Below, piece by piece: positions 1-64,000 of a DNA stretch of 64,000 nt. The position numbers and the translations under genes were made by a program. Within the stretch, counting starts at the first letter, position 1, and each line of letters begins with the position of its first letter. Source of the stretch: Bolinopsis microptera (lineage: Eukaryota; Ctenophora; Tentaculata; Lobata; Bolinopsidae); the NCBI RefSeq assembly GCF_026151205.1, contig NC_087082.1, forward strand, positions 20,174,494-20,238,493. Reading direction: 5' to 3'. The notes under the pieces are model-generated. The model was not told the DNA's origin, did not search any database, and saw only the letters and a list, made by a program, of their open reading frames with translations.

Positions 1-443
1 CAATCCTTATTTGATAATGTGTTTATAAACAGTAATTGGTAACAATTAAACATTAAAAAGGAACTTTTCCTTCAAGAGGTCGTGAAGAAGAATCAAATTA
101 AAACAATTAAAATAATCTTTAATATATGCCATAAAAATATGAATGTGGCTGCCAGCTATCTTCATTCCTCAGTGCCAAATTTGAAATGTAGCTAATAATT
201 TTTTTTAAAGTTATAACATTAATTAATCTCGTCGTTTTTTAAAGGAAAACGCACATTAAGATAAATCATCTGAAACTGACCTCAGTTGATAAATGAGTTC
301 ACAACTGAATTATGTGTATAATGTATATTACAAGTACACTGTGTATACACTGTTCAGTTGGTAAATAAGATAACACTTAAATAATTCGGAAAGAATTTCC
401 ACTAATTATAGTTTATAGGTAAGATCTTCCTAATTTACATAAA
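1..443 (-). repeat. 3' flank of BTB unit 1, homologous to 2200-2584 and 6430-6840
   Basis: The segment 3' of each BTB gene is present three times. Shared blocks include the stretches around 60-130, 2230-2300 and 6490-6560 (aagaggtcgtgaagaagaat) and around 270-400, 2420-2530 and 6700-6820 (cctcagttgataaatgagtt). The first two are followed by the stop codon of a gene copy. The third is not, so it is the remnant of a further unit. No gene is seen in 1-443. Confidence 0.75.
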
Positions 444-2100
444 CTAACCGACCGTATTTAAAACAAGTAAGTCATCATTATAATTAATAAGTGTTATTTT
501 CGTGCACCTTTTCAACCAAATCTGGTGACTATTCTCACAACCTGGTTTGTATTCAGTAGCAAAGTTGAAATTGAGAACTGTCACTCTGTTACACACTACC
601 TTTAGGTGTGTAGAAGTTTTGGTTATTATCCAGTGTTTGAGTTTATCAGCTGGCGCATTATTTAGAAACTGTGTATTGGAACTTTTTGGAGTACATCCCT
701 CAATTACATAACTCCACTGATCGGTTCTTTTTCTATAAATCCCAACAAAATGCCCCCAACTCACTCCAGATAGAGTATAATTCACATCAATAAAGTTCTC
801 TCGCTCTGAAGTGTTAGTTATCATCTGTACTGGTTCGTAGTGTGACAGGGTGTAGTGTGTGTTACGAAAACACTGTATCCAACCTAGAAATATATTAAAT
901 ATACAGGTCACTTAACAGATACGTGTCAATACTAGTATTTACTACGTAACTATTAGTTACTACTAGTAGTTATTACGTTTGTTTAAGAATAAAGAATTGT
1001 GAAAGTTTAAATTGTAAAAAAACCTTAATTAACCTATTACATATTATATCATTTACCTGATTCTATTTCCTCAGTTTGATTAGTAACATCTTTACAATCC
1101 TCACCATCACTGTCTTGTACATCTTCAGTATTTTCATCAACTTCTAGCTCTTCTTTAGAGCTACTATTCCTCCCTTCAATAAGATTCTCTACACAAGATT
1201 TCACTTCAGCACATTCACAATCTCCGGTGATAGCAGCAATGAAGTCTGTCAACTCATCCAATTCAGAGGGAAATGTACGGCGGAACTTTTGGACATCCAG
1301 CTGTTTCAGAATGTACAGAGAATTCTCATCTAATCCCTTGCATTTTAAGGCTAAGGAAACATAGGTAATAAGGCAATTGCCTATGATGTTTAAATCATTG
1401 GCAGCAATAGCTAGGGACATGTCAATCCGACGTTTGGGTAGCTCAGAAAAACCAGCCATGTATCTTTGTAAGAAGACAAATTTTCTATTTCCACTGAAAG
1501 TAACATTCTTTACGAAGCAGCTGACGTATCTGCTGTCTTTCAGATTATAATGAGCCCTGCTAGCAATCTCACAAGCAAATAACATTTCTTCGTACGAGTT
1601 GTTCTCAAACTTTAGTACTTCTGCTTTGTAAAACTTCAGGCACCTCTTAGTCAACCAGGGCACATCGAATACATGTGCCATTTTGTTTACTTCCTCAAAG
1701 TTGTCTTTCTCCAGTTTATCAACTTCACCAGAGTACATCGCTTCAACAAAACAGTCAACTGCTGGCTTTGTGAAATCATCCACCTCAATAGATGACTGAA
1801 ATGTGTCAGATATTACTTATTAGAATAACAATAAGTTTAACATCGCCTGGAGTAGACATTTTATTGCAAGCACTTAATTGTACAGTCACTAATTTTACTA
1901 AAATTATCGTCCTGCTCTTAATATTTTACCTGAAACAGGTTGGTGATCAGTTTGTCTATAACAGGACTGTTGTAGGACATGATCATGGAATTAGTTCTAA
2001 TCTCTTGTCCATCTCTCAGCTTAAGAAGCAGATTTCCGTGTACAGGAGAGTTGATGTGTTCTACACCAAAGTTGGCAGGTACTTTAATTTTTGAAGCCAT
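444..2100 (-). CDS. BTB-domain protein with FAMeT-like C-terminal domain, copy 1
   Basis: I join three exons: 1930-2100, 1057-1795 and 444-883. Donors (CAG/GTAAAA, CAG/GTAAAT), acceptors (TTTCAG, TTCTAG) and phases (0, then 1) agree and give 449 residues. The ATG at 2100 is used because the upstream in-frame codon is TTG. Residues 1-57 and the start of exon 2 form a BTB/POZ fold (LLLKLRDGQEIRTNS, then SPVID, then the MYSGEV and NKMAHVFDVPWL region). The middle is a BACK-like helical part ending in an acidic Asp/Glu tail. The last exon resembles the farnesoic-acid O-methyltransferase-like (DUF3421-type) domain seen in many invertebrate proteins (HWIITKTSTHLKVVCN). BTB proteins usually dimerise and often act as adaptors for Cul3 ligases; that role is inferred only. 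A paralogue lies directly upstream on the same strand. Confidence 0.8.
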
Positions 2101-2584
2101 AACCAACTGCTAAAACGTAAATTGCAAATTTAAAGCTCGTAGAATTAAAGTCTATAATTGATAACTGTAGCGTGTAGAACATTTCTAATTTAATAATATG
2201 TATAAAAACAATTGGTGACAATCAAACAGTAAAAAGGTGTTATTCATTCAAAAAGTCGTGAGGAAGAATCAAATCAAAACAATAGAAATAATCTTTAGCA
2301 TGCCATAACAATACTCAATATCAAAGTGGCTGCCAGCTTTTTACAGTTCAAAATTTGAGATATTTCTTAAAAAAGGAATGATATTAATTTATCTTGTTGT
2401 TTAAAACAATTACATTGAGATAAATGATCTGAAACTGACCTCAGTTGATAAATGAGTTCACAACTGAATTATGTGTATATTACAAGTACACTGTTCAGTT
2501 GGTAAATAAGATAACACTTAAATAATTCGGAAAGAATTTCCACTAATTATAGTTTAGAGGTCAGATCTGCCTAATTTACATAAA

Positions 2585-5500
2585 CTAACCGACAGTATTT
2601 AAAACAAGTGAGTCATCATTATTTAAATTAGCAAGTGTTATACTCGTGCACCTTTTCAACCAAACCTGGTGACTATTCTCACAACCTGGTTTGTATTCAG
2701 TAGCAAAGTTGAAATTGAGAACTGTCACTCTGTTACACACTACCTTTAGGTGTGTAGAAGTTTTGGTTATTATCCAGTGTTTGAGTTTAGCAGCTGGTAC
2801 ATTGTTTAGAAACTGTGTATTGTAATTGCTTGGATTACATCCCTCAATAATATAACTCCACTGATCGGTTTTAACATATCTATAAATTCCAATAAAATTC
2901 ACACTACTCCCACCTTCTCCAGATAGAGTATAACACACAGCCATATGATTCACTGACTCTGTAGTGTTAGTTATCATCTGTACTGGTTCGTAGGGTGACA
3001 GGGTGTAGTAAATGTTACTAACACACTGTATCCAACCTAGAAATATATTAAATATTATTGTATAATATGGAACAATTGATTGATACGACGTGTAAATAGC
3101 CGATAACGTGTCACTAACTTCGCATAAGAATAAAGAATTGTGAAAGTTTAAATTGTAATAATACCTTAATTAACCTATTACATATTATATCATTTACCTG
3201 ATTCTATTTCCTCAGTTTGATTAGCAACATCTCTACAATCCTCACCATCGCTGTCTTGTACATCTTCAGTATTTTCATCAACTTCTAGCTCTTCTTTAGA
3301 GCAACTTGATTCTCCAGTACTCCTCCCTTCAATGAAATTCTCTACACAAGATTTCACTTCAGCACATTCACATTCTCCGGTGATAGCAACAATAAAGTCC
3401 GTCAACTCATTTAATTCAGAGGGAAATGTATGGCGGAACTTTTGGATATCCAGCTTTTTCAGAATGTACAGAGAATTCTTATCTAATCCTTTGGATTTTA
3501 GGGCTAAGGAAACATAGGTAATAAGGCAATTGCCTTTGATGTTTAAATCATTTGCAACAATAGCTAGGGACATGTCAATCCGATGTTTGGGTAGCTCAGC
3601 AAAACCAGCCATGTATCTTTGTAAGAAGACACATTTTCTATTTCCAACAAAAGTAACATTCTTTACAAAGCAGCTGACATATCTGCTGTCTTTCAGATTA
3701 TAATGAGCCCTGCTAGCAATCTCACAAGCAAACAACATCTCTTCGTACGAGTTCTTCTCAAACTTTAGTACTTCTGCCTTGTAAAACTTCAGGCACCTTT
3801 TAGTCAACCAGGACACATCGAATACATGTGCCATTTTGTTTACTTCTTCAAAGATGTCTTTTTTCAGTTTATCAACTTCACCAGAGTACATCGCTTCAAC
3901 AAAACAGTCAACTGCAGGCTTTGTAAAATCATCCACCTCAATAAACGACTGAAATGTGCCCGATATTAATTATTAGAATAGTAGTAGTAAATCTTTCAAA
4001 GTACGAAATATCTCTTTAAAAGAGCATCCTAGGCACCTTATAGATATCAAAACGCATAAAAAAGAAAACAAAAACATCAACCATCTTCTAACTTCTTCCA
4101 CTCCTCCCTATCTAAAGCTAAAAATCTAAGGTCTTCGAAATCAGTCAAATTCTTAAGTCTAATATCAAGATTTCTACTAGTCAAGTCTTTTCTAATAACA
4201 TCTAATAAGTTTAAACATGGTCTACCCCGTCTCCCTTCCATAAAAATATCAGAATTTATAGCAAATAACATAGAGGTGTATGCTGGTGAGTCTTCCTGTC
4301 CTCTTAAGATATGTCGTAACATTCTCCATCGAAACTTAGAGACTCTCACAGACAAGGGAGTGACATAACAACGAGCATAGAGTGCCTCATTAGAAATAAC
4401 CCCAGTAGGCCATCTGATGTTGAGGATTCTTCGGAGGTGTTTGCGATGAGCAATATCAAGTTCATTCAACGAAGCTAGTGGTGCAGCCCAGGAGTTGCAG
4501 TTGTAGAGTAGAATAGAGACTACTTGTGCCTCGTAGATTTTGATCTTCCTTTGGACTGAAATCTTGCTCTTCATCCAAACTTTCTGAAATTTACTAAAGG
4601 CAACATTACCAAGGAATATTCGATTCTTGATATCCTTAACAGTGCACATCAACGATCCTAAAGTTTTGTTAGAGCGCCACTCTTCATCACCTCTATACAC
4701 TTTTCCAACAATCACTTTGCGTTTAACAGTGGGTTTAGGATCTGCTAAATAAAAATGGACAAATTCAGTCTTGGAAGAATTGATATGAAGGTCCCACTGC
4801 TGGAATATATCTTTAGCGATAGGAAGCATTTCTTTGAGTGGAGCAAGTTCAGTGTTATTAAAGTCAATATCATCAGAGTATCCTGTTTCGAGTGGCATGA
4901 ATTCTTCTGAGATAGGAGGATTAGGGATTGGATGATTCACTGGGTAAGGTGTTGATGATACTTGGGAGAGTACAGATCTGAGGTGAATAAGTGCAGCGGC
5001 TTCAACAACAGTAAATAGATTACCTGATAGTGCATCTCCTTGAAATGCTCCAGTTGTGCTTTGGAACTCAATTGATACAGTATTATTGACTTTTACTTTC
5101 AACACTGTGTTTGATAGTAGGAGCCGTACCATCCTAATTTCATCACTAGTACAGCCAGCATCTTCAAGAACATTGAGTACTGTTTCTCTGCTGATGGTGT
5201 CAAAGGCACTTGACATGTCTATACTCATTCTGTGGTAGCTCCAATGCTTTCTAAGTACCACTGAGGTTAGCATACGTTGAGACCAAATTATATCGCCACA
5301 ACTTCTACCTCTCTTGTAAGCACTTTGTGTAGGACCGGTGTACTGATCTAGCTTGCCTTGGATACGTTTTAGGGTAATCATTGACAGTAATTTTCTGGAG
5401 CAGTTTGAGAGGGTGAGAGGTCTGATGTTTGCTGCTGGACCAAGTGGTTTCTTAGGCTTTTGGAGTGGAGTAATGTTGCCTTTTCCAATAGATGTTATGG

Positions 5501-6362
5501 TGGTGTTTGTTTCAAATGCGGTATTTATACAGTCTGCATATTTCTGAAATACACTTCTGTTTGCATACTTAATCAATTCACATGGGATATCATCAGGCCC
5601 AGTGGCTCTACCATTCTTCAAAGCTTTAGCAGCTATCTCAACTTCAATAGCAGTAATAGGGTCAGCGAGAGGACTAGGTTGATCAAAGAAAGTGTCAATA
5701 GGCTCAACTGTATGTTTTGCAGTGAACTTCTCTTCAAAGTGGTTCTTTAGTATAGCAGCTTTTCCAGTGTCTGTACCTATGAAGTTAGAGTTTTCATCAT
5801 GCACACTTATGGTTGGAGCACGTTTGATACCTGCTAGTTGGCGAGTGGCTGCAAAGTATGCTCTAGAACTATCAGTTTCGTTTATCTCTTCAGCAAGAGT
5901 GTCTGCATGCTCTTCTTGAAGGAGCTTGATTCTCTTACGAGTGTCATTTTGAATACGATTGATTTTGGTACGTATAACTGATCTATCTTCAGAGGTGTTG
6001 TTCTGATTGAGTAGAGCTTGTAGAACTTTCTTTACATCAGACATCTCTCGAATTTCAAGGTCATTACTAAAGTTTTTATATTAGAATAAAAATAAGTTTA
6101 ACATCGCCTATAGTAGACATTTTATTGCAAGCACTTTATTGTACAGTCACTAATTTTACTAAAAGTATAGTCCTGCTCTTAATATTTTTACCTGAAACAG
6201 GTTGGTGGTCAGTTTGTCTATAACAGGACTGTTGTAGGACATGATCATGGAATTAGTTCTGATCTCTTGTCCATCTCTCAGCTTAAGAAGCAGATTTCCG
6301 TGTACAGGAGAGTTGATGTGTTCAACACCAAAGTTGGCTGGTACTTTAATTTTTGAAGCCAT
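2585..6362 (-). CDS. BTB-domain protein with FAMeT-like C-terminal domain, copy 2 (intron invaded by retrotransposon)
   Basis: Exons 6192-6362, 3198-3948 and 2585-3036 give 457 residues, with the same splice sites and phases as copy 1. The first exon differs from copy 1 by about one residue. The second adds a short insertion (GESSC) in the acidic tail. The reading frame is intact. The first intron is about 130 bp in copy 1 but 2.2 kb here, because a non-LTR retrotransposon inserted on the same strand and left a 10-bp duplication. Splicing could survive, since the donor and acceptor are untouched. The retroelement could also supply new splice or polyadenylation signals, so expression may differ from copy 1. 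Function as for copy 1, inferred from domains only. Confidence 0.78.
3981..6078 (-). mobile_element. 5'-truncated non-LTR retrotransposon with 10-bp TSD
   Basis: The element is flanked by a perfect direct duplication TATTAGAATA (3971-3980 and 6079-6088). The paralogous intron of BTB copy 1 shows the uninterrupted site near 1819-1830. The 3' end, read on the minus strand, finishes in short ACT/TAC repeats. Only the reverse transcriptase half of a LINE ORF2 is present, and no endonuclease domain precedes it, so the copy is 5'-truncated. The clean duplication and long open frame indicate a recent insertion. Confidence 0.9.
4077..6044 (-). CDS. Non-LTR retrotransposon reverse transcriptase (ORF2 fragment)
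   Basis: A 655-residue open frame starts at an ATG at 6044. It contains the RT core: a priming-region motif (ATGPDDIPCELI, about residue 149), motif A (SIDMSSAFDTI), the FQGDALSGNLF motif B, and catalytic motif C as YSDDIDF instead of the usual YADD. The C-terminal part carries the AHRKHLRRIL and RWRMLRHILR segments common in LINE ORF2 proteins of marine invertebrates. No APE-type endonuclease lies upstream. The frame has no stop, so the insertion is young, but it lacks an independent nicking domain. It sits in the first intron of BTB copy 2 on the same strand. Confidence 0.9.
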   Translation of the reverse strand: MSDVKKVLQALLNQNNTSEDRSVIRTKINRIQNDTRKRIKLLQEEHADTLAEEINETDSSRAYFAATRQLAGIKRAPTISVHDENSNFIGTDTGKAAILKNHFEEKFTAKHTVEPIDTFFDQPSPLADPITAIEVEIAAKALKNGRATGPDDIPCELIKYANRSVFQKYADCINTAFETNTTITSIGKGNITPLQKPKKPLGPAANIRPLTLSNCSRKLLSMITLKRIQGKLDQYTGPTQSAYKRGRSCGDIIWSQRMLTSVVLRKHWSYHRMSIDMSSAFDTISRETVLNVLEDAGCTSDEIRMVRLLLSNTVLKVKVNNTVSIEFQSTTGAFQGDALSGNLFTVVEAAALIHLRSVLSQVSSTPYPVNHPIPNPPISEEFMPLETGYSDDIDFNNTELAPLKEMLPIAKDIFQQWDLHINSSKTEFVHFYLADPKPTVKRKVIVGKVYRGDEEWRSNKTLGSLMCTVKDIKNRIFLGNVAFSKFQKVWMKSKISVQRKIKIYEAQVVSILLYNCNSWAAPLASLNELDIAHRKHLRRILNIRWPTGVISNEALYARCYVTPLSVRVSKFRWRMLRHILRGQEDSPAYTSMLFAINSDIFMEGRRGRPCLNLLDVIRKDLTSRNLDIRLKNLTDFEDLRFLALDREEWKKLEDG

Positions 6363-6429
6363 AACCAACTGCTAAAACGGAAATTGCAAATATAAAGGTC
6401 GTAGAATTAAAGTCTATAATAATTGATAA

Positions 6430-6842
6430 TAACCGTTGCGTGTAGATTCAGTAGAATATTCCGAATTTAATTATTTGTAAAAACGATTGGCAACAATTAC
6501 ACAGTAAAAAGGTAATTTTCCTTCAAGAGGTCGTGAAGAAGAATCAAATTAAAACAATTAAAGTAATCTTTAACATGCCATAAAAATATGAATGTGGCTG
6601 CCAGCTATCTTCAGTGTCAAATTTGGAATATAGCTAATCAAATTAAAAAAAAGTTAACATAACATTAATTAATCTCGTCGTTAAAATAAGAAAACGCACA
6701 TTAAGATAAATCATCTGAAACTGACCTCAGTTGATAAATGAGTTCGCAACTGAATTATGTGTATATTACAAGTACACTGTGTATACACTGTTCAGTTGGT
6801 AAATAAGATAACACTTAAATAATTCGGAAATAATTTCTACTT
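6430..6842 (-). pseudogene. Truncated third BTB unit (3' flank only)
   Basis: This stretch matches the 3' flanks of the two BTB genes up to the block aataattcgga (about 6820). It then diverges at about 6840, just before the terminal exon should begin. A dispersed repeat starts a few bases later. The array therefore once held at least one more unit, whose coding part is missing. Nothing in the remnant is coding. Confidence 0.65.
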
Positions 6843-6849
6843 ATAATAT

Positions 6850-7155
6850 GCATAATATATATCTCTATTATAATTCAAAGAATTATTTCTGCTGTACGAC
6901 CGCCCACGTGCAAATTAGGCGAGAAATAGGAAGTTACATAGTAACCATGGTAACGGTGTTCAAAAGCTCACGTGCACGTGCAAAGATTTGCGACCGGCAT
7001 TTTGATCGGGTTTGTCGAATTACGTTGTGTTTAGTGCGAGCTACATTTTAATCGGCTGTATCTTCGGTTGGGATGAATATGTTTTGAATCTTTTGATGCG
7101 ATAAAAACTGTCTACCAAAGAATACTATTAGTTTCCTCCCTGTGACCACGGGCTT
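6850..7155 (-). repeat. Dispersed repeat family R1, copy 1
   Basis: About 300 bp that matches, in reverse orientation, the segments at 54370-54780 and part of 53380-54300. Shared landmarks are the cacgtgcaaat / atttgcacgtg blocks next to gtacgacc / ggtcgtac, a central GTAACCATGGTAAC-type palindrome, and a terminal block tgaccacgggctttctag. No open frame of note. Coding potential is not evident, so it may be a non-autonomous element. Confidence 0.65.
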
Positions 7156-7433
7156 TCTAGTTATATATATAATAGTGTTAATTATGAATACCTCTCACCT
7201 GGACATAATATGATTAATAACAAGACACACGGTAACAAATAAATAACTGTCAGAAAAATACTATAATTTTAGTTTAAATAGTCTTAACATGTTAACATGG
7301 ATGATTCAGGCGACTTATTTACTGCCAGTCTAAATCTCATGCTCTTAGATCGTGTTTTAGGTGCTAATGAGTTGGATCATTTTCTTTTTTAAATCAACTC
7401 TTTTTCACTACACTGTCAGTACACTATGTGCTG

Positions 7434-9120
7434 TTAATTAAAATCATCTATCACTAATCGTAGAACAGAATCTGTTTCTGCTCTGTTGTACACACATTTT
7501 CCTGTTTTCCTTTCTTTCTTCTGTTTTCTGTACTGGAAGATCAGCATTGAACTGAGAACTAAGATAACAAGTAACAGCAGCACTAAAACCACATAAATAG
7601 CAGATAATTTTATTTGCCCTTGAGTATCAATACTCTCACATGATCCTGTCCCGTATAAATCCCAACTCCAAATCTTTCCTTTTGGACAATTACAGAAGGA
7701 GTAGTTTGTGAAGGAGTAGTTTGTGAAGGAGTAGTTTGTGAAGGAGTAGTTTGTGAAGGAGTAGTTTGTGAAGGAGTAGTTTGTGAAGGAGTAGTTTGTG
7801 AAGGAGTAGTTTGTGAAGGAGTAGTTTGTGAAGGAGTAGTTTGTGAAGGAGTAGTTTGTGAAAGAGTAGTTTGTGAAGGAGTAGTTTGTGTCAGCAACTG
7901 ATTCTAGAGGACAAACTTGACACTGAAGTGCACCCTCCTGACTCACAGATCCCTGCTTACAGGTGAGACATGTAGTTTTGTTCCAGAACATTCCAGCCGG
8001 ACAGATACAGTACTCCGCTCCCACTCTTGAAGAAGCGTATCTTGGACACAGCTCACAAGATATCACGTGTGTGTTAGTGTAAGATCCAGGTGAACACATC
8101 CTACAGTAACCACCTTCTGAGTGACAGCTCCTTATATGGGCATCACGTGGTCTTACCTCCCACTCCCACCCTTTACCTGGAGGACAGCTACAAGATGTGC
8201 TGTTATTGAGTGCAGTAGATCCTGGGGGACACTCCACACATTTTAGAGCACCTCGTTGACTCACAGACCCACTGGAACAAGGGTTACACCTTCCTTCCTT
8301 CCAGAACATTCCAGCTGGACAGGAACAATGGTCAGAGCCTGGATCAGAAGTAGAGGAGTCCGGGCAACTACTGCAAGATGTTTGGAGGTCAACTGTGTCT
8401 TTAAAGGTGTTTGAAGGACACTGAAAACACAAGCAATGGTCGCGGTAGTACCTTCCTTTAGGACAGGAAGATTGGTGATGACAGTTGCAGCTTAGAAACA
8501 CGTCTTTACCATGATCAGCACAATATTTACTGGACTTTATTTCGTAGCTGCATGACGACCAACTAAACTCGTTTGGGCATGAAATCCTCTCCAGACTGCT
8601 ACGAAAGCTTTTTTGCAGGAACCACTCCATTGTTTCATTTGCAACCCATTTATCTGCTGATGAGAATCCCATGTCTTTGCAGATGGCATTGGCAGCATTT
8701 TGGTCAACAGTCCTATTACTATCACATACTGTCCCGTTATTATAAAGGAGCAGACCTATTTCTCTGTGTGCTACTGTTTCGCCCAATCTGTCAACCAGTT
8801 CAAATGACGTACCTACTGAAAGAGTTTTAAATAATAGCATTGTAAGACCTGTTAAACTGTAGTCCACATACGATTTGCTTCGTGTTATTAGTATTATATT
8901 TTGTATCTCGAACTATTCTAAATTAAAAGAAAGAAATTGAAATTTGAAGACAGTGTCAATAGTACAGTAATAGTATAGTAGAAGTACAGTAGAAGTATAG
9001 TATAGAGTATACAGTATAGTATACAGTATAGTATAGAAGGGGTATTAAGAAGTAACTTCAGCGCGTCTTACCTGCACATTTCACCATCACTATAGCTAGA
9101 ACAGAATGGAAAATAAACAT
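7434..9120 (-). CDS. SRCR plus GCC2/GCC3 (ephrin-receptor-like) single-pass membrane protein
   Basis: Two exons, 9072-9120 and 7434-8815, join in phase 1 to give 476 residues. The first exon is almost wholly a signal peptide (MFIFHSVLAIVMVKCA). Residues about 20-118 form an SRCR-like domain (NNGTVCDSNR, ANAICKDMGFSSADKW). Residues about 125-310 hold repeated Cys-rich GCC2/GCC3 modules (CPAGMFWKEGRC, CSSGSVSQRGALKC). Thirteen tandem TNYSF pentapeptides follow, then one more Cys module, a transmembrane helix (about 425-447) and a tail of about 30 residues. SRCR domains bind ligands or pathogens in animal receptors; the ligand here is unknown. The intron contains an agtatagtatacagt microsatellite. 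A cell-surface recognition role is inference. Confidence 0.82.
7694..7890 (-). repeat. 15-bp coding minisatellite, 13 copies, encoding N-glycosylation sequons
   Basis: Thirteen copies of a 15-bp unit (gaaggagtagtttgt on the plus strand) lie in frame in the SRCR/GCC receptor. Each encodes TNYSF, so every repeat contains an Asn-Tyr-Ser sequon. One copy has a single-base change. Because 15 is a multiple of three, copy-number change leaves the frame open. The array would form a heavily glycosylated stalk between the Cys-rich modules and the membrane. Confidence 0.9.
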
Positions 9121-9270
9121 TTGAACGGTAGTCAAGCAAAACCACTGTCAGAATATCACTTCAGGTTAGTTTAACTATTATACGTAAAACGTGACTATTT
9201 GTCAATTTGTGAGATCATGTGATTCTCTGCGAAAATAACGACTGCTTCTTTTTGTGAACTTTGATCAATT

Positions 9271-9340
9271 AGTCAACATTAGTCAACATTAGTCAACATT
9301 AGTCAACATTAGTCAACATTAGTCAACATTAGTCAACATA
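9271..9340. repeat. 10-bp tandem repeat, 7 copies
   Basis: Seven perfect or near-perfect copies of agtcaacatt, directly before the 416-bp TIR element. No gene function is visible. Confidence 0.9.
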
Positions 9341-9362
9341 CTTACTTTGAGAAGGGATAGCT

Positions 9363-9778
9363 GATTGGCCGACATCTGTCCGACAGCGACATCTGTCCGA
9401 CTCAGAAAATAGGTTATTTGGACAATAGTTTATGTCGGATCCTACCGTACGATTTTCTTGAAACATTCCATAAAGTATGGTGGTTATAGCACGAATAATC
9501 TGTGTAAGTTTGAGCGAGTTTCTATGTGCCAAATTTAAGATATTACCTTAAACACAAAAATATATCCAATTCGATGGTTTTCAGTGGTTCCAAAGCATAT
9601 ATCTTGAGATCCAACGATACGATTTTCTTGAAACTTTCTAGATAGTAAGATAGCTTTAAGACAAATAATTTGTGCAAGTTTGGATAAATTTCTATGTGCC
9701 AAATTTGAGATATTACTTTAAACACACGAAAATAGTGCTGTCGGACAGATGTCGCTGTCGGACAGATGTCGTGTTACC
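9363..9778. mobile_element. Short TIR element (MULE-like MITE) with 9-bp TSD
   Basis: Flanked by a direct duplication GGGATAGCT (9354-9362 and 9779-9787). The ends are inverted copies built from a doubled motif, CGACATCTGTCCGACAG on the left and CTGTCGGACAGATGTCG on the right. Inside are two diverged direct copies of about 170 bp (landmark tacgattttcttgaaac near 9450 and 9620). There is no transposase. A 9-bp duplication is typical of Mutator-like elements. The family call rests only on duplication length. Confidence 0.8.
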
Positions 9779-9810
9779 GGGATAGCTTGGAGTAATAATA
9801 ATATGTTACA

Positions 9811-11280
9811 TGATTTGATTTGATTTGAAACTTTTACAAAATAGCAAATATACAAATGTACAGCAAATCGAACAAACATATAAAATGGGCCGAAATGTAT
9901 AAATGCTATAAAGCGTGGGTCAGTGAAACAAGTTCAGAGGACAACTTTTAAAACACGAGGTTTATGGCCGCCCAAAGTCTCAATAACGTCACCTCCACCT
10001 AGTAATAAAATTATGAAATATGAAGTGTGAAACAAATTATGAAATATGAAGTGTGAAACAATCAAGAAATAGCTCGTATATAAATTATAAAATTGTCTCT
10101 CAAATACAGATAACGTCCGAGAACTATTAAGATACACAATACTCATTCAAATACTGATCAGTGTCCGAGAGACATGAATTGCTTCACGGTGGTTTCTTAT
10201 CACGGCTACAGACTTTCCCGTACCGGATATAGTGGTCGAGATGAGTCTGTTCAACCCTCTTCTTCTTCAGGTCCGTAACCAGATGTTTCCTCGTTGCTCG
10301 TTCTTCGCTAGATCTATCTGGACAGATCCATACATTTTTGTGGGTCTCAACTAGCCTCAGTCTTCCTGTTTTCGTCAGAATCTGTTGAACCGCTGTAGGG
10401 CTTGGGACAGTGATCTTTACTGGTCGGATAGTCGTACTACCTGGCCTCTTCCTGCCGACTCTAGTCGCTTCGAAGTGAGGTTTCTCCCCAATCTCCTCCA
10501 GAACTGCGGTTACTAGCGCTGGAAGCTGTTCTCCCTCTTCTTCTTTCAACCCAAACACGATCAGGTTCTTGCTCCTGTCCTCCTCTGCAGCCACACTCTT
10601 CATCACCTTCTTCAGGATGTTACTGTTGCAGACCGTACCACTTGCACTGTTCTGTTGTACAGCTGCACTGTAGCTCTTTATCCCTGACTCCACCGTTGTT
10701 TGCACTGTCTTCTTAACCGACGTCTTAAACAACTCTAGTTCTTTGTCCTTCTGCACAAGCAGCTGGCCCTGCAGCCTGATCAACTTATCCTTGTCTTCTA
10801 ACGCTTCCGTCTTCAAGAAATATATGATCTCCTCCATTTTACCCATCTGGCATTCATGCCGTTGAACGAGGTCTATTGCTTCCACAAGCCGAAGTGCCAG
10901 ATGCTTTTTATAGACAGTTGGAGCCATAAATATTTCTCTGTCCATATCTCCACAAATATCTCTGTCGTCGATTTTCAGTTCTTTTCCCAGCGTAATGAAC
11001 CACTTAGTAACACTGTCCTTCAATTTTGTCTGTTCATCATACTCGAATCCTTGAATTTGGTCCAGAGATTGGGTCACCTTACGATCATCCTCCATAATGT
11101 ACTTGTATAGGAATGTACAAGTACACACGCAAAGGCTAACTACGCGGTAGCAGCAAACTGAACTTATCGCAATTTACAAAAGATAAGAGAGCTCGATAAT
11201 TGCAACGTAAGCTACACTGACTACACACAACTGAAAAAAACATAATAATTTTCTGACTTACAGATAAGACGTTTTGAAGC
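9811..11280 (-). mobile_element. ORF1-only LINE-like retroelement, copy 1
   Basis: On the minus strand the element has a 5' leader, one RRM-like ORF, about 370 bp of 3' UTR, and a 3' end in TGATT-type repeats (tgatttgatttgatttg at 9811). No endonuclease or reverse transcriptase follows the ORF. A near-identical copy lies at 16375-17732. Copy 1 keeps more 5' sequence than copy 2, so its right border (about 11280) is uncertain. Confidence 0.7.
10184..11095 (-). CDS. LINE ORF1-like protein (coiled coil plus RRM-like domain), copy 1
   Basis: The ATG at 11095 (MEDDRKV) gives 303 residues; upstream in-frame codons are GTG only. The N-terminal half is helical. A coiled-coil-like segment (KDKLIRLQGQLLVQKDKELEL) precedes a globular part beginning EEDRSKNLIVFGLKEEEGE, which is the signature of RRM-type ORF1 proteins of invertebrate LINEs. 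The C-terminal part is basic. Such proteins bind RNA and form the retrotransposition particle. The frame is intact and differs from copy 2 by only a few residues. No ORF2 is linked, so it would depend on enzymes from elsewhere. Domestication is possible but not shown. Confidence 0.8.
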   Translation of the reverse strand: MEDDRKVTQSLDQIQGFEYDEQTKLKDSVTKWFITLGKELKIDDRDICGDMDREIFMAPTVYKKHLALRLVEAIDLVQRHECQMGKMEEIIYFLKTEALEDKDKLIRLQGQLLVQKDKELELFKTSVKKTVQTTVESGIKSYSAAVQQNSASGTVCNSNILKKVMKSVAAEEDRSKNLIVFGLKEEEGEQLPALVTAVLEEIGEKPHFEATRVGRKRPGSTTIRPVKITVPSPTAVQQILTKTGRLRLVETHKNVWICPDRSSEERATRKHLVTDLKKKRVEQTHLDHYIRYGKVCSRDKKPP

Positions 11281-12120
11281 AGCTGTTTGAAGAATTTGCC
11301 AGAATTAGCGTACCCAATCAGAACGGGGACACCTGTATAGTATCATAACGACACTTTTTCGTATTATCTAGGTAGCTAGTTACCTAGGTACCTAGGTGGT
11401 ATTACCTAGCTACCTAGGTTGTAAGAAGGTTCTGCACGATTTCTTTTAAATCACTTAACAAAATCAGAAATATTCTGAGGTTCAAATGTAGTGCCGTGAT
11501 AATTATTAATTATACGTACGATAATTATTAATTGTAGGTATTTTTACAATGAATACTCAATGCTCATCTCAGATCTGGAAATGGGTCATTATATCAGCAC
11601 CGATATTAGATGTGTTCTATCTAAAAGATCAGCAGTGAAAGTATTAAGTTAATCTCTTTACTACGAATTTGGATGTGAACTGGAAAAATCGTTTCATTTT
11701 GTGACGCACTCCGGCACTCATGTTTACGTGTTACTTTTATCAGTAAACGGTACCCGGTTTGTACCTAACTATATCAGTTCACGGTTATAAGATATTGCCA
11801 TTTTGAACGTGTGTAAAGTAATTGGGACCGGGTTGTTATACTTGCAGACTGGGGTTCTAGTATTAAACTGGTAGGTAAACAGGGTAAACTGTGGTTCTTG
11901 TAGATTATTCTCGGTGCACCAGGGATATCATGGTGTTTACATGTTGGTGAAGCTTTAGAATATTAAACATACGTTTAAGATTGAAATATTATCATATTCT
12001 TACTGCGTTATACTTAATACTGTTTTTATAGATATTACCAAATTCGTCTTCAAATAGGATTAAAGTCTCAACACTAAAACACAAAAAGTCATTGATAAAA
12101 TCATAAATATATCATGTTTA
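11281..12120. other. Intergenic, no gene seen
   Basis: AT-rich sequence without a supported coding region. It contains a short cluster of interleaved CCTAGGTA/TACCTAGG palindromes at 11370-11420 and a repeated ataattattaatta block near 11500. Nothing else is recognised. Confidence 0.6.
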
Positions 12121-13462
12121 CTATAAACAGTATCCTTTGTTCTCCAAACTTAATATCCTCGCTGTTTTAAGGGCAATATCGTCCATGTCGTCCACGTCCA
12201 CAGTCATCCCGGCGAGAACAGTCCCAGTAACAGCTGTTAGCCCAGGTCAAGATTCATGTGAGATTGCGAGACAGGCTCATCGCACAAAATCTTAAAATAA
12301 ACACAGAAAAAAAGTAACAAAAAAATGTGTGAGAAAATAGAAAAAATGTAATTTAAATGTTTTAAGCGACACAAAAATTTACTTTAGACTTTGTAAATTC
12401 GGAACTTAGTGCGGTGTGAGATCACGAGGTTAAAGTATAACAACTTTGCCGTGCGCGAAGTATATATTCAATTATTGCGAGATTTTGACGATTTGATATA
12501 AAATCTCACCTCGCTATCGCGAGTTTAACCACGAGATTTCGGAACCCTCTGGGGGTAGATGTAATTGTTTAGGCCTCATGATCTCGTCACTGTACAGTTC
12601 CTTCTCAAAGAACAGCAGACTGGCTAGCTTGTACGCATGTTCTGGTGTCTCTGACATGATACTGCTGCAATGGTCACGTGATCCACGCCCACGTGCAGGC
12701 GTATCGTCACGTGATCTGATGCTGGGAGTGCACGTGGTGGAGCGGGTGAGGAGCTGTTTGATGATTTGGAAAGCGTTGATTCCTCGGAACAGCAGCGAGA
12801 TTATGGGCACTGAAAATTACAAGATAATGAAAATGTTTCAGTTGATGTGATTCTTATTGGTCAGTAATTAATTGATATTTGAAAACATGATTTATTTATT
12901 GACAGTCCCTAATCATCAACGAAGACTCAAAGAGTTAAAGGTATGCAAGAAATAGAAATACTGCGGTAAAAACTTGGTGACGTCACCCAAAGTACCTGTC
13001 TGAAGGAACTGAATGTCACTCTTCCAATGTGGATCACCCACTTCGTACTGAGTAACTTCTCTAGCTTGGAAGGAGTTAAGTTTACTGATGAGTTTAACTC
13101 CCAACAGTTCCAGCTGACCTGTCTCATTCTCTGGTACCTCTATTCCCAACGTGTCTGTGAAAAGTTAAGTTGCTCTGTTAGTTGAATATAATTATGTAGA
13201 TGTGTAATATACGGATAGGAACATTATTTATGAGCCTGATGAACATTTCTGGTTAATAAAATATATACTAATTGAAATATTAAAGTATTAAGGGTTTTTT
13301 GCAGACATGAACAACACCACAAGAAAGACTATAAAATTCACGACACATACCACAGAAATGAACGAGAGCGTGTATCTCGCGCCCAGCTGTAGCGACCACA
13401 TCTTTACCGATAAGAGCTACGAACACTATCTGTTCTAAGTCACATTTCTCTGTTATCACGTC
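12121..13462 (-). CDS. Unrecognised multi-exon gene, 3' part
   Basis: I see four minus-strand exons in compatible phase: 13351-13462, 12996-13154, 12546-12809 and 12121-12233 (stop TAG at 12121). The first two junctions have good GT-AG sites (GTG/GTATGT, CAG/GTACTT). The third donor (AGG/GTTCCG) is weak, and a stronger donor (GAG/GTGAGA near 12500) would follow an in-frame stop, so this join is uncertain. The peptide includes DLEQIVFVALIGKDVVATAG, LISKLNSFQAREV and PIISLLFRGINAFQIIKQLL, and ends LSLENKGYCL. I do not recognise the family. The 5' exons are not found; they may lie upstream beyond the GPCR gene. Coding status rests on exon phasing and codon-like sequence, not on homology. Confidence 0.5.
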
Positions 13463-13823
13463 CTGAGGTTTATGTTAGATGTGTTGAATATAATGCTGAA
13501 ATATGTTAAAATATGTCGGAAATCGAAATAAAAGACAAATTTTGTCACCTTAGAAAGATTTCAAATTAATTTTTAATGAAAGTAAATCAAATTTTTCTTC
13601 AACATAATATCGCACAACATTTTGATTTAATTAACATTTAAATTAATTTAATCTAATAACCATTCTAGGATAAAAGCAACACATTTACATTTATCGATAC
13701 AAAACAATTAGTTATCAAAAACTACAATTAATGGAACACTAATACTATGATACATAATTAATGTAATAAGTAATGCAGTTTCATTTTCACGTATAAAACA
13801 TTACGAAGCTGTCTCATTGAACA

Positions 13824-14933
13824 CTAAACAGGCGTATCCACAATATCTGGGAAGTTTTGTTGTATTTCATCTTCCTGTAACTGCGTTCCTTGTAGCTCTA
13901 CAGCAGGAGTTAGGATATCATCACCTTGCACCTCTGAAGGATCTTGCCTTGGATCGGGTCTTGGATATGGTCTCTGCCCGACTGGTCTTTGATATCTTTG
14001 ATGGAGTTGTCGAACTCCTTGCATGAACAGCCTCATTGAAGAAAGGAGTTCGGATGTCTTCACTGTTAGGAAATGTCTAAAACTTCGCACAGTAAGGGAG
14101 TATACAAAGAAGTTAGCCATTATATTCAAGTTAGTGAGAAAAATCGTTACTCGAATGGAAGTGGTGCTGTTTTCAAGCGAAATATCTGTCAACACGCACA
14201 CAATATATGGCAGGTAAGATATAAAGAACACTCCGACAGTAAGCAGTATCGTGGTCACACCCTCCCATCTCAGTGTTTCTCCGTGTCGGGAGGCAGCTCT
14301 ACTAGCCACGATCAGGAGGAGAACAGATGTAACAATGAGTGTCGTGGTGGAGAGAATACTGAGCACAGGATAACCGATTAAAAAGTACCATGTAAGCCAG
14401 ACGTCATAGTCACAAGTATAGGTTATGTAGGTAAAGTAGATTGTGTCTCTGATGTAAAGCATGTTCATTACTAGTGCTGGAGTGTACCCACCAAGCGCTA
14501 AGAGCCACACAGCAGAACAGATTTTATGTCCTAACCGTGTAGACCAGGCACTAGTTCTCAGAGGATACTTCACTGTTATCAGTTTCAGAGTGGTCATAGC
14601 ACATGTCAGCAACACTGTTACTACAGTGCAAACCCTGCCGACATGATAAAGCACATGACAGAGCAACTCTCCAGAAACCCAACGATCTGATATTATTGCC
14701 AGAGTACTAGGGAACACTCTGAATACAGTTTGTAATAAGTCGCAAACAGCCATGTGTTGCATTACTGTTAATACCAATTTATGGAGTTTGATGGCTTTAT
14801 ATTTAATAGTCGCTATCAAAATGATACTGTCCCCTATAAATGACGACAGAAAAACTATAAAGTTCCACAATATAAAAAGTGACCGCTCCTCATCATCTCT
14901 GATAGCATATAGCGTTTTGTTGTCCGTTTGCAT
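13824..14933 (-). CDS. Orphan class A-like 7-TM receptor
   Basis: A single-exon frame of 369 residues starts at an ATG at 14933. Seven hydrophobic helices are visible. TM1 carries GDSIILIA (GD instead of GN). TM2 carries MAVCDLLQ, with the conserved Asp. The TM3 end reads TLKLITVKYPL, where class A receptors have DRY. TM6 has FFISYLPY, keeping the Pro but not CWxP. TM7 has NIMANFFVYS in place of NPxxY. ECL Cys residues (LLCHVL and TCDYD) could form the usual disulfide. The tail is Pro/Arg/Gln-rich. This fits the diverged receptors common in cnidarians and placozoans. The ligand is unknown. Loss of DRY makes its G-protein coupling uncertain. Confidence 0.82.
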   Translation of the reverse strand: MQTDNKTLYAIRDDEERSLFILWNFIVFLSSFIGDSIILIATIKYKAIKLHKLVLTVMQHMAVCDLLQTVFRVFPSTLAIISDRWVSGELLCHVLYHVGRVCTVVTVLLTCAMTTLKLITVKYPLRTSAWSTRLGHKICSAVWLLALGGYTPALVMNMLYIRDTIYFTYITYTCDYDVWLTWYFLIGYPVLSILSTTTLIVTSVLLLIVASRAASRHGETLRWEGVTTILLTVGVFFISYLPYIVCVLTDISLENSTTSIRVTIFLTNLNIMANFFVYSLTVRSFRHFLTVKTSELLSSMRLFMQGVRQLHQRYQRPVGQRPYPRPDPRQDPSEVQGDDILTPAVELQGTQLQEDEIQQNFPDIVDTPV

Positions 14934-14949
14934 ATTCGACAGAATGTAA

Positions 14950-15970
14950 CCTGATCATTACAAGAATGTTTCGTTAAAAAAGAATATTATTTACCCAGCG
15001 GGTGAAATTTATTTTTAATGAAAGCAGGTAAATTACCCGCTTTCATTACAAAATAAATTTCAACAAAGACAACTTGTTAACGGAGACAATGTAAAATTGT
15101 ATTATTTAGCGTGTATTAAAACTAAGGATTTCTAAGACGGCGTTAAAAATTGTCAAATTGGCAAGGAAAAAATAAACACGCAACCGAGTGCCAAAATGCT
15201 GGCTAATTATACCACCCCCAAGTACTGACACAGTTCTGAGGCACGTAATATTTATGGATGGATCCGTGCCATTTTACTGACACCACGGCATCAACTTGAA
15301 TGTGACTTTCCGCAAAAACCGTAAAAGATATACAATTGAAACTTTTTGACTGGGTCAAATACTTTCATGCTTTTCAAATCAGCATGAAAAAATAAAAAAT
15401 TGGCCAAGGAATAGGGATTTTAGAGCCCAAAATTTGGACCCCCAAGTGGTGTCAAAAACGCGATTTCAATAGGTCATAATTATTTCAGTCTCTTGAGTCT
15501 TGACACCACTTTAGGGTTATACGGGTTCCTGCTAGTAATCATTAATCCAGCACTATCACGTGACTATGAGACTGTTTTATCCTCGTCATGAGGAGGTTAG
15601 GATTTATTATGTATTTTGTGTACTACTTTTTTACAGTTATTTAAATGTATTTTGCTGGGTCGGGAGAGGATTATTAGCGAGATAAAAGTCAAATTATACA
15701 CGACTATCCTATGTTATCAGCTGATAACAATATTTTGATGAGTAGACATAGAAAATCCCTGATCTAAGTGTGGTGACTACAGATATAATACGAAATAATT
15801 TTACCATGCAGTTTCACAACTAACTGAAGAATTCTCTTTGATATGTGAGATAATGGCTACAAATACCCGTAACAGAATTTGTATTAAAATAGTTAGTTGT
15901 GAAACTGCAACTAAATCACTACCACTCAGGGGAAGATAATGGCTTCCAGGTTTTCCATGATCACAATTAA
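14950..15970. other. Intergenic with hairpin-forming inverted repeats
   Basis: No gene is seen. There is an inverted repeat at about 14999-15062 (gaaatttatttttaatgaaag against ctttcattacaaaataaattt). A second, gcagtttcacaactaact, is at about 15808-15909 with a 60-bp loop. A block at about 15490-15540 (agggttatacggg, cctgctagtaat) recurs near 61980-62030, so part of this is dispersed repeat. Confidence 0.55.
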
Positions 15971-15975
15971 GTATT

Positions 15976-16248
15976 CTAATTTGTTTTCCCAGTTAGCGTG
16001 GCCAGGTGTCTAGTAGGCACCTGGGGCGGCCGTGCACAGATAAACTTTATATTTCTATTTCGTGCAGTTACATTGCAGTTTAACAGGCTAGGATATGCGG
16101 AATGAGGCAAAAAAAGTTGCCCCCCTGGGCAAATACTAAGCTCTGTAGTAATATACTCTGCCTTGTCTGTGTTGGCTCCCACATCTTGTGTCATACCCAC
16201 TCCGACCAAAGTTAATAACAGTACAAACAGAAACACCATACTTGGCAT
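15976..16248 (-). CDS. Small putative secreted protein or first exon
   Basis: A 90-residue frame starts at an ATG at 16248 with a clear signal peptide (MPSMVFLFVLLLTLVGVG). The mature part has three Cys and an N-glycosylation site (NCNVTARN). No downstream exon is identified, and the frame ends at a stop after TLTGKTN. It could be the first exon of a gene disrupted here, or a small secreted protein. No family is recognised. Confidence 0.4.
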   Translation of the reverse strand: MPSMVFLFVLLLTLVGVGMTQDVGANTDKAEYITTELSICPGGQLFLPHSAYPSLLNCNVTARNRNIKFICARPPQVPTRHLATLTGKTN

Positions 16249-16374
16249 ACTATCGAGGTAGCAATATATGACAAAGTGTCCTCCAACTTAACCTTAGTTT
16301 ACTGTTGTCATTGCTTAGTATCTGAAGCAGTGGAAACAGTGACACTGATAAATCTACTTGAGTGCTCCATACAT

Positions 16375-17732
16375 GATTTGATTGATTTGAAACTTTTACA
16401 AAATAGCAAATATACAAATGTACAGCAAATCGAACAAACATATAAAATGGGCCGAAATGTATAAATGCTATAAAGCGTGGGTCAGTGAAACAAGTTCAGA
16501 GGACAACTTTTAAAACACGAGGTTTATGGCCGCCCAAAGTCTCAATAACGTCACCTCCACCTAGTAATAAAATTATGAAATATGAAGTGTGAAACAAATT
16601 ATGAAATATGAAGTGTGAAACAATCAAGAAATAGCTCGTATATAAATTATAAAATTGTCTCTCAAATACAGATAACGTCCGAAAACTATTAAGATACACA
16701 ATACTCATTCAAATACTGATCAGTGTCCGAGAGACATGAACTGCTTCACGGTGGTTTCTTATCACGGCTACAGACTTTCCCGTACCGGATATAGTGGTCG
16801 AGATGAGTCTGTTCAACCCTCTTCTTCTTCAGGTCGGTAACCAGATGTTTCCTCGTTGCTCGTTCTTCGCTAGATCTGTCTGGACAGATCCATACACTTT
16901 TGTGGGTCTCAACTAGCCTCAGTCTTCCTGTTTTCGTCAGAATCTGTTGAACCGCTGTAGAGCTTGGGACAGTGATCTTTACTGGTCGGATAGTCGTACT
17001 ACCTGGCCTCTTCCTGCCGACTCTAGTCGCTTCGAAGTGAGGTTTCTCCCCAATCTCCTCCAGAACTGCGGTTACTAGCGCTGGAAGCTGTTCTCCCTCT
17101 TCTTCTTTCAACCCAAACACGATCAGGTTCTTGCTCCTGTCCTCCTCTGCAGCCACACTCTTCATCACCTTCTTCAGGATGTTACTGTTGCAGACCGTAC
17201 CACTAATTGCACTGTTCTGTTGTACAGTTGCACTGTAGCTCTTAATCCCTGACTCCACCGTTGTTTGCACTGTCTTCTTAACCGACGTCTTAAACAACTC
17301 TAGTTCTTTGTCCTTCTGCACAAGCAGCTGGCCCTGCAGCCTGATCAACTTATCCTTATCTTCTAACGCTTCCGTCTTCAAGAAATATATGATCTCCTCC
17401 ATTTTACCCATCTGGCATTCATGCCGTTGAACGAGGTCTATTGCTTCCACAAGCCGAAGTGCCAGATGCTTTTTATAGACAGTTGGAGCCATAAATATTT
17501 CTCTGTCCATATCTCCACAAATATCTCTGTCGTCGATTTTCAGTTCTTTTCCCAGCGTAATAAACCACTTAGTAACACTGTCCTTCAATTTTGTCTGTTC
17601 ATCATACTCTAATCCTTGAATTTGGTCCAGAGATTGGGTCACCTTACGATCATCCTCCATAATGTACTTGTATAGGAATGTACAAGTACACACGCAAAGG
17701 CTAACTATAACGCGGTAGCAGCAAACTGAACT
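16375..17732 (-). mobile_element. ORF1-only LINE-like retroelement, copy 2 (borders set by empty paralogous site)
   Basis: The flanks at 16270-16374 and 17733-17760 form one continuous sequence at about 18070-18200, where the join reads catacatcatag. The insertion is therefore 1,358 bp with at most a 3-bp CAT duplication. Inside are the TGATT-type 3' tail (left), the 3' UTR and the ORF1-like gene. It matches copy 1 almost exactly but is shorter at its 5' end. This shows that ORF1 plus UTR is mobilised as a unit without ORF2. Confidence 0.8.
16746..17660 (-). CDS. LINE ORF1-like protein (coiled coil plus RRM-like domain), copy 2
   Basis: The ATG at 17660 gives 304 residues, nearly identical to the protein at 10184-11095 with a one-residue insertion and scattered substitutions. 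The coiled coil, the RRM-like core (EEDRSKNLIVFGLKEEEGE) and the basic C-terminus are all kept. The open frame in two separate insertions suggests recent mobilisation of a coding-competent source. Role as for copy 1: probable RNA-binding retrotransposon protein. Confidence 0.8.
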   Translation of the reverse strand: MEDDRKVTQSLDQIQGLEYDEQTKLKDSVTKWFITLGKELKIDDRDICGDMDREIFMAPTVYKKHLALRLVEAIDLVQRHECQMGKMEEIIYFLKTEALEDKDKLIRLQGQLLVQKDKELELFKTSVKKTVQTTVESGIKSYSATVQQNSAISGTVCNSNILKKVMKSVAAEEDRSKNLIVFGLKEEEGEQLPALVTAVLEEIGEKPHFEATRVGRKRPGSTTIRPVKITVPSSTAVQQILTKTGRLRLVETHKSVWICPDRSSEERATRKHLVTDLKKKRVEQTHLDHYIRYGKVCSRDKKPP

Positions 17733-17739
17733 CATCATA

Positions 17740-18360
17740 GCATGATGACATCAGAAGTATTCTTTAAATATTCCTTGATAAGCGGGGAGTTTTAATGCTG
17801 AACTCCGTTAGCCTAGGAATTTAGGACTCCTGCCCAGTGTTACCATGGTAACTCCTGCCCAGAGGCGACCGGATGGGGTTTTGGTTTTGAGGATAAAATG
17901 TGTCCAATAATAAGTTACATCAGCAGGATGCGTTCTGATAAGCTCATACAAATTGGATCTGATAAACTTACTTTCCTAGTTCATGTTCCTGTCATTAATA
18001 AATAAATTTAAAAGTTATTTAAATTAGTTAATTAATTATAAAATAACCTATATTATGGTACACACCGCCGCAACAAAGTGTCCTCCAACTTTACCTTAGT
18101 TTACTGTTGTCATTGCTTAGTTTCTGAAGCATTGGAAACAGTGACACTGATTAATTTGCTTAAGTGCTGCATACATCATAGTATGATAACATTAGAAATA
18201 TTCTTTAAATAAATATGATTACTCGCATTATATTGTGATAATATCAGTGTTACCATGGTAACAGTGTATGATTACTCGCATTATATTGTGGACGATGATA
18301 TAATAACTTTAGAAGTGTACATTTGTCGTTATTTATAAGCCACCGCTAAATATTCTAATA
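17740..18360. other. Intergenic, contains duplicated target sequence
   Basis: No gene. The stretch 18068-18200 is a diverged copy of 16270-16374 plus 17733-17760 and acts as the empty-site reference for retroelement copy 2. Two GTTACCATGGTAAC palindromes (about 17843 and 18250) are RFX X-box-like. Confidence 0.6.
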
Positions 18361-18394
18361 CCACACAAAAATGACGTCATGTTCTATCGATCAA

Positions 18395-18545
18395 TCAGCT
18401 CTAAGCTTTCACTTTGTAGTAAGTGAAACATCAGCTCTAAGATTTCACTTTGTAGTAAGTGAAACATCAGCTCTAAGCTTTCACTTTGTAGTAAGTGAAA
18501 CATCAGCTCTAAGCTTTCACTTTGTAGTAAGTGAAACATCAGATT
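18395..18545. repeat. 36-bp tandem repeat with internal palindrome, about 4 copies
   Basis: Four copies of a 36-bp unit with the dyad TTTCACTTTGTAGTAAGTGAAA split across it (key part tttcacttt...aagtgaaa). It is open in one frame by chance, and no gene is inferred. Confidence 0.85.
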
Positions 18546-18959
18546 TCAAAATCTCCTCGATTGTCTGATAAGGTCATGTGTATAAGGGTGTAATAATGGT
18601 GTTGTCATGATTTCCAATAACTTAAAATATTGAGTATTGAAACCTGTGAGTCTATGAGTCCATTAAAAGTAAAGTGCCTCAAGTATTGTAAAGTTGTAAA
18701 TGCTATTCAGGATTATGTTCGAAATGTCACATAGCACCCGTGTCAATATGTTCATTATATGCAAGCCTCTTGATTTATAATATAATAATTAAAGTTGATG
18801 TCCGTTGTAAATGTCGTTCTGAATTTTAGATTTAGTTACATACTGTGTCGTGTTTTTTAAACTTGTCCCAACATTGGGAATACCTCGACTAGGGTCGATA
18901 TAATATAAGTACCATTGCAATACTACTATATAAGGTAATATTAACACACCACTCATGGC

Positions 18960-19872
18960 CAGGGTTGCCAGGGGACCTTAAAAACCTTAAAAAACCTTTA
19001 AAACCTTAAAAACGGCAATTTTGGGCAAAAAACCTTAAAAAAGACGTGAAAACGGGCAAATTTTCGGGTTTTTAAGGTTTTTTAAGGTTCCATACCTAAA
19101 TTATACCTAGCTTGATGTTAGATCTAAATGGATTTTCCGGATTAGTAAAAATTTTTGAAATTATACCTAGCTTGATGTAGATCTGATAAGATTTTCTGAA
19201 TTTATACCTAGCTCGGTGTAGATCTGATTGGATATTCTGAAATTATACCTAGCTCTGTGTAGACCTGATAAGATTTTCTGAAATTATAACTAGCTCGGTG
19301 TAGATCTGATTGGATGTTCTGAAATTATACCTAGCTCGGTGTAGATCTAATTGGGTTTTTCTGAAATTATACCTAGCTTGTTGTAGATCTAATTGGGTTT
19401 TTCTGAAATTATACCTAGCTTGTTGTAGATCTAATTGGGTTTTTCTGAAATTATACCTAGCTTGTTGTAGATCTAATTGGGTTTTTCTGAAATTATACCT
19501 AGCTTGTTGTAGATCTAATTGGGTTTTTCTGAAATTATACCTAGCTCGGTGTAGATCTAATTGGGTTTTTCTGAAATTATACCTAGCTTGTTGTAGATCT
19601 AATTGGGTTTTTCTGAAATTATACCTAGCTTGTTGTAGATCTAATTGGGGTTTTCTGAAATTATACCTTCCCCCTTTAGATATGATTGCAATTTCTGTAT
19701 CGGAAAACCTTAAATTTGCACCTTTATTGCATTACGTTTGTCCAAACTTTCGCACTGTGGACTTTAAAAAACCTTGAATTTAACTGTTTTGGACCTTAAA
19801 AATGGGTCAAAAGGGGCCTTAGAAGACGTGAAAAAACCTTAAAAATGACTCTCAAAAATGCCGGCAACCCTG
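18960..19872. mobile_element. hAT-type MITE with 8-bp TSD
   Basis: Ends CAGGGTTGCCAG and GGCAACCCTG are inverted copies, and the flanks carry the 8-bp duplication CTCATGGC (18952-18959 and 19873-19880). CAG-starting TIRs and 8-bp duplications are typical of hAT elements. There is no transposase. The inner part has runs of ccttaaaaa and a 42-bp minisatellite. The right end lies only 44 bp before an EPT1-like exon acceptor. Confidence 0.9.
19100..19672. repeat. 42-bp minisatellite inside the hAT-type MITE
   Basis: About 13 copies of a 42-bp unit (key part ttatacctagct...gtagatct). The older, left-hand copies are diverged. The right-hand eight are almost identical. The 42-bp length keeps one frame open across the array, but nothing else suggests translation. 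Confidence 0.85.
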
Positions 19873-19916
19873 CTCATGGCAATACTACCATATAAGGTAA
19901 TATCAACACACCCCAG

Positions 19917-22900
19917 TTTTTCCCGACGTGGGTGGCTCCTAACGTGATGACGTTTGCTGGATACATATGTCTACTAATTGACTACTGTCTTCTAGCTCAC
20001 TACGATTGGACCTTTACTGCTGAGAACGAGTCTAGTCAGGTAATATTTGTGTGAACATGTTACCATGGCACTGGTGTGACCATGTTACCATGGCAACACT
20101 GGTGTTGCCATGTTACCATGGCAACACTGGTGTGAACATGTTACCATGGCAACACTGGTGTGGACATGTTACCATGGCAACACTGGTGTGAACATGTTAC
20201 CATGGCAACACTGGTATGAACATGTTACCATGGCAACACTGGTGTGAACATGTTACCATGGCAACACTGGTGTGAACTTGTTACCATGACAACACTGATG
20301 TGAACATGTTACCATGGCAACACTGGTGTGAACATGTTACCATGGCAACACTGGTGTGAACATGTTACCATGGCAACACTGGTGTGGACATGTTACCATG
20401 GCAACACTGGTGTGAACATGTTACCATGGCAACACTGGTGTGGACATGTTACCATGGCAACACTGGTGTGAACATGTTACCATGGCAACACTGGTGTGAA
20501 CATGTTACCATGACAACACTGGTGTGAACATGTTACCATGGCAACACTGGTGTGAACATGTTACCATGGAAACACTGGTGTGAACATGTTACCATGGCAA
20601 CACTGGTGTGAACATGTTACCATGGCAACACTGGTGTGAACATGTTACCATGGTAACACTGGTGTGAACATGTTACCATGGCTACACTGGTGTGGACATG
20701 TTACCATGGCTACACTGGTGTGAACATGTTACCATGGCAACACTGGTGTGAACATGTTACCATGGCAACACTGGACACTTTAGTTGTAAGATAAATGTAC
20801 CTTTAAGTTCGCATGGGTGTAATATATCTACCGGACACGTTTTTTTTTAAGTGTGGTGAAAATGACTTTGAGTGCCATGACACTTTTGACAATGAAAGTA
20901 AAATGACTAGTAACTAGAAAGTGTTGCACAGAAATGCCTTCAATCTTAACTGCCCCTGTAAGGAAAATCAATTAGTTAGTTAATATGTCATAATATAGTA
21001 CCAAGGTAGTGCCAGTTTTCAGCATTTTGGACTATTATGTTTAAAAAGCCCGTAAAAAACTGAATTTTGCGACTTTTCTGTTCAAAATTCAGATTATGTC
21101 TCAGAATTATTCAAAGAATATTTGGATTGGGGTAGGAATACTTGAACTGTGCTCAAAATAAGCAAAAAGTCATTTGTTTGGTCAAATTTCTAGTTTGGTT
21201 GAAGGGGTTGTACAAGGCCCATACTTTCGATCAGCTTGTGAATGAACTGTAACAACTTTCAAGAAACGTTGGTCTGTAATAATGTAACCTAGGAAAAACC
21301 TATTGTGTGCCTGTATTCAGTAAAAATTCACTCACAAAATTACAATTGAGTTTTTTTACATTGCAGTAGCTAGAAAGCAAAAAATTAGAACGTTTTTCAA
21401 TCATACTGTCGAGATTAAGTCTGCTCAACAGCATTCTGTCCGAAAATCAACTTAAGAGTGTGTCAGTTTTCAGTAAAAAGTCATTTTTAGGTCAAATTCA
21501 TCACGATTAAAAATTAGAAAGAAATGACTCTTTGCTGAATATTGGCACTATACAATTGATGTCTGACAGCATAAGCAGGTTCATTAAGATGATTCTTTAC
21601 AAAATCTAACGATATTGTGTGTTCTAATTCAGCAAAAAGTCATTTTATAAATAATATTTTTAGCTTAAAATCTTCATAGAAATGACTTTTTGCTGAATAT
21701 TGGCACGATAAAGTAGATTTCTGACAACAATATCATGTTCATCATGGAAATTTGGGACATACTATTGATGTTTGAAGTTCATTGTGCCAGTTTTAAGTTA
21801 GTTATAGCAGGTTATCACAACACTGCTTACAAAGCACAAATTTTATGTGATTTACCATTGGTATATGCCTAGAAAAATAAGTCATTTTAAGCTGAATAAT
21901 GACACACAGTGCAACAAAATTGTGCCACATTAAACAAAAAGGCACAACGTTCTCTCAAACAATATTCTGAACTAAAAGGAGTGCCATTTAGCAGTAAGAA
22001 TGACTATTTCTGTCAAATAAGTCACTTTTTACTGATTTCCAGGACACATATGCTCTTCAAATTTTCAGGATGTAACTAAACTAAGATTTATATCTGCAAC
22101 ATAAACAATTTGGTGGTTTGAGATGATTGATAATGCTGATATTGACTTCCAATAGTTGGTAATTCCCACGCTGGCTGCAGCAGTCACTACAGCTGATTAG
22201 TGGTACTCTAATATTATTATCTGTTTTTGACCCCTTTATGAACACATTACTTTTCGAAATAGATGCTTAAACTAACACTTGTACACCCATGGATCAAGAA
22301 ATGGACAATTTTTGTCTTTTTACATCATTTATCTATATGACTGATATGCTGAATTTGGGCACTCGGGACATAATTGAGTGTAAGCAGTACAGAGTTCAAG
22401 CCGTCTTTTAACTGATTAATGGCACCTTCAGTCTAAAAGTCAATAAGGTGACTGAAAAAGAGAACTGAAATTTCGATACTTATTTCATCAATTAAAAAAA
22501 GATAAATTTCAAGCTGATACATGTGTGACTTTTTGCTGATGGCTCGCACATAGACATGTAAGAATAAGTTTAAAGACACAACCAAACATTATCTTATCCA
22601 GAAAATAGCACAGTCACGCCTTGATCTTTTTAATATTTTGACAAGAACCATCAATAGAGTAGTCGTATTCAGATATAAAAATGACTTTTTGCTGGATTCT
22701 GTCACTTACTGGAATTGCTAATAATGACTAAAATGCTGAAAACAGTTACTCGCTCCAATCTACTAGTGTTATGTGAACAATATTTTAGCAAAATATGGCA
22801 AAATCAATGGAATTAGTCAATTGGAGGTTAAAATGGTTTGCTGATTTTTGGCACTCAGTTTAATTGCTCATAAGTCATATTCTGCTTGAGCCTGGCACTT

Positions 22901-25900
22901 CGTTTTTTCAAATCACAACTGCTGAATATTTTCACTTCATCCTATGTACAAATGTATGTTTGCACTTTAAAAAGCATTGCGAGTTTTTCCTCATTTTGTG
23001 CACTCTACTTTGAAAAAGGTGAAATCAGCAACTCACCACACTTAAAAAAAAACGTGTCCTACCATACTATGTGTACTATGGGTGTAATATATGCTCATAT
23101 TCACATGTTCACAGTGGTACTCATACTAGTGTATACTACTAAATTATAGAATAAGTATAAAAGAAGTACTCTTTACACATACTGTAACATGTGACACACT
23201 GTAACATGTGACATAATTACAGGCTAATATACCTCGGTGGGTTTGGTTTCTTGTTGCTGTGTTACACGCTGCTTCTCATCATCTGGACGGTATGGACGGA
23301 AAACAAGCTCGGCGTACAGGTATGTTACTTTGTTAGGTATGTTACTTTGTTTAGGTATGTTACTTTGTTTAGGTATGTTACTTTGTTTAGGTATGTTACT
23401 TTGTTTAGGTATGTTACTTTGTTTAGGTATGTTACTTTGTTTAGGTATGTTACTTTGTTTAGGTATGTTACTTTGTATAGGTATGTTACTTTGTTTAGGT
23501 ATGTTACTTTGTTTAGGTATGTTACTTTGTATAGGTATGTTACTTTGTTTAGGTATGTTACTTTGTTTAGGTATGTTACTTTGTTTAGGTATGTTACTTT
23601 GTTTTAGGTATGTTACTTTGTTTTAGGTATATTACTTTGTTTAGGTATGTTACTTTGTTTAGGTATGTTACTTTGTTTAGGTATGTTACTTTGTTTAGGT
23701 ATGTTACTTTGTTAGGTATGTTACTTTGTTTAGGTATGTTACTTTGTTTAGGTATGTTACTTTGTTTAGGTATGTTACTTTGTTTAGGTATGTCACTTTG
23801 TTTAGGTATGTTACTTTGTTTAGGTATGTTACTTTGTTTAGGTATGTTACTTTGTTTAGGTATGTTACTTTGTTTAGGTATGTTACTTTGTTTAGGTATG
23901 TTACTTTGTTTAGGTATGTTACTTTGTTTAGGTATGTTACTTTGTTTAGGTATGTTACTTTGTTTAGGTATGTTACTTTGTTTAGGTATGTCACTTTGTT
24001 TAGGTATGTTACTTTGTTTAGGTATGTTACTTTGTTTAGGTATGTTACTTTGTTTAGGTATGTTACTTTGTTTAAGGTATGTTACTTTGTTTTAGGTATG
24101 TTACTTTGTGTTAGGTATGTAACAGGTTGTAGTTATTTTAGTACGTTATTGTGTGCAATAAATATTTCAAGTTCTTATCTTACTTAGTTTTTTTTTACTG
24201 AAGTTGTTTTCAGTGAAAATACGAAAACTTTATGCAAAGGAAAAAACAGATTAATATCAGACAACAAACTGACTGCAATAATATATATACTGAACAGTGA
24301 ACAATATATCAAAGAATGTGATGGAGACCAAAACCAAATTATCAACAAACAATTATAAATCTAACAAATATCCTTTTAAAAAACTATTCTATTCACTGAG
24401 AAACTCATCAAAACAGGACACCCCCGATTTAGAAATCTCTCTTAACTTCCCGCGCACAATCTCCATCTGTTTCTCTGTAAAGTAGTTTAAGTAGTCTCCC
24501 ACTACTCCCTTCCTGATAAAGTCAAACCCCTCATTACACAAGAACTTGTTCCACTGAAAGTTAGCTGTAGGGTCTTTCTTCATCTTGTTAAATGTGGTGA
24601 GCTCTGCTATTTCCGCTGCTCGTTCCTTTGAGATGGGGATGTCGAGGAAGGAAGCTATCTTTTGAACGGTTCCGGTTTCGTCTGCTTTCATGTCTTTGTA
24701 TCTGAAATAGGGTTGTTTTATTACCAATTTTAGGTTTTAAATTCTATTTTGATCCTGTGCATCAAAATTGTATCAGACGTTTCACTAGATTAATAGATTA
24801 GTTTCTAATAAATTAAGTGTTCTACCCCGGCCCCTCAGTCCCACCCAAACCACGCTTAATTGGTTTTATTACAGAAACCAAGTACATTCTCAGAAATAGA
24901 ACACGTTAGTTAGCCCCCCCCCCCCCCCCCCCCCTGCTACTAATGCACTTAGTTAGACAACTCCGTTACAATTACAACTCCAAACTACAATTTGACTTGA
25001 AACTTAGAGCCATCAGTGAGGTAGTACTTTAAAAACAGAGCGGGTCAGTTACCATGGCAATACTACCATAATGATATTACACAACTTCACCTCAAAAAGA
25101 GAGTGTTAGGATCGCTCTGTGCCTTGTTCCAGCCCTGTGTCACGTGATCAAACCAGCTACCGAACAGTATGTCTCCCTCCAGATAGAGATTTAGATATTT
25201 CTCCCAGCTCATATCTGGGGTGCATTAGTGTTAGTGTTACCATGACGACACTACCTTATTTGGTTGTGTTACCATGACGACACTACCTTATTTGGTAGTG
25301 TTACCATGACGACACTACCTTATTTGGTAGTGTTACCATGACGACACTACCTTATTTGGTTGTGTTACCATGACGACACTACCTTATTTGGTTGTGTTAC
25401 CATGACGACACTACCTTATTTGGTTGTGTTACCATGACGACACTACCTTATTTGGTTGTGTTACCATGACGACACTACCTTATTTGGTAGAGTTACCATG
25501 ACACCACAGTATTGCTATTGTTTCAATGGAAACTTCAATAAATGAGAAGTAACTTAGTTACAATTTCACTATTTAGTTGACGAATAGTTTACAATAATAT
25601 AAATGTTCAAAAGCGGCCACATGGACATGACACAAGTTGTAAGGTACTGTGATGCACATTGCACGCATAACATGTCATCGTATGGAGTTCGGGCTAAAAA
25701 ATGCAAAGAATTCTTTATCTTGTCAGAAACCTTCAGCTCCAAATGTGCAATATCCTTTGACGATCTCAAAGTTGGCTACACAGTTATCAAATGGGTTCCG
25801 TGCTATGTAGATCGTCTTGGGTTGTTTTGGTAGCTTACTACAACGCAGACTGAAATAATTAGATGATAGTTGTTAATTCACTAATTGGGATGTCAATTAA

Positions 25901-28900
25901 CTACCTTGAATAGAAATATGAGATGTATGTCAGATCTGTGGCGGCATTTGCTAACCTTTATATAGACTATAGCCTATTTGAGAAGTCTGAGATTGAGATA
26001 AAATAAAATTATGTACAAATTTAATGTACTTTATGAATTATATCGCACCACAACTTACTGAGATTTGAATATTCTTGGAGAATCCAGCTGTTCAAGTTGT
26101 GTGTTGGTGTGTCCTTCAAACCATTTCACTAGGTTTATTATTATCTCCTCCTGGGCTACTCCCTTTATGTGTTTTATCATGTTCTGCGCCCAGTTCGACC
26201 CTGGTTGATATTTGACACTGTGACAAGTGACACACTGTGACAAGTGACACACTGTGACACACTGTGACACACTGTGACACGCTGTGACACACTGCGACAC
26301 GTGACAAGTGACACACTGTAACACGTGACAAGTGACACACTGTGACAAGTGACAAGTGACACACTGTAACACGTGACAAGTGACACACTGTGACAAGTGA
26401 CACACTGTGACACACTGTGACACGTGACAATTGACACACTGTGACAAGTGACACACTGTGACACACTGTGACACACTGTGACACGCTGTGACACACTGCG
26501 ACACGTGACAAGTGACACACTGTAACACGTGACAAGTGACACACTGCGACACGTGACAAGTGACACACTGTAACAGTAGATATAATATAAGTAAAGTCCT
26601 CGTCACTTGTTTGGTATGATATAAGTAAAGTTCTCGTCACTTAATTAAACCAGTAGCGGTCGCCGTTCCGCAAGTGCTGTGGGTAATTTGAGTACGTTCA
26701 GTTCTAAATTGTGTACAGTTCCCCAGGTTTATAATATAACGAATAATTTATTTGGGTGTTCAAGAATCGTTCAGAGCATGATACATGTGTTTGTAAGATA
26801 GATATTACCCATTGAAAGTAATAGCTTTCAAAGTTCTTTTTGTATGAAATTATATATGTAGATCCACCACTCGAATTTACAGTTCGTACATAGTCACACT
26901 TCGTGTTTCCGATGTCTCGTAGGTCAACAGAATCATCATCAATTTTAATCTATTCAATTTGATCGATGAGATATTTCAACTGCAACTCATCAAAACTGTA
27001 TAATTCCTTTACCCGATCAACAGGTTTCGATCTGTCATCCTTAGTATCCATACAGATGCAATCATGACTCGGGTTAGTTTTCAACTTGGACTTTACCCTG
27101 ATCCAGAAGATCATACATTGCTACTAAGGTTCAAGAGTTGCATCTCGAAAACATTCTTGATAATGCCAGTTATAGGTCCAGGTTGGGTGCTATATTATCT
27201 TAACCTCTCTCTTAGTTCACGGTCTGCTAACTTATAAATATCTCCGGAGGTTAACATCAGTCCTTATTATAGAGCTATAAGGTAATAAGTTAAGAAAATT
27301 TATAAATAACTCTCCCGAGACAGTAAAACAATAAAATAACTTTCATGAAATATTTTGATTTAGAAACAGAATATTGAACATCAATATCAGACTTAAAACT
27401 TGATAATTTACAGCATCAGCTATTTTGTTGTGACAGATTGGATTTCCCTATTGTAAATTATAATACTGTTTTATTAATGAAACTTGTACAGTTAAGAAGA
27501 AAAATATTTTTTTAAAGTACCTTCAACGATAAAACAATATGAAGTGAAGTTATAATATTATTATATTTTAGTTAAAGAATCACCCTCTTCCATCCCGAGA
27601 GCTTGGTTACAATCAAGTTCTCTGCTTACATACAAATTGTTATCAGATGACTGTATAAGTTGTTTGAATATGCTAAACCCCTTTGTTTTAGATTCAAGTA
27701 AAATTCCTGCTGCAAACGTTAAAAGGAAAAAATACCAGTAATTTACATCTCTTTCCAAATTGTAAACAGGCATGGTAGGAGATTTTATTTCTAAAATACT
27801 GACTATCGGAGAAACAAAAGTAAAGTGTTCAAATTTAGTGTGTTGAATATCTCCATTAGATCTTTGTAGCAGCATATCCACTCCATCTACCTTGAATCCT
27901 TTCCAGGAAAACAGAAAAGTTCCCCTTTTTATAGTTGTGTTGAAAAATGAGAACATCTTACCATGGTTGTGATTCAAATGTAAAAACAGTGTTTTGTTTT
28001 CACGGTAAAGATGTGCTGTTTGGTTATTTCCTTCAAAGAAAAAGTAGTCCTGTGTGTTGTTTGAATTGACTGGAAATTCGATGACAAAGGACAGTGCAGA
28101 AACTGCACTAAATAAAAAATTGAAATTCATTTTTTAAAAGACTGAGAGGTGCTAGATTTCATTGCTTTTATACCTTTACGAAACGATGCCATATCGATTA
28201 TACGAATCTCGAGCTAGTTTAATCGAATCCTTGATTATGGTAAACAGGTTGACAATTTCAGAGTGTTTCTCCTTAAGAATTCTCTTGGCTGAAGCACCTG
28301 AGGCAGACTGGATTTTTTCTACTACTCTCCTTTGATCATCGGTAACCTGCTCACGCTGAGGTTGACATATTGGCAACACGCCATAAGACAAACTAAGGAA
28401 CAGATTCTGCAAGGTTGGAAGATGATTCTGCACCACGATATCCAACTGATGGTTTTTAATTAGTTTTTGAATTTCAAAAATCTCCTCCATAGTTGTACAA
28501 TTAAATATTGCCTTTGATAAACTACTCAGATCTTCATCATCTTTCTGTATAGCTTTTATTTGATCATTTAATGTGCGAAGTTTTCTTTCACAATCTTCTT
28601 CATTTTCATCCAATTGTCTTTTATGATCATTTGCCATATTCTGTATTAGCTCATTGTGAGCTGCCCTCAGAGCTTGTATCTTATCACTACACTCACCCTT
28701 CATCAACTCATCAAGATCAGACATTTGACGTCGATGAAAGTTTTTGATTTTCTCAATTTCGTCATAGCACTCCTTTCGATATTCCCTCTTTTTACGCTCA
28801 AGGTTGTTTTTATGAGAAACTTCCATTCTATCAATCTTTTTCAAAAACTTAGATTTCTGTTTTTTGTGGGCTTCGAGACAGTCCAGATATTTTTTCTTAT

Positions 28901-31900
28901 AATCAACACTAGGTTTAATTCTAGCCTGATCTCTATCATCATATTCATCAATAACTGTTAAACCTCCATCGGATTGCCCATCATCATCATAGCTATCAAC
29001 AATACTAAGCTGATCATCGCTTTCATCATCTGCTGTGTATTCATCAACTATTTTCAACCCGTCATCACTTTGTGGATTAATTTTTGGAGACTTTGGAGGA
29101 TCAGAATCTTTTGCTTTCTCCCCAAGATCCTGATACCTGTCAACAATTTCTAGTCCATCATCTGATTGTGAATCATAATTCGGATGTTTGCGTGGATCAG
29201 AATCTTTTGGTTTTTCTCCTGGATCTTTATACTGATCAATGTCCACTAACCCATCATCATATTGTGGATCTTTTGTCGGTAATTTTTTCTTATCACTTCT
29301 AGGTCTGTTGTTATTCCTAGACCTTTTTGGAGGCAATCTCACTGCATTCGGATCATCGGGAGGGTAAACCCTCTTTTTTGGATTGCTATTCATATCCTTA
29401 TGATTGTGACTAACTAGTACTAAACTAGATTTATTATGCTCTCTATACTTATGCTTGTATAAGGAGGCATTTGTCGGAAAAGTTTTTTGACAGTGATCGC
29501 ACAAAAGAGCCATGTCTAAGATATGCTTTTAGGAGCTCTATTTATACTCATCTAACAACGCTAAACTGAAATGGATTTGAAGCAGCTGTATGAAAATCCT
29601 AAATTTCCAGCATCTTTCGCTGGACAAGAACGATTTTTTCGTGCATTGCAACAAGATAACCAACGCGTGAGCAGGAGAGCAGTAAACACAAAACTAAAGT
29701 CTATAGACAGTTATACCTTACACAAGCCAACCAGGAAGCCTACCTTGTACAGAAGAGTTTATACCAAAAGGATAAAATATCTTTATCAAGCGGATCTTGT
29801 AGACCTTTCAAGTCTCCAACATGACAATGATGGATACAAGTGGATAATAGTCATCATAGACACTTTTAGTAAAAAAGCATGGGGTTTCAAGATGAAAAAC
29901 AAGAGTGCAAACTCAATAGTTGGAGTTATGAAACCATTTTTTCGCCTACACACCCCTGAAAAGATTCAATTCGATCAAGGTTCTGAGTTTTACAATGCTG
30001 CCTTTCTCAAACTGCTTAAGAAGTATAAAATCAAACACTACAGTGTCTATAGTGAACAAAAAGCTGCAATCATTGAGCGATTTTGCAGAACTCTAAAAAC
30101 TCGAATGTTTAGATATTTCACTGCTCGAGGGTCTCACAGGTGGATTGACATTTTACAGGATCTTATCGATGGTTATAACAAAACCAAACATAGCTCCACA
30201 TTATTCGCTCCAAACAATGTAAGTCTAGCTAATGAGAGGGAAGTTAGGCAGAATCTTTTTCCCAGAGTTGTAAAGGAGAAAAAGCACACCAAAGCATTAT
30301 TAAAAGTGGGCGACTCTGTTAGAATAACTAGAAAGAAGGGTATCTTTCAAAAAGGTTATGAAATGACATTTTCATATGAAATCTTTGAAGTAAGTAAAGT
30401 GAAAACTACATATCCTGTTACATATGGATTGGCGGACTATAAAGGCGAGGAAATTAAGGGTTCATTTTACACCAGTGAAATTCAATTGGTTGACAAATCT
30501 GATGGTATATGGCCAATAGAGAGGATTGTTAGCACTCGTAAAAGAAACGGACAGAGTGAATACCTTGTGAAATTTCTAGGATATCCTAGCGAAGCAAACA
30601 GTTGGATAGCCCAGCAAGATCTCTTCAACACATAAATCATGCCTGTGAAATTCCTTGCTTCCCACAACTGCATCATTTTCGGACCCTCTCGGGCAGGGAA
30701 AACACAGTTCATGCTAGAGGTAATAAGACAAAAGCTAGTACATCCGATGCCTAAAAATATATATTACATGTATAGCATTGAACAAGACTTTATGAAAACA
30801 TGGAATGAAACTGAAGAACAAGCAATTACTTTTATCCAAGGTCTTGATTTTGATAAAATGAACACTTCAGAACCCAGTCTCCTTGTGGTGGATGACTTGA
30901 TCTTAAGCGGAGATAACAAGGAAATGGCGAACTGCTTCATTCTCGGTTCTCATCACCATTCAATCTCCACTTTCTTCATAACGCAGAACTTATTTCCAAA
31001 CTGTCCATTGTTCAGGATGATGAGCTCAAATGCACATTATTTTGTGCTTTTCAATAGTCAGCGTCATTTCAGACAAGTGAACACGTTGGCAAGGCAGATT
31101 TTCTGTGGAAAGGATTTAAAGAGAATAACCAATGCCTATTTAAGGAGTTCAAAGCAACCCAGAGGATTTATTGTTTTGAGTTTTGCCCCTGAACTTCCCG
31201 AAGAATTAACAGTGCTAACAGACTGGTGGCAATGGTTTCCAAGCGTTTATCTGTGAAACAAGCCAATTCATTGAGACAACACCGCTACATTTTAGAAAAA
31301 CTATCATCAAGTAGTAAAAAAAACAGACTCAAGATTTTACAGAATGCTCCATCTGAATTATTTAAAGTTCTCAATATGATATTCAAACTTCTAGCTGATG
31401 AAAAGTTACACCTTTCAAGTCACCAAGACAAAAAAATTGTGAAGCATAGAAGACTTATTCGATCCACGAGTGGTCTTAAGGGTACGCATATAAAAAGGAA
31501 ATTTTCTGGACAAAGTGGTGGTACACTATCATCTATTCTGTCTACAGTTTTACCTGTTATTGCTGGACTAGTTCAATCGATTCTTTAAATGGCAAGATTT
31601 ATCTTGGCTCCTAGAGATGGTGTGTCAAACAATGGTGAAGATGTATTTGTGCTCCTTCCAACAGAAGGACTCAGTGAGCCAAATAAAAGTATTGAACTAC
31701 CATCGGGTCTTGTTCCAAGATTAGACAATGTTCATAATGCAGAGTCAAAGAAGATTTTGGACAAACTTATGATGAAAATTGCCAAAGCCAACATTGCACG
31801 GAACAAGGATGGGTTGGTAACGGTTGGAAGTAGAGTAATGGACACTAATTTTGATGATTTTGTTTTAGATTGTTGTAATGGAGAGTTTTCTAAATGTTAT

Positions 31901-34900
31901 GAAGAAATGTATTGTTTACTTCGTAAAAATGGTATTACATTTTAAACACCCGAGTATCAATTGTCTATAAAAGCAGTAAAATTTGTGTGCATCCAATGAA
32001 TAAGATGGAGAGTATACGCAAGATTGTTATTATTGGAGGCCAAGATGGGAATCCATCACGCTTTATTTCGCAACTTGAGCCTGTCAAACTTACTGAAGAC
32101 TGTGAAATGGCTTTAACTTCTTTATACCATGGTGAGGTGTACAACATTCACGATGGAAATAATAAAGTTTATTTTTATCATACATCTCGTGAGCTCTCTA
32201 TGGAGGCATTGAAACATAAAAAGGGGAAATCTGAGACTCTAATACCTAGCGCAATGTCTAATACATTGACGGATTTGCAATTACCTGAACCTTCAATGGT
32301 AATTGTTCCTGAAGGAAGCTACAGCTCAGTATTTACAATGTGTTGGGTGATTTCCAACTTGATAAGAGAAAAGCTACAACTTGCAAAGAAGAGAGATGCG
32401 ATGCTTGCCACTACAGACAAGCAATATAGTATTATCAATATCGAAATCACTAATCTATACCTGGTTATAGAGGGGGTAAAGGACACTCCTTGGACGCTCA
32501 TGGGAGTGCATGAAGATCAGTATTCAGATAGATTTACGATAAATGATAACGACTTTCACTGCAGCGATTTTCCTGGATTTGTTTATGCAAACATTATTGA
32601 GAATTCCTACATAAATGGTAAATTGTCCCGAAACCTGGGTATGGTACCGATTAAAACTGCGCCTCAGTGGTCACTCTATGAACCAACACACCCAGACTAT
32701 GTGCCAATCAACATAAAGCAATTTTCAACAATTTTGATTGAACTTCGAGATATAAAAGGACAGTTCATCAAGTTCAACCCGAATTTCAAGACTGTTATTT
32801 CGCTCAGCATCCGATCTATAAAAAGGTGATAAAATCAGAGCTTGATAATTCTACACAAGTTGCAACCATGGAAATTTTCAAACCAGAAACTCTAAAAAGT
32901 GGAGCATATCGCTCTGTATTCGTGCAAAAGGGTGGTGCTGTTGAAATGGATCGCTACATTTACGGAATGCAAGGTGAGGGATTGGGAAATTGGTTCGGCG
33001 CCCTTATGAAACAAGCAATACCTCTGATAAGCAGCGGTATAAAAGGAATAGCCAAGGCTTCAAAACCAATCGCTATAGCTGCTGGAAAAGAGTTAATCAC
33101 TGCTGGAGCAAAACGTGGAGCTAAAGAGATTACTAAACTTTCCAATCGTATCAATCCAACAGAAATAAAAAATACTGTTGTCCATAGACCCCATAAAAAG
33201 AGAAGAAAATCAAAGAAATGGCAAAGTTTGTAAATAGTTCTGAATCTGTTTCATCTTCCTTGCTACTATGGAACGATCGTCCTACACAGGTTTCTATTGA
33301 AGAAACTTATGATTTGAAAGTATGGCCAGTTACTAATTTATTCAATGATGGACCCATCAATTTTACTCTCCCTCCCCAACCAAAGGGTCTCCTCACAGAT
33401 TTGCATATCGTTACCAAGTTAAAACTACAGAAAGATGGTGGGGACTTTCCAAAACCGAATAAGAATGTTTCCATAATAAATAATCTCGCAAACAGTCTCT
33501 GGGGCGAAGTTTCTGTAATCTGTTCTGATCGTACGGAGCTATGTCAGAGTATGAAGAACGCCTATGCCTATCAAACATTTTTCAACACCGCTCTAAATTC
33601 AGAAAAAAATCGGGAAGATTTTCTTTTGTATAACGAAGCGTTTCTAATGGATGAGGGGGTGTCTAAAAAGTCTGAAGAAGACTTACGATTGTTTTGGAAG
33701 TGGGATGAAAGTCATAAGAACGCATTTGATGATATGGTAATTGAAGATATGGAGGGCGGAGAGGATGCGATCGAGACGAAAAAAGAAGCCTTTTGGAATG
33801 CTTCATCCCTTCCAAAAGCTTTGTTAATAGAAGCGCAAAGAAGTGTGTTAGCTACCTCGGGATTGTCTGGCGATGAATTGGAGGTGGCTTTGGAAAATTT
33901 TATATCCAACACAGTAAATAATTGGATTCCAACTGATGCGAACCCTGCTGCAAGCAAACGCAGTGCTCTGGTCAATCGAGGACAGAGTCTTACTCTAAAT
34001 TCTAAATTTCAATGCCCTCTGCTTAATACTCTGAAGTGTCTTCCAACCAATATGAAGTTACGGTTAAGTTTAACAAAAAACAAAGATGAGTTTTTGCTTC
34101 TTTGTGGTGATGATGTTCATGGTTATAGTATTCTGCTTGAAGATTGCTACATACTTGCAACATACTACAGAGTACGAGATGAAATACACGATCTCATTGA
34201 AGAGAGACTTCAGAAAGAGCCTATCCCATATTTCATTTCAAGGCCTGAAATAATAATCAGACCTGTAACACAGCACAGTAAAATTATCAGAATGTCTGAT
34301 GTTTTCTCTGACACTTTACCTCCATATGCATTTTTTACACTGCAAAAGAGCAGAGATTTTGATGGACGGACAAACACAAATCCATTTATATTCCATGGAT
34401 TCAAGAAATTTCAATTTTACCGCAATGGTGTGCCATACTTCAATGATCCACTGGAGGTGGGTACTATTGATAAGCTTGGGGATCACAACTATGTATATAG
34501 TGACTTTGGAGAATATTTTAGACAGCTTTATCGTACCATTGGAAAGGAGTCTAAGGGAAATTGTCTGATTGATAGCACAAACTTTCATCTGAACTTTATG
34601 GTTGGAATGAGTTTTGGTGCTGACAGAAGCAGCTTGACAGAGAGACATTTAAATCTCCAAGAGAAAGCATCGACCTACCTTGAAATTGATCTGGGAATTG
34701 AGGATATACCAGAGGATTTAATTCTCATAGTATATGCAGTCTTTGACCGTCAACTTCAAATTGATGCCGATCGTATGGTCAGAATAATCGAGTAATAAAA
34801 GCAGCTAGAGATTCATCAGTCTATCATTTCTAGCATATACTTGTCAGTGTTGTTTCTACTTGTGATATGAAACCTCTATCAACATTGGAAATAAACAGAA

Positions 34901-37900
34901 TCCTTGAAGAAAACAGTGTGACTAAAAAATATTATATTGGAACCTACCCCTCATGTATTGCTCTAAGAACCAAAAAGAAAACATACGCTTTTATTACAAA
35001 TACTGATGAACACGATAAAACGGGACAGCATTGGAATGCATGGTTTGTTGAAGGAGAAAAGATCTCATTCTTTGACAGCTTTGGACGTGATTGGGAGGAT
35101 GCTACCCTACCAAAACATTACAGAGACATTGTTGAACCATTTGATCAAATAACTTATAGCACAACTAGAGTACAAGGATGGAATAGCGTTGCATGTGGAT
35201 TTTTCTGTATTCATTTTCTTTATGTTAAATCTTTGGGTTTAGATTATGAGGATTTTTTAAATGAATATACCAAAGATTTTGAAAAAAATGATAAGATTGT
35301 GTATGAATTTTACAAGTCGATTCAGTAGAGTTGTGTTTTAATTGTTCCAGAGATTCAAATAAAAAAATGGATATATAAACAGGAGAAGTGGGAAACAGCT
35401 TCATTTCTTAAAATTCATAATGGACTTTGCTGCTCCTCTCTTTTTGCTGTCAATGTATGGACACTACTCAAAAAATGGAAGCAGATGCTCAAAGTGCAAA
35501 GATCGAAGTCATCATAAAAAATTATGCACAAGATCACGATGTCAATACCAGAAAGAACAGGCTTTGTCGATATTGTTTGCAAGAAAATAGAAAAAGACAT
35601 ATTTGCCCTGGAAAATATATTTATGAATTTATTATGGAATCCTTTTTCAAGCGTGTTTTCTTGGACACTCAGCCATGTTGTTACCTGGACCTCTACCACA
35701 ACTGCAAGTTAACTATTGCTCAAGAACATCTCTTTGCAAACTGTAGCAATATGGACTCGATTTTATATCAAAATCTACTCTATTACATTTACGACTATGA
35801 GTTTTAAAAACAGTTGAATCTGTTGACACTGCTCACTTCTTGATCAGCACTTTAGAATCGGCAGCTATGAACTATTTTCATGATGTATACTTGGGGTTTC
35901 TTGCTGAGCAGATTGCTCGACAATGTGAACAAATGTCTGTTCTCAAGTGCTCAGCGTGTGAATCAAAAATAAAAAGCCCTCTGTTACACATTTGTCATCA
36001 ACGTGGACTTTTAGAGAAACTGCAAATTCACTTTGAGGAAGTAAGAGGACCCATGTTAACGGACATAGAAGTTTATTACGATCAGGTGCAAGAGCTTTTA
36101 CCTCACTGTGATGACCCTTCGAAAGACAAAAATAATTATATCAACGCTGGTCGGTTGTGGTTGCAAATGTGTTCGGCAGAAATTGTATTCTACGGACGGT
36201 ACATTAACGAATTCAACCATTCATTCATAGACAGAGCTTTTAAGAAAGTGAAAAAAGATGGGGTTGCAAGAATCTGAACGGAACATTGGATATCGCCTCA
36301 TGAATTTGCGCCGATACTTCCCCAGTCGCTCACGACATGTTAATCCTAGTAATGAGTTCCCTTTCACATGATAATCACATGTCGCATTCAATAAAGGCTC
36401 TGTCGTGAAAACATTGTGTCATTTCTAAAATATGAACTTTGAATTCGTTATCGCAGCTACTGAGGGTTTCACTACTCAGAATGGAGGATTTATACTCAGA
36501 GAACTCACTCTCATATTTCCCAATGAGCAGGAACAGCATTTTCAATTCAAGAATCCAGAGACCATGTACCTGAATCCGGATGAGATGAAAATAGCAAAGT
36601 TCTCTCAGCGACATTTGAATGGTTTTTCACCAACCGATAACGAGAGTTGTTGTCTCCCTGCAGCGGTATATCCTAAAATACTTGAAGAGATACAGCATTG
36701 TAGAATTTACTGCGCAGGGGAAAATGAACGTTGTTTCTTTGCTAGAAACCTACCAGATACTGAAGTTATTGATGTTTATTCTCTGTTTGACTTCAATTAC
36801 CCAACACAACTCGATAATCCGAGCTGTTTTAAGTTACATCGCTACAGATACTGTTCTCTTGCAAAAGCTAGATATTTGACTCAAAGACTTGATGGATTTA
36901 GATTATGAATTAAACACTAACTTGCTCTTTTGACCTAACGCATGTGAAATATTACATTTTATTTTATGATGTGTACTTGATATTTGTTTAGCTTCATCAT
37001 TAAACACTGTGTATCACTTGTTTGTTTTCTAAACTTGGTATACTAACGTTACAGTGAACTATAATTATCATAGTTTTATCCTTCTAGACTTCTACTCTGA
37101 TAGAGTGAAACTAGCACCTAGTGTATAATTACAGATTGGACATGAAAAGGTCTCTAACTCTAAGATCATCGCTGTACGTTACATAACACATTTTAGTGGG
37201 AGTCCCCACATACATTTGACACGGGTGGAGAGAATGCTCTCCTGATTCCGTCTTTTCTTGAGAGCCAACCCCAATCTGTGATATAGCTGACTCATGACAC
37301 TGGAGATGGGCTTAGATCTCTCTTAACGAGTCGTTAGCATCAACCATATCACAGCAATTTTTAAATATTTTTGAGTTTTGTAAACGCAAACTATGATTAA
37401 CAGAGTTGTGTCCTCAGACCTCTCCTCTGATAGAGAGTGAGGACAGCACTTAGTACTTCAGTATATTAGAGATGGATATAGAGAAGGTCTCTAACATCAT
37501 CGCTGTACGTAACATAACTCATTTTAGTGGGAGTCCCCACATACATTGACACGGGTGGAGAGAATGCTCTCCTGATTCCGTCTTTTCTTGAGAGCCAACC
37601 CCAATTTGTGATATAGCTAACTCATGACACTGGAGATGGGCTTAGATCTCTCTTAACGAACCGTTAGCATCAACCATATCACAGCAATTTTTAAATATGT
37701 TTGAGTTTTGTAAACGTAAATATTTAAGCTTCAAGTATCAACAATTTTGCTGTAGCATAGGGCTGATAGATTGATATGAGCAACATATGACATTTTTAAC
37801 CTTTTGGAAGGTTAGAAAGATAAAATCTAGCTGAATTGTAGATAAATAAGATATAAAATAGTTAGAATATAAGTTTATAGGTGAGGTGTAAGTTGGGTTT

Positions 37901-40900
37901 ATCAGAGCTTTATACTGCTGAGCTCGCAAACAACTCACAACTTACTCACTTGTACTTCAACTTGATCAGCTCTCATCAATCATTCGAGTGATCTGCATCA
38001 ATAATGAACTCTCGTTTGTGTCGTACTATCATCTTTCTCCACTGCTTGCGGTCACTAGCCAGCTCGTTCGCTCCTTCTAGATTTATATTTGTGTTTACTG
38101 AAAACACTGCAGTTTCCTGAAAACACTGCAGCATCCTGAAAACGCTGTAGCACACAACTCCTTCTCGTATGAATTTATTTGAAATAAAAACTTGTAAAAA
38201 TATGAGTTATCTGTATTAGAATTCTTAGAGCAAAAATTATTATCATTGCAAGAACTCCTTGTCCGGTGAATTTTTTAAAACTTATGAAATAGATCAACTC
38301 ACGTAAAGTTAATGTTTTAGTTTTAACAAAATCTAGAGAAGTTAATGGTTAAGAAAGCTATGGCTATGTCCTCAAACTTCTCCACTCTTCTGATAAAGAG
38401 GTAAGAAGAGCTTCCACTGCAACATATAGAGATCTGAGAGGGAGAGAGAGAGAGTAGGTCCCTAAAGATCATCAACTCGTTAGAGGTCTTTAAGATCGGC
38501 AGCTCTGTGTAGAATGGAGCAAATAAGAAATGTGGGAGGGAGGGAAAGAGCCCTCTATTTATATTGAATTTTAGTGTACCTCAGTACGACGTTATCATAG
38601 CTTAACTCTATAGGGTGTGTTAAGTTTGATCTGTGACGAAATTATCATGGGCTAACACGCTATTCCGCATGAAATAATGTGCTATACAGCAAGGAATATG
38701 CTCACGTGATTACTATAGTAGGCACTGAGTGGATGCTTCTGATGATCTAATATCAACTATCAAAGTTACCCATCAGGGTTCAACATGAAATAACGACTCA
38801 TATACATTCGAAGGGTGGATTCCTCTACTTGCTTCATATGTATAATTCCATACAATAAGAACTTTGAAAGCTATTAGCTTCAATGGGTAATATTTATCTT
38901 ACAAACACATGTACCATGCTCTGAACGATTCTTAAAGACCCAAATAAATTATTCATTATATCATAAACCTGGGGAACTGTACAAAATTTAGCACTCAACG
39001 TACTCAACGTACTCAAATTACCCACAGCACTTGCGGAACGGCGACCGCTACTGGTTTAATTAAGTGACGAGAACTTTACTTATATCATACCAAACAAGTG
39101 ACGAGGACTTTACTTATATTATATCTACTTGTAACACGTGACAAGTGACACACTGTGACAAGTGACACACTGTGACACACTGTGACACGTGACAATTGAC
39201 ACACTGTGACAAGTGACACACTGTGACACACTGTGAAACACTGTGACACACTGTGACACTGTGAAGTCTGTGGTTTACATGTCCAAGTTACGAACATGGG
39301 CTTAAGGTTTTTTTTTATAGGGTGCCAAGGGTGCCAGCACCCTTGCCTCAAATTTTTTCATCGAAAAATTAAAATTGGCTGAAACGAAAAAAAAAACATA
39401 TTTTCTTGGGGGGGGGGGGGGGGGGGGGGTGAGGTTAGGATTGAATTGACCATGGTTAATAGTGGGCCTGTTGATAGCTTGGATGTGTTTTATTATAGTG
39501 TAGACTTACTTACATGGGTCTATACTCTATAAGGTGGAATAGTGGGTCTGTTGATATTGATAGTGGGTCTGTTGTTATTAAGTGTGTGTCTACTCGCTTA
39601 ATAGTGGGTCTTTGCTACTCTGAAATGGGTCTGTAGATTGACTTGTCGGTCTGTAAGATGAAATAGTGGGCCTGTTGATATTGATAGTGGGTCTGTTGTT
39701 ATTAAGTGTGTGTCTACTCGCTTAATAGTGGGTCTTTGCTACTCTGAAATGGGTCTGTAGATTGACTTGTGGGTCTGTAAGATGAAATAGTGGGTCTGTT
39801 GATATTGATAGTGGGTCTGTTGTTATTAAGTGTGTGTCTACTCGCTTAATAGTGGGTCTTTGCTACTCTGAAATGGGTCTGTAGATTGACTTGTGGGTCT
39901 GTAAGATGAAATAGTGAGCCTGTTGATATTGATAGTGGGTCTGTTGTTATTAAGTGTGTGTCTACTCGCTTAATAGTGGGCCTTTGCTACTCTGAAATGG
40001 GTCTGTAGATTTATTTGTGGGTCTGTAAGGTTACAAAGTGGGTCTGTTATTATTGGCAGTGGGTCTCTAAGGTCAAATAGTGGGCCTATTTTTATTAAGT
40101 GTGTGTCTACTTGCTTAATAGTGGGTCTTTGCTACTCTGAAATGGGTCTGTGGATTGACTTGTGGGTCTGTAAGATGAAATAGTGGGTCTGTTGATATTG
40201 ATAGTAGGTCTGTTGTTATCAACTGTGTGTCTACTCGCTTAATAGTGGGTCTTTGCTAATCTGAAATGGGTCTGTAGATTGACTTAAGGTCTGTAAGATG
40301 AAATAGTGGGCCTGTTGATATTGATAGCGGGTCTGTTGATATTAAGTGTGTGTCTACTCGCTTAATAGTGGGTCTTTGCTACTCTGAAATGGGTCTGTGG
40401 ATTGACTTGTGGGTCTGTAAGATGAAATAGTGGGTCTGTTGATATTGATAGTAGGTCTGTTGTTATCAACTGTGTGTCTACTCCCCCATGGTCGCCTGGT
40501 AACTGGGCTGTGTTTATGACTGCAGTCAGTCAAAGATTTGAACTGTGGATTAGTCATTAGTAAATATCTGTCATAACATCCAAGCAAACATTCTAGAAGA
40601 CTTCTATAAATAGTCAATAGTGTCCCCTAGACCGTAGGAAATGTAAAAATTTTAAGACGATGAGGCCTGAGTAAGTCGTAAATTCTGATTGGAGAATGCA
40701 GATTGCTGTTGTGAAGTTACCAACTTTACGTGAGTACTTGATTCTTTTCAATCCCAGTTTATTGCTGTCCTACAAATTTCTTTAATGCCAAATGTCGTCT
40801 AAAACACCCTGTTTCGCAAAAATTTTCCAGGGGGCTGCGCCCCCCAGACCCCTGCCACAGCTTGCTCGCTTCGCTCGCTGCGCAGCTGGATTAAAAAACC

Positions 40901-43900
40901 TGGCTACGTCCCTGACCTATACCTACATCTTTATACTATAAGTATAAAGCCAGCATTTTAAGAGGTATTTGTAAGTTTTCCACATATGTATGAGTGGACT
41001 TTTGAAATCAAATTATCAACCAAAATGTGGTGGAATATTGCATATATGAATAGTACATATAATTATTCTGACGGAAGAAGGTCATCAACTTCAAGTCCTA
41101 AATTATTAGTCCAATCTCTAAGATTGCATTGTTGATAGGGAAAGTTCAAAAAATTGGATTAAAAAATTTGCGAAAAAAGTTACTGCGAGCGAAGCTCAGC
41201 CAGCGAGCCACATTCAATGGAAAAGTGGGTCTTTAACCCAAAAAAGTCAGCACCATTGGGTGGGTCTGTGGCACCCAGAAAAAAAAAACCTTACATGGGC
41301 TAGTTTGTAACAATATGTTATGTTTCTGTTACAGTGGAGTTCACAAAAAACTCATTAGAATTTAGTTTGTAGAGATTCATGTGTTTGGCTTACACCATTG
41401 AGATATTTAATATGGCATACGAATATTAAAACAGTAACAAAAGGACTATAATGAATGAGGAAAATAATATTCTTAGAACACGTGACAGAACAAACACCCC
41501 ACGTGTCAGAACAAACACCCCACGTGTCAGAACAAACACCCCACGTGTCAGAACAAACACCCCACGTGTCAGAACAAACACCCCACGTGTCAGAACAAAC
41601 ACCCCACGTGTCAGAACAAACCCCCCACGTGTCAGAACAAACCCCCCACGTGTCAGAACAAACACGTGATTCACAAACTACCTGATCTGGGAACACAGCA
41701 GATAAAGAGGTCGTCTGGTCTAGCCACGAACTGGTCACATGACTTTATTCTATCCACCCATCTCCCTCCGTGATAGTTGTATTGAGGGTAAATCATTCCG
41801 TCTTCTCCTGCGAGATACCAACATTTTTATATTTTGTAGGTTTAACATTGAGATGTTATGGCTCAGTTAATTAATCTGCGTAGCGTGGTCGTACCACGAT
41901 TAAAAGGAAGATGTTATCGGCCAATAGTAGGAACTTACCGACAGTGTGACAGAAAGGTATGTGAAGTATGTACTTACCGACAGTGTGACAGAAAGGTATG
42001 TGAAGTATGTACTTACCGACAGTGTGACAGAAAGGTATGTGAAATATGTACTTACCGACAGTGTGACAGAAAGGTATGTGAAGTATGTACTTACTGACAG
42101 TGTGACAGAAAGGTGTGCGAAGTATGTACTTACTGACAGTGTGACAGAAAGGTATGTGAAGTATGTACTTACCGACAGTGTGACAGAAAGGTATGTGAAG
42201 TATGTACTTACCGACAGTGTGACAGAAAGGTATGTGAAGTATGTACTTACCGACAGTGTGACAGAAAGGTATGTGAAGTATGTACTTACCGACAGTGTGA
42301 CAGAAAGGTATGTGAAGTATGTACTTACCGACAGTGTGACAGAAAGGTATGTGAAGTATGTACTTACCGACAGTGTGACAGAAAGGTATGTGAAGTTTGT
42401 ACTTACCGACAGTGTGACAGAAAGGTATGTGAAGTATGTACTTACCGACAGTGTGACATAAAGGTATGTGAAGTATGTACTTACCGACAGTGTGACAGAA
42501 AGGTATGTGAAGTATGTACTTACCGACAGTGTGACAGAAAGGTATGTGAAGTATGTACTTACCGACAGTGTGACATAAAGGTATGTGAAGTATGTACTTA
42601 CCGACAGTGTGACAGAAAGGTATGTGAAGTATGTACTTACCGACAGTGTGACAGAAAGGTATGCGAAGTATGTACTTACCGACAGTGTGACAGAAAGGTA
42701 TGTGAAGTATGTACTTACTGACAGTGTGACGGAAAGGTATGTGAAGTATGTACTTACCGACAGTGTGACAGAAAGGTATGTGAAGTATGTACTTACCGGC
42801 AGTGTGACAGAAAGGTATGTGAAGTATGTACTTACCGACAGTGTGACAGAAAGGTATGTGAAGTATGTACTTACCGGCAGTGTGACAGAAAGGTATGTGA
42901 AGTATGTACTTACCGACAGTGTGACAGAAAGGTATGTGAAGTATGTACTTACCGACAGTGTGACAGAAAGGTATGTGAAGTATGTACTTACCGACAGTGT
43001 GACAGAAAGGTATGTGAAGTATGTACTTACCGACAGTGTGACAGAAAGGTATGTGAAGTATGTACTTACCGGCAGTGTGACAGAAAGGTATGTGAAGTAT
43101 GTACTTACCGACAGTGTGACAGAAAGGTATGTGAAGTATGTACTTACCGACAGTGTGACATAAAGGTATGTGAAGTATGTACTTACCGACAGTATGACAG
43201 AAAGGTATGTGAAGTATGTACTTACCGACAGTGTGACAGAAAGGTATGTGAAGTATGTACTTACCGACAGTGTGACAGAAAGGTATTTTATCAGTTCTCT
43301 CCACAAAGTCAGGATCCTCCTTGTTTTGAGAGAGTAAAGCTTGGTGAGATTTGAGCACTTTGTTCATGTCCATTTTCTTGGGAGGAGAATCTGCTCTCCT
43401 TTTCATGCTAGTCATGTAAAATAGCAAGTTCGGGAGGAATTGTAAGATCGAAGATTTGTTTCTACTGGTTCTAACTGAAAGCTAATAGATAATAACGTGA
43501 TGAAATCAGATTGCACATGAACTAATATGTGTCTATTATAATAATATAGATGTTACAACCAAACTCCATAATACTTTATGTTATGTTTGGGACAACTGTG
43601 TGGTCTGTAAGTGATAATGTAAACCTCAAGGCATCATAAGAGTCACTGCAAAATCCATATACTGAGTAAGAATTTCAACATTCTGCAGAACAAGCAGCCT
43701 GAATAAGAATAAGAACAAACAGTCAGCTAAAATACCTATCAAAAGAACAGCTTGACCACAACACTCACTCCTCTTCTGTCGCTCTTTGTTCTGTGTAATG
43801 GGGTGTATTGTGTATTGTCACTAGCAGTGTATTGTCACTAGTAGTGTATTGTGCACTAGTTGTGTATTGTCACTAGTAGTGTGTACCACACAATACACCT

Positions 43901-45161
43901 GATACAACTCTCTTCCTGTATTTAGGTTATTTTGGTAAATACTGGGGTAGAATGTGTGTAGAAATTGTGTTAGTCAATGTGAAGGTAAAGCTGCAGAGAT
44001 GCTGCTGCAGTAGTGTGGTATATAGTGTGTATACAATATGTACTGTAGCTGTGTACTGTGTACCGTGCGTACTGAACATTTTGCAGTGTATGTAGCATTA
44101 CAGAGGGGAACAGTGAGATGCTACTGAAGGATCCTGATAATTGAGAGCCTCTAAGTACAATATGTACTGTAGCTGTGTACTGTAGATGTGTACTGAACAT
44201 TGTGCAGTGTATGTAGCATTACAGAGGGGAACAGTGAGATGCTTCTTAAGGATCCTGATAATTGAGAGCCTCTAAGTACAATATGTACTGTAGCTGTGTA
44301 CTGTAGATGTGTACTGAACATTGTGCAGTGTATGTAGCATTACAGAGGGGAACAGTGAGATGCTTCTTAAGGATCCTGATAATTGAGAGCCTCTAAGTAC
44401 AATATGTACTGTAGCTGTGTACTGTAGATGTGTACTGAACATTGTGCAGTGTATGTAGCATTACAGAGGGGAACAGTGAGATGCTACTGAAGGATCCTGA
44501 TAGTTGAGAGCCTCTAAGTACAATATGTACATTATACATAGTACACTGTAGCTGTGTACTCCTCTAAGTGGGCCTCCCAGTGAGATAAGGGAATCAGGTT
44601 CATAAACACAAATTATAGTGAACAAGAAGGAGTTTATAATTGTAATTTAATCATTATTGTAATCATTTTATTTATTGTTGATTACCAAGTCAAGTATACA
44701 GTTCATTATACTTCACTAAGGTCCTTACATACATATTTTGCAAAATTGAGTGATCCGTTTTAAACTATCTGGACATTTAACTATCGCAATTAATTATTAA
44801 GTTTTGAGTAGCTAACTCAACAGTCTATAATAGACATGCAGACCAATGAGGTGTATAGTAGACGATGTGTCTGTCATCTGAAGATGGTGTATCAGTTTAC
44901 ACAATGTGTCACATACTGTCTAGTAGTGTCTACTCAATGTTCGGTTCACAAATTGTTGGCATCTTCAGTATGGTATCTTCAGATAGCAATGGAATCCAGC
45001 TGAGAATTCTCTAATCTGCTCTCTAGGTTTTGTGATCAAAGCAAAATTATAACTTTATAAATTATATCTTTATAAGTAAAGTGGGTACAGGGATTTCAAT
45101 AAGGTTAAAATATAATCATATAAAGTATAACCACTGAAACAGCCCGCCCCCCCCCCCCCCG

Positions 45162-45192
<31 letters not shown>

Positions 45193-48100
45193 CCCACTTC
45201 TCTTTTTTCAATATATTCAAGAATTAATAAACAAACTTTAGGATAATTCAAACAACAAACATTAGGATAAATATTAAAACAACAAACTTTAGGACAATTA
45301 TTGAAACTACTCTGGGAAAACAAGATTAAAGTTGGTTCTGACACTACTTAGCCTCTAATATAAAGCTTCACTATTACAATTAAATATAATACAATTTCAG
45401 CATGAATACGAAGTTGTTACTTTGAAACGTCGTTTATCCTAACAGTGCAGTATCATTTGTCGCAAAAAATCAGAATAATCAACAATCATTTATATAACAT
45501 AATTTCAGGATCTGGAAGTCCTCTGGGTGAGCTGATGGACCACGGTATTGATAGTAACTGTATGTGGATGCTTCCAATCTCTCTTATGAGTAAGTATCGC
45601 ACTTTACACCTCACTTTCCACTGCACTTTATACCGCACGTTACACCGCACTTTACACCGCACTTTACACCGCACTTTACACTGCACTTTACACCGCACTT
45701 TATACCGCACTCTATACCGCTCTTTATACAGCACTTTATACCGCACTTTACACCGCACTTTATACTGCACTTTATACCGCACTTTACACCGCACTCTATA
45801 CCGCATTTTACACCGCACTTTACACCGCACTTTACACCGCACTTTATACCGCACTTTACACCGCACTCTATACCGCATTTTACACCGCACTCTATACACC
45901 GCACTTTACTCCGCACTTTACTCCGCACTTTACACCGCACTTTACACCGCACTCTATACCGCACTCTATACCGTACTCTATACCGCAATTTACACTGCAC
46001 TTTACACCGCACTTTATACCTTTACTCTTATCTATCACTGTGTTATTTAGCACATTCTTGTACGACGGACTGCGCTTATCATTGTTATTTAGAAAGTTAG
46101 AACACTCCATGTGGCTTAGAAGAATGCGCTGATCCCAATCCAACGTATTAAGTTTCATTAATACAAATTGCGCTATGTTCTGACATCATGCCAACATAAG
46201 TGGTACGTGTTTAAGAGGATAAACTAGTAGGATATAATATGTTTTATAATGTGTGATGCAAGTACAGCAGCTGCAGAGTATATTGCAAATATAAGAGGAA
46301 GTGATTCATGATAAGTGCAGTTGTGCTGCTTGTATGTGCTACGAGAGTGGCTATAAGTTATATCTTAGAAAATTAGAAAGTCAAATGTTTAAAATAAAAA
46401 ATATCAGTTTATCCTGAAAATTATATATTTCAATTAATCATTACTACATGAGACTATGAGTAGCAGTAGAAGATAAGAACATTGTCTCGACAAGTTCAGT
46501 AATCAAAAGTAGCAGTGCAGGTGTAAAGTTAAGAAAAGGAAAAGAAACCCAGACCACTTTTACCCCATCATATAGCGTGTTATCGACGACCACCACTAGG
46601 ATCATACGTGTCACCAGTAACAACTGACTCATCAGATTGTGATGGATAGATAATTAAAAATGTTGGCCCCCCATTTTCAAATTTGTTATTATAACTGGGT
46701 TGATTTCTGAGTGATAGCACTGCTTATCTATTAACAGCAATACATTTTCCGGGTTACATGACCGATAAGAAGTTTGTTAAGTAGATACATATATAACGGC
46801 TCATTGTAGCAGTATATTTAAGATTTTCATCATCATACTACATGAGAATTTTAGATTTCTCGTCATCCATTACCTTGCTAAATTAATTACGACAGAGAAT
46901 TATAATCATTACCCCGGAATAACGACACTATTACAGGTGTATTTGGAAGTAACCCTGCTACGGGAGGTATCACAATGATGTTTGCTCCACTCCTCATGTT
47001 AGCACTTACCTTCAACTTCTGGGTTAACCATTGGGAGAAGTATAACACAGGAGTTCTATACCTTCCCTGGATGTTCGACATCGCTCAAGTGGTACGTTCC
47101 GCCCGCCCGCCCCCTCACCCCAACCCCCCCCCCCCCCCCCCCCACGCCCCAACCTCCCCCCCCTTTACCTTCCCTGGATGTTCGACATCGCTCAAGTGGT
47201 ACGTTCTGCCCGCCCGCCCCCTCACCCCAACCCCCCCCCCCCCCCCCCAACCTCCCCCCCCCCTCACCCCCCCCCCCCCCCCCAACCTCCCCCCCCCTCA
47301 CCCCAACCCCCCTCACCCCAACCCCCCCCCCTTTACCTTCCCTGGATGTTTGATATCGCTCAAGTGGTACGTTCCGCCTTATTCTGCTTATTCGAGCTTT
47401 TCGTTTAGAATTAAAATTGTCCTTTATATTATTATGGAGCCATTTATGCTAAAATACTACGGTGGAAATTGAGTTAATTATCCACCCCACTCCCATTAAG
47501 CCCGAATCTACTGAGAATATGTTGAAATATGTTGAAGCAGGGTTGAATACACTTGATAGGATAACTTGATTTACATTTTAACCTACTATAATATATTAAC
47601 AAGATGTTATTAAATTTAGACGGTTGTACTAGTCTTCCTGGCGGCTGGTATCATGACTCCAATGGGTCTGAGAAACTTCATCGCAGACAACTTCATTCCT
47701 TTCAACCAGATTATGTACATAATTATACCGAGTAAGTCTTATTTAATTTTAATTTATTTTAATTATCAAGCTCAATTAAATGTAAGTACCTAGTTTGTGA
47801 TCAAGAAGATTTTTAAAATTTTGATAATATTTCTTAGTATACCGATAGAAGAATTTATATATAAATTCTTCTATCGGTAGCTTAACGTTCGATTCTTAAC
47901 AGTCGAATGATTCTAAAATTCATAATTTGTTCTAAAGTAATTTGAGTCCCTCCCTGAGTTACTAAATTACTTCACAATCGACACGAATGACGTCATAGAA
48001 ATTCGTCTCTCTAATCACATTTGGCATTTCAGTTGGATTCACCGGTGCAATAGGACTCAGTATCCTCAACATCCGTTTGTGAGTTATAATTTAATTCCCC

Positions 48101-49471
48101 TTAAACTAGGACCCCCTGAGATGATCCAGTAGAACTTCCACATCTTAGCGTGCTCTCGGTGCGGACAATACAACAATTAGATTCCTTGCGGAAAAGAGGT
48201 CTACTCTAAAATATAGCTGGATGGCGCGCCAAAATATTTGGTGTATCTTCCGCGCGCACGACAATATAATTTTGGTATCGATTAGATTCGACGAAGAAAT
48301 TATCTTTCTAAAGTTATCATTATCAGCTCATTTGAAGTATCGGCCTTCATTTACTGTCGAACGTATGATAGGTGATACTATGTTAGCGGCGTGATTATGT
48401 ACTATCCAACAATGGAGCAGATACGATGAACATTAGTCTGTTAACATAATACAGAACCCTTTGCCCTCATTCCTGTCTATGCGATTTGCTAACGAAATAA
48501 ACGACTTATAGAACAATTTATTAATTGCTGATAGGCAGAGAATGCTAATACGACATTACCTCTCATCTATCTTATAAACTTATAAACTTTGCAGGTCGTA
48601 TCAGTCTGGAACTAACAGGTATAACTCATTTGGGGAGATGATGCGACCCTGGGTGTCGTACATATTGTTTAACTTTTTGTGTCTTACCTTCCCCTACTTC
48701 TGCCAAGAGGACTATCTGAGCAACCCCAGAGTTTGGACTATTGCGTACGGGTTCACCTTCTCCAACATCGTGGTAAGTTTGTTGTGAACTTACCGTATAT
48801 AGTGAGATAGTGGGTTATGGCTCATGTAACGTTATATCTGTTACAGAGCGTGAGGACTTTATCTTGTCATTTTTAACACTATCACTTTAAATAAGCGATG
48901 ACGATAAAAATAAAAGTATAACTTGCTAACATTTGATTTACATTTCAGTGCAGACTGATGATTAATCAGATGAGCCACACTCGATGTGAGCTGATAGAAC
49001 CTCCCATTATCCCACTCTTCTTAGCTTGGTTCCTAGCGGTGGTTCTGCAGATAGCTCCAGCTACCATCATCACTTTATACAGTGTGTTCTCCATGTTCTC
49101 CTTCACACACTACTGCTACGTTGTGGTGAGTAGTTTTGTTATTTTACACTTAATGTAACCATGGTTACACTTACTGTAACCATGGTTACACTTACTGTAA
49201 CCATGGTTACACTTACTGTAACCATGGTTACACTTACACGTGAGGAGGGGTAGAACGAGTCAAACATCACCAATTAGTTATTGAATTGAGGATTTGAGAA
49301 TAACAAAGTACTAAATTCCTTTTTTTTGCATTATGACAATTCATTATCCCCATTCCTGAATATGATGTCAGGTATTTCTGCTGTGAATGATAATAATAGA
49401 CATTTCAGGTGAATGATTTGTGCGATCATTTGAACATTTGCGCTTTCAGTATAACTTCTAAACGAAGATAA
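19917..49471 (+). CDS. Ethanolaminephosphotransferase 1-like (CDP-alcohol phosphatidyltransferase), N-terminus not found
   Basis: Nine exons with matching phases: 19917-20039, 23223-23319, 45509-45589, 46937-47091, 47620-47731, 48033-48078, 48595-48772, 48949-49125 and 49409-49471 (stop). They encode 343 residues. The catalytic motif DG(x)2AR(x)8G(x)3D(x)3D is complete (DGKQARR, then GELMDHGID), and it is split by the 22-kb intron. Other family landmarks are FFPTWVAPNVMTF, HWEKYNTGVLYLPW and QMSHTRCE. The closest match by eye is animal EPT1/SELENOI, which transfers phosphoethanolamine from CDP-ethanolamine to diacylglycerol in ER/Golgi membranes. The last exon stops after SITSKRR, with no selenocysteine extension as in vertebrate SELENOI. 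About 45 N-terminal residues, including the usual HPFWN region, are missing from the model and must lie upstream. Confidence 0.88.
20052..20776. repeat. 28-bp minisatellite of RFX X-box palindromes, about 26 copies
   Basis: A 28-bp unit centred on GTTACCATGGCAAC repeats about 26 times, starting some 12 bp after an EPT1-like donor site. This motif fits the X-box bound by RFX factors (GTNRCC, spacer, RGYAAC). Most copies are unchanged at the motif, while the spacer varies (gtgtgaac, gtgtggac). It lies in the first intron seen of the EPT1-like gene. Confidence 0.9.
20833..23059. mobile_element. 2.2-kb non-coding TIR element with 27-bp perfect inverted ends
   Basis: The ends 20833-20859 and 23033-23059 are a perfect 27-bp inverted repeat (GGACACGTTTT...GTGGTGA). 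A 4-bp direct duplication TACC flanks them (20829-20832 and 23060-23063). No open frame of note lies inside. The interior carries about 17 scattered copies, on both strands, of a degenerate motif like atgactttttgctgaa followed by ggcac. The superfamily is unclear. Confidence 0.75.
23320..24118 (+). repeat. 18-bp minisatellite of fused 3'/5' splice sites, about 45 copies
   Basis: The array begins exactly at the donor of the EPT1-like exon ending at 23319. Its unit is GTATGTTACTTTGTTTAG. Each unit starts with a donor-like GTATGT and ends with an acceptor-like TTTAG, so every junction reads TTTAG/GTATGT. A few units are 17 or 19 bp or carry single changes. The long open frames in it are a by-product of the 18-bp period. 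Confidence 0.92.
24389..43415 (-). CDS. Cytosolic-type sulfotransferase, nested antisense in an EPT1-like intron
   Basis: Six exons in consistent phase: 43265-43415, 41682-41807, 26059-26200, 25731-25837, 25091-25214 and 24389-24701. They give 320 residues from the ATG at 43415; the longer frame starts only at TTG. The PAPS-binding 5' loop is PRSGSNW (residues 90-96). The catalytic His is in KSH (about 140), whose codon is assembled across a splice junction. The 3'-phosphate motif is YIARNPFD (about 150-157). Later come WEKYLNLYLEGD, GSWFDHV and FIRKGVVGD. Family members transfer sulfate from PAPS to phenols, amines or sterols in the cytosol; the substrate here is unknown. All exons lie inside the 22-kb EPT1-like intron on the opposite strand. 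Its second intron was enlarged by a Polinton and a second TIR element. Confidence 0.88.
24908..24935. repeat. Poly-C tract
   Basis: A homopolymer run of over 25 C in a sulfotransferase intron. Similar G or C runs occur at about 39408-39429 and 45142-45190. Lengths of such runs are prone to sequencing error. Confidence 0.8.
25224..25500. repeat. 32-bp minisatellite before sulfotransferase exon 5
   Basis: About nine copies of a 32-bp unit (key part gttaccatgacgacactacc). In gene orientation it ends about 10-15 bases before the acceptor of exon 5 (25214). The unit carries half of the GTTACCATGG motif seen in the 20-kb array. Confidence 0.9.
26212..26574. repeat. Minisatellite (tgacacactg / gtgacaag) before sulfotransferase exon 3, left part
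   Basis: Mixed 10- to 12-bp units such as tgacacactg and gtgacaag, with CACGTG-containing variants. It starts about 10 bases upstream of the exon 3 acceptor in gene orientation. The right-hand piece of the same array lies at 39130-39262. The Polinton inserted between them. Open frames on the minus strand are a by-product of the repeat. Confidence 0.9.
26575..26885. repeat. Polinton left terminal inverted repeat
   Basis: About 310 bp, inverted copy of 38815-39129 with scattered substitutions and small indels. The outer 75 bp contain two direct copies of tataagtaaag.cctcgtcactt. Homology fades near the block ccaccactcgaat. Confidence 0.9.
26886..27560. other. Polinton subterminal non-coding region, left
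   Basis: Between the left terminal repeat and the first gene there is AT-rich sequence with no supported frame. Nothing specific is recognised. Confidence 0.6.
27561..28130 (-). CDS. Polinton-borne type I membrane glycoprotein, unknown family
   Basis: 189 residues from the ATG at 28130. The N-terminus is a short signal peptide (MNFNFLFSAVSALSFVIEFP). The ectodomain has several N-glycosylation sequons (NNQT, ENKT, FNTT) but few Cys. One transmembrane helix (YWYFFLLTFAAGILLES, about residues 131-147) precedes a cytoplasmic tail of about 40 residues ending SLTKI. A TATA box (28165-28172) lies 35 bp upstream. It is the leftmost gene and runs opposite to the capsid genes. A secreted or membrane glycoprotein is not part of the usual Polinton core. 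It might act on the host cell surface or on virions; no homologue is recognised. Confidence 0.75.
   Translation of the reverse strand: MNFNFLFSAVSALSFVIEFPVNSNNTQDYFFFEGNNQTAHLYRENKTLFLHLNHNHGKMFSFFNTTIKRGTFLFSWKGFKVDGVDMLLQRSNGDIQHTKFEHFTFVSPIVSILEIKSPTMPVYNLERDVNYWYFFLLTFAAGILLESKTKGFSIFKQLIQSSDNNLYVSRELDCNQALGMEEGDSLTKI
28165..28172 (-). promoter_or_regulatory. TATA box of the membrane glycoprotein gene
   Basis: TATAAAAG on the minus strand, 35 bp before the ATG at 28130, within ggtataaaagcaatg. It matches TATA boxes before several other genes of the element. Confidence 0.65.
28176..29513 (-). CDS. Polinton C2H2 zinc-finger, acidic-repeat and coiled-coil protein
   Basis: 445 residues from the ATG at 29513. 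Residues 5-26 form one C2H2 finger (CDHCQKTF, then HKYREH). A basic stretch with PPKRSRNNNRPRSDKKK follows as a likely nuclear signal. Residues about 85-200 hold about five acidic repeats of the type SDDGLxIVDxY. Residues about 205-335 are a long coiled coil rich in Lys/Glu, and the rest is helical. The finger and basic region suggest DNA binding and the coiled coil suggests oligomerisation. It may be a regulator or a genome-associated virion protein. The gene diverges from the integrase gene, with only 57 bp between start codons, so one bidirectional promoter may serve both. Confidence 0.8.
   Translation of the reverse strand: MALLCDHCQKTFPTNASLYKHKYREHNKSSLVLVSHNHKDMNSNPKKRVYPPDDPNAVRLPPKRSRNNNRPRSDKKKLPTKDPQYDDGLVDIDQYKDPGEKPKDSDPRKHPNYDSQSDDGLEIVDRYQDLGEKAKDSDPPKSPKINPQSDDGLKIVDEYTADDESDDQLSIVDSYDDDGQSDGGLTVIDEYDDRDQARIKPSVDYKKKYLDCLEAHKKQKSKFLKKIDRMEVSHKNNLERKKREYRKECYDEIEKIKNFHRRQMSDLDELMKGECSDKIQALRAAHNELIQNMANDHKRQLDENEEDCERKLRTLNDQIKAIQKDDEDLSSLSKAIFNCTTMEEIFEIQKLIKNHQLDIVVQNHLPTLQNLFLSLSYGVLPICQPQREQVTDDQRRVVEKIQSASGASAKRILKEKHSEIVNLFTIIKDSIKLARDSYNRYGIVS
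29539..29546 (-). promoter_or_regulatory. TATA box in the 57-bp divergent promoter
   Basis: TATAAATA on the minus strand, 26 bp before the ATG at 29513. The reverse complement tatttata could also serve the integrase gene starting at 29571, so the region is a compact bidirectional promoter. Confidence 0.55.
29571..30635 (+). CDS. Polinton integrase (DDE, retroviral type) with C-terminal chromodomain
   Basis: 354 residues from the ATG at 29571. The rve core shows Asp75 (YQADLVDLS), Asp135 (IQFDQGSEFYN) and Glu169 (KAAIIERFCRTLKTRMFRY), the expected catalytic triad. An SH3-like region follows (LKVGDSVRITRKKGIFQKGY). A chromodomain ends the protein (WPIERIVSTRKRNGQSEYLV, then GYPSEANSWI). In Polintons this enzyme inserts the linear genome and makes 6-bp duplications, as seen here. 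The chromodomain may target histone-marked chromatin. The frame is intact, and the stop is followed 3 bp later by the ATPase start. Confidence 0.95.
   Translation: MDLKQLYENPKFPASFAGQERFFRALQQDNQRVSRRAVNTKLKSIDSYTLHKPTRKPTLYRRVYTKRIKYLYQADLVDLSSLQHDNDGYKWIIVIIDTFSKKAWGFKMKNKSANSIVGVMKPFFRLHTPEKIQFDQGSEFYNAAFLKLLKKYKIKHYSVYSEQKAAIIERFCRTLKTRMFRYFTARGSHRWIDILQDLIDGYNKTKHSSTLFAPNNVSLANEREVRQNLFPRVVKEKKHTKALLKVGDSVRITRKKGIFQKGYEMTFSYEIFEVSKVKTTYPVTYGLADYKGEEIKGSFYTSEIQLVDKSDGIWPIERIVSTRKRNGQSEYLVKFLGYPSEANSWIAQQDLFNT
30639..31256 (+). CDS. FtsK/HerA-type genome-packaging ATPase
   Basis: 205 residues from the ATG at 30639. Walker A is GPSRAGKT (residues 15-22), Walker B is LLVVDDL (81-87), and a sensor-like ITQN follows (114-117). 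The size and motif order fit the A32-like packaging ATPases of Polintons and adintoviruses, which drive DNA into capsids. The start lies 3 bp after the integrase stop, and the 3' end overlaps the next gene by 25 bp. No frame damage. Confidence 0.93.
   Translation: MPVKFLASHNCIIFGPSRAGKTQFMLEVIRQKLVHPMPKNIYYMYSIEQDFMKTWNETEEQAITFIQGLDFDKMNTSEPSLLVVDDLILSGDNKEMANCFILGSHHHSISTFFITQNLFPNCPLFRMMSSNAHYFVLFNSQRHFRQVNTLARQIFCGKDLKRITNAYLRSSKQPRGFIVLSFAPELPEELTVLTDWWQWFPSVYL
31232..31588 (+). CDS. Small basic Polinton protein with hydrophobic C-terminal peptide
   Basis: 118 residues from the ATG at 31232; the longer frame would start at GTG. The body is basic and helical. The C-terminus holds SGQSGG followed by TLSSILSTVLPVIAGLVQSI, an amphipathic hydrophobic peptide. 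QSGG/T resembles an adenain cleavage site (MILNQ-x-G-G/x), so the linked protease may release the peptide. Adenovirus and adintovirus minor proteins (pVI, pX) behave similarly. The exact family is not recognised. Confidence 0.7.
   Translation: MVSKRLSVKQANSLRQHRYILEKLSSSSKKNRLKILQNAPSELFKVLNMIFKLLADEKLHLSSHQDKKIVKHRRLIRSTSGLKGTHIKRKFSGQSGGTLSSILSTVLPVIAGLVQSIL
31489..31498 (+). promoter_or_regulatory. TATA-like element inside the upstream gene
   Basis: TATAAAAAGG within the previous coding region, about 90 bp before the ATG at 31589. It matches the motif before the penton-like and pVI-like genes. Confidence 0.4.
31589..31945 (+). CDS. Polinton protein of unknown function, 118 aa
   Basis: 118 residues from the ATG at 31589, starting 1 bp after the previous stop. 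It is a soluble-looking, mixed alpha/beta sequence with a central LPSGLVPRLDNV segment, a Lys-rich helix (KKILDKLMMKIAKANIAR) and a Cys pair near the C-terminus (LDCCNGEF). No signal peptide or membrane segment. I recognise no family. Its place between packaging and capsid genes suggests a virion or assembly role. Confidence 0.65.
   Translation: MARFILAPRDGVSNNGEDVFVLLPTEGLSEPNKSIELPSGLVPRLDNVHNAESKKILDKLMMKIAKANIARNKDGLVTVGSRVMDTNFDDFVLDCCNGEFSKCYEEMYCLLRKNGITF
31965..31972 (+). promoter_or_regulatory. TATA box before the penton-like gene
   Basis: TATAAAAG, 31 bp before the ATG at 31996, in ctataaaagcag. The same octamer is used before the glycoprotein gene. Confidence 0.65.
31996..32829 (+). 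CDS. Minor capsid (penton-like) protein
   Basis: 277 residues from the ATG at 31996; the longer frame begins at GTG. The protein is beta-rich, and the C-terminal part (FSTILIELRDIKGQFIKF, then KTVISLSIRSIK) resembles the single-jelly-roll penton proteins of Polintons and adintoviruses. These form the capsid vertices. It directly precedes the pVI-like and major capsid genes, the usual order. No damage to the frame. The family call is from sequence feel and context, since no strict motif defines it. Confidence 0.78.
   Translation: MNKMESIRKIVIIGGQDGNPSRFISQLEPVKLTEDCEMALTSLYHGEVYNIHDGNNKVYFYHTSRELSMEALKHKKGKSETLIPSAMSNTLTDLQLPEPSMVIVPEGSYSSVFTMCWVISNLIREKLQLAKKRDAMLATTDKQYSIINIEITNLYLVIEGVKDTPWTLMGVHEDQYSDRFTINDNDFHCSDFPGFVYANIIENSYINGKLSRNLGMVPIKTAPQWSLYEPTHPDYVPINIKQFSTILIELRDIKGQFIKFNPNFKTVISLSIRSIKR
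32817..32825 (+). promoter_or_regulatory. TATA box before the pVI-like gene
   Basis: TATAAAAGG at the very end of the penton-like gene, 51 bp before the ATG at 32868. Confidence 0.55.
32868..33233 (+). CDS. pVI/pX-like minor capsid protein with adenain-type cleavage site
   Basis: 121 residues from the ATG at 32868; the longer frame starts with GTG. Residues 34-38 read MQGEG, which fits the adenain consensus (M/I/L)xGx/G. Cleavage would expose an amphipathic segment GLGNWFGALMKQAIPLI, comparable to the membrane-lytic helix of adenovirus pVI. An Ala/Lys-rich helix and a strongly basic end (HRPHKKRRKSKKW) follow, suited to DNA contact or nuclear import. The 3' end overlaps the major capsid gene by 16 bp. 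The linked protease at 34867 is the likely processing enzyme. Confidence 0.78.
   Translation: MEIFKPETLKSGAYRSVFVQKGGAVEMDRYIYGMQGEGLGNWFGALMKQAIPLISSGIKGIAKASKPIAIAAGKELITAGAKRGAKEITKLSNRINPTEIKNTVVHRPHKKRRKSKKWQSL
33192..33200 (+). promoter_or_regulatory. TATA-like element before the major capsid gene
   Basis: CATAAAAAG inside the pVI-like gene, about 18 bp before the capsid ATG at 33218. It is weaker than the other boxes, and the distance is short for a TATA box. Confidence 0.35.
33218..34795 (+). CDS. Major capsid protein (double-jelly-roll, hexon-like)
   Basis: 525 residues from the ATG at 33218. Length, position after the penton-like and pVI-like genes, and features such as the N-terminal PINFTLPPQPKGLLTDLHIV, a central TLNSKFQCPLLNTLKCLPT and a C-terminal FNLHFMVGMSFGADRSS-type region (here FHLNFMVGMSFGADRSS) fit the double-jelly-roll capsid proteins of Polintons and adintoviruses. 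It should form the pseudo-hexameric capsomers of an icosahedral particle. No stop or frameshift. The fold assignment is inferred from family resemblance; a structure prediction would decide it. Confidence 0.85.
   Translation: MAKFVNSSESVSSSLLLWNDRPTQVSIEETYDLKVWPVTNLFNDGPINFTLPPQPKGLLTDLHIVTKLKLQKDGGDFPKPNKNVSIINNLANSLWGEVSVICSDRTELCQSMKNAYAYQTFFNTALNSEKNREDFLLYNEAFLMDEGVSKKSEEDLRLFWKWDESHKNAFDDMVIEDMEGGEDAIETKKEAFWNASSLPKALLIEAQRSVLATSGLSGDELEVALENFISNTVNNWIPTDANPAASKRSALVNRGQSLTLNSKFQCPLLNTLKCLPTNMKLRLSLTKNKDEFLLLCGDDVHGYSILLEDCYILATYYRVRDEIHDLIEERLQKEPIPYFISRPEIIIRPVTQHSKIIRMSDVFSDTLPPYAFFTLQKSRDFDGRTNTNPFIFHGFKKFQFYRNGVPYFNDPLEVGTIDKLGDHNYVYSDFGEYFRQLYRTIGKESKGNCLIDSTNFHLNFMVGMSFGADRSSLTERHLNLQEKASTYLEIDLGIEDIPEDLILIVYAVFDRQLQIDADRMVRIIE
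34867..35328 (+). CDS. Adenain-like cysteine protease (maturation protease)
   Basis: 153 residues from the ATG at 34867. The triad is His55 (GQHWNAWF), Asp70 (ISFFDSFGRDW) and Cys110 (SVACGFFCIHFL), with Gln103 as a likely oxyanion residue (RVQGWNS). This is the adenovirus-type C5 protease fold found in Polintons. It should cleave capsid precursors, and candidate sites are present in the two small proteins upstream. A TAATAAAAGCAG element lies about 70 bp before the start. Confidence 0.94.
   Translation: MKPLSTLEINRILEENSVTKKYYIGTYPSCIALRTKKKTYAFITNTDEHDKTGQHWNAWFVEGEKISFFDSFGRDWEDATLPKHYRDIVEPFDQITYSTTRVQGWNSVACGFFCIHFLYVKSLGLDYEDFLNEYTKDFEKNDKIVYEFYKSIQ
35372..35379 (+). promoter_or_regulatory. 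TATA box before the zinc-knuckle gene
   Basis: TATATAAA, 48 bp before the ATG at 35420. Confidence 0.55.
35420..35590 (+). CDS. Short Polinton protein with CCHC zinc knuckle
   Basis: A 56-residue frame from the ATG at 35420 to TAG at 35588. It contains C-x2-C-x4-H-x4-C (CSKCKDRSHHKKLC), an exact match to the retroviral-type zinc knuckle, plus a following Cys (TRSRCQ). A TATA box is well placed. It overlaps, in another frame, the longer frame at 35457, which also has a CxxC zinc-ribbon-like motif. Either two overlapping genes exist, or one gene has suffered a frameshift between the motifs. Confidence 0.55.
   Translation: MDFAAPLFLLSMYGHYSKNGSRCSKCKDRSHHKKLCTRSRCQYQKEQALSILFARK
35457..35807 (+). 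CDS. Polinton zinc-ribbon-like protein, overlapping frame
   Basis: 116 residues if started at the ATG at 35457; the longer frame starts at TTG. It has CRYC and a nearby HIC (CRYCLQENRKRHIC), which could bind zinc, and a hydrophobic, Tyr-rich C-terminus. It overlaps the 56-residue zinc-knuckle frame. The real product may be a frameshifted fusion of the two. Function unknown. Confidence 0.45.
   Translation: MDTTQKMEADAQSAKIEVIIKNYAQDHDVNTRKNRLCRYCLQENRKRHICPGKYIYEFIMESFFKRVFLDTQPCCYLDLYHNCKLTIAQEHLFANCSNMDSILYQNLLYYIYDYEF
35867..36277 (+). CDS. Polinton protein with CxxC...HxxCH cluster, 136 aa
   Basis: 136 residues from the ATG at 35867; the longer frame begins at TTG. A potential zinc site is CSACESKIKSPLLHICH (about residues 27-43). 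The rest is helical with several aromatic residues (YYDQVQELLPHC, AEIVFYGRYI). No signal peptide. Similar small zinc-binding proteins of unknown role occur near the 3' end of animal Polintons, but I cannot name a family. Confidence 0.6.
   Translation: MNYFHDVYLGFLAEQIARQCEQMSVLKCSACESKIKSPLLHICHQRGLLEKLQIHFEEVRGPMLTDIEVYYDQVQELLPHCDDPSKDKNNYINAGRLWLQMCSAEIVFYGRYINEFNHSFIDRAFKKVKKDGVARI
36432..36908 (+). CDS. Polinton protein of unknown function, 158 aa (possible nuclease-like fold)
   Basis: 158 residues from the ATG at 36432. The start, EFVIAATEGFTTQNGGFILR followed by ELTLIFPNEQEQHFQFKNP, recalls a family found in invertebrate transposon- and virus-associated proteins of the DxEGFxxxxxFIxKEL type. 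The C-terminal region has C-H-C residues (SCFKLHRYRYC). I recall no characterised member. An RNase H-like exonuclease fold is conceivable but unproven; here the first acidic position is Thr-Glu, not Asp. It is the last gene of the element. Confidence 0.55.
   Translation: MNFEFVIAATEGFTTQNGGFILRELTLIFPNEQEQHFQFKNPETMYLNPDEMKIAKFSQRHLNGFSPTDNESCCLPAAVYPKILEEIQHCRIYCAGENERCFFARNLPDTEVIDVYSLFDFNYPTQLDNPSCFKLHRYRYCSLAKARYLTQRLDGFRL
37056..37725. repeat. 330-bp direct repeat, two copies, in the Polinton right subterminal region
   Basis: Two tandem copies of about 330 bp (about 37056-37390 and 37391-37725) share long identical blocks such as agtccccacatacat and gaatgctctcctgattccgt. A weaker third match lies near 38340-38480. 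No open frame. It could be an origin, packaging or regulatory region. Confidence 0.8.
37726..38814. other. Polinton right subterminal non-coding region
   Basis: No supported gene. It contains a short triple repeat (ctgaaaacactgcag) near 38100 and a GA-rich tract at 38438-38456. This non-coding part could be the place where a polymerase gene was lost, but no remnant is visible. Confidence 0.55.
38815..39129. repeat. Polinton right terminal inverted repeat
   Basis: Inverted copy of 26575-26885. It ends TATATCTACT at 39129, followed by the target duplication TGTAAC. Confidence 0.9.
39130..39262. repeat. Minisatellite (tgacacactg / gtgacaag), right part
   Basis: Continuation of the array at 26212-26574, separated by the Polinton. 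The first 6 bp are the target duplication. Confidence 0.9.
39303..41293. mobile_element. TIR element with 8-bp TSD (hAT-like), carrying a 124-bp satellite
   Basis: The ends TAAGGTTTTTTTTT...GGGTGCC and GGCACCC...AAAAACCTTA are inverted copies, flanked by the direct duplication CATGGGCT (39295-39302 and 41294-41301). An 8-bp duplication suggests a hAT or related superfamily. No transposase is seen. The interior is a G run, an array of 124-bp repeats and a GC-rich segment (gcttgctcgcttcgctcgct near 40860). Confidence 0.82.
39462..40490. repeat. 124-bp satellite inside the TIR element, about 8 copies
   Basis: About eight copies of a 124-bp unit built from related sub-blocks ending in tgggtct (agtgggtctgttgatatt, gtgtgtctactcgcttaa, gaaatgggtctgtagattg). 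The unit itself arose from a shorter repeat. No coding role. Confidence 0.88.
41480..41670. repeat. 21-bp minisatellite after sulfotransferase exon 2
   Basis: About nine copies of gaacaaacaccccacgtgtca. In gene orientation it starts about 10 bases after the exon 2 donor (41681). Each unit contains the E-box CACGTG. The open frames on both strands are a by-product of the 21-bp period. Confidence 0.9.
41934..43283 (-). repeat. 39-bp exon-end/donor minisatellite, about 34 copies
   Basis: On the sulfotransferase strand each 39-bp unit encodes IPFCHTVGKYILH and contains TGTCG/GTAAGTAC, the donor of exon 1. The coding end of exon 1 plus the intron start has thus been copied about 34 times. Because 39 is a multiple of three, the frame stays open through the array. 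Any donor could splice to exon 2 in the same phase. Confidence 0.93.
43430..45440. other. EPT1-like intron: repeats only
   Basis: No gene. It holds short repeats (gtattgtcactagtagt, about 43800-43880), a tandem repeat of about 120 bp, and a long C tract with a few G (about 45142-45190). Confidence 0.7.
44040..44530. repeat. 120-bp tandem repeat, 4 copies
   Basis: Four copies of a unit of about 120 bp with landmarks gtagctgtgtactgt, cattacagaggggaacagtg and aggatcctgata. The copies differ by a few bases (ctactgaagg against cttcttaagg). Confidence 0.88.
45600..46020. repeat. 12-bp minisatellite after EPT1-like MDHG exon
   Basis: About 35 copies of a 12-bp unit cgcactttacac and variants (cgcactttatac, cgcactctatac). 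It begins about 8 bases after the donor at 45590. Confidence 0.9.
46021..46936. other. EPT1-like intron, no gene seen
   Basis: AT-rich intron sequence without repeats or frames that I can support. Confidence 0.6.
47056..47380. repeat. C-rich repeat copying an EPT1-like exon end with its donor, 3 copies
   Basis: The exon end and donor (ccttccctggatgttcgac, then gctcaagtggtacgtt) at 47060-47098 recur at about 47168-47206 and 47334-47372. They are separated by C-rich stretches (tcaccccaaccccccc). The last copy has two silent-type changes (ttt gat atc). All three donors are intact. Only the first copy is joined to the upstream exon body. Confidence 0.88.
47840..47879. other. 40-bp perfect palindrome in an EPT1-like intron
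   Basis: Twenty bases TACCGATAGAAGAATTTATA are followed by their exact reverse complement with no spacer. It could extrude as a cruciform or fold as a hairpin in the pre-mRNA. Confidence 0.95.
49153..49236. repeat. 21-bp minisatellite with GTAACCATGGTTAC palindrome, 4 copies
   Basis: Four copies of tgtaaccatggttacacttac, starting about 27 bases after the donor at 49126. The palindrome also fits the degenerate RFX X-box consensus. Confidence 0.9.
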
Positions 49472-49479
49472 GCCTCAGT

Positions 49480-50530
49480 AGGTAAAGTGGTTTTATTTGT
49501 TTAAAGTTTTGGCAGCGGTGCCTCCAATTGTTTAACCAGTTGATAATTTACTATTTCTGCCCTTTCACATCTCCAAATGTGATTACAACTAAAGCAAACA
49601 TTTAACAGGATTTGAAAAGACCAACAACTAAATAATGGAGCTTTATTTTGTAAGTTCTGCGGAGGAACACATCTCAAACAGACGAGGGTCTCAGGACTGC
49701 ACAATGATACTCCGTTTAAACGTTATCATATGTTAGTTCTAAACCACGTGATATTGTTAGTCTTTTCAAAAGAGATTTCGTTAAAGTGTGAACAACTGGC
49801 TTGTTAACATTTTTCTGGGTGCAGCTAGTTTAAACCCATATAATAAGCTCTATTTCTTCACAGTATTACAACCATTTATTTGGAAAGAGACTTGCAACGA
49901 CCAAATATATTATGATAACTATTATCCTTACTCACTAGCTAACTTCTACCTCGACTACATTTCAGTCAAGTTCGGTTATTTCCACGATTTTGTTGAAATA
50001 TGTTATATTGCACCATGTAATGATAAAGGCCTGTGGTCGATTTAAAGTTCTACGAAATTAAATTATTTAACATCTAGAATAGATTTTAGTTGTCGTTGTA
50101 TGTTCGATTAACCTTATAATAGTTATTTGTGCTAGTTATGGTATTCGGCGTTTTCAGGTACAGGAAATTAAATTTGGGGAGAATCAAAACACGTTGACGC
50201 CAAATTTTATCTTAATTATTAATATCACAAAATATGAGCTATCTGAGTGGATTGGTGGATGATTTAGCTGTTGTAATTTTAATGACTGTATTTAAAGATG
50301 GCATGTTATAGAATATTTACTGGAGTGGTGAGTGTGCTATTTTGATTGCTTGCGGAGTGGAGAGCGTGCTATTTTGATTGCTTGCTGATTGTGTATTTAC
50401 ATCGTCTAATAATTGTTATTATATCTTATTGTAAAGTTAATGTAATAATGTTAAATTTTAATTTTCTGATAATTACTTCTAGTTGTCATGGTTACTTCCA
50501 GAAACTGTGCTCATTTTTACACCATCATGT
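49480..50530. other. Intergenic, no supported gene
   Basis: Downstream of the EPT1-like gene. An 85-codon frame at 49788-50045 has no recognisable feature and is not called. Nothing else is seen. Confidence 0.55.
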
Positions 50531-50534
50531 TCGG

Positions 50535-50650
50535 CACAGGAGGACTATAGTGCAAAGAAACTGCTGCTAACTGATGCTAACTGCTGCTGTCGCGCGCGCG
50601 CCATTTGCAGCAGTCAGCAGCAGTTTCTTTGCACTATAGTCCTCCTGTGT
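50535..50650. repeat. Long hairpin (foldback) with about 45-bp arms
   Basis: The left arm (cacaggaggactatagtgc, then aaagaaactgctgct) is matched by its inverse on the right, ending about 50648. The loop holds ctgctgctgt and a cgcgcgcgcg run. It may be a foldback MITE or a hairpin RNA source. Confidence 0.8.
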
Positions 50651-50859
50651 CGGATAATTGCGCGGCGTCAGACTCAAAATTGGATGATTATTGATCACTC
50701 TACACTCGTTTCCATTTTACTAGCTTTATAATGTTCCCGATAATGTGGCTATCAATCCAAGGAACCTCTACTCTGACTCTACAACTTCAACATCTGCCAA
50801 AACCCAAACCCCTAAGTGATGAATTACATATAATTATAACAACTTACTTTTTTTTTTCT

Positions 50860-51960
50860 TTTTTTTTTTTTATGTTGGGGCACCCACTTTACCTCCCTAT
50901 TGGGAGGCTACGTCCGTCAGTTAGTGACTAACGTCTATTGGGGTTCCTCTGGTTGTAGGTGTCAGTAGGTTTGGGTCACTTGGCATGGGCTAGTGATCCC
51001 GCCCCTCCAGAGGATAAAGCCTGGTGAGCGACGTTTCCCGTAAGGGAAACTGTCATAATGCTCGTTCACGGGAGAACACCACCCATGCCTGGATGTTCTC
51101 CCGGGTACTCGATAGAACAGGCTGCCCCCTGTCATTCTAGTGGGCTGACAGGAACCTACCAGGCATGCCTGAGCCTCCGATGGAATTCACCCATATCTTT
51201 GTTGTTTTTGTGTTATATCTTTGTCTTTGCGCGGCTCAATTTCCGCGCTATACTAAGGTGCTGATTCACGAATTTACATGCGATATTTGAATTTTGAGTA
51301 GACCCTTTTTTGTCGCAATTTGGCAATTTCTTTGTTCACGTAATTATTGCTAATTTTACGTTTGCTGGTAATAATCTAAGTGCTATATCTCCAATAGCTG
51401 GCAGTTTGTCTGATTGTTAGATCCCCTCTAACTGGTAGCGGCCCTAAGGCTGGCAGTTTGTCTGATTGTTAGATCCCCTCTAACTGGTAGCGGCCCTAAG
51501 GCGGCATGTGAGTGAATGAGTGAGTAATAAAGTGAGGTGTAGGAGAAGTGGGGAAGAAAACAAGAATATGAAAGTATGGTACACTGTTGCCAGCTGACTC
51601 ACCAGCACAATGCAAGTCCAAGAAGAAAGAAGGAGAGACGCTGTCCGTTATCTGGGTGTGCCACCACCGACAGTGCTCCCACTTCTGTGGGGCCGAGGGT
51701 GTTGGCTCCAAGAACCAGCCGTGAGCGAACAGCGCCTGACCCCCTCTATGGTTAACTTTAGAATAACAGGACTATGCTTTTCTCCAGGCCAACCCGTTCA
51801 GTAACCAGCTGACCCAGCACCACCTCTGGTGGAAGATGTGGTTCGGATTGGACTTCGCTAGGATTTGTCAGTTTTTCTGTAGACACTAATGCTCCCTCGA
51901 GGAAAGACATGAGCCCCGGCGAAGCTGACCAAAAACGTGGCAGGGATTCTCACCCTGTAT
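50860..51960. repeat. GC-richer transposon-like remnant
   Basis: This stretch is clearly less AT-rich than its surroundings. It contains a 62-bp direct duplication (gctggcagtttgtctgattg, then actggtagcggccctaag; about 51395-51500). It has no intact long frame. The texture suggests the UTR or a decayed part of a retroelement. The family is not recognised. Confidence 0.5.
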
Positions 51961-52684
51961 AACAACTTACTTATTTTGGCGTGTCACGAGATCAAATTAG
52001 CTTTTTCGCTCATAACTCATGGAAGGCAGCATTTTCATGCCCTGTATTATAATTAAATTGGGTATAAGACATTTTGACGGAAGTCACAAGGGCGGAAGTT
52101 TCCTACAAATAACAAATGGCGTGGATAAAAATGTGACCCGTTGCCTGACACCCACATAGGTTGTCACTTGTCACAAAAATTCCGATGTCACTGGTTTCGA
52201 TACCCTGAGAGAATTGGACCAATTTGTCAACAAGTTACTTCGCAAAGGAAACGTCATAAGTTGCGGTGTTTAATGCACGTATTGACTTCATTAAACACCG
52301 CAACAAATTGACTTCATTAAAGAGGACAACCTGAGCCTGACGACTACATTCCCCATGACCTGCCAACTAGAAACTCTAGGGAATAAAGTACGAACAGTTA
52401 TAAGAGACCCTTTTTGGACATACTTATTAAAAATCAGATTCACGTACTAAATGGACGAACACTACGTGACTTGTTAATGTTTGGCGATGTATACAAAAAA
52501 AAGTGGAGCCAGCCCTGTCATGTTGACTACTTCATCATATCTCCAAACTGCAATAGATATATTTGCCTTATGTCAGTCCAATCTTTCACATGATCACGTG
52601 ACCGCGCACTTACGCAAAATAGCTGATAAATGCCTGAAAAAAAAACGAAGCACTCCTCTGTCAATAATAATAATATGTAATAAC

Positions 52685-53300
52685 TAGTTTACCCGTGTGT
52701 TATCCGTGCGTTATTAAATGTGTACGGTGCATAAACTTAAAGTATCGTTAAATTACCGAATCACAAGCACCCATAAGTACTGGTAAACTGGTAAGACCTT
52801 TCTAAACACGCCTTGCCCTTAATGATAATCAAGCAATATTAGAGACAATATTATCGTTTGAGTGGGAGCATCATGGATAATAATTGATTGATTGACAATG
52901 CCAACCTTGCAGAACATAATATTCCTAACCTTTTACAGCTTTTACTGTGTCCAACATTCAGTTACATAATTGCTCTCTTACAACTTTACAAGAAAATTAC
53001 CTAGTTGCGATGCCATACACCTTAATAAATTCCTGTTGCCCAAGCAAAGATTCTCGGCTTCCCCCTTTAATCACATAATCCCTTATAAAACAATGAGTGA
53101 ACAATAAGCGCTCGCGCTACAAGGAAATGGAATAAAAATAGAACAGCAATTCGGTAAATCTCGTGAGCAATTAGGCTGTCCCGTTCCATACTTTTACAGC
53201 TAATGGCAATGCTATTGTCACTGTTTCACTTAATTGAACAGTTCGTTTGCTTTTAGTTTATCAGAGAGAAATCCAAATAGCACTTATAGGTCAAAATGTC
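52685..53300. repeat. Dispersed repeat family R2, copy 1
   Basis: Shares ordered blocks with 62262-62640: acccgtgtgtta, cataaacttaaa, tcagcaccc/caagcaccc, actggtaaa, then a gataattgat block. A shorter piece is at 59918-60010. No coding capacity is visible. Confidence 0.6.
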
Positions 53301-53379
53301 TATTAGCACCCATACTCATAGAGGTCTGAGGACGGTTTTTTGTATCTGTCATTAAATGTTTTATATTATATAATTAATG

Positions 53380-54300
53380 AAAGGCCGGGGTCACAGGGAG
53401 GAGGATAATAGTTGACCATTGTTAATGATCTGACCCGGCGCGCGCTACTTCGAAGAAATTTAGACGAGTAACATTCTATAAGTATATTCGTCAAGGATAA
53501 TAGTAGTAGTATTTTTGCCTTTTTTTTTGTGTTTTTGATGGTCAGTTTTTATTATCGCATCAAAAAAAATCCCGTCATACAAACAGGCACTTAGCCAGGG
53601 GGGGCTAGGATCGAGTAGGGGGCTGCATAAATCCAAATTTATGCACGTGCACGTTCGCGTTCCAACACCGTTACCATGGTTACCATTTAACTAGCTTCCC
53701 ATTTCTCATCTAATTTGCACGTGGACTGTCGTACATACAAAAAGAATCTTTCGAATTATAATATAGGAGTAGAAAGCTTGCATGTTGTAGGTTTAAAACC
53801 TACCAGGACGCGCGCCGAGTTGCATTGGACTCGTCGACGGTCCTAATAATTGGAACAAATATTTTAAGAGTATCACCCGTTAATAAAAAGCCCGTGGTTG
53901 GTGGTAACAGAGATGAAGCTAGTAGGTTTTTATTGTATGTTTACAACCTACCAGGACGGCAGGACGCGCGCCGAGTTGGACTCGTCGACGGTCCTAATAA
54001 TTGGAACAGATATTTTACACTATCACCCGTTAAGGTTTTTATAGCATCAAAAAATATCCGTCATAATCGAGTATACAGTTGACGGATGTTACTCGTCTAA
54101 ATTTCTTCGAAGTAGCGCGCGCCGCTTTCTTCTCGAGATGGCACTTATATTACTGGGCCGCGCTCAGCCTGTCATTCCGCCGAATCTCTATTATGTTTAT
54201 AAACATAATAGCCTGAGGTCCCCAGGTAAGATGGCACGTGCCATGCTACGAAGTACAAAGTAGCGCGCGCCGGGCCAGATCATTAACAATGGTCAAGTAT
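53380..54300. repeat. Dispersed repeat R1 cluster with inverted segment
   Basis: Contains the R1 blocks atttgcacgtgg and ggtcacaggg, plus a block cgcgcgctacttcgaagaaa at 53439 that recurs in inverse near 54098-54130. Two direct copies of gagttg...gactcgtcgacggtcctaat lie at about 53817 and 53973. This looks like nested, rearranged non-autonomous elements. No gene. Confidence 0.6.
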
Positions 54301-54369
54301 ACAGCCCATTAAAATGTAGCTTGCACTGAACACAACGTACCTAATTATATTACCACAAAACCGATCAAA

Positions 54370-54780
54370 ATGATGTTAAAAGTAAAACAATCATTGCACG
54401 TGCAATCTATTTGCACGTGAGCTGTCGTACATGACAGTGTACAAAGATAATTCTCTGAATTATAAGTAAGACTAGAAAACCCGTGGTCACAGGGTGGAAC
54501 CTAATACTAATAGTATTCTTTGGAAGTCAGTTTTAATCGTGTCAAAAAGTATTCATCCCCACCGAAGATACGGCCAAACAAAATGTTACTCGTACTAAAC
54601 ACAGCGTAATATCAACAAAACCGATTAAAATGACGTTAAAACAATCATTGCACGTGCGTGTAACAATCCTCGTTACTATGGTTACTACGCAAGTTCATAT
54701 TTTTCGTTTGATTTGCACGTGGGCGGTCGTACAGACGACAAAGATTTTTTTTTAATCTAAATCTTTTCAAACAATACATA
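54370..54780. repeat. Dispersed repeat R1, tandem copies
   Basis: Two R1-type segments in tandem (atttgcacgtgagctgtcgt at about 54410 and atttgcacgtgggcggtcgt at about 54711), separated by aacccgtggtcacagggtgg. Both are inverted relative to 6850-7155. Confidence 0.7.
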
Positions 54781-55012
54781 ATTATACAGAATTGAATGCT
54801 TCTAAATAAACCCAGTTATAAAAGGAGAAAACCGATATAGCCCTAATATCCACTATCCCAGTATGAAACCCAAATTATGTATTGAAAGAGGGGTGACCAA
54901 AACACAGTAGTGTGCAGTAAGAAATACCACACCCGCAATAACATTGGGCCCTAGCAAAAAATTAATTAATCAATGAATTAAAACATATAATATTGTACTT
55001 ATAGAAAATATA

Positions 55013-55969
55013 TCACTCTAAAGGCTCCTTCTCCGAGCTAATGACTCTAAAGTTCCTGATAACATGAACTTTGTCAGGCTCTGCTGTCCTTTTATTGAGT
55101 AGTTGGTCGACAACTTTCTTGTAGGCCATCCTGTCTGCAGCTGATCTATCTGGAGTAATGTAAACTGAACTAAACCCGTCTACATGTCTTAGTAGCTTAG
55201 TCTTGCTCAAGATGGTTCGAGCTTGATCTGAGCTTGACAAAATGAATTTCACTGGTCTGACTCGTTCACTAGTGTCCTTTCCAACTCGTTTACATCTCAA
55301 AATTTTCGGTTTTTCGTTGAGATGGTCCAACAAAATACCAGATACCTTAGCATCCAGGTTCTCCTCAGTCTCTGGAAGCCCAAAGATAATCAGACTTTTA
55401 CTTCGATCTTCTTCTAGGGAAATTCTTTTCACCGCAGCTTGGATCTTCTTCGGTGCAAAGGCGTTTTTGCATGTGTTTTTCAAAAGAGACGAAAAGGTTT
55501 TGATCTCTTTCTGAGCTGCACTTTTCACAGTTCCAATCTCATCATCCTTCTTCAAAGCTAACTTCTCCTGCAAATCACTGATTTTAGCCATATCTTCTTC
55601 TTGCTTAGAGAGCAACTTCTCTTGTAGTTCTATGATTTTAGTCGCATCTTCTATTTTTTCTTTCCTGAACATTCTGTTGTCGTTAGCTGTTTCTGTGGCG
55701 GATCGTAACAATGGACCACAAAAATCGTTCAGCAAACAGCAAACTGTCTCTAACCATTCTGATAACCTTTCTCTAGGCACACTTCTCTGGTTCAGTTTAT
55801 CAAACCGCACATCATCGTTGTGTTCAACTCCGATTTTACTTCTAATCTCCTTGAAAATACTTTCAGTCGCCATGTGTATCTGATTCACATATTCCGTAAG
55901 AAACTGGCCATTCACGACCATATCATCATCTAATATATCCATATGTTCATTCTGTAGCGGAAGAGGCAT
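55013..55969 (-). CDS. LINE ORF1-like protein, diverged family member
   Basis: 318 residues from the ATG at 55969 (MPLPLQNEHMDILDDD); the longer frame has no ATG. It shares the architecture of the two ORF1-like proteins at 10 and 17 kb: a helical coiled-coil region with tandem-like segments (IIELQEKLLSKQEE and KISDLQEKLALKKDD), then an RRM-like core starting EEDRSKSLIIFGLPETEENL, then a basic C-terminus. Identity to them is clearly lower, so it is another family. No RT lies next to it. The 3' side (54960-55012) shows no obvious TGATT tail. Confidence 0.75.
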   Translation of the reverse strand: MPLPLQNEHMDILDDDMVVNGQFLTEYVNQIHMATESIFKEIRSKIGVEHNDDVRFDKLNQRSVPRERLSEWLETVCCLLNDFCGPLLRSATETANDNRMFRKEKIEDATKIIELQEKLLSKQEEDMAKISDLQEKLALKKDDEIGTVKSAAQKEIKTFSSLLKNTCKNAFAPKKIQAAVKRISLEEDRSKSLIIFGLPETEENLDAKVSGILLDHLNEKPKILRCKRVGKDTSERVRPVKFILSSSDQARTILSKTKLLRHVDGFSSVYITPDRSAADRMAYKKVVDQLLNKRTAEPDKVHVIRNFRVISSEKEPLE

Positions 55970-56099
55970 CGTACACGTTGTACAGAAAATGTACAAACAA
56001 TGTATACAAATCTACAAAGCCAGCGAGATAATTCAACGCGCACACAGAACTACTGATAAGAGAGCTACAATTTAGCAACGAATGTAAAAGTGTAATATA

Positions 56100-58250
56100 A
56101 TATAAAAGTAAAAGAGATAATTCTCTGAATTATAAGTAAGATTTTATTGTTTTTTAAAATCAGGACATTATTTTTGAAACACCCTGTATTGCACGGTAGC
56201 ATATATTGTAATGCGCAATAGTCGATAAAGACACCGTGGTTGTTATAAAAAGGAGATGATGAAGCAAGTATTCAGGAACATAGGCATGACACAAAGAAGA
56301 ATGGTCGGTGGGGATTGGGACCCACTTAAATCACCTTAACACAGTGCCCCTCAGTAATCCATCCTGTCACTCAAATAATTTGTTATATAGTAGTGTTGAA
56401 AGTATTAAAACAGACAAAATAAAACACCGATATATTAACTTAAATTTCTGTCATAACACAGACAACCTTTGGATGAATTGTCACAAAAAATCTAAGAAAT
56501 TAGGATTCAGATCAGAAGAATATCCTGGCAATATGATTTTTTAATTAGATTTTTTTACTACGTACACGAAATTTCATGCATTGTTTTTCTTTCATAATAT
56601 TACATATATTCATGAGCAGCAATCAGGAATAATCATCGAGCAGGCATCGGTCATTATAGATGTCCATTTTCATTATCAAAAATATTAAAAATCGAGTGAT
56701 TTCAATCAACGATTTTGGCATCGTGAACATATTAATTAAGCATCTTTAAGTAGCTTTTCCAGAGTTCTGATGTAATCAGATATTATGTTCTGACTGTTAC
56801 CGACAAGAACGGGGTGGATAACTGATAAGGACGACAAGATTCTGATAACATAATAATATGTACACAATCTCTAATACTAAATACTCCTATATAACTACGT
56901 TTACATTTTATAATGCACGTGTAACGCAGTTTTATTTAGCGTTTTGCTATTTTCTGATTAATACCGGGTCCACGGTAACAGTACCACGGCCACAGCTAGC
57001 TGTTACCACGGTAACAGTACCACGGTAACACAGCTAGCTGTTACCACGGTAACAGTACCACGGCCACAGCTAGCTGTTACCACGGTAACAGTACCACGGC
57101 CACAGCTAGCTGTGACCTAGGCCCAAGGTTATTGGACCACAGTATAATAGCGTAAACATGGTCTTGAAACCACGCTAAACTTTCATTTTCGCTCCAAATA
57201 TAAAATAAAATCATACTGTAATTCACCGTAAAATATTGTTAAACTTTAACAATTTGATTTGTGACGTTTCAAAGCGTATTCCTCGAATCTAGATAAAATC
57301 AAAGTTACAATAACTGCCACAAAAGTTAAATTTACAAAACGCAGTCCCTTACAAAAACTCATACTTCTCAACTTCAATATACTTCGTTTAGTATTTAGGT
57401 AACAAAGAACTGAAAAATTAGAAAAACCTCATCAGATTGTGTTTCAAGTATCACCAGCAAAAATCCTGTCGTAAACGCACTAAAATCTCTGTTATTTGAG
57501 AGTGATCCAATAAAACAAATTGCTACTAATTCTTACATCTTTCAATTGAGTAGAAATTACGTCTTGAATGTAGAAAATGTATTTGAACGAGCTGTACATT
57601 GTACAAATTGTACAGTGTACAATTTGGAACGCCACTTTTGCAAGCTTCAACTTCTGCTTTTATTTTATGAAATCAACTATTATTATAGTATTATATATGT
57701 ATATATATGTATGTATATATCTCATTCTCAACAACTAACAAACCTAAACACTGTCAAGTCTAACATCTGCAGTAATTCTAAAACAATCTTCAGCCTCATT
57801 AAACTAGTCAATGTTAGACAATTGTCATAGCGTTATAGTTATATGTATGTACTACGGCAGTAGAACCTTACTGCATCCATGGTAAAAGGGATTCAAGAGG
57901 CGTTAGTTCTCTTTTTTATTAAGATCATTATTCAAAGAACAAAGATTAGATTTTACTCGAATAATATAGACTCACACTCTAATAATCTTAATTGACTTAA
58001 TAAACATAATTACTTTAATAACCTTACACCCAGACTATAAATCCAACATTCCATACCAATCTTCAGATGACAAGAGAATTAACCCACATACATAATTATA
58101 TTAAAAACATAATTATCAAAACACACTTCCTTCAGCTGCAGTATAACATCAAGTCACCTTCGTTTTAAAAATCAATAAATTACAAACAACTTTTTATACT
58201 CTCGAAGAAATCGGATAGTTCGGGACTCTTAGAGCCCTTGCTGAATCAAG
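56100..58250. other. Intergenic, repeats and no supported gene
   Basis: An R1-end fragment (gagataattctctgaattat, about 56113) and a tandem repeat at 56960-57118 are the only structures recognised. Open frames here are short and featureless. Confidence 0.55.
56960..57118. repeat. 36-bp repeat with X-box-like palindrome, about 4 copies
   Basis: Units of gctagctgttaccacggtaa and cagtaccacggccaca alternate about four times. GTTACCACGGTAAC is a perfect dyad similar to the 20-kb X-box array. Confidence 0.85.
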
Positions 58251-58273
58251 TCTGTTAATATCCTGTGATTTGT

Positions 58274-58356
58274 CACGTGTGAACTTGTCACGTGCGAACT
58301 TGTCACGTGTGAACTTGTCACGTGCTAACTTGTCACGTGCGAACTTGTCACGTGCT
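58274..58356. repeat. 18-bp repeat (cacgtg E-box), about 5 copies
   Basis: Units of cttgtcacgtgtgaa and cttgtcacgtgcgaa repeat about five times. On the minus strand the array is open in one frame (repeated ARDKF) from about 58371 to a stop at about 58195. This could be part of a terminal exon, but no splice partner is found. Confidence 0.7.
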
Positions 58357-59003
58357 AGAGAGAGATCTTGTCGGAGAGAACGAGGCTAACTGTTACTTAG
58401 TACACCAATCTGAAATAAATTAGGGTTAGAATATTTAAAATATGTTTGAGAATTTGCTCTGGGAAATGTTAGTATTATGAATTTATTAAATTCATTTAAC
58501 AAATACGTCAATAAGATTCGACAGAAAAATTCAGAGCTGAACAGCGAACAAATATGTATTTTATATTAATCACTTTTTATAAATTTTTGAGTATTTTTTA
58601 GTGTTTTGTTGCTCGTACATAGCGGATTCCTCCGATACATTTAGAATTTACTTGTTTTGAGCATTTTTCATTCCACTTACTGAATTTCTACCAGATGCTT
58701 CAATCTTTAGTGGACATCTTGGCCACAACCCTTACGAAGACAGTAAATGAGAAGCTAAGTAGGGTTAGGTGATGTAAAAACATGGTTCACATGGCTCTAA
58801 GGGGTCGTTCACGTATTTCACTAAAATAGTATTTTAGACCTTGACAGCAAGCTCCCCGTTTTCACAATCTACATTATCTAGAACTTAGCACAAAGAAAGC
58901 AGGTTCCCAGACTTATGAAAAACAAAGCTTTATTCATGAGCATTGCAAGCTGAGGGTTCCTGCTTTGTTGTGGAGAGAAAACCTGTTGTTAACTCCCCAT
59001 ATA

Positions 59004-59584
59004 CCTTACAAGACATTTTTATAACGTACGAAATGCGACGGTTTTCCCGAAATTTCGCCATATTTTCGGACCGCCAAAATTTCGGTCGTCGTAATAGAAT
59101 CCGTCGCATTATTTTTAGCTTATTCCAATAATTGTGGCTTCATCGATTCATGTTGTTCTTGAAAAGTTAGTGATATGATGGTGGGACAAATAAACACAAT
59201 ATTCCATGATGAATTTAATGTCAAGTAATACGTTTTAAATTTACAATAAATTATATTTATGTGCTAACAGAAACGTCTTATAAGAGACTAAGTCAAGATA
59301 AACAATTTAATACCAAACTCAATAAGTGAAACTGAAAGAGTCGATCCGGACCCCTTAGGGGAAGATGAAGAAATCGATTTATAAGTTTCATTTTGTTTCA
59401 ACATGATTTTACCGATTTTTAGAAAATTTTGAATTTCCTTTGTGTCAGAAAACAAAATGATGAAAAATACCCTTATTTTCTGTGACGTCCGAAATGTGAC
59501 GGTTTTTTTCAATTTCGCCATATTTTCGGACCGCCAAAATTTCGGTCGTCGCAAATTGGTCCGCCACAAAAATGTCTTGTAAGG
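59004..59584. mobile_element. Tc1/mariner-type MITE, TA target duplication
   Basis: TIRs CCTTACAAGACATTTTT and the inverse lie between TA dinucleotides (59002-59003 and 59585-59586). Inside, a block of about 60 bp (attttcggaccgccaaaatt) occurs near each end in the same orientation. There is no transposase. Confidence 0.82.
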
Positions 59585-59917
59585 TACTGAGGATTAAAAC
59601 AAAGCCATTAAAAAAGCAATGGACAATACCCTCGGTCAGAGCGTCATCACGACCTTGAGAGAGTCTGAGAGAGCCGGGTCTTTGGTTTTATTATTTGAAC
59701 ACACTCTACTATAAAGTTGAGCAAGGCACAGCGACGATTTTTTTGACGATTTTTAGAGGTCCAAGATTTTTTAAATCGAATAAAAATCTTTATTAAAGGC
59801 CTATCTTAAAATTCCGGCTCTAGATATCTCCTCAAAATGATCCTAAGTAGATACCCTGAAACTTGAAGATGTTGCTTAACCGTCAGCTGTGCTTTGAGTG
59901 TCTGTGCGTTTAAAGTA

Positions 59918-60010
59918 GGTAACCCTTGTGTGTTATCCGTGCCTTAAAAAGACGTGTCCACCGACAAATAACCGTCCATTAAAAATACTTATTTTGAGTA
60001 TTTTACTGTT
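59918..60010. repeat. Dispersed repeat R2, fragment
   Basis: Short match to 52685-52780 and 62262-62350 (cttgtgtgttatccgtgcct). Confidence 0.45.
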
Positions 60011-60055
60011 TTATAATACTAAATTATAGATGCAGGATTAGTTATAAAATGCAAC

Positions 60056-61616
60056 ATGGATAAGAAGATGTTTCTCTTCACAGCTATCTGTTTCTTCAGC
60101 TCTGTGCAAGCTAACGCTAACGGTGAGTTCAATGAGGGTTTTTTCTATTTCTATCTTCTTATCAGTTCAATGAAATTCACTACAAATTTCCAGTTATGTT
60201 ATTTCTTTCTAAAAATAGCGTGGTATTCTCAGAAGATTGTCGAAAACATCTGGGGTGCTGGAAAGATAATGAGAATCGTGCAATCAAGGAAGAAATGGTT
60301 TCTTTCACAGACGACGTTATAAACAAATGCCATTATCGCGCAGCTGTTAAAGGCTACGCAGTATTTGCAACGCAGGCTAAAAAACAGTGTTTCACGGCTG
60401 CTGATGCTTGGGAGACGTATAAGACGTATGAGAGAGCTGACAACTGCAAGAATGGAGTTGGAGGGAGCTGGGCTCAAGATGTGTACGATATAACAACATG
60501 TTCACCAGGTACAGCACTATTTTTAGTAACTTTCAATCTTGGCATTATTTAGCAGACTAGAAAAACGTGGCCTCCAGGTGTGAAAGGTGTTTAAATACGG
60601 TTCACTGGGAATAATAATTTATGATTTTGCTGACCAACTTAACTTTAAATTATCTTTATTTGATAAGACCTATATTTTCAGTGGTCGAGATTTTCTTGGA
60701 TACTCTATACGAACAGAAAGATTCTAATTTCGAGATAACTTGCAACGTCATCGGAAAAGAAACCCCATCTTCAGTAAAGTGGTATCATAACACTCCCGAT
60801 CAGTTAGAATCACAGGACATCAGCGAGGAAACAGACAACAACTTTGAGCTCCAACTAGAAGGAAAGAAAGCGATCTTAAAGAAGTTCCATCCGGATCTGA
60901 AGGATGCTGGAGAGTTCACCTGTCAGTTTCAGATGGACAGTGATCCTGATGTAGTTCCCTCTGCTAAAATAGTTGTACCAGGCCCGAGTAAGTTATGAAT
61001 TCCAAAATAGGAACACTAACTTTTCAAGTGATTTAAGCGTTATATAAATATGCGATCGTCCGAAATTATTGCTATCAAAAGACAATAATATATAGTACCA
61101 GATAAAGTAACTTATATCAGGTACTATATATAGTATATATACGTTAAGCTGATATAATAGCGCAGTAATTTCAGGAGATTGTAACGAAGTGGATCAAGAC
61201 TGGACCAATAAAGAAACAGTCCCTCCACTACCAGTATCACATGATACTAAAGTAAACATTGTCTGCCCACGGAAGTATGTAAACTTTGGGGTGAAGCAAG
61301 TGTACTGCAGGGACGGAGATCTCATGATATTTGGAGGAGAAGTTCCCAATTGTAGGAAAATAGGTAAGTTCAGGGAGGATTTTAGATCTTTAAGTAGCTG
61401 TAAAGTTAAATTAATGGTGCTGTCAGAAATAAAAAACATATCATCTAGGACTGATGTGTTTTTTACGTTATGGCAAACTCACCAGATATTCTCAATAGTA
61501 TTTTTTTAATCAAGACACTTATTTTACTTCGGTGTATTCCAACAGCCACATTGTTACACAAGTGCAACCAGCCAATTACAGGAAGCCGAAGGATTTATTT
61601 GGCCAGTGACGGTTAA
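60056..61616 (+). CDS. Secreted protein with Cys-rich, Ig and sushi domains
   Basis: Exons 60056-60122, 60233-60508, 60682-60987, 61175-61363 and, less sure, 61546-61616 all join in phase 1. They give 302 residues. Exon 1 is a signal peptide (MDKKMFLFTAICFFSSVQAN). Exon 2 has six Cys and a WSC-like start (LGCWKDNENRAIK, then GYAVFATQAKKQC). Exon 3 is an Ig-like domain (FEITCNVIGK ... AGEFTCQF). Exon 4 is a sushi/CCP domain (four Cys, VYCRDG, EVPNC). The proposed last exon has one Cys and stops after YLASDG. One domain per symmetrical phase-1 exon is typical of shuffled animal extracellular proteins. A role in adhesion or recognition is inferred. More exons could lie downstream. Confidence 0.78.
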
Positions 61617-61639
61617 GGTAGTGTGTACCATACTTTCTT

Positions 61640-61870
61640 CGCCCGAGACTTTGCTGCAATGTGCACTGTGCACTGTGCAGCTCCTCATTTAACCCTCACA
61701 CCCGATTTCTCGAGTATTCGGCTGAGTAGACCGGGGGCTGCATAGACCACTCAGGATCATTAGCTGAACGTCAACGACGCTCACCCCACGACCAGGCAGA
61801 CAGCGGGATTCGAACTCGCAACCTTACGATTTGCAAAGATGGCGTTCTAACCAACTGCGCTACCTGGCCG
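61640..61870 (-). repeat. tRNA-derived SINE
   Basis: The minus strand from about 61869 has an A box (TAGCGCAGTTGG, 61851-61862) and a B box (GTTCGAATCC, about 61805-61815). Acceptor-like ends GGCCAGG/CCTGGTC also pair. The anticodon arm does not fold and extra bases follow the T arm, so it is not a working tRNA. A non-tRNA body continues to about 61640. Confidence 0.7.
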
Positions 61871-61879
61871 TAAAAGAAG

Positions 61880-62760
61880 AAATGCATGATTTCATGTTAA
61901 ATATGGTAACTATGGTAACTACTAATTCCATCAATAGCTTCTCAATGACCCTGGACGAGTATTACCTAATCCGTCTAACCCTAAAGTGAGTCTTGACGCC
62001 ACTTAAGGGTTAGACGGTATCCTGCTAGTAAATTATAACAGTCATAAGTTTATTAAGTGAGAGCTTTATTTTTTAAGGGATATCATAATTGTTGGTTTAC
62101 CATGCTTGGTATGCATTTATTGACGTAAAGCATATCATTCAACGAATATTTAGAAACCATTGAAGTGTAAAATAAATTTAAATCTAAATCGATGCCATGG
62201 CTCATGAGTCATGATGTACTTTAATTAAGATAATATTAATAGGCATGACTCGTATACAAGGTTACCCGTGTGTTACCCGTGTGTCAAGTGTAAACTGTAC
62301 ATAAACTTAAAATGTCCGTTATGTCGTTAAAATAACCGAATAATCAGCACCCCTAACCACTGGTAAAGACTAAAGGCGTCTTCAAGAAGTTGGTGGACTC
62401 TAGTAGTGCAATTTATCAAACTGATCAGCCAATTATCGTTAAAGGGAAGCATCCTGAATGATAATTGATAAAGCATTTTGAAAGGAAGAAAGAAACCTAA
62501 TTTGCCTGTCTAATAGTAATTTATTCTTGAGGTACTTTGAAAAAACCGTCCCGCAATTTGCTAACATTTATTATTCATGATTTTCCTCCTTATTAAACGA
62601 TGATTGCCTAATCAGTTTAGCTAAGAAATAGTGTCTTTAAGACACTATTTAAAAGCTACATTCGAGTACTGCTTGAAGAATTATTTACCCTAGCCATAGC
62701 CAGATTAGCCACTGCAACTGATGAGTGATATTATAGCTAATAAATAATTATTTCTACAGA
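61880..62760. repeat. Intergenic, with dispersed repeat R2 copy at 62262-62640
   Basis: No gene. A hairpin (ccgtctaaccctaaagtg against cacttaagggttagacgg) lies at about 61970-62020, related to 15490-15540. The R2 match covers 62262-62640 and ends in a short inverted repeat (agtgtctttaagacact). Confidence 0.6.
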
Positions 62761-62763
62761 GAA

Positions 62764-62818
62764 ATGTCAATATTTCTCCTATTGACGCTTCACCTACTCT
62801 TCTCTCCTGCTCACTGTG
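62764..62818 (+). CDS. First exon of a secreted or membrane protein (signal peptide)
   Basis: ATG at 62764, then MSIFLLLTLHLLFSPAHC, and a phase-1 donor (GTG/GTAAGT at 62819). It has the same design as exon 1 of the genes at 9.1 kb and 60.1 kb. No second exon is found before the minisatellite that fills the end of the window. It might instead be an alternative exon. Confidence 0.5.
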
Positions 62819-63189
62819 GTAAGTTTCATAAGTTTAGTTATTACAGTCTTCAATAATCAGTTTCTTACTTAAAGTCCTTTAGCTAAATAGTCCAAATCGT
62901 GGAGCATAAATAGCTGTTTGTGATCACTGATCCACAAAATGAGTTAACATTCGACACAGTGCAGTCTCGTAATATTATGATCTAACTTACAGATCGTGAT
63001 TTCCTTGTCGATGGGCACGTTAATACCATGTTATGTCTCGCCTGCTGAGACTTAATAACTGCTTGTAGGGATAGGGTTGCAGTTAGATTCAGAGCAAGGA
63101 CATAGTCTATCATATTTTGCTCCCGTATTTGTAACATCTTGAATCTTGGTGGACCATCCCTATGTAACATGCTATATAGATTAGCAGGT

Positions 63190-64000
63190 ATTTAGTGTGC
63201 CGGCAGTTAGTCTCATGTCTAGGTGTCTAAGTGTATATTCTATATGGGCAGTACTGGAAATATCATGGTGAGCATCCCTTTTAACATCAGTATTTAGTGT
63301 GCCGGCAGTTAGTCTACTGTCTAGGTGTCTAAGTGTATATTCTATATGAGCAGTACTGGAAATATCATGGTGAGCATCCCTTTTAACATCAGGTATTAGT
63401 GTGCCGGCAGTTAGTCTCATGTCTAGGTGTCTAAGTGTATATTCTATATGGCAGTACTGGAAATAGCATGGTGAAGCATCCCTTGTAACATCAGGTATTT
63501 AGTGTGCCGGGCAGTTAGTGCATGTCTAGGTGTCTAAGTGTATATTCTATATGGGCAGGTACTGGAAATATCATGGTGAGCATCCCTTTTAACATCAGGT
63601 ATTTAGGGTACTGGAAGTTAGTCTCATGTCTAGGTGTCTAAGTGTATATTCTATATGGGCAGTACTGGAAATATCATGGTGAGCATCCCTTGTAACATCA
63701 GGTATTAGTGTGCCGGGCAGTTAGTCTCATGCCTTGGGTCTAAGTGTATATTCTATATGGGCAGTACTTGGAAATATCATGGTGAGCATCCCTTTAACAT
63801 CAGGTATTTAGTGTGCTGGAAGTTAGTGTCGTCATGTCTAGGTGTCTAAGTGTAGATTCTATATGGGCAGTACTGAAATATCATGGTGAGCATCCCTTTT
63901 AACATCTAGGTATTTAGTGTGCCGGCAGTTAGTCTCATGGTCTAGGTGTCTAGTGTATATTCTTATTGGGCAGTACTGGAAATATCATGGTGAGCAACCC
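63190..64000. repeat. About 103-bp minisatellite, at least 8 copies, running off the window
   Basis: Unit landmarks are gtgccggcagttagtctcat, gtctaggtgtctaagtgtat and atatcatggtgagcatccct. The copies vary by many one-base indels (for example ccgggcagt, catggtctagg), more than in other arrays here. That could be true age or sequencing error. Confidence 0.9.

What the first reader, a model, noticed from the sequence alone, without database searches (positions are those of the whole stretch)
26575..39129. Structurally complete Polinton with a full particle-forming gene set but no DNA polymerase B
Seen: exact 6-bp duplication, inverted termini of about 310 bp, intact integrase, packaging ATPase, penton-like protein, double-jelly-roll capsid, pVI-like protein and protease. 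Known: Polintons and adintoviruses normally carry a protein-primed family B polymerase. No frame here shows polymerase, primase or helicase motifs. Inference: the element either uses a polymerase supplied by a full-length relative, as a capsid-encoding satellite, or replicates through the host. It could represent an unrecognised polymerase-less lineage.
Basis: partly seen in the sequence, partly recalled or inferred. Interest (0 to 1): 0.9.

Follow-up and report, generated by a model that had tools for sequence, protein, structure and literature searches.

The report
Virus-like transposon family lacking its polymerase
This is one of ten copies of a virus-like mobile element that still carries the genes for inserting itself and building a virus shell but has lost the DNA polymerase such elements normally use to copy themselves, so it probably borrows one from related elements in the same animal genome.

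Summary
Window 26575-39129 is bounded by TIRs and an exact 6-bp TSD, and carries integrase, packaging ATPase, penton, double-jelly-roll capsid, adenovirus-type protease and eight other ORFs, but no detectable polB. It is not a one-off deletion: the genome (264.65 Mb, probably a ctenophore) holds ten copies in three subfamilies. The nine sisters carry the same 13 genes in the same order, polB searches found none in them, 9 of 10 copies have exact TSDs, and all 13 genes show dN/dS below 1 between subfamilies. Related Polintons with polB (integrase about 64% identical) live in the same genome in the order polB-g13-g12-g1-g2-integrase. The window family lacks polB at that end and carries g12 and g13 at the other. 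The genome also has the reciprocal: polB elements with TIRs (one with an exact TSD) that carry polB and a zinc-finger gene but no detected integrase or capsid gene. Best reading: a polB-less, virion-gene-bearing Polinton lineage copied in trans by PolB of co-resident elements. Trans-copying is inferred; the ends agree with the polB-only elements only over AGTAG plus A/T-rich sequence. My early idea that polB and capsid genes are fully partitioned here was tested and is wrong.

The parts
26569..26574 (.). left target-site duplication TGTAAC
26575..26886 (+). left terminal inverted repeat, begins AGTAGATATAATATA; holds two 34-bp repeats
27561..28130 (-). g1, 189 aa; by eye signal-peptide-like start, N-glycosylation-type sites and one hydrophobic stretch (not tested)
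   Evidence: homologues beside polB in relatives
28176..29513 (-). g2, 445 aa, C2H2-type zinc finger at N-terminus (sub-threshold) and coiled-coil-like middle
29571..30635 (+). g3, rve integrase with C-terminal chromodomain, 354 aa
30639..31256 (+). g4, P-loop packaging-type ATPase, 205 aa (sub-threshold matches)
31226..31588 (+). g5, 120 aa, unknown
31589..31945 (+). g6, 118 aa, unknown
31987..32829 (+). g7, penton protein, 280 aa
33218..34795 (+). [quoted passage not shown]
34867..35328 (+). g10, adenovirus-type cysteine protease (Peptidase_C5), 153 aa
35421..35807 (+). g11, 128 codons open frame, cysteine-rich, unknown
35801..36277 (+). g12, 158 codons open frame; homologues beside polB in relatives
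36432..36908 (+). g13, 158 aa; homologue next to polB in a relative
36909..38808 (.). non-coding right region with two copies of an approx. 330-bp repeat; no polB trace
38809..39129 (-). right terminal inverted repeat
39130..39135 (.). right target-site duplication TGTAAC

Best explanation
The element belongs to a ten-copy family of Polinton-derived mobile viruses whose ancestor lost polB but kept integrase, packaging ATPase, capsid, penton and protease. It is an unusual kind of satellite: it brings its own integrase and shell and lacks only the polymerase. Shown here: no detectable polB in ten copies, repeated integration with 6-bp TSDs, retention of 13 genes with dN/dS below 1 across three subfamilies, relatives in the same genome that have polB next to the same genes, and co-residence with long open PolB genes in other elements. 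Inferred: PolB made by one of those elements copies this element's ends in trans, its own shell genes package the DNA, and its own integrase re-inserts it.
For: All 13 genes detected in 9 of 9 sisters in one order; exact TSDs at different sites in 9 of 10 copies (read by eye); dN/dS 0.05-0.61 in every comparison of the window with B and C copies that passed the 93% length cut; polB absent (no PolB row within 148 kb of the ten integrases; no row inside the ten copies). polB-bearing relatives with g13-g12-g1-g2-integrase order. polB-only elements with TIRs, one with exact TSD, PolB dN/dS 0.08-0.16 in three close pairs. Left and right TIRs are 99-100% alike over the first 200 bp in 3 of 9 copies although other copies differ by 3-9.5%, as expected if ends are sometimes renewed together.
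Against: Ends agree with polB-only elements only over AGTAG plus A/T-rich sequence. The (AGT)2 end motif linked in print to jumping-back (PMC8097293, passages) is AGTAGA in this family but AGTAGT in the two polB-only families read. Six of 9 copies keep left and right TIRs 90.5-97% alike, so ends are not renewed in every cycle. No expression or particle data.
Confidence: 0.55

Rival explanations
1. The family moves without PolB: its integrase excises and re-inserts it and the host copies it with the chromosome or by repair, as in integrase-only DNA transposons. Shell genes are kept for packaging of excised DNA or another use.
For: Integrase is the best conserved gene between subfamilies A and B (dN/dS about 0.1). 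Left and right TIRs stay distinct in 6 of 9 copies, and same-side TIRs of the window and C3:9.80M are 100% identical while left and right differ. Ginger elements, integrase-type cut-and-paste transposons, are described in PMC2836005 (abstract start in listing).
Against: Thirteen genes including a full shell set are kept under constraint; TIRs are 99-100% alike in 3 of 9 copies. Empty donor sites were not looked for.
Confidence: 0.25
2. A past burst: the family amplified with a helper that has since vanished, and the copies are now decaying without function.
For: Most sisters have at least one interrupted gene: of 9, only C1 has all 13 in one uninterrupted hit, though some interruptions are only fetch boundaries. 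High-copy vertebrate Mavericks with fragmented polB are reported (PMC8097293, passage).
Against: All 13 genes are open in the window; dN/dS below 1 between three subfamilies shows selection during their divergence; long open PolB genes are still present.
Confidence: 0.14
3. One of the unknown ORFs is an unrecognised replicase, so the element is self-sufficient.
For: Eight of the 13 ORFs have no confident family match.
Against: g1, g2, g12 and g13 also occur beside polB in relatives, so they are no replacement; g5, g6, g8 and g11 have only 118-135 codons. Their folds were not predicted.
Confidence: 0.04

Closest known systems
Polinton/Maverick (polintovirus, adintovirus)
   Same: 6-bp TSD, TIRs beginning AG, rve integrase with chromodomain, ATPase, penton, double-jelly-roll capsid, adenovirus-type protease
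   Different: no polB; 12.6 kb; terminal repeat AGTAGA instead of AGTAGT
Tlr1 of Tetrahymena (PMC4028283, PMC4642659, PMC11071308; passages)
   Same: rve integrase, ATPase, capsid and penton without a canonical PolB
   Different: Tlr1 has a PolB-palm/superfamily-1-helicase fusion and lacks the protease; here no replicase is detected and the protease is present
Polinton-like viruses and meldviruses without PolB (PMC4642659, PMC11071296; passages)
   Same: shell genes without PolB
   Different: in the passages seen these mostly lack the rve integrase as well, or carry another replicase
High-copy vertebrate Mavericks with fragmented polB (axolotl, tuatara, pike; PMC8097293, passage)
   Same: amplified elements without a working polB
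   Different: there polB is present but broken; here the gene is absent while the other genes are constrained
Transpovirons and PolB linear plasmids (PMC11071308, passages)
   Same: the polB-only elements of this genome are comparable: a replicase gene between TIRs without shell genes
   Different: chromosomal, with Polinton-type AGTAGT ends and, in one copy, an exact 6-bp TSD; they carry a C2H2 gene

Membership tests
Polinton/Maverick | TIRs with AG start and 6-bp TSD | tested here: met
   9 of 10 copies with exact TSD
Polinton/Maverick | rve integrase | tested here: met
   PF00665 2e-12, chromodomain 3.5e-8
Polinton/Maverick | protein-primed DNA polymerase B | tested here: not met
Polinton/Maverick | double-jelly-roll capsid and single-jelly-roll penton | tested here: met
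Polinton/Maverick | FtsK/HerA-type packaging ATPase | tested here: inconclusive
   P-loop-type matches below cut-off; no PDB sequence match
Polinton/Maverick | adenovirus-type protease | tested here: met
   PF00770 1.6e-7
Tlr1-like element | PolB-palm/superfamily-1-helicase fusion in place of PolB | tested here: not met
   no such domain in Pfam scans of 17 ORFs; no ORF long enough and unassigned
Satellite of a Polinton | dependence on a helper polymerase | not testable with these tools
   needs DNA copies, transcripts or particles from the animal
Satellite of a Polinton | possible helpers in the same genome | tested here: met
   polB-bearing relatives and polB-only elements

The most novel reading that the evidence does not exclude
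The capsid-integrase elements and the polB plus zinc-finger elements of this genome form a bipartite Polinton: two separately integrated parts, each with its own TIRs, that supply each other with polymerase on one side and integrase, packaging and shell on the other, alongside undivided Polintons.
Probability: 0.15. Interest if true: 0.92.

Novelty: new variant of a known kind. Interest (0 to 1): 0.72.

Why it matters
Polintons are called self-synthesising because they carry their own polymerase. A multi-copy family that keeps integrase and a shell set under selection without any detectable replicase shows that the replication module can be shed while the element goes on spreading. With polB-only elements in the same genome, helper-satellite relations and genome division in Polintons become testable in one animal. 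Searches of the held library on Polinton with polymerase loss, PolB and satellite, non-autonomous, ctenophore, helper or in trans, and terminal protein or defective listed no paper whose title or abstract start describes such a family; most listed papers were not opened and the library is partial.

Tried and rejected
1. Complete partition of polB and capsid genes. After no polB hit lay near an integrase or capsid gene, which suggested a wholly split genome. Reading upstream of one related integrase found a polB 3' end, and searches found polB beside several integrase or capsid loci. The PF03175 search had missed them; these polB genes look split by introns or frames. Idea dropped.

2. Unique internal deletion: rejected, nine sisters have the same gene set.

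3. A polB-bearing relative with the same termini: the TIR search (45 matches, best candidates only) gave this family, a 974-bp two-ended derivative and unpaired pieces; by eye none lies closer than about 76 kb to a PolB row.

4. Shared origin with polB-only elements: TIR comparison found only short chance-level pieces and the AGTAG start; the two polB-only families share 78% of their first 37 bp.

5. Relatives elsewhere: viral contigs and genome-contig scans found none. The protein database lists 185 capsid relatives but their gene neighbourhood could not be read, so whether they have polB is unknown.

6. In one search a script took a 148-aa low-complexity ORF for the related PolB; that comparison is void. 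One search replaced it; its second query, partly in a wrong frame, had no control hits, so only the first query counts.

7. hmmscan of two PolB ORFs listed only Endonuclease_7, although the genome search scored PF03175 at 50-51 bits on the same ORFs. I take them as PolB from that score and from homologues with precomputed PF03175; the disagreement is unexplained.

8. dN/dS rows leave out hits covering under 93% of a gene; they are pairwise, untested for significance and share ancestry. One within-subfamily ratio (ATPase, C10:2.22M, 5.19) rests on dS 0.004 beside an insertion; several others within subfamily A have dS 0.
Full report
WHAT IS THERE. Window 26575-39129 is an element of 12,555 bp with terminal inverted repeats of about 312 bp, ends AGTAGATATAATATA on both sides and an exact 6-bp duplication TGTAAC. 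It sits in a GTGACACACTGT-type minisatellite; the two flanks with one TSD copy give a 40-mer that occurs 3 times in the flanks.

GENES. Thirteen ORFs, g1-g13, are listed under parts. Integrase (rve and chromodomain) and protease (Peptidase_C5) pass Pfam cut-offs. The capsid model (pLDDT 78) matches double-jelly-roll capsid proteins of PBCV-1, iridovirus, Sputnik and mavirus at E 2e-14 to 1e-9. The 280-aa protein (pLDDT 84.9) matches mavirus penton and adenovirus penton base at E 3.5e-7 to 8e-4. The ATPase is a P-loop protein by sub-threshold matches. The pVI-like label was not tested.

NO POLYMERASE FOUND. Eight PolB ORFs of the same genome found nothing in the element or in 18 stretches of nine sisters; two hits at E 0.23 and 0.74 lie at 60738, outside the element. 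A C-terminal exon of a closer PolB found nothing better than E 1.8 there, while hitting known PolB loci at 1e-4 to 4e-14. A whole-genome PolB search (39 of 222 candidates scored, so not exhaustive) has no row within 148 kb of any of the ten integrases, and a second one (78 of 78 candidates scored) has none inside the ten copies. Pfam scans of 17 ORFs show no polymerase, primase or helicase domain apart from one sub-threshold RNA_helicase hit on the ATPase.

A FAMILY, NOT AN ACCIDENT. The TIR search and the integrase and capsid searches agree on ten copies above 90% capsid identity: C11 (window), C3:9.80M, C3:10.44M, C10:2.22M (subfamily A); C10:8.88M, C1:0.05M, C5:23.44M, C13:6.97M (B); C7:16.93M, C9:8.36M (C). 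All 13 genes are detected in 9 of 9 sisters in one order. Extra length in several comes from insertions in or beside genes. Nine of ten copies have exact 6-bp TSDs, read by eye; for C7 the right end was not matched. Against the window, B and C copies give dN/dS 0.05-0.61 for every gene in the comparisons that passed the length cut, most 0.1-0.35. Sisters are partly broken: in-frame stops or breaks exist in several; C1 alone has all 13 genes in uninterrupted hits, and some gaps in others are fetch boundaries; four B copies end g1 three residues early. In the window all 13 frames are open.

RELATIVES WITH polB. A second group of integrases (eight full-length, 58-66% identical) and capsid proteins (50-69%) is present. 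Upstream of one (C5:4.40M, L057 and L058) the order is polB 3' end(+), g13(-), g12(-), g1(-), g2(-), integrase(+); there polB is truncated next to an antisense capsid fragment. The same 3' polB sequence is 100% identical at C13:6.37M, C11:6.94M and C5:12.59M. PolB matches lie about 6 kb upstream of integrases at C13:6.37M, C11:6.94M, C1:0.35M and C1:4.95M and 11.6 kb upstream at C5:12.59M: 5 of 9 such loci (the eight plus the degraded C1:4.95M). Of the other four, C5:4.40M has the 3' end only, C10:8.56M a 69% DNA match to it, C1:17.41M and C9:8.59M none. Three more loci (C1:8.05M, C5:23.59M, C11:10.49M) have PolB rows beside integrase or capsid genes. C11:19.58M has polB split over several frames, then g12, g1, g2 and an integrase start, with no capsid gene found in the stretch read. 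In this family polB is gone from the left end and g12 and g13 lie at the right end in the opposite orientation. That loss is the derived state is my inference from two relatives with the same order.

polB-ONLY ELEMENTS. C3:11680502-11688675 (about 8.2 kb) has 531-bp TIRs (97%), ends AGTAGTATACAATATGG, exact TSD CGTGTC, and polB with a C2H2 gene as the only Polinton genes detected. C5:13157518-13167203 (about 9.7 kb) has 441-bp TIRs (96%), ends AGTAGTATACATAATAG and again polB plus C2H2; its flanks gave no clean TSD. At C9:0.66M two polB genes diverge from the centre of a palindrome with arms 100% identical over 1776 bp around a 303-bp spacer, consistent with a head-to-head dimer; 6.2 kb beyond one side held no Polinton gene. 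Close PolB pairs give dN/dS 0.08, 0.13 and 0.16; a distant pair 0.04 with saturated dS.

HOW IT MOST LIKELY WORKS. The element needs a linear DNA copy for its own packaging and integration genes to act on. PolB from polB-bearing relatives or polB-only elements is the nearest source. For: co-residence, relatives with polB beside the same genes, constraint on shell genes, and left and right TIRs 99-100% alike over 200 bp in 3 of 9 copies. Against: ends agree with the polB-only elements only over AGTAG plus A/T-rich sequence; the (AGT)2 end motif tied in print to jumping-back (PMC8097293, passages) is AGTAGA here; in 6 of 9 copies left and right TIRs are only 90.5-97% alike. Trans-copying is the favoured inference, not a result. 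The bolder reading, a bipartite Polinton, is not excluded, but undivided relatives in the same genome make it less likely.

HOST. 264.65 Mb in 232 contigs; for 11 of the contigs C1-C13 lengths were shown, all above 16 Mb. Named relatives include Mnemiopsis leidyi for PolB (58%) and capsid (62%). Bolinopsis microptera is tabulated at 265 Mb, 13 chromosomes, 346 scaffolds (PMC11797021, passages); the scaffold number differs from ours. A ctenophore close to Bolinopsis is my inference.

KNOWN OR NEW. One defining feature of Polintons (PolB) was tested and not met, so I call it a polB-less Polinton derivative, a new variant of a known kind. Tlr1 is closest in gene content but has a PolB-helicase fusion and no protease (PMC11071308, PMC4028283, passages). 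High-copy vertebrate Mavericks with fragmented polB are reported (PMC8097293, passage), but there the gene is present. The library searches are named under why it matters.

Noticed in passing
G000:C9:666300-670200 (L049); further close PolB pairs at C7:6.69/6.70M, C9:6.595/6.605M, C13:13.624/13.630M: Two polB genes diverge from the centre of a perfect 1776-bp palindrome with a 303-bp spacer, consistent with head-to-head dimers of polB-only elements.
   Followed up: partly
G000:C3:11680502-11688675 and C5:13157518-13167203: polB-only elements with TIRs (one exact TSD) that carry polB and a C2H2 gene but no detected integrase or capsid gene.
   Followed up: partly
G000:C13:4753575-4754548 (L015, L018): A 974-bp derivative with both TIRs of this family and an exact TSD AGCTTA.
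   Followed up: no
L045:324 and L045:3972 (G000:C13:6.97M): The left end of this sister copy, with part of g1, is present twice in tandem.
   Followed up: no
L058:4386-4950: The polB 3' end of the related elements looks split by a short intron (frame change within a conserved stretch); introns are reported absent from intact vertebrate Mavericks (PMC8097293, passage).
   Followed up: no
L001 and L002 PolB ORFs, about residues 444-496: Endonuclease VII-type match inside PolB, below its cut-off.
   Followed up: no
window 4077-6080 (-): Reverse transcriptase ORF of a non-LTR-type element (PF00078, E=1e-16).
   Followed up: no
window 10184-11173 (-) and 16746-17750 (-); similar by eye 55013-56011 (-): Two nearly identical ORFs of about 330 aa with no Pfam match (one search scanned the first), possibly a repeat-borne gene.
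   Followed up: no
window 13824-14954 (-), 1049-1816 (-), 3190-3969 (-), 60136-60552 (+): Host-type ORFs: rhodopsin-family receptor (8e-14), BTB domain (2.5e-4) with a near-duplicate by eye, WSC-like domain.
   Followed up: no
window 19249-19777, 23212-24187, 41871-43481, 45406-46132: Long minisatellite arrays that stay open in several frames and so mimic ORFs.
   Followed up: no
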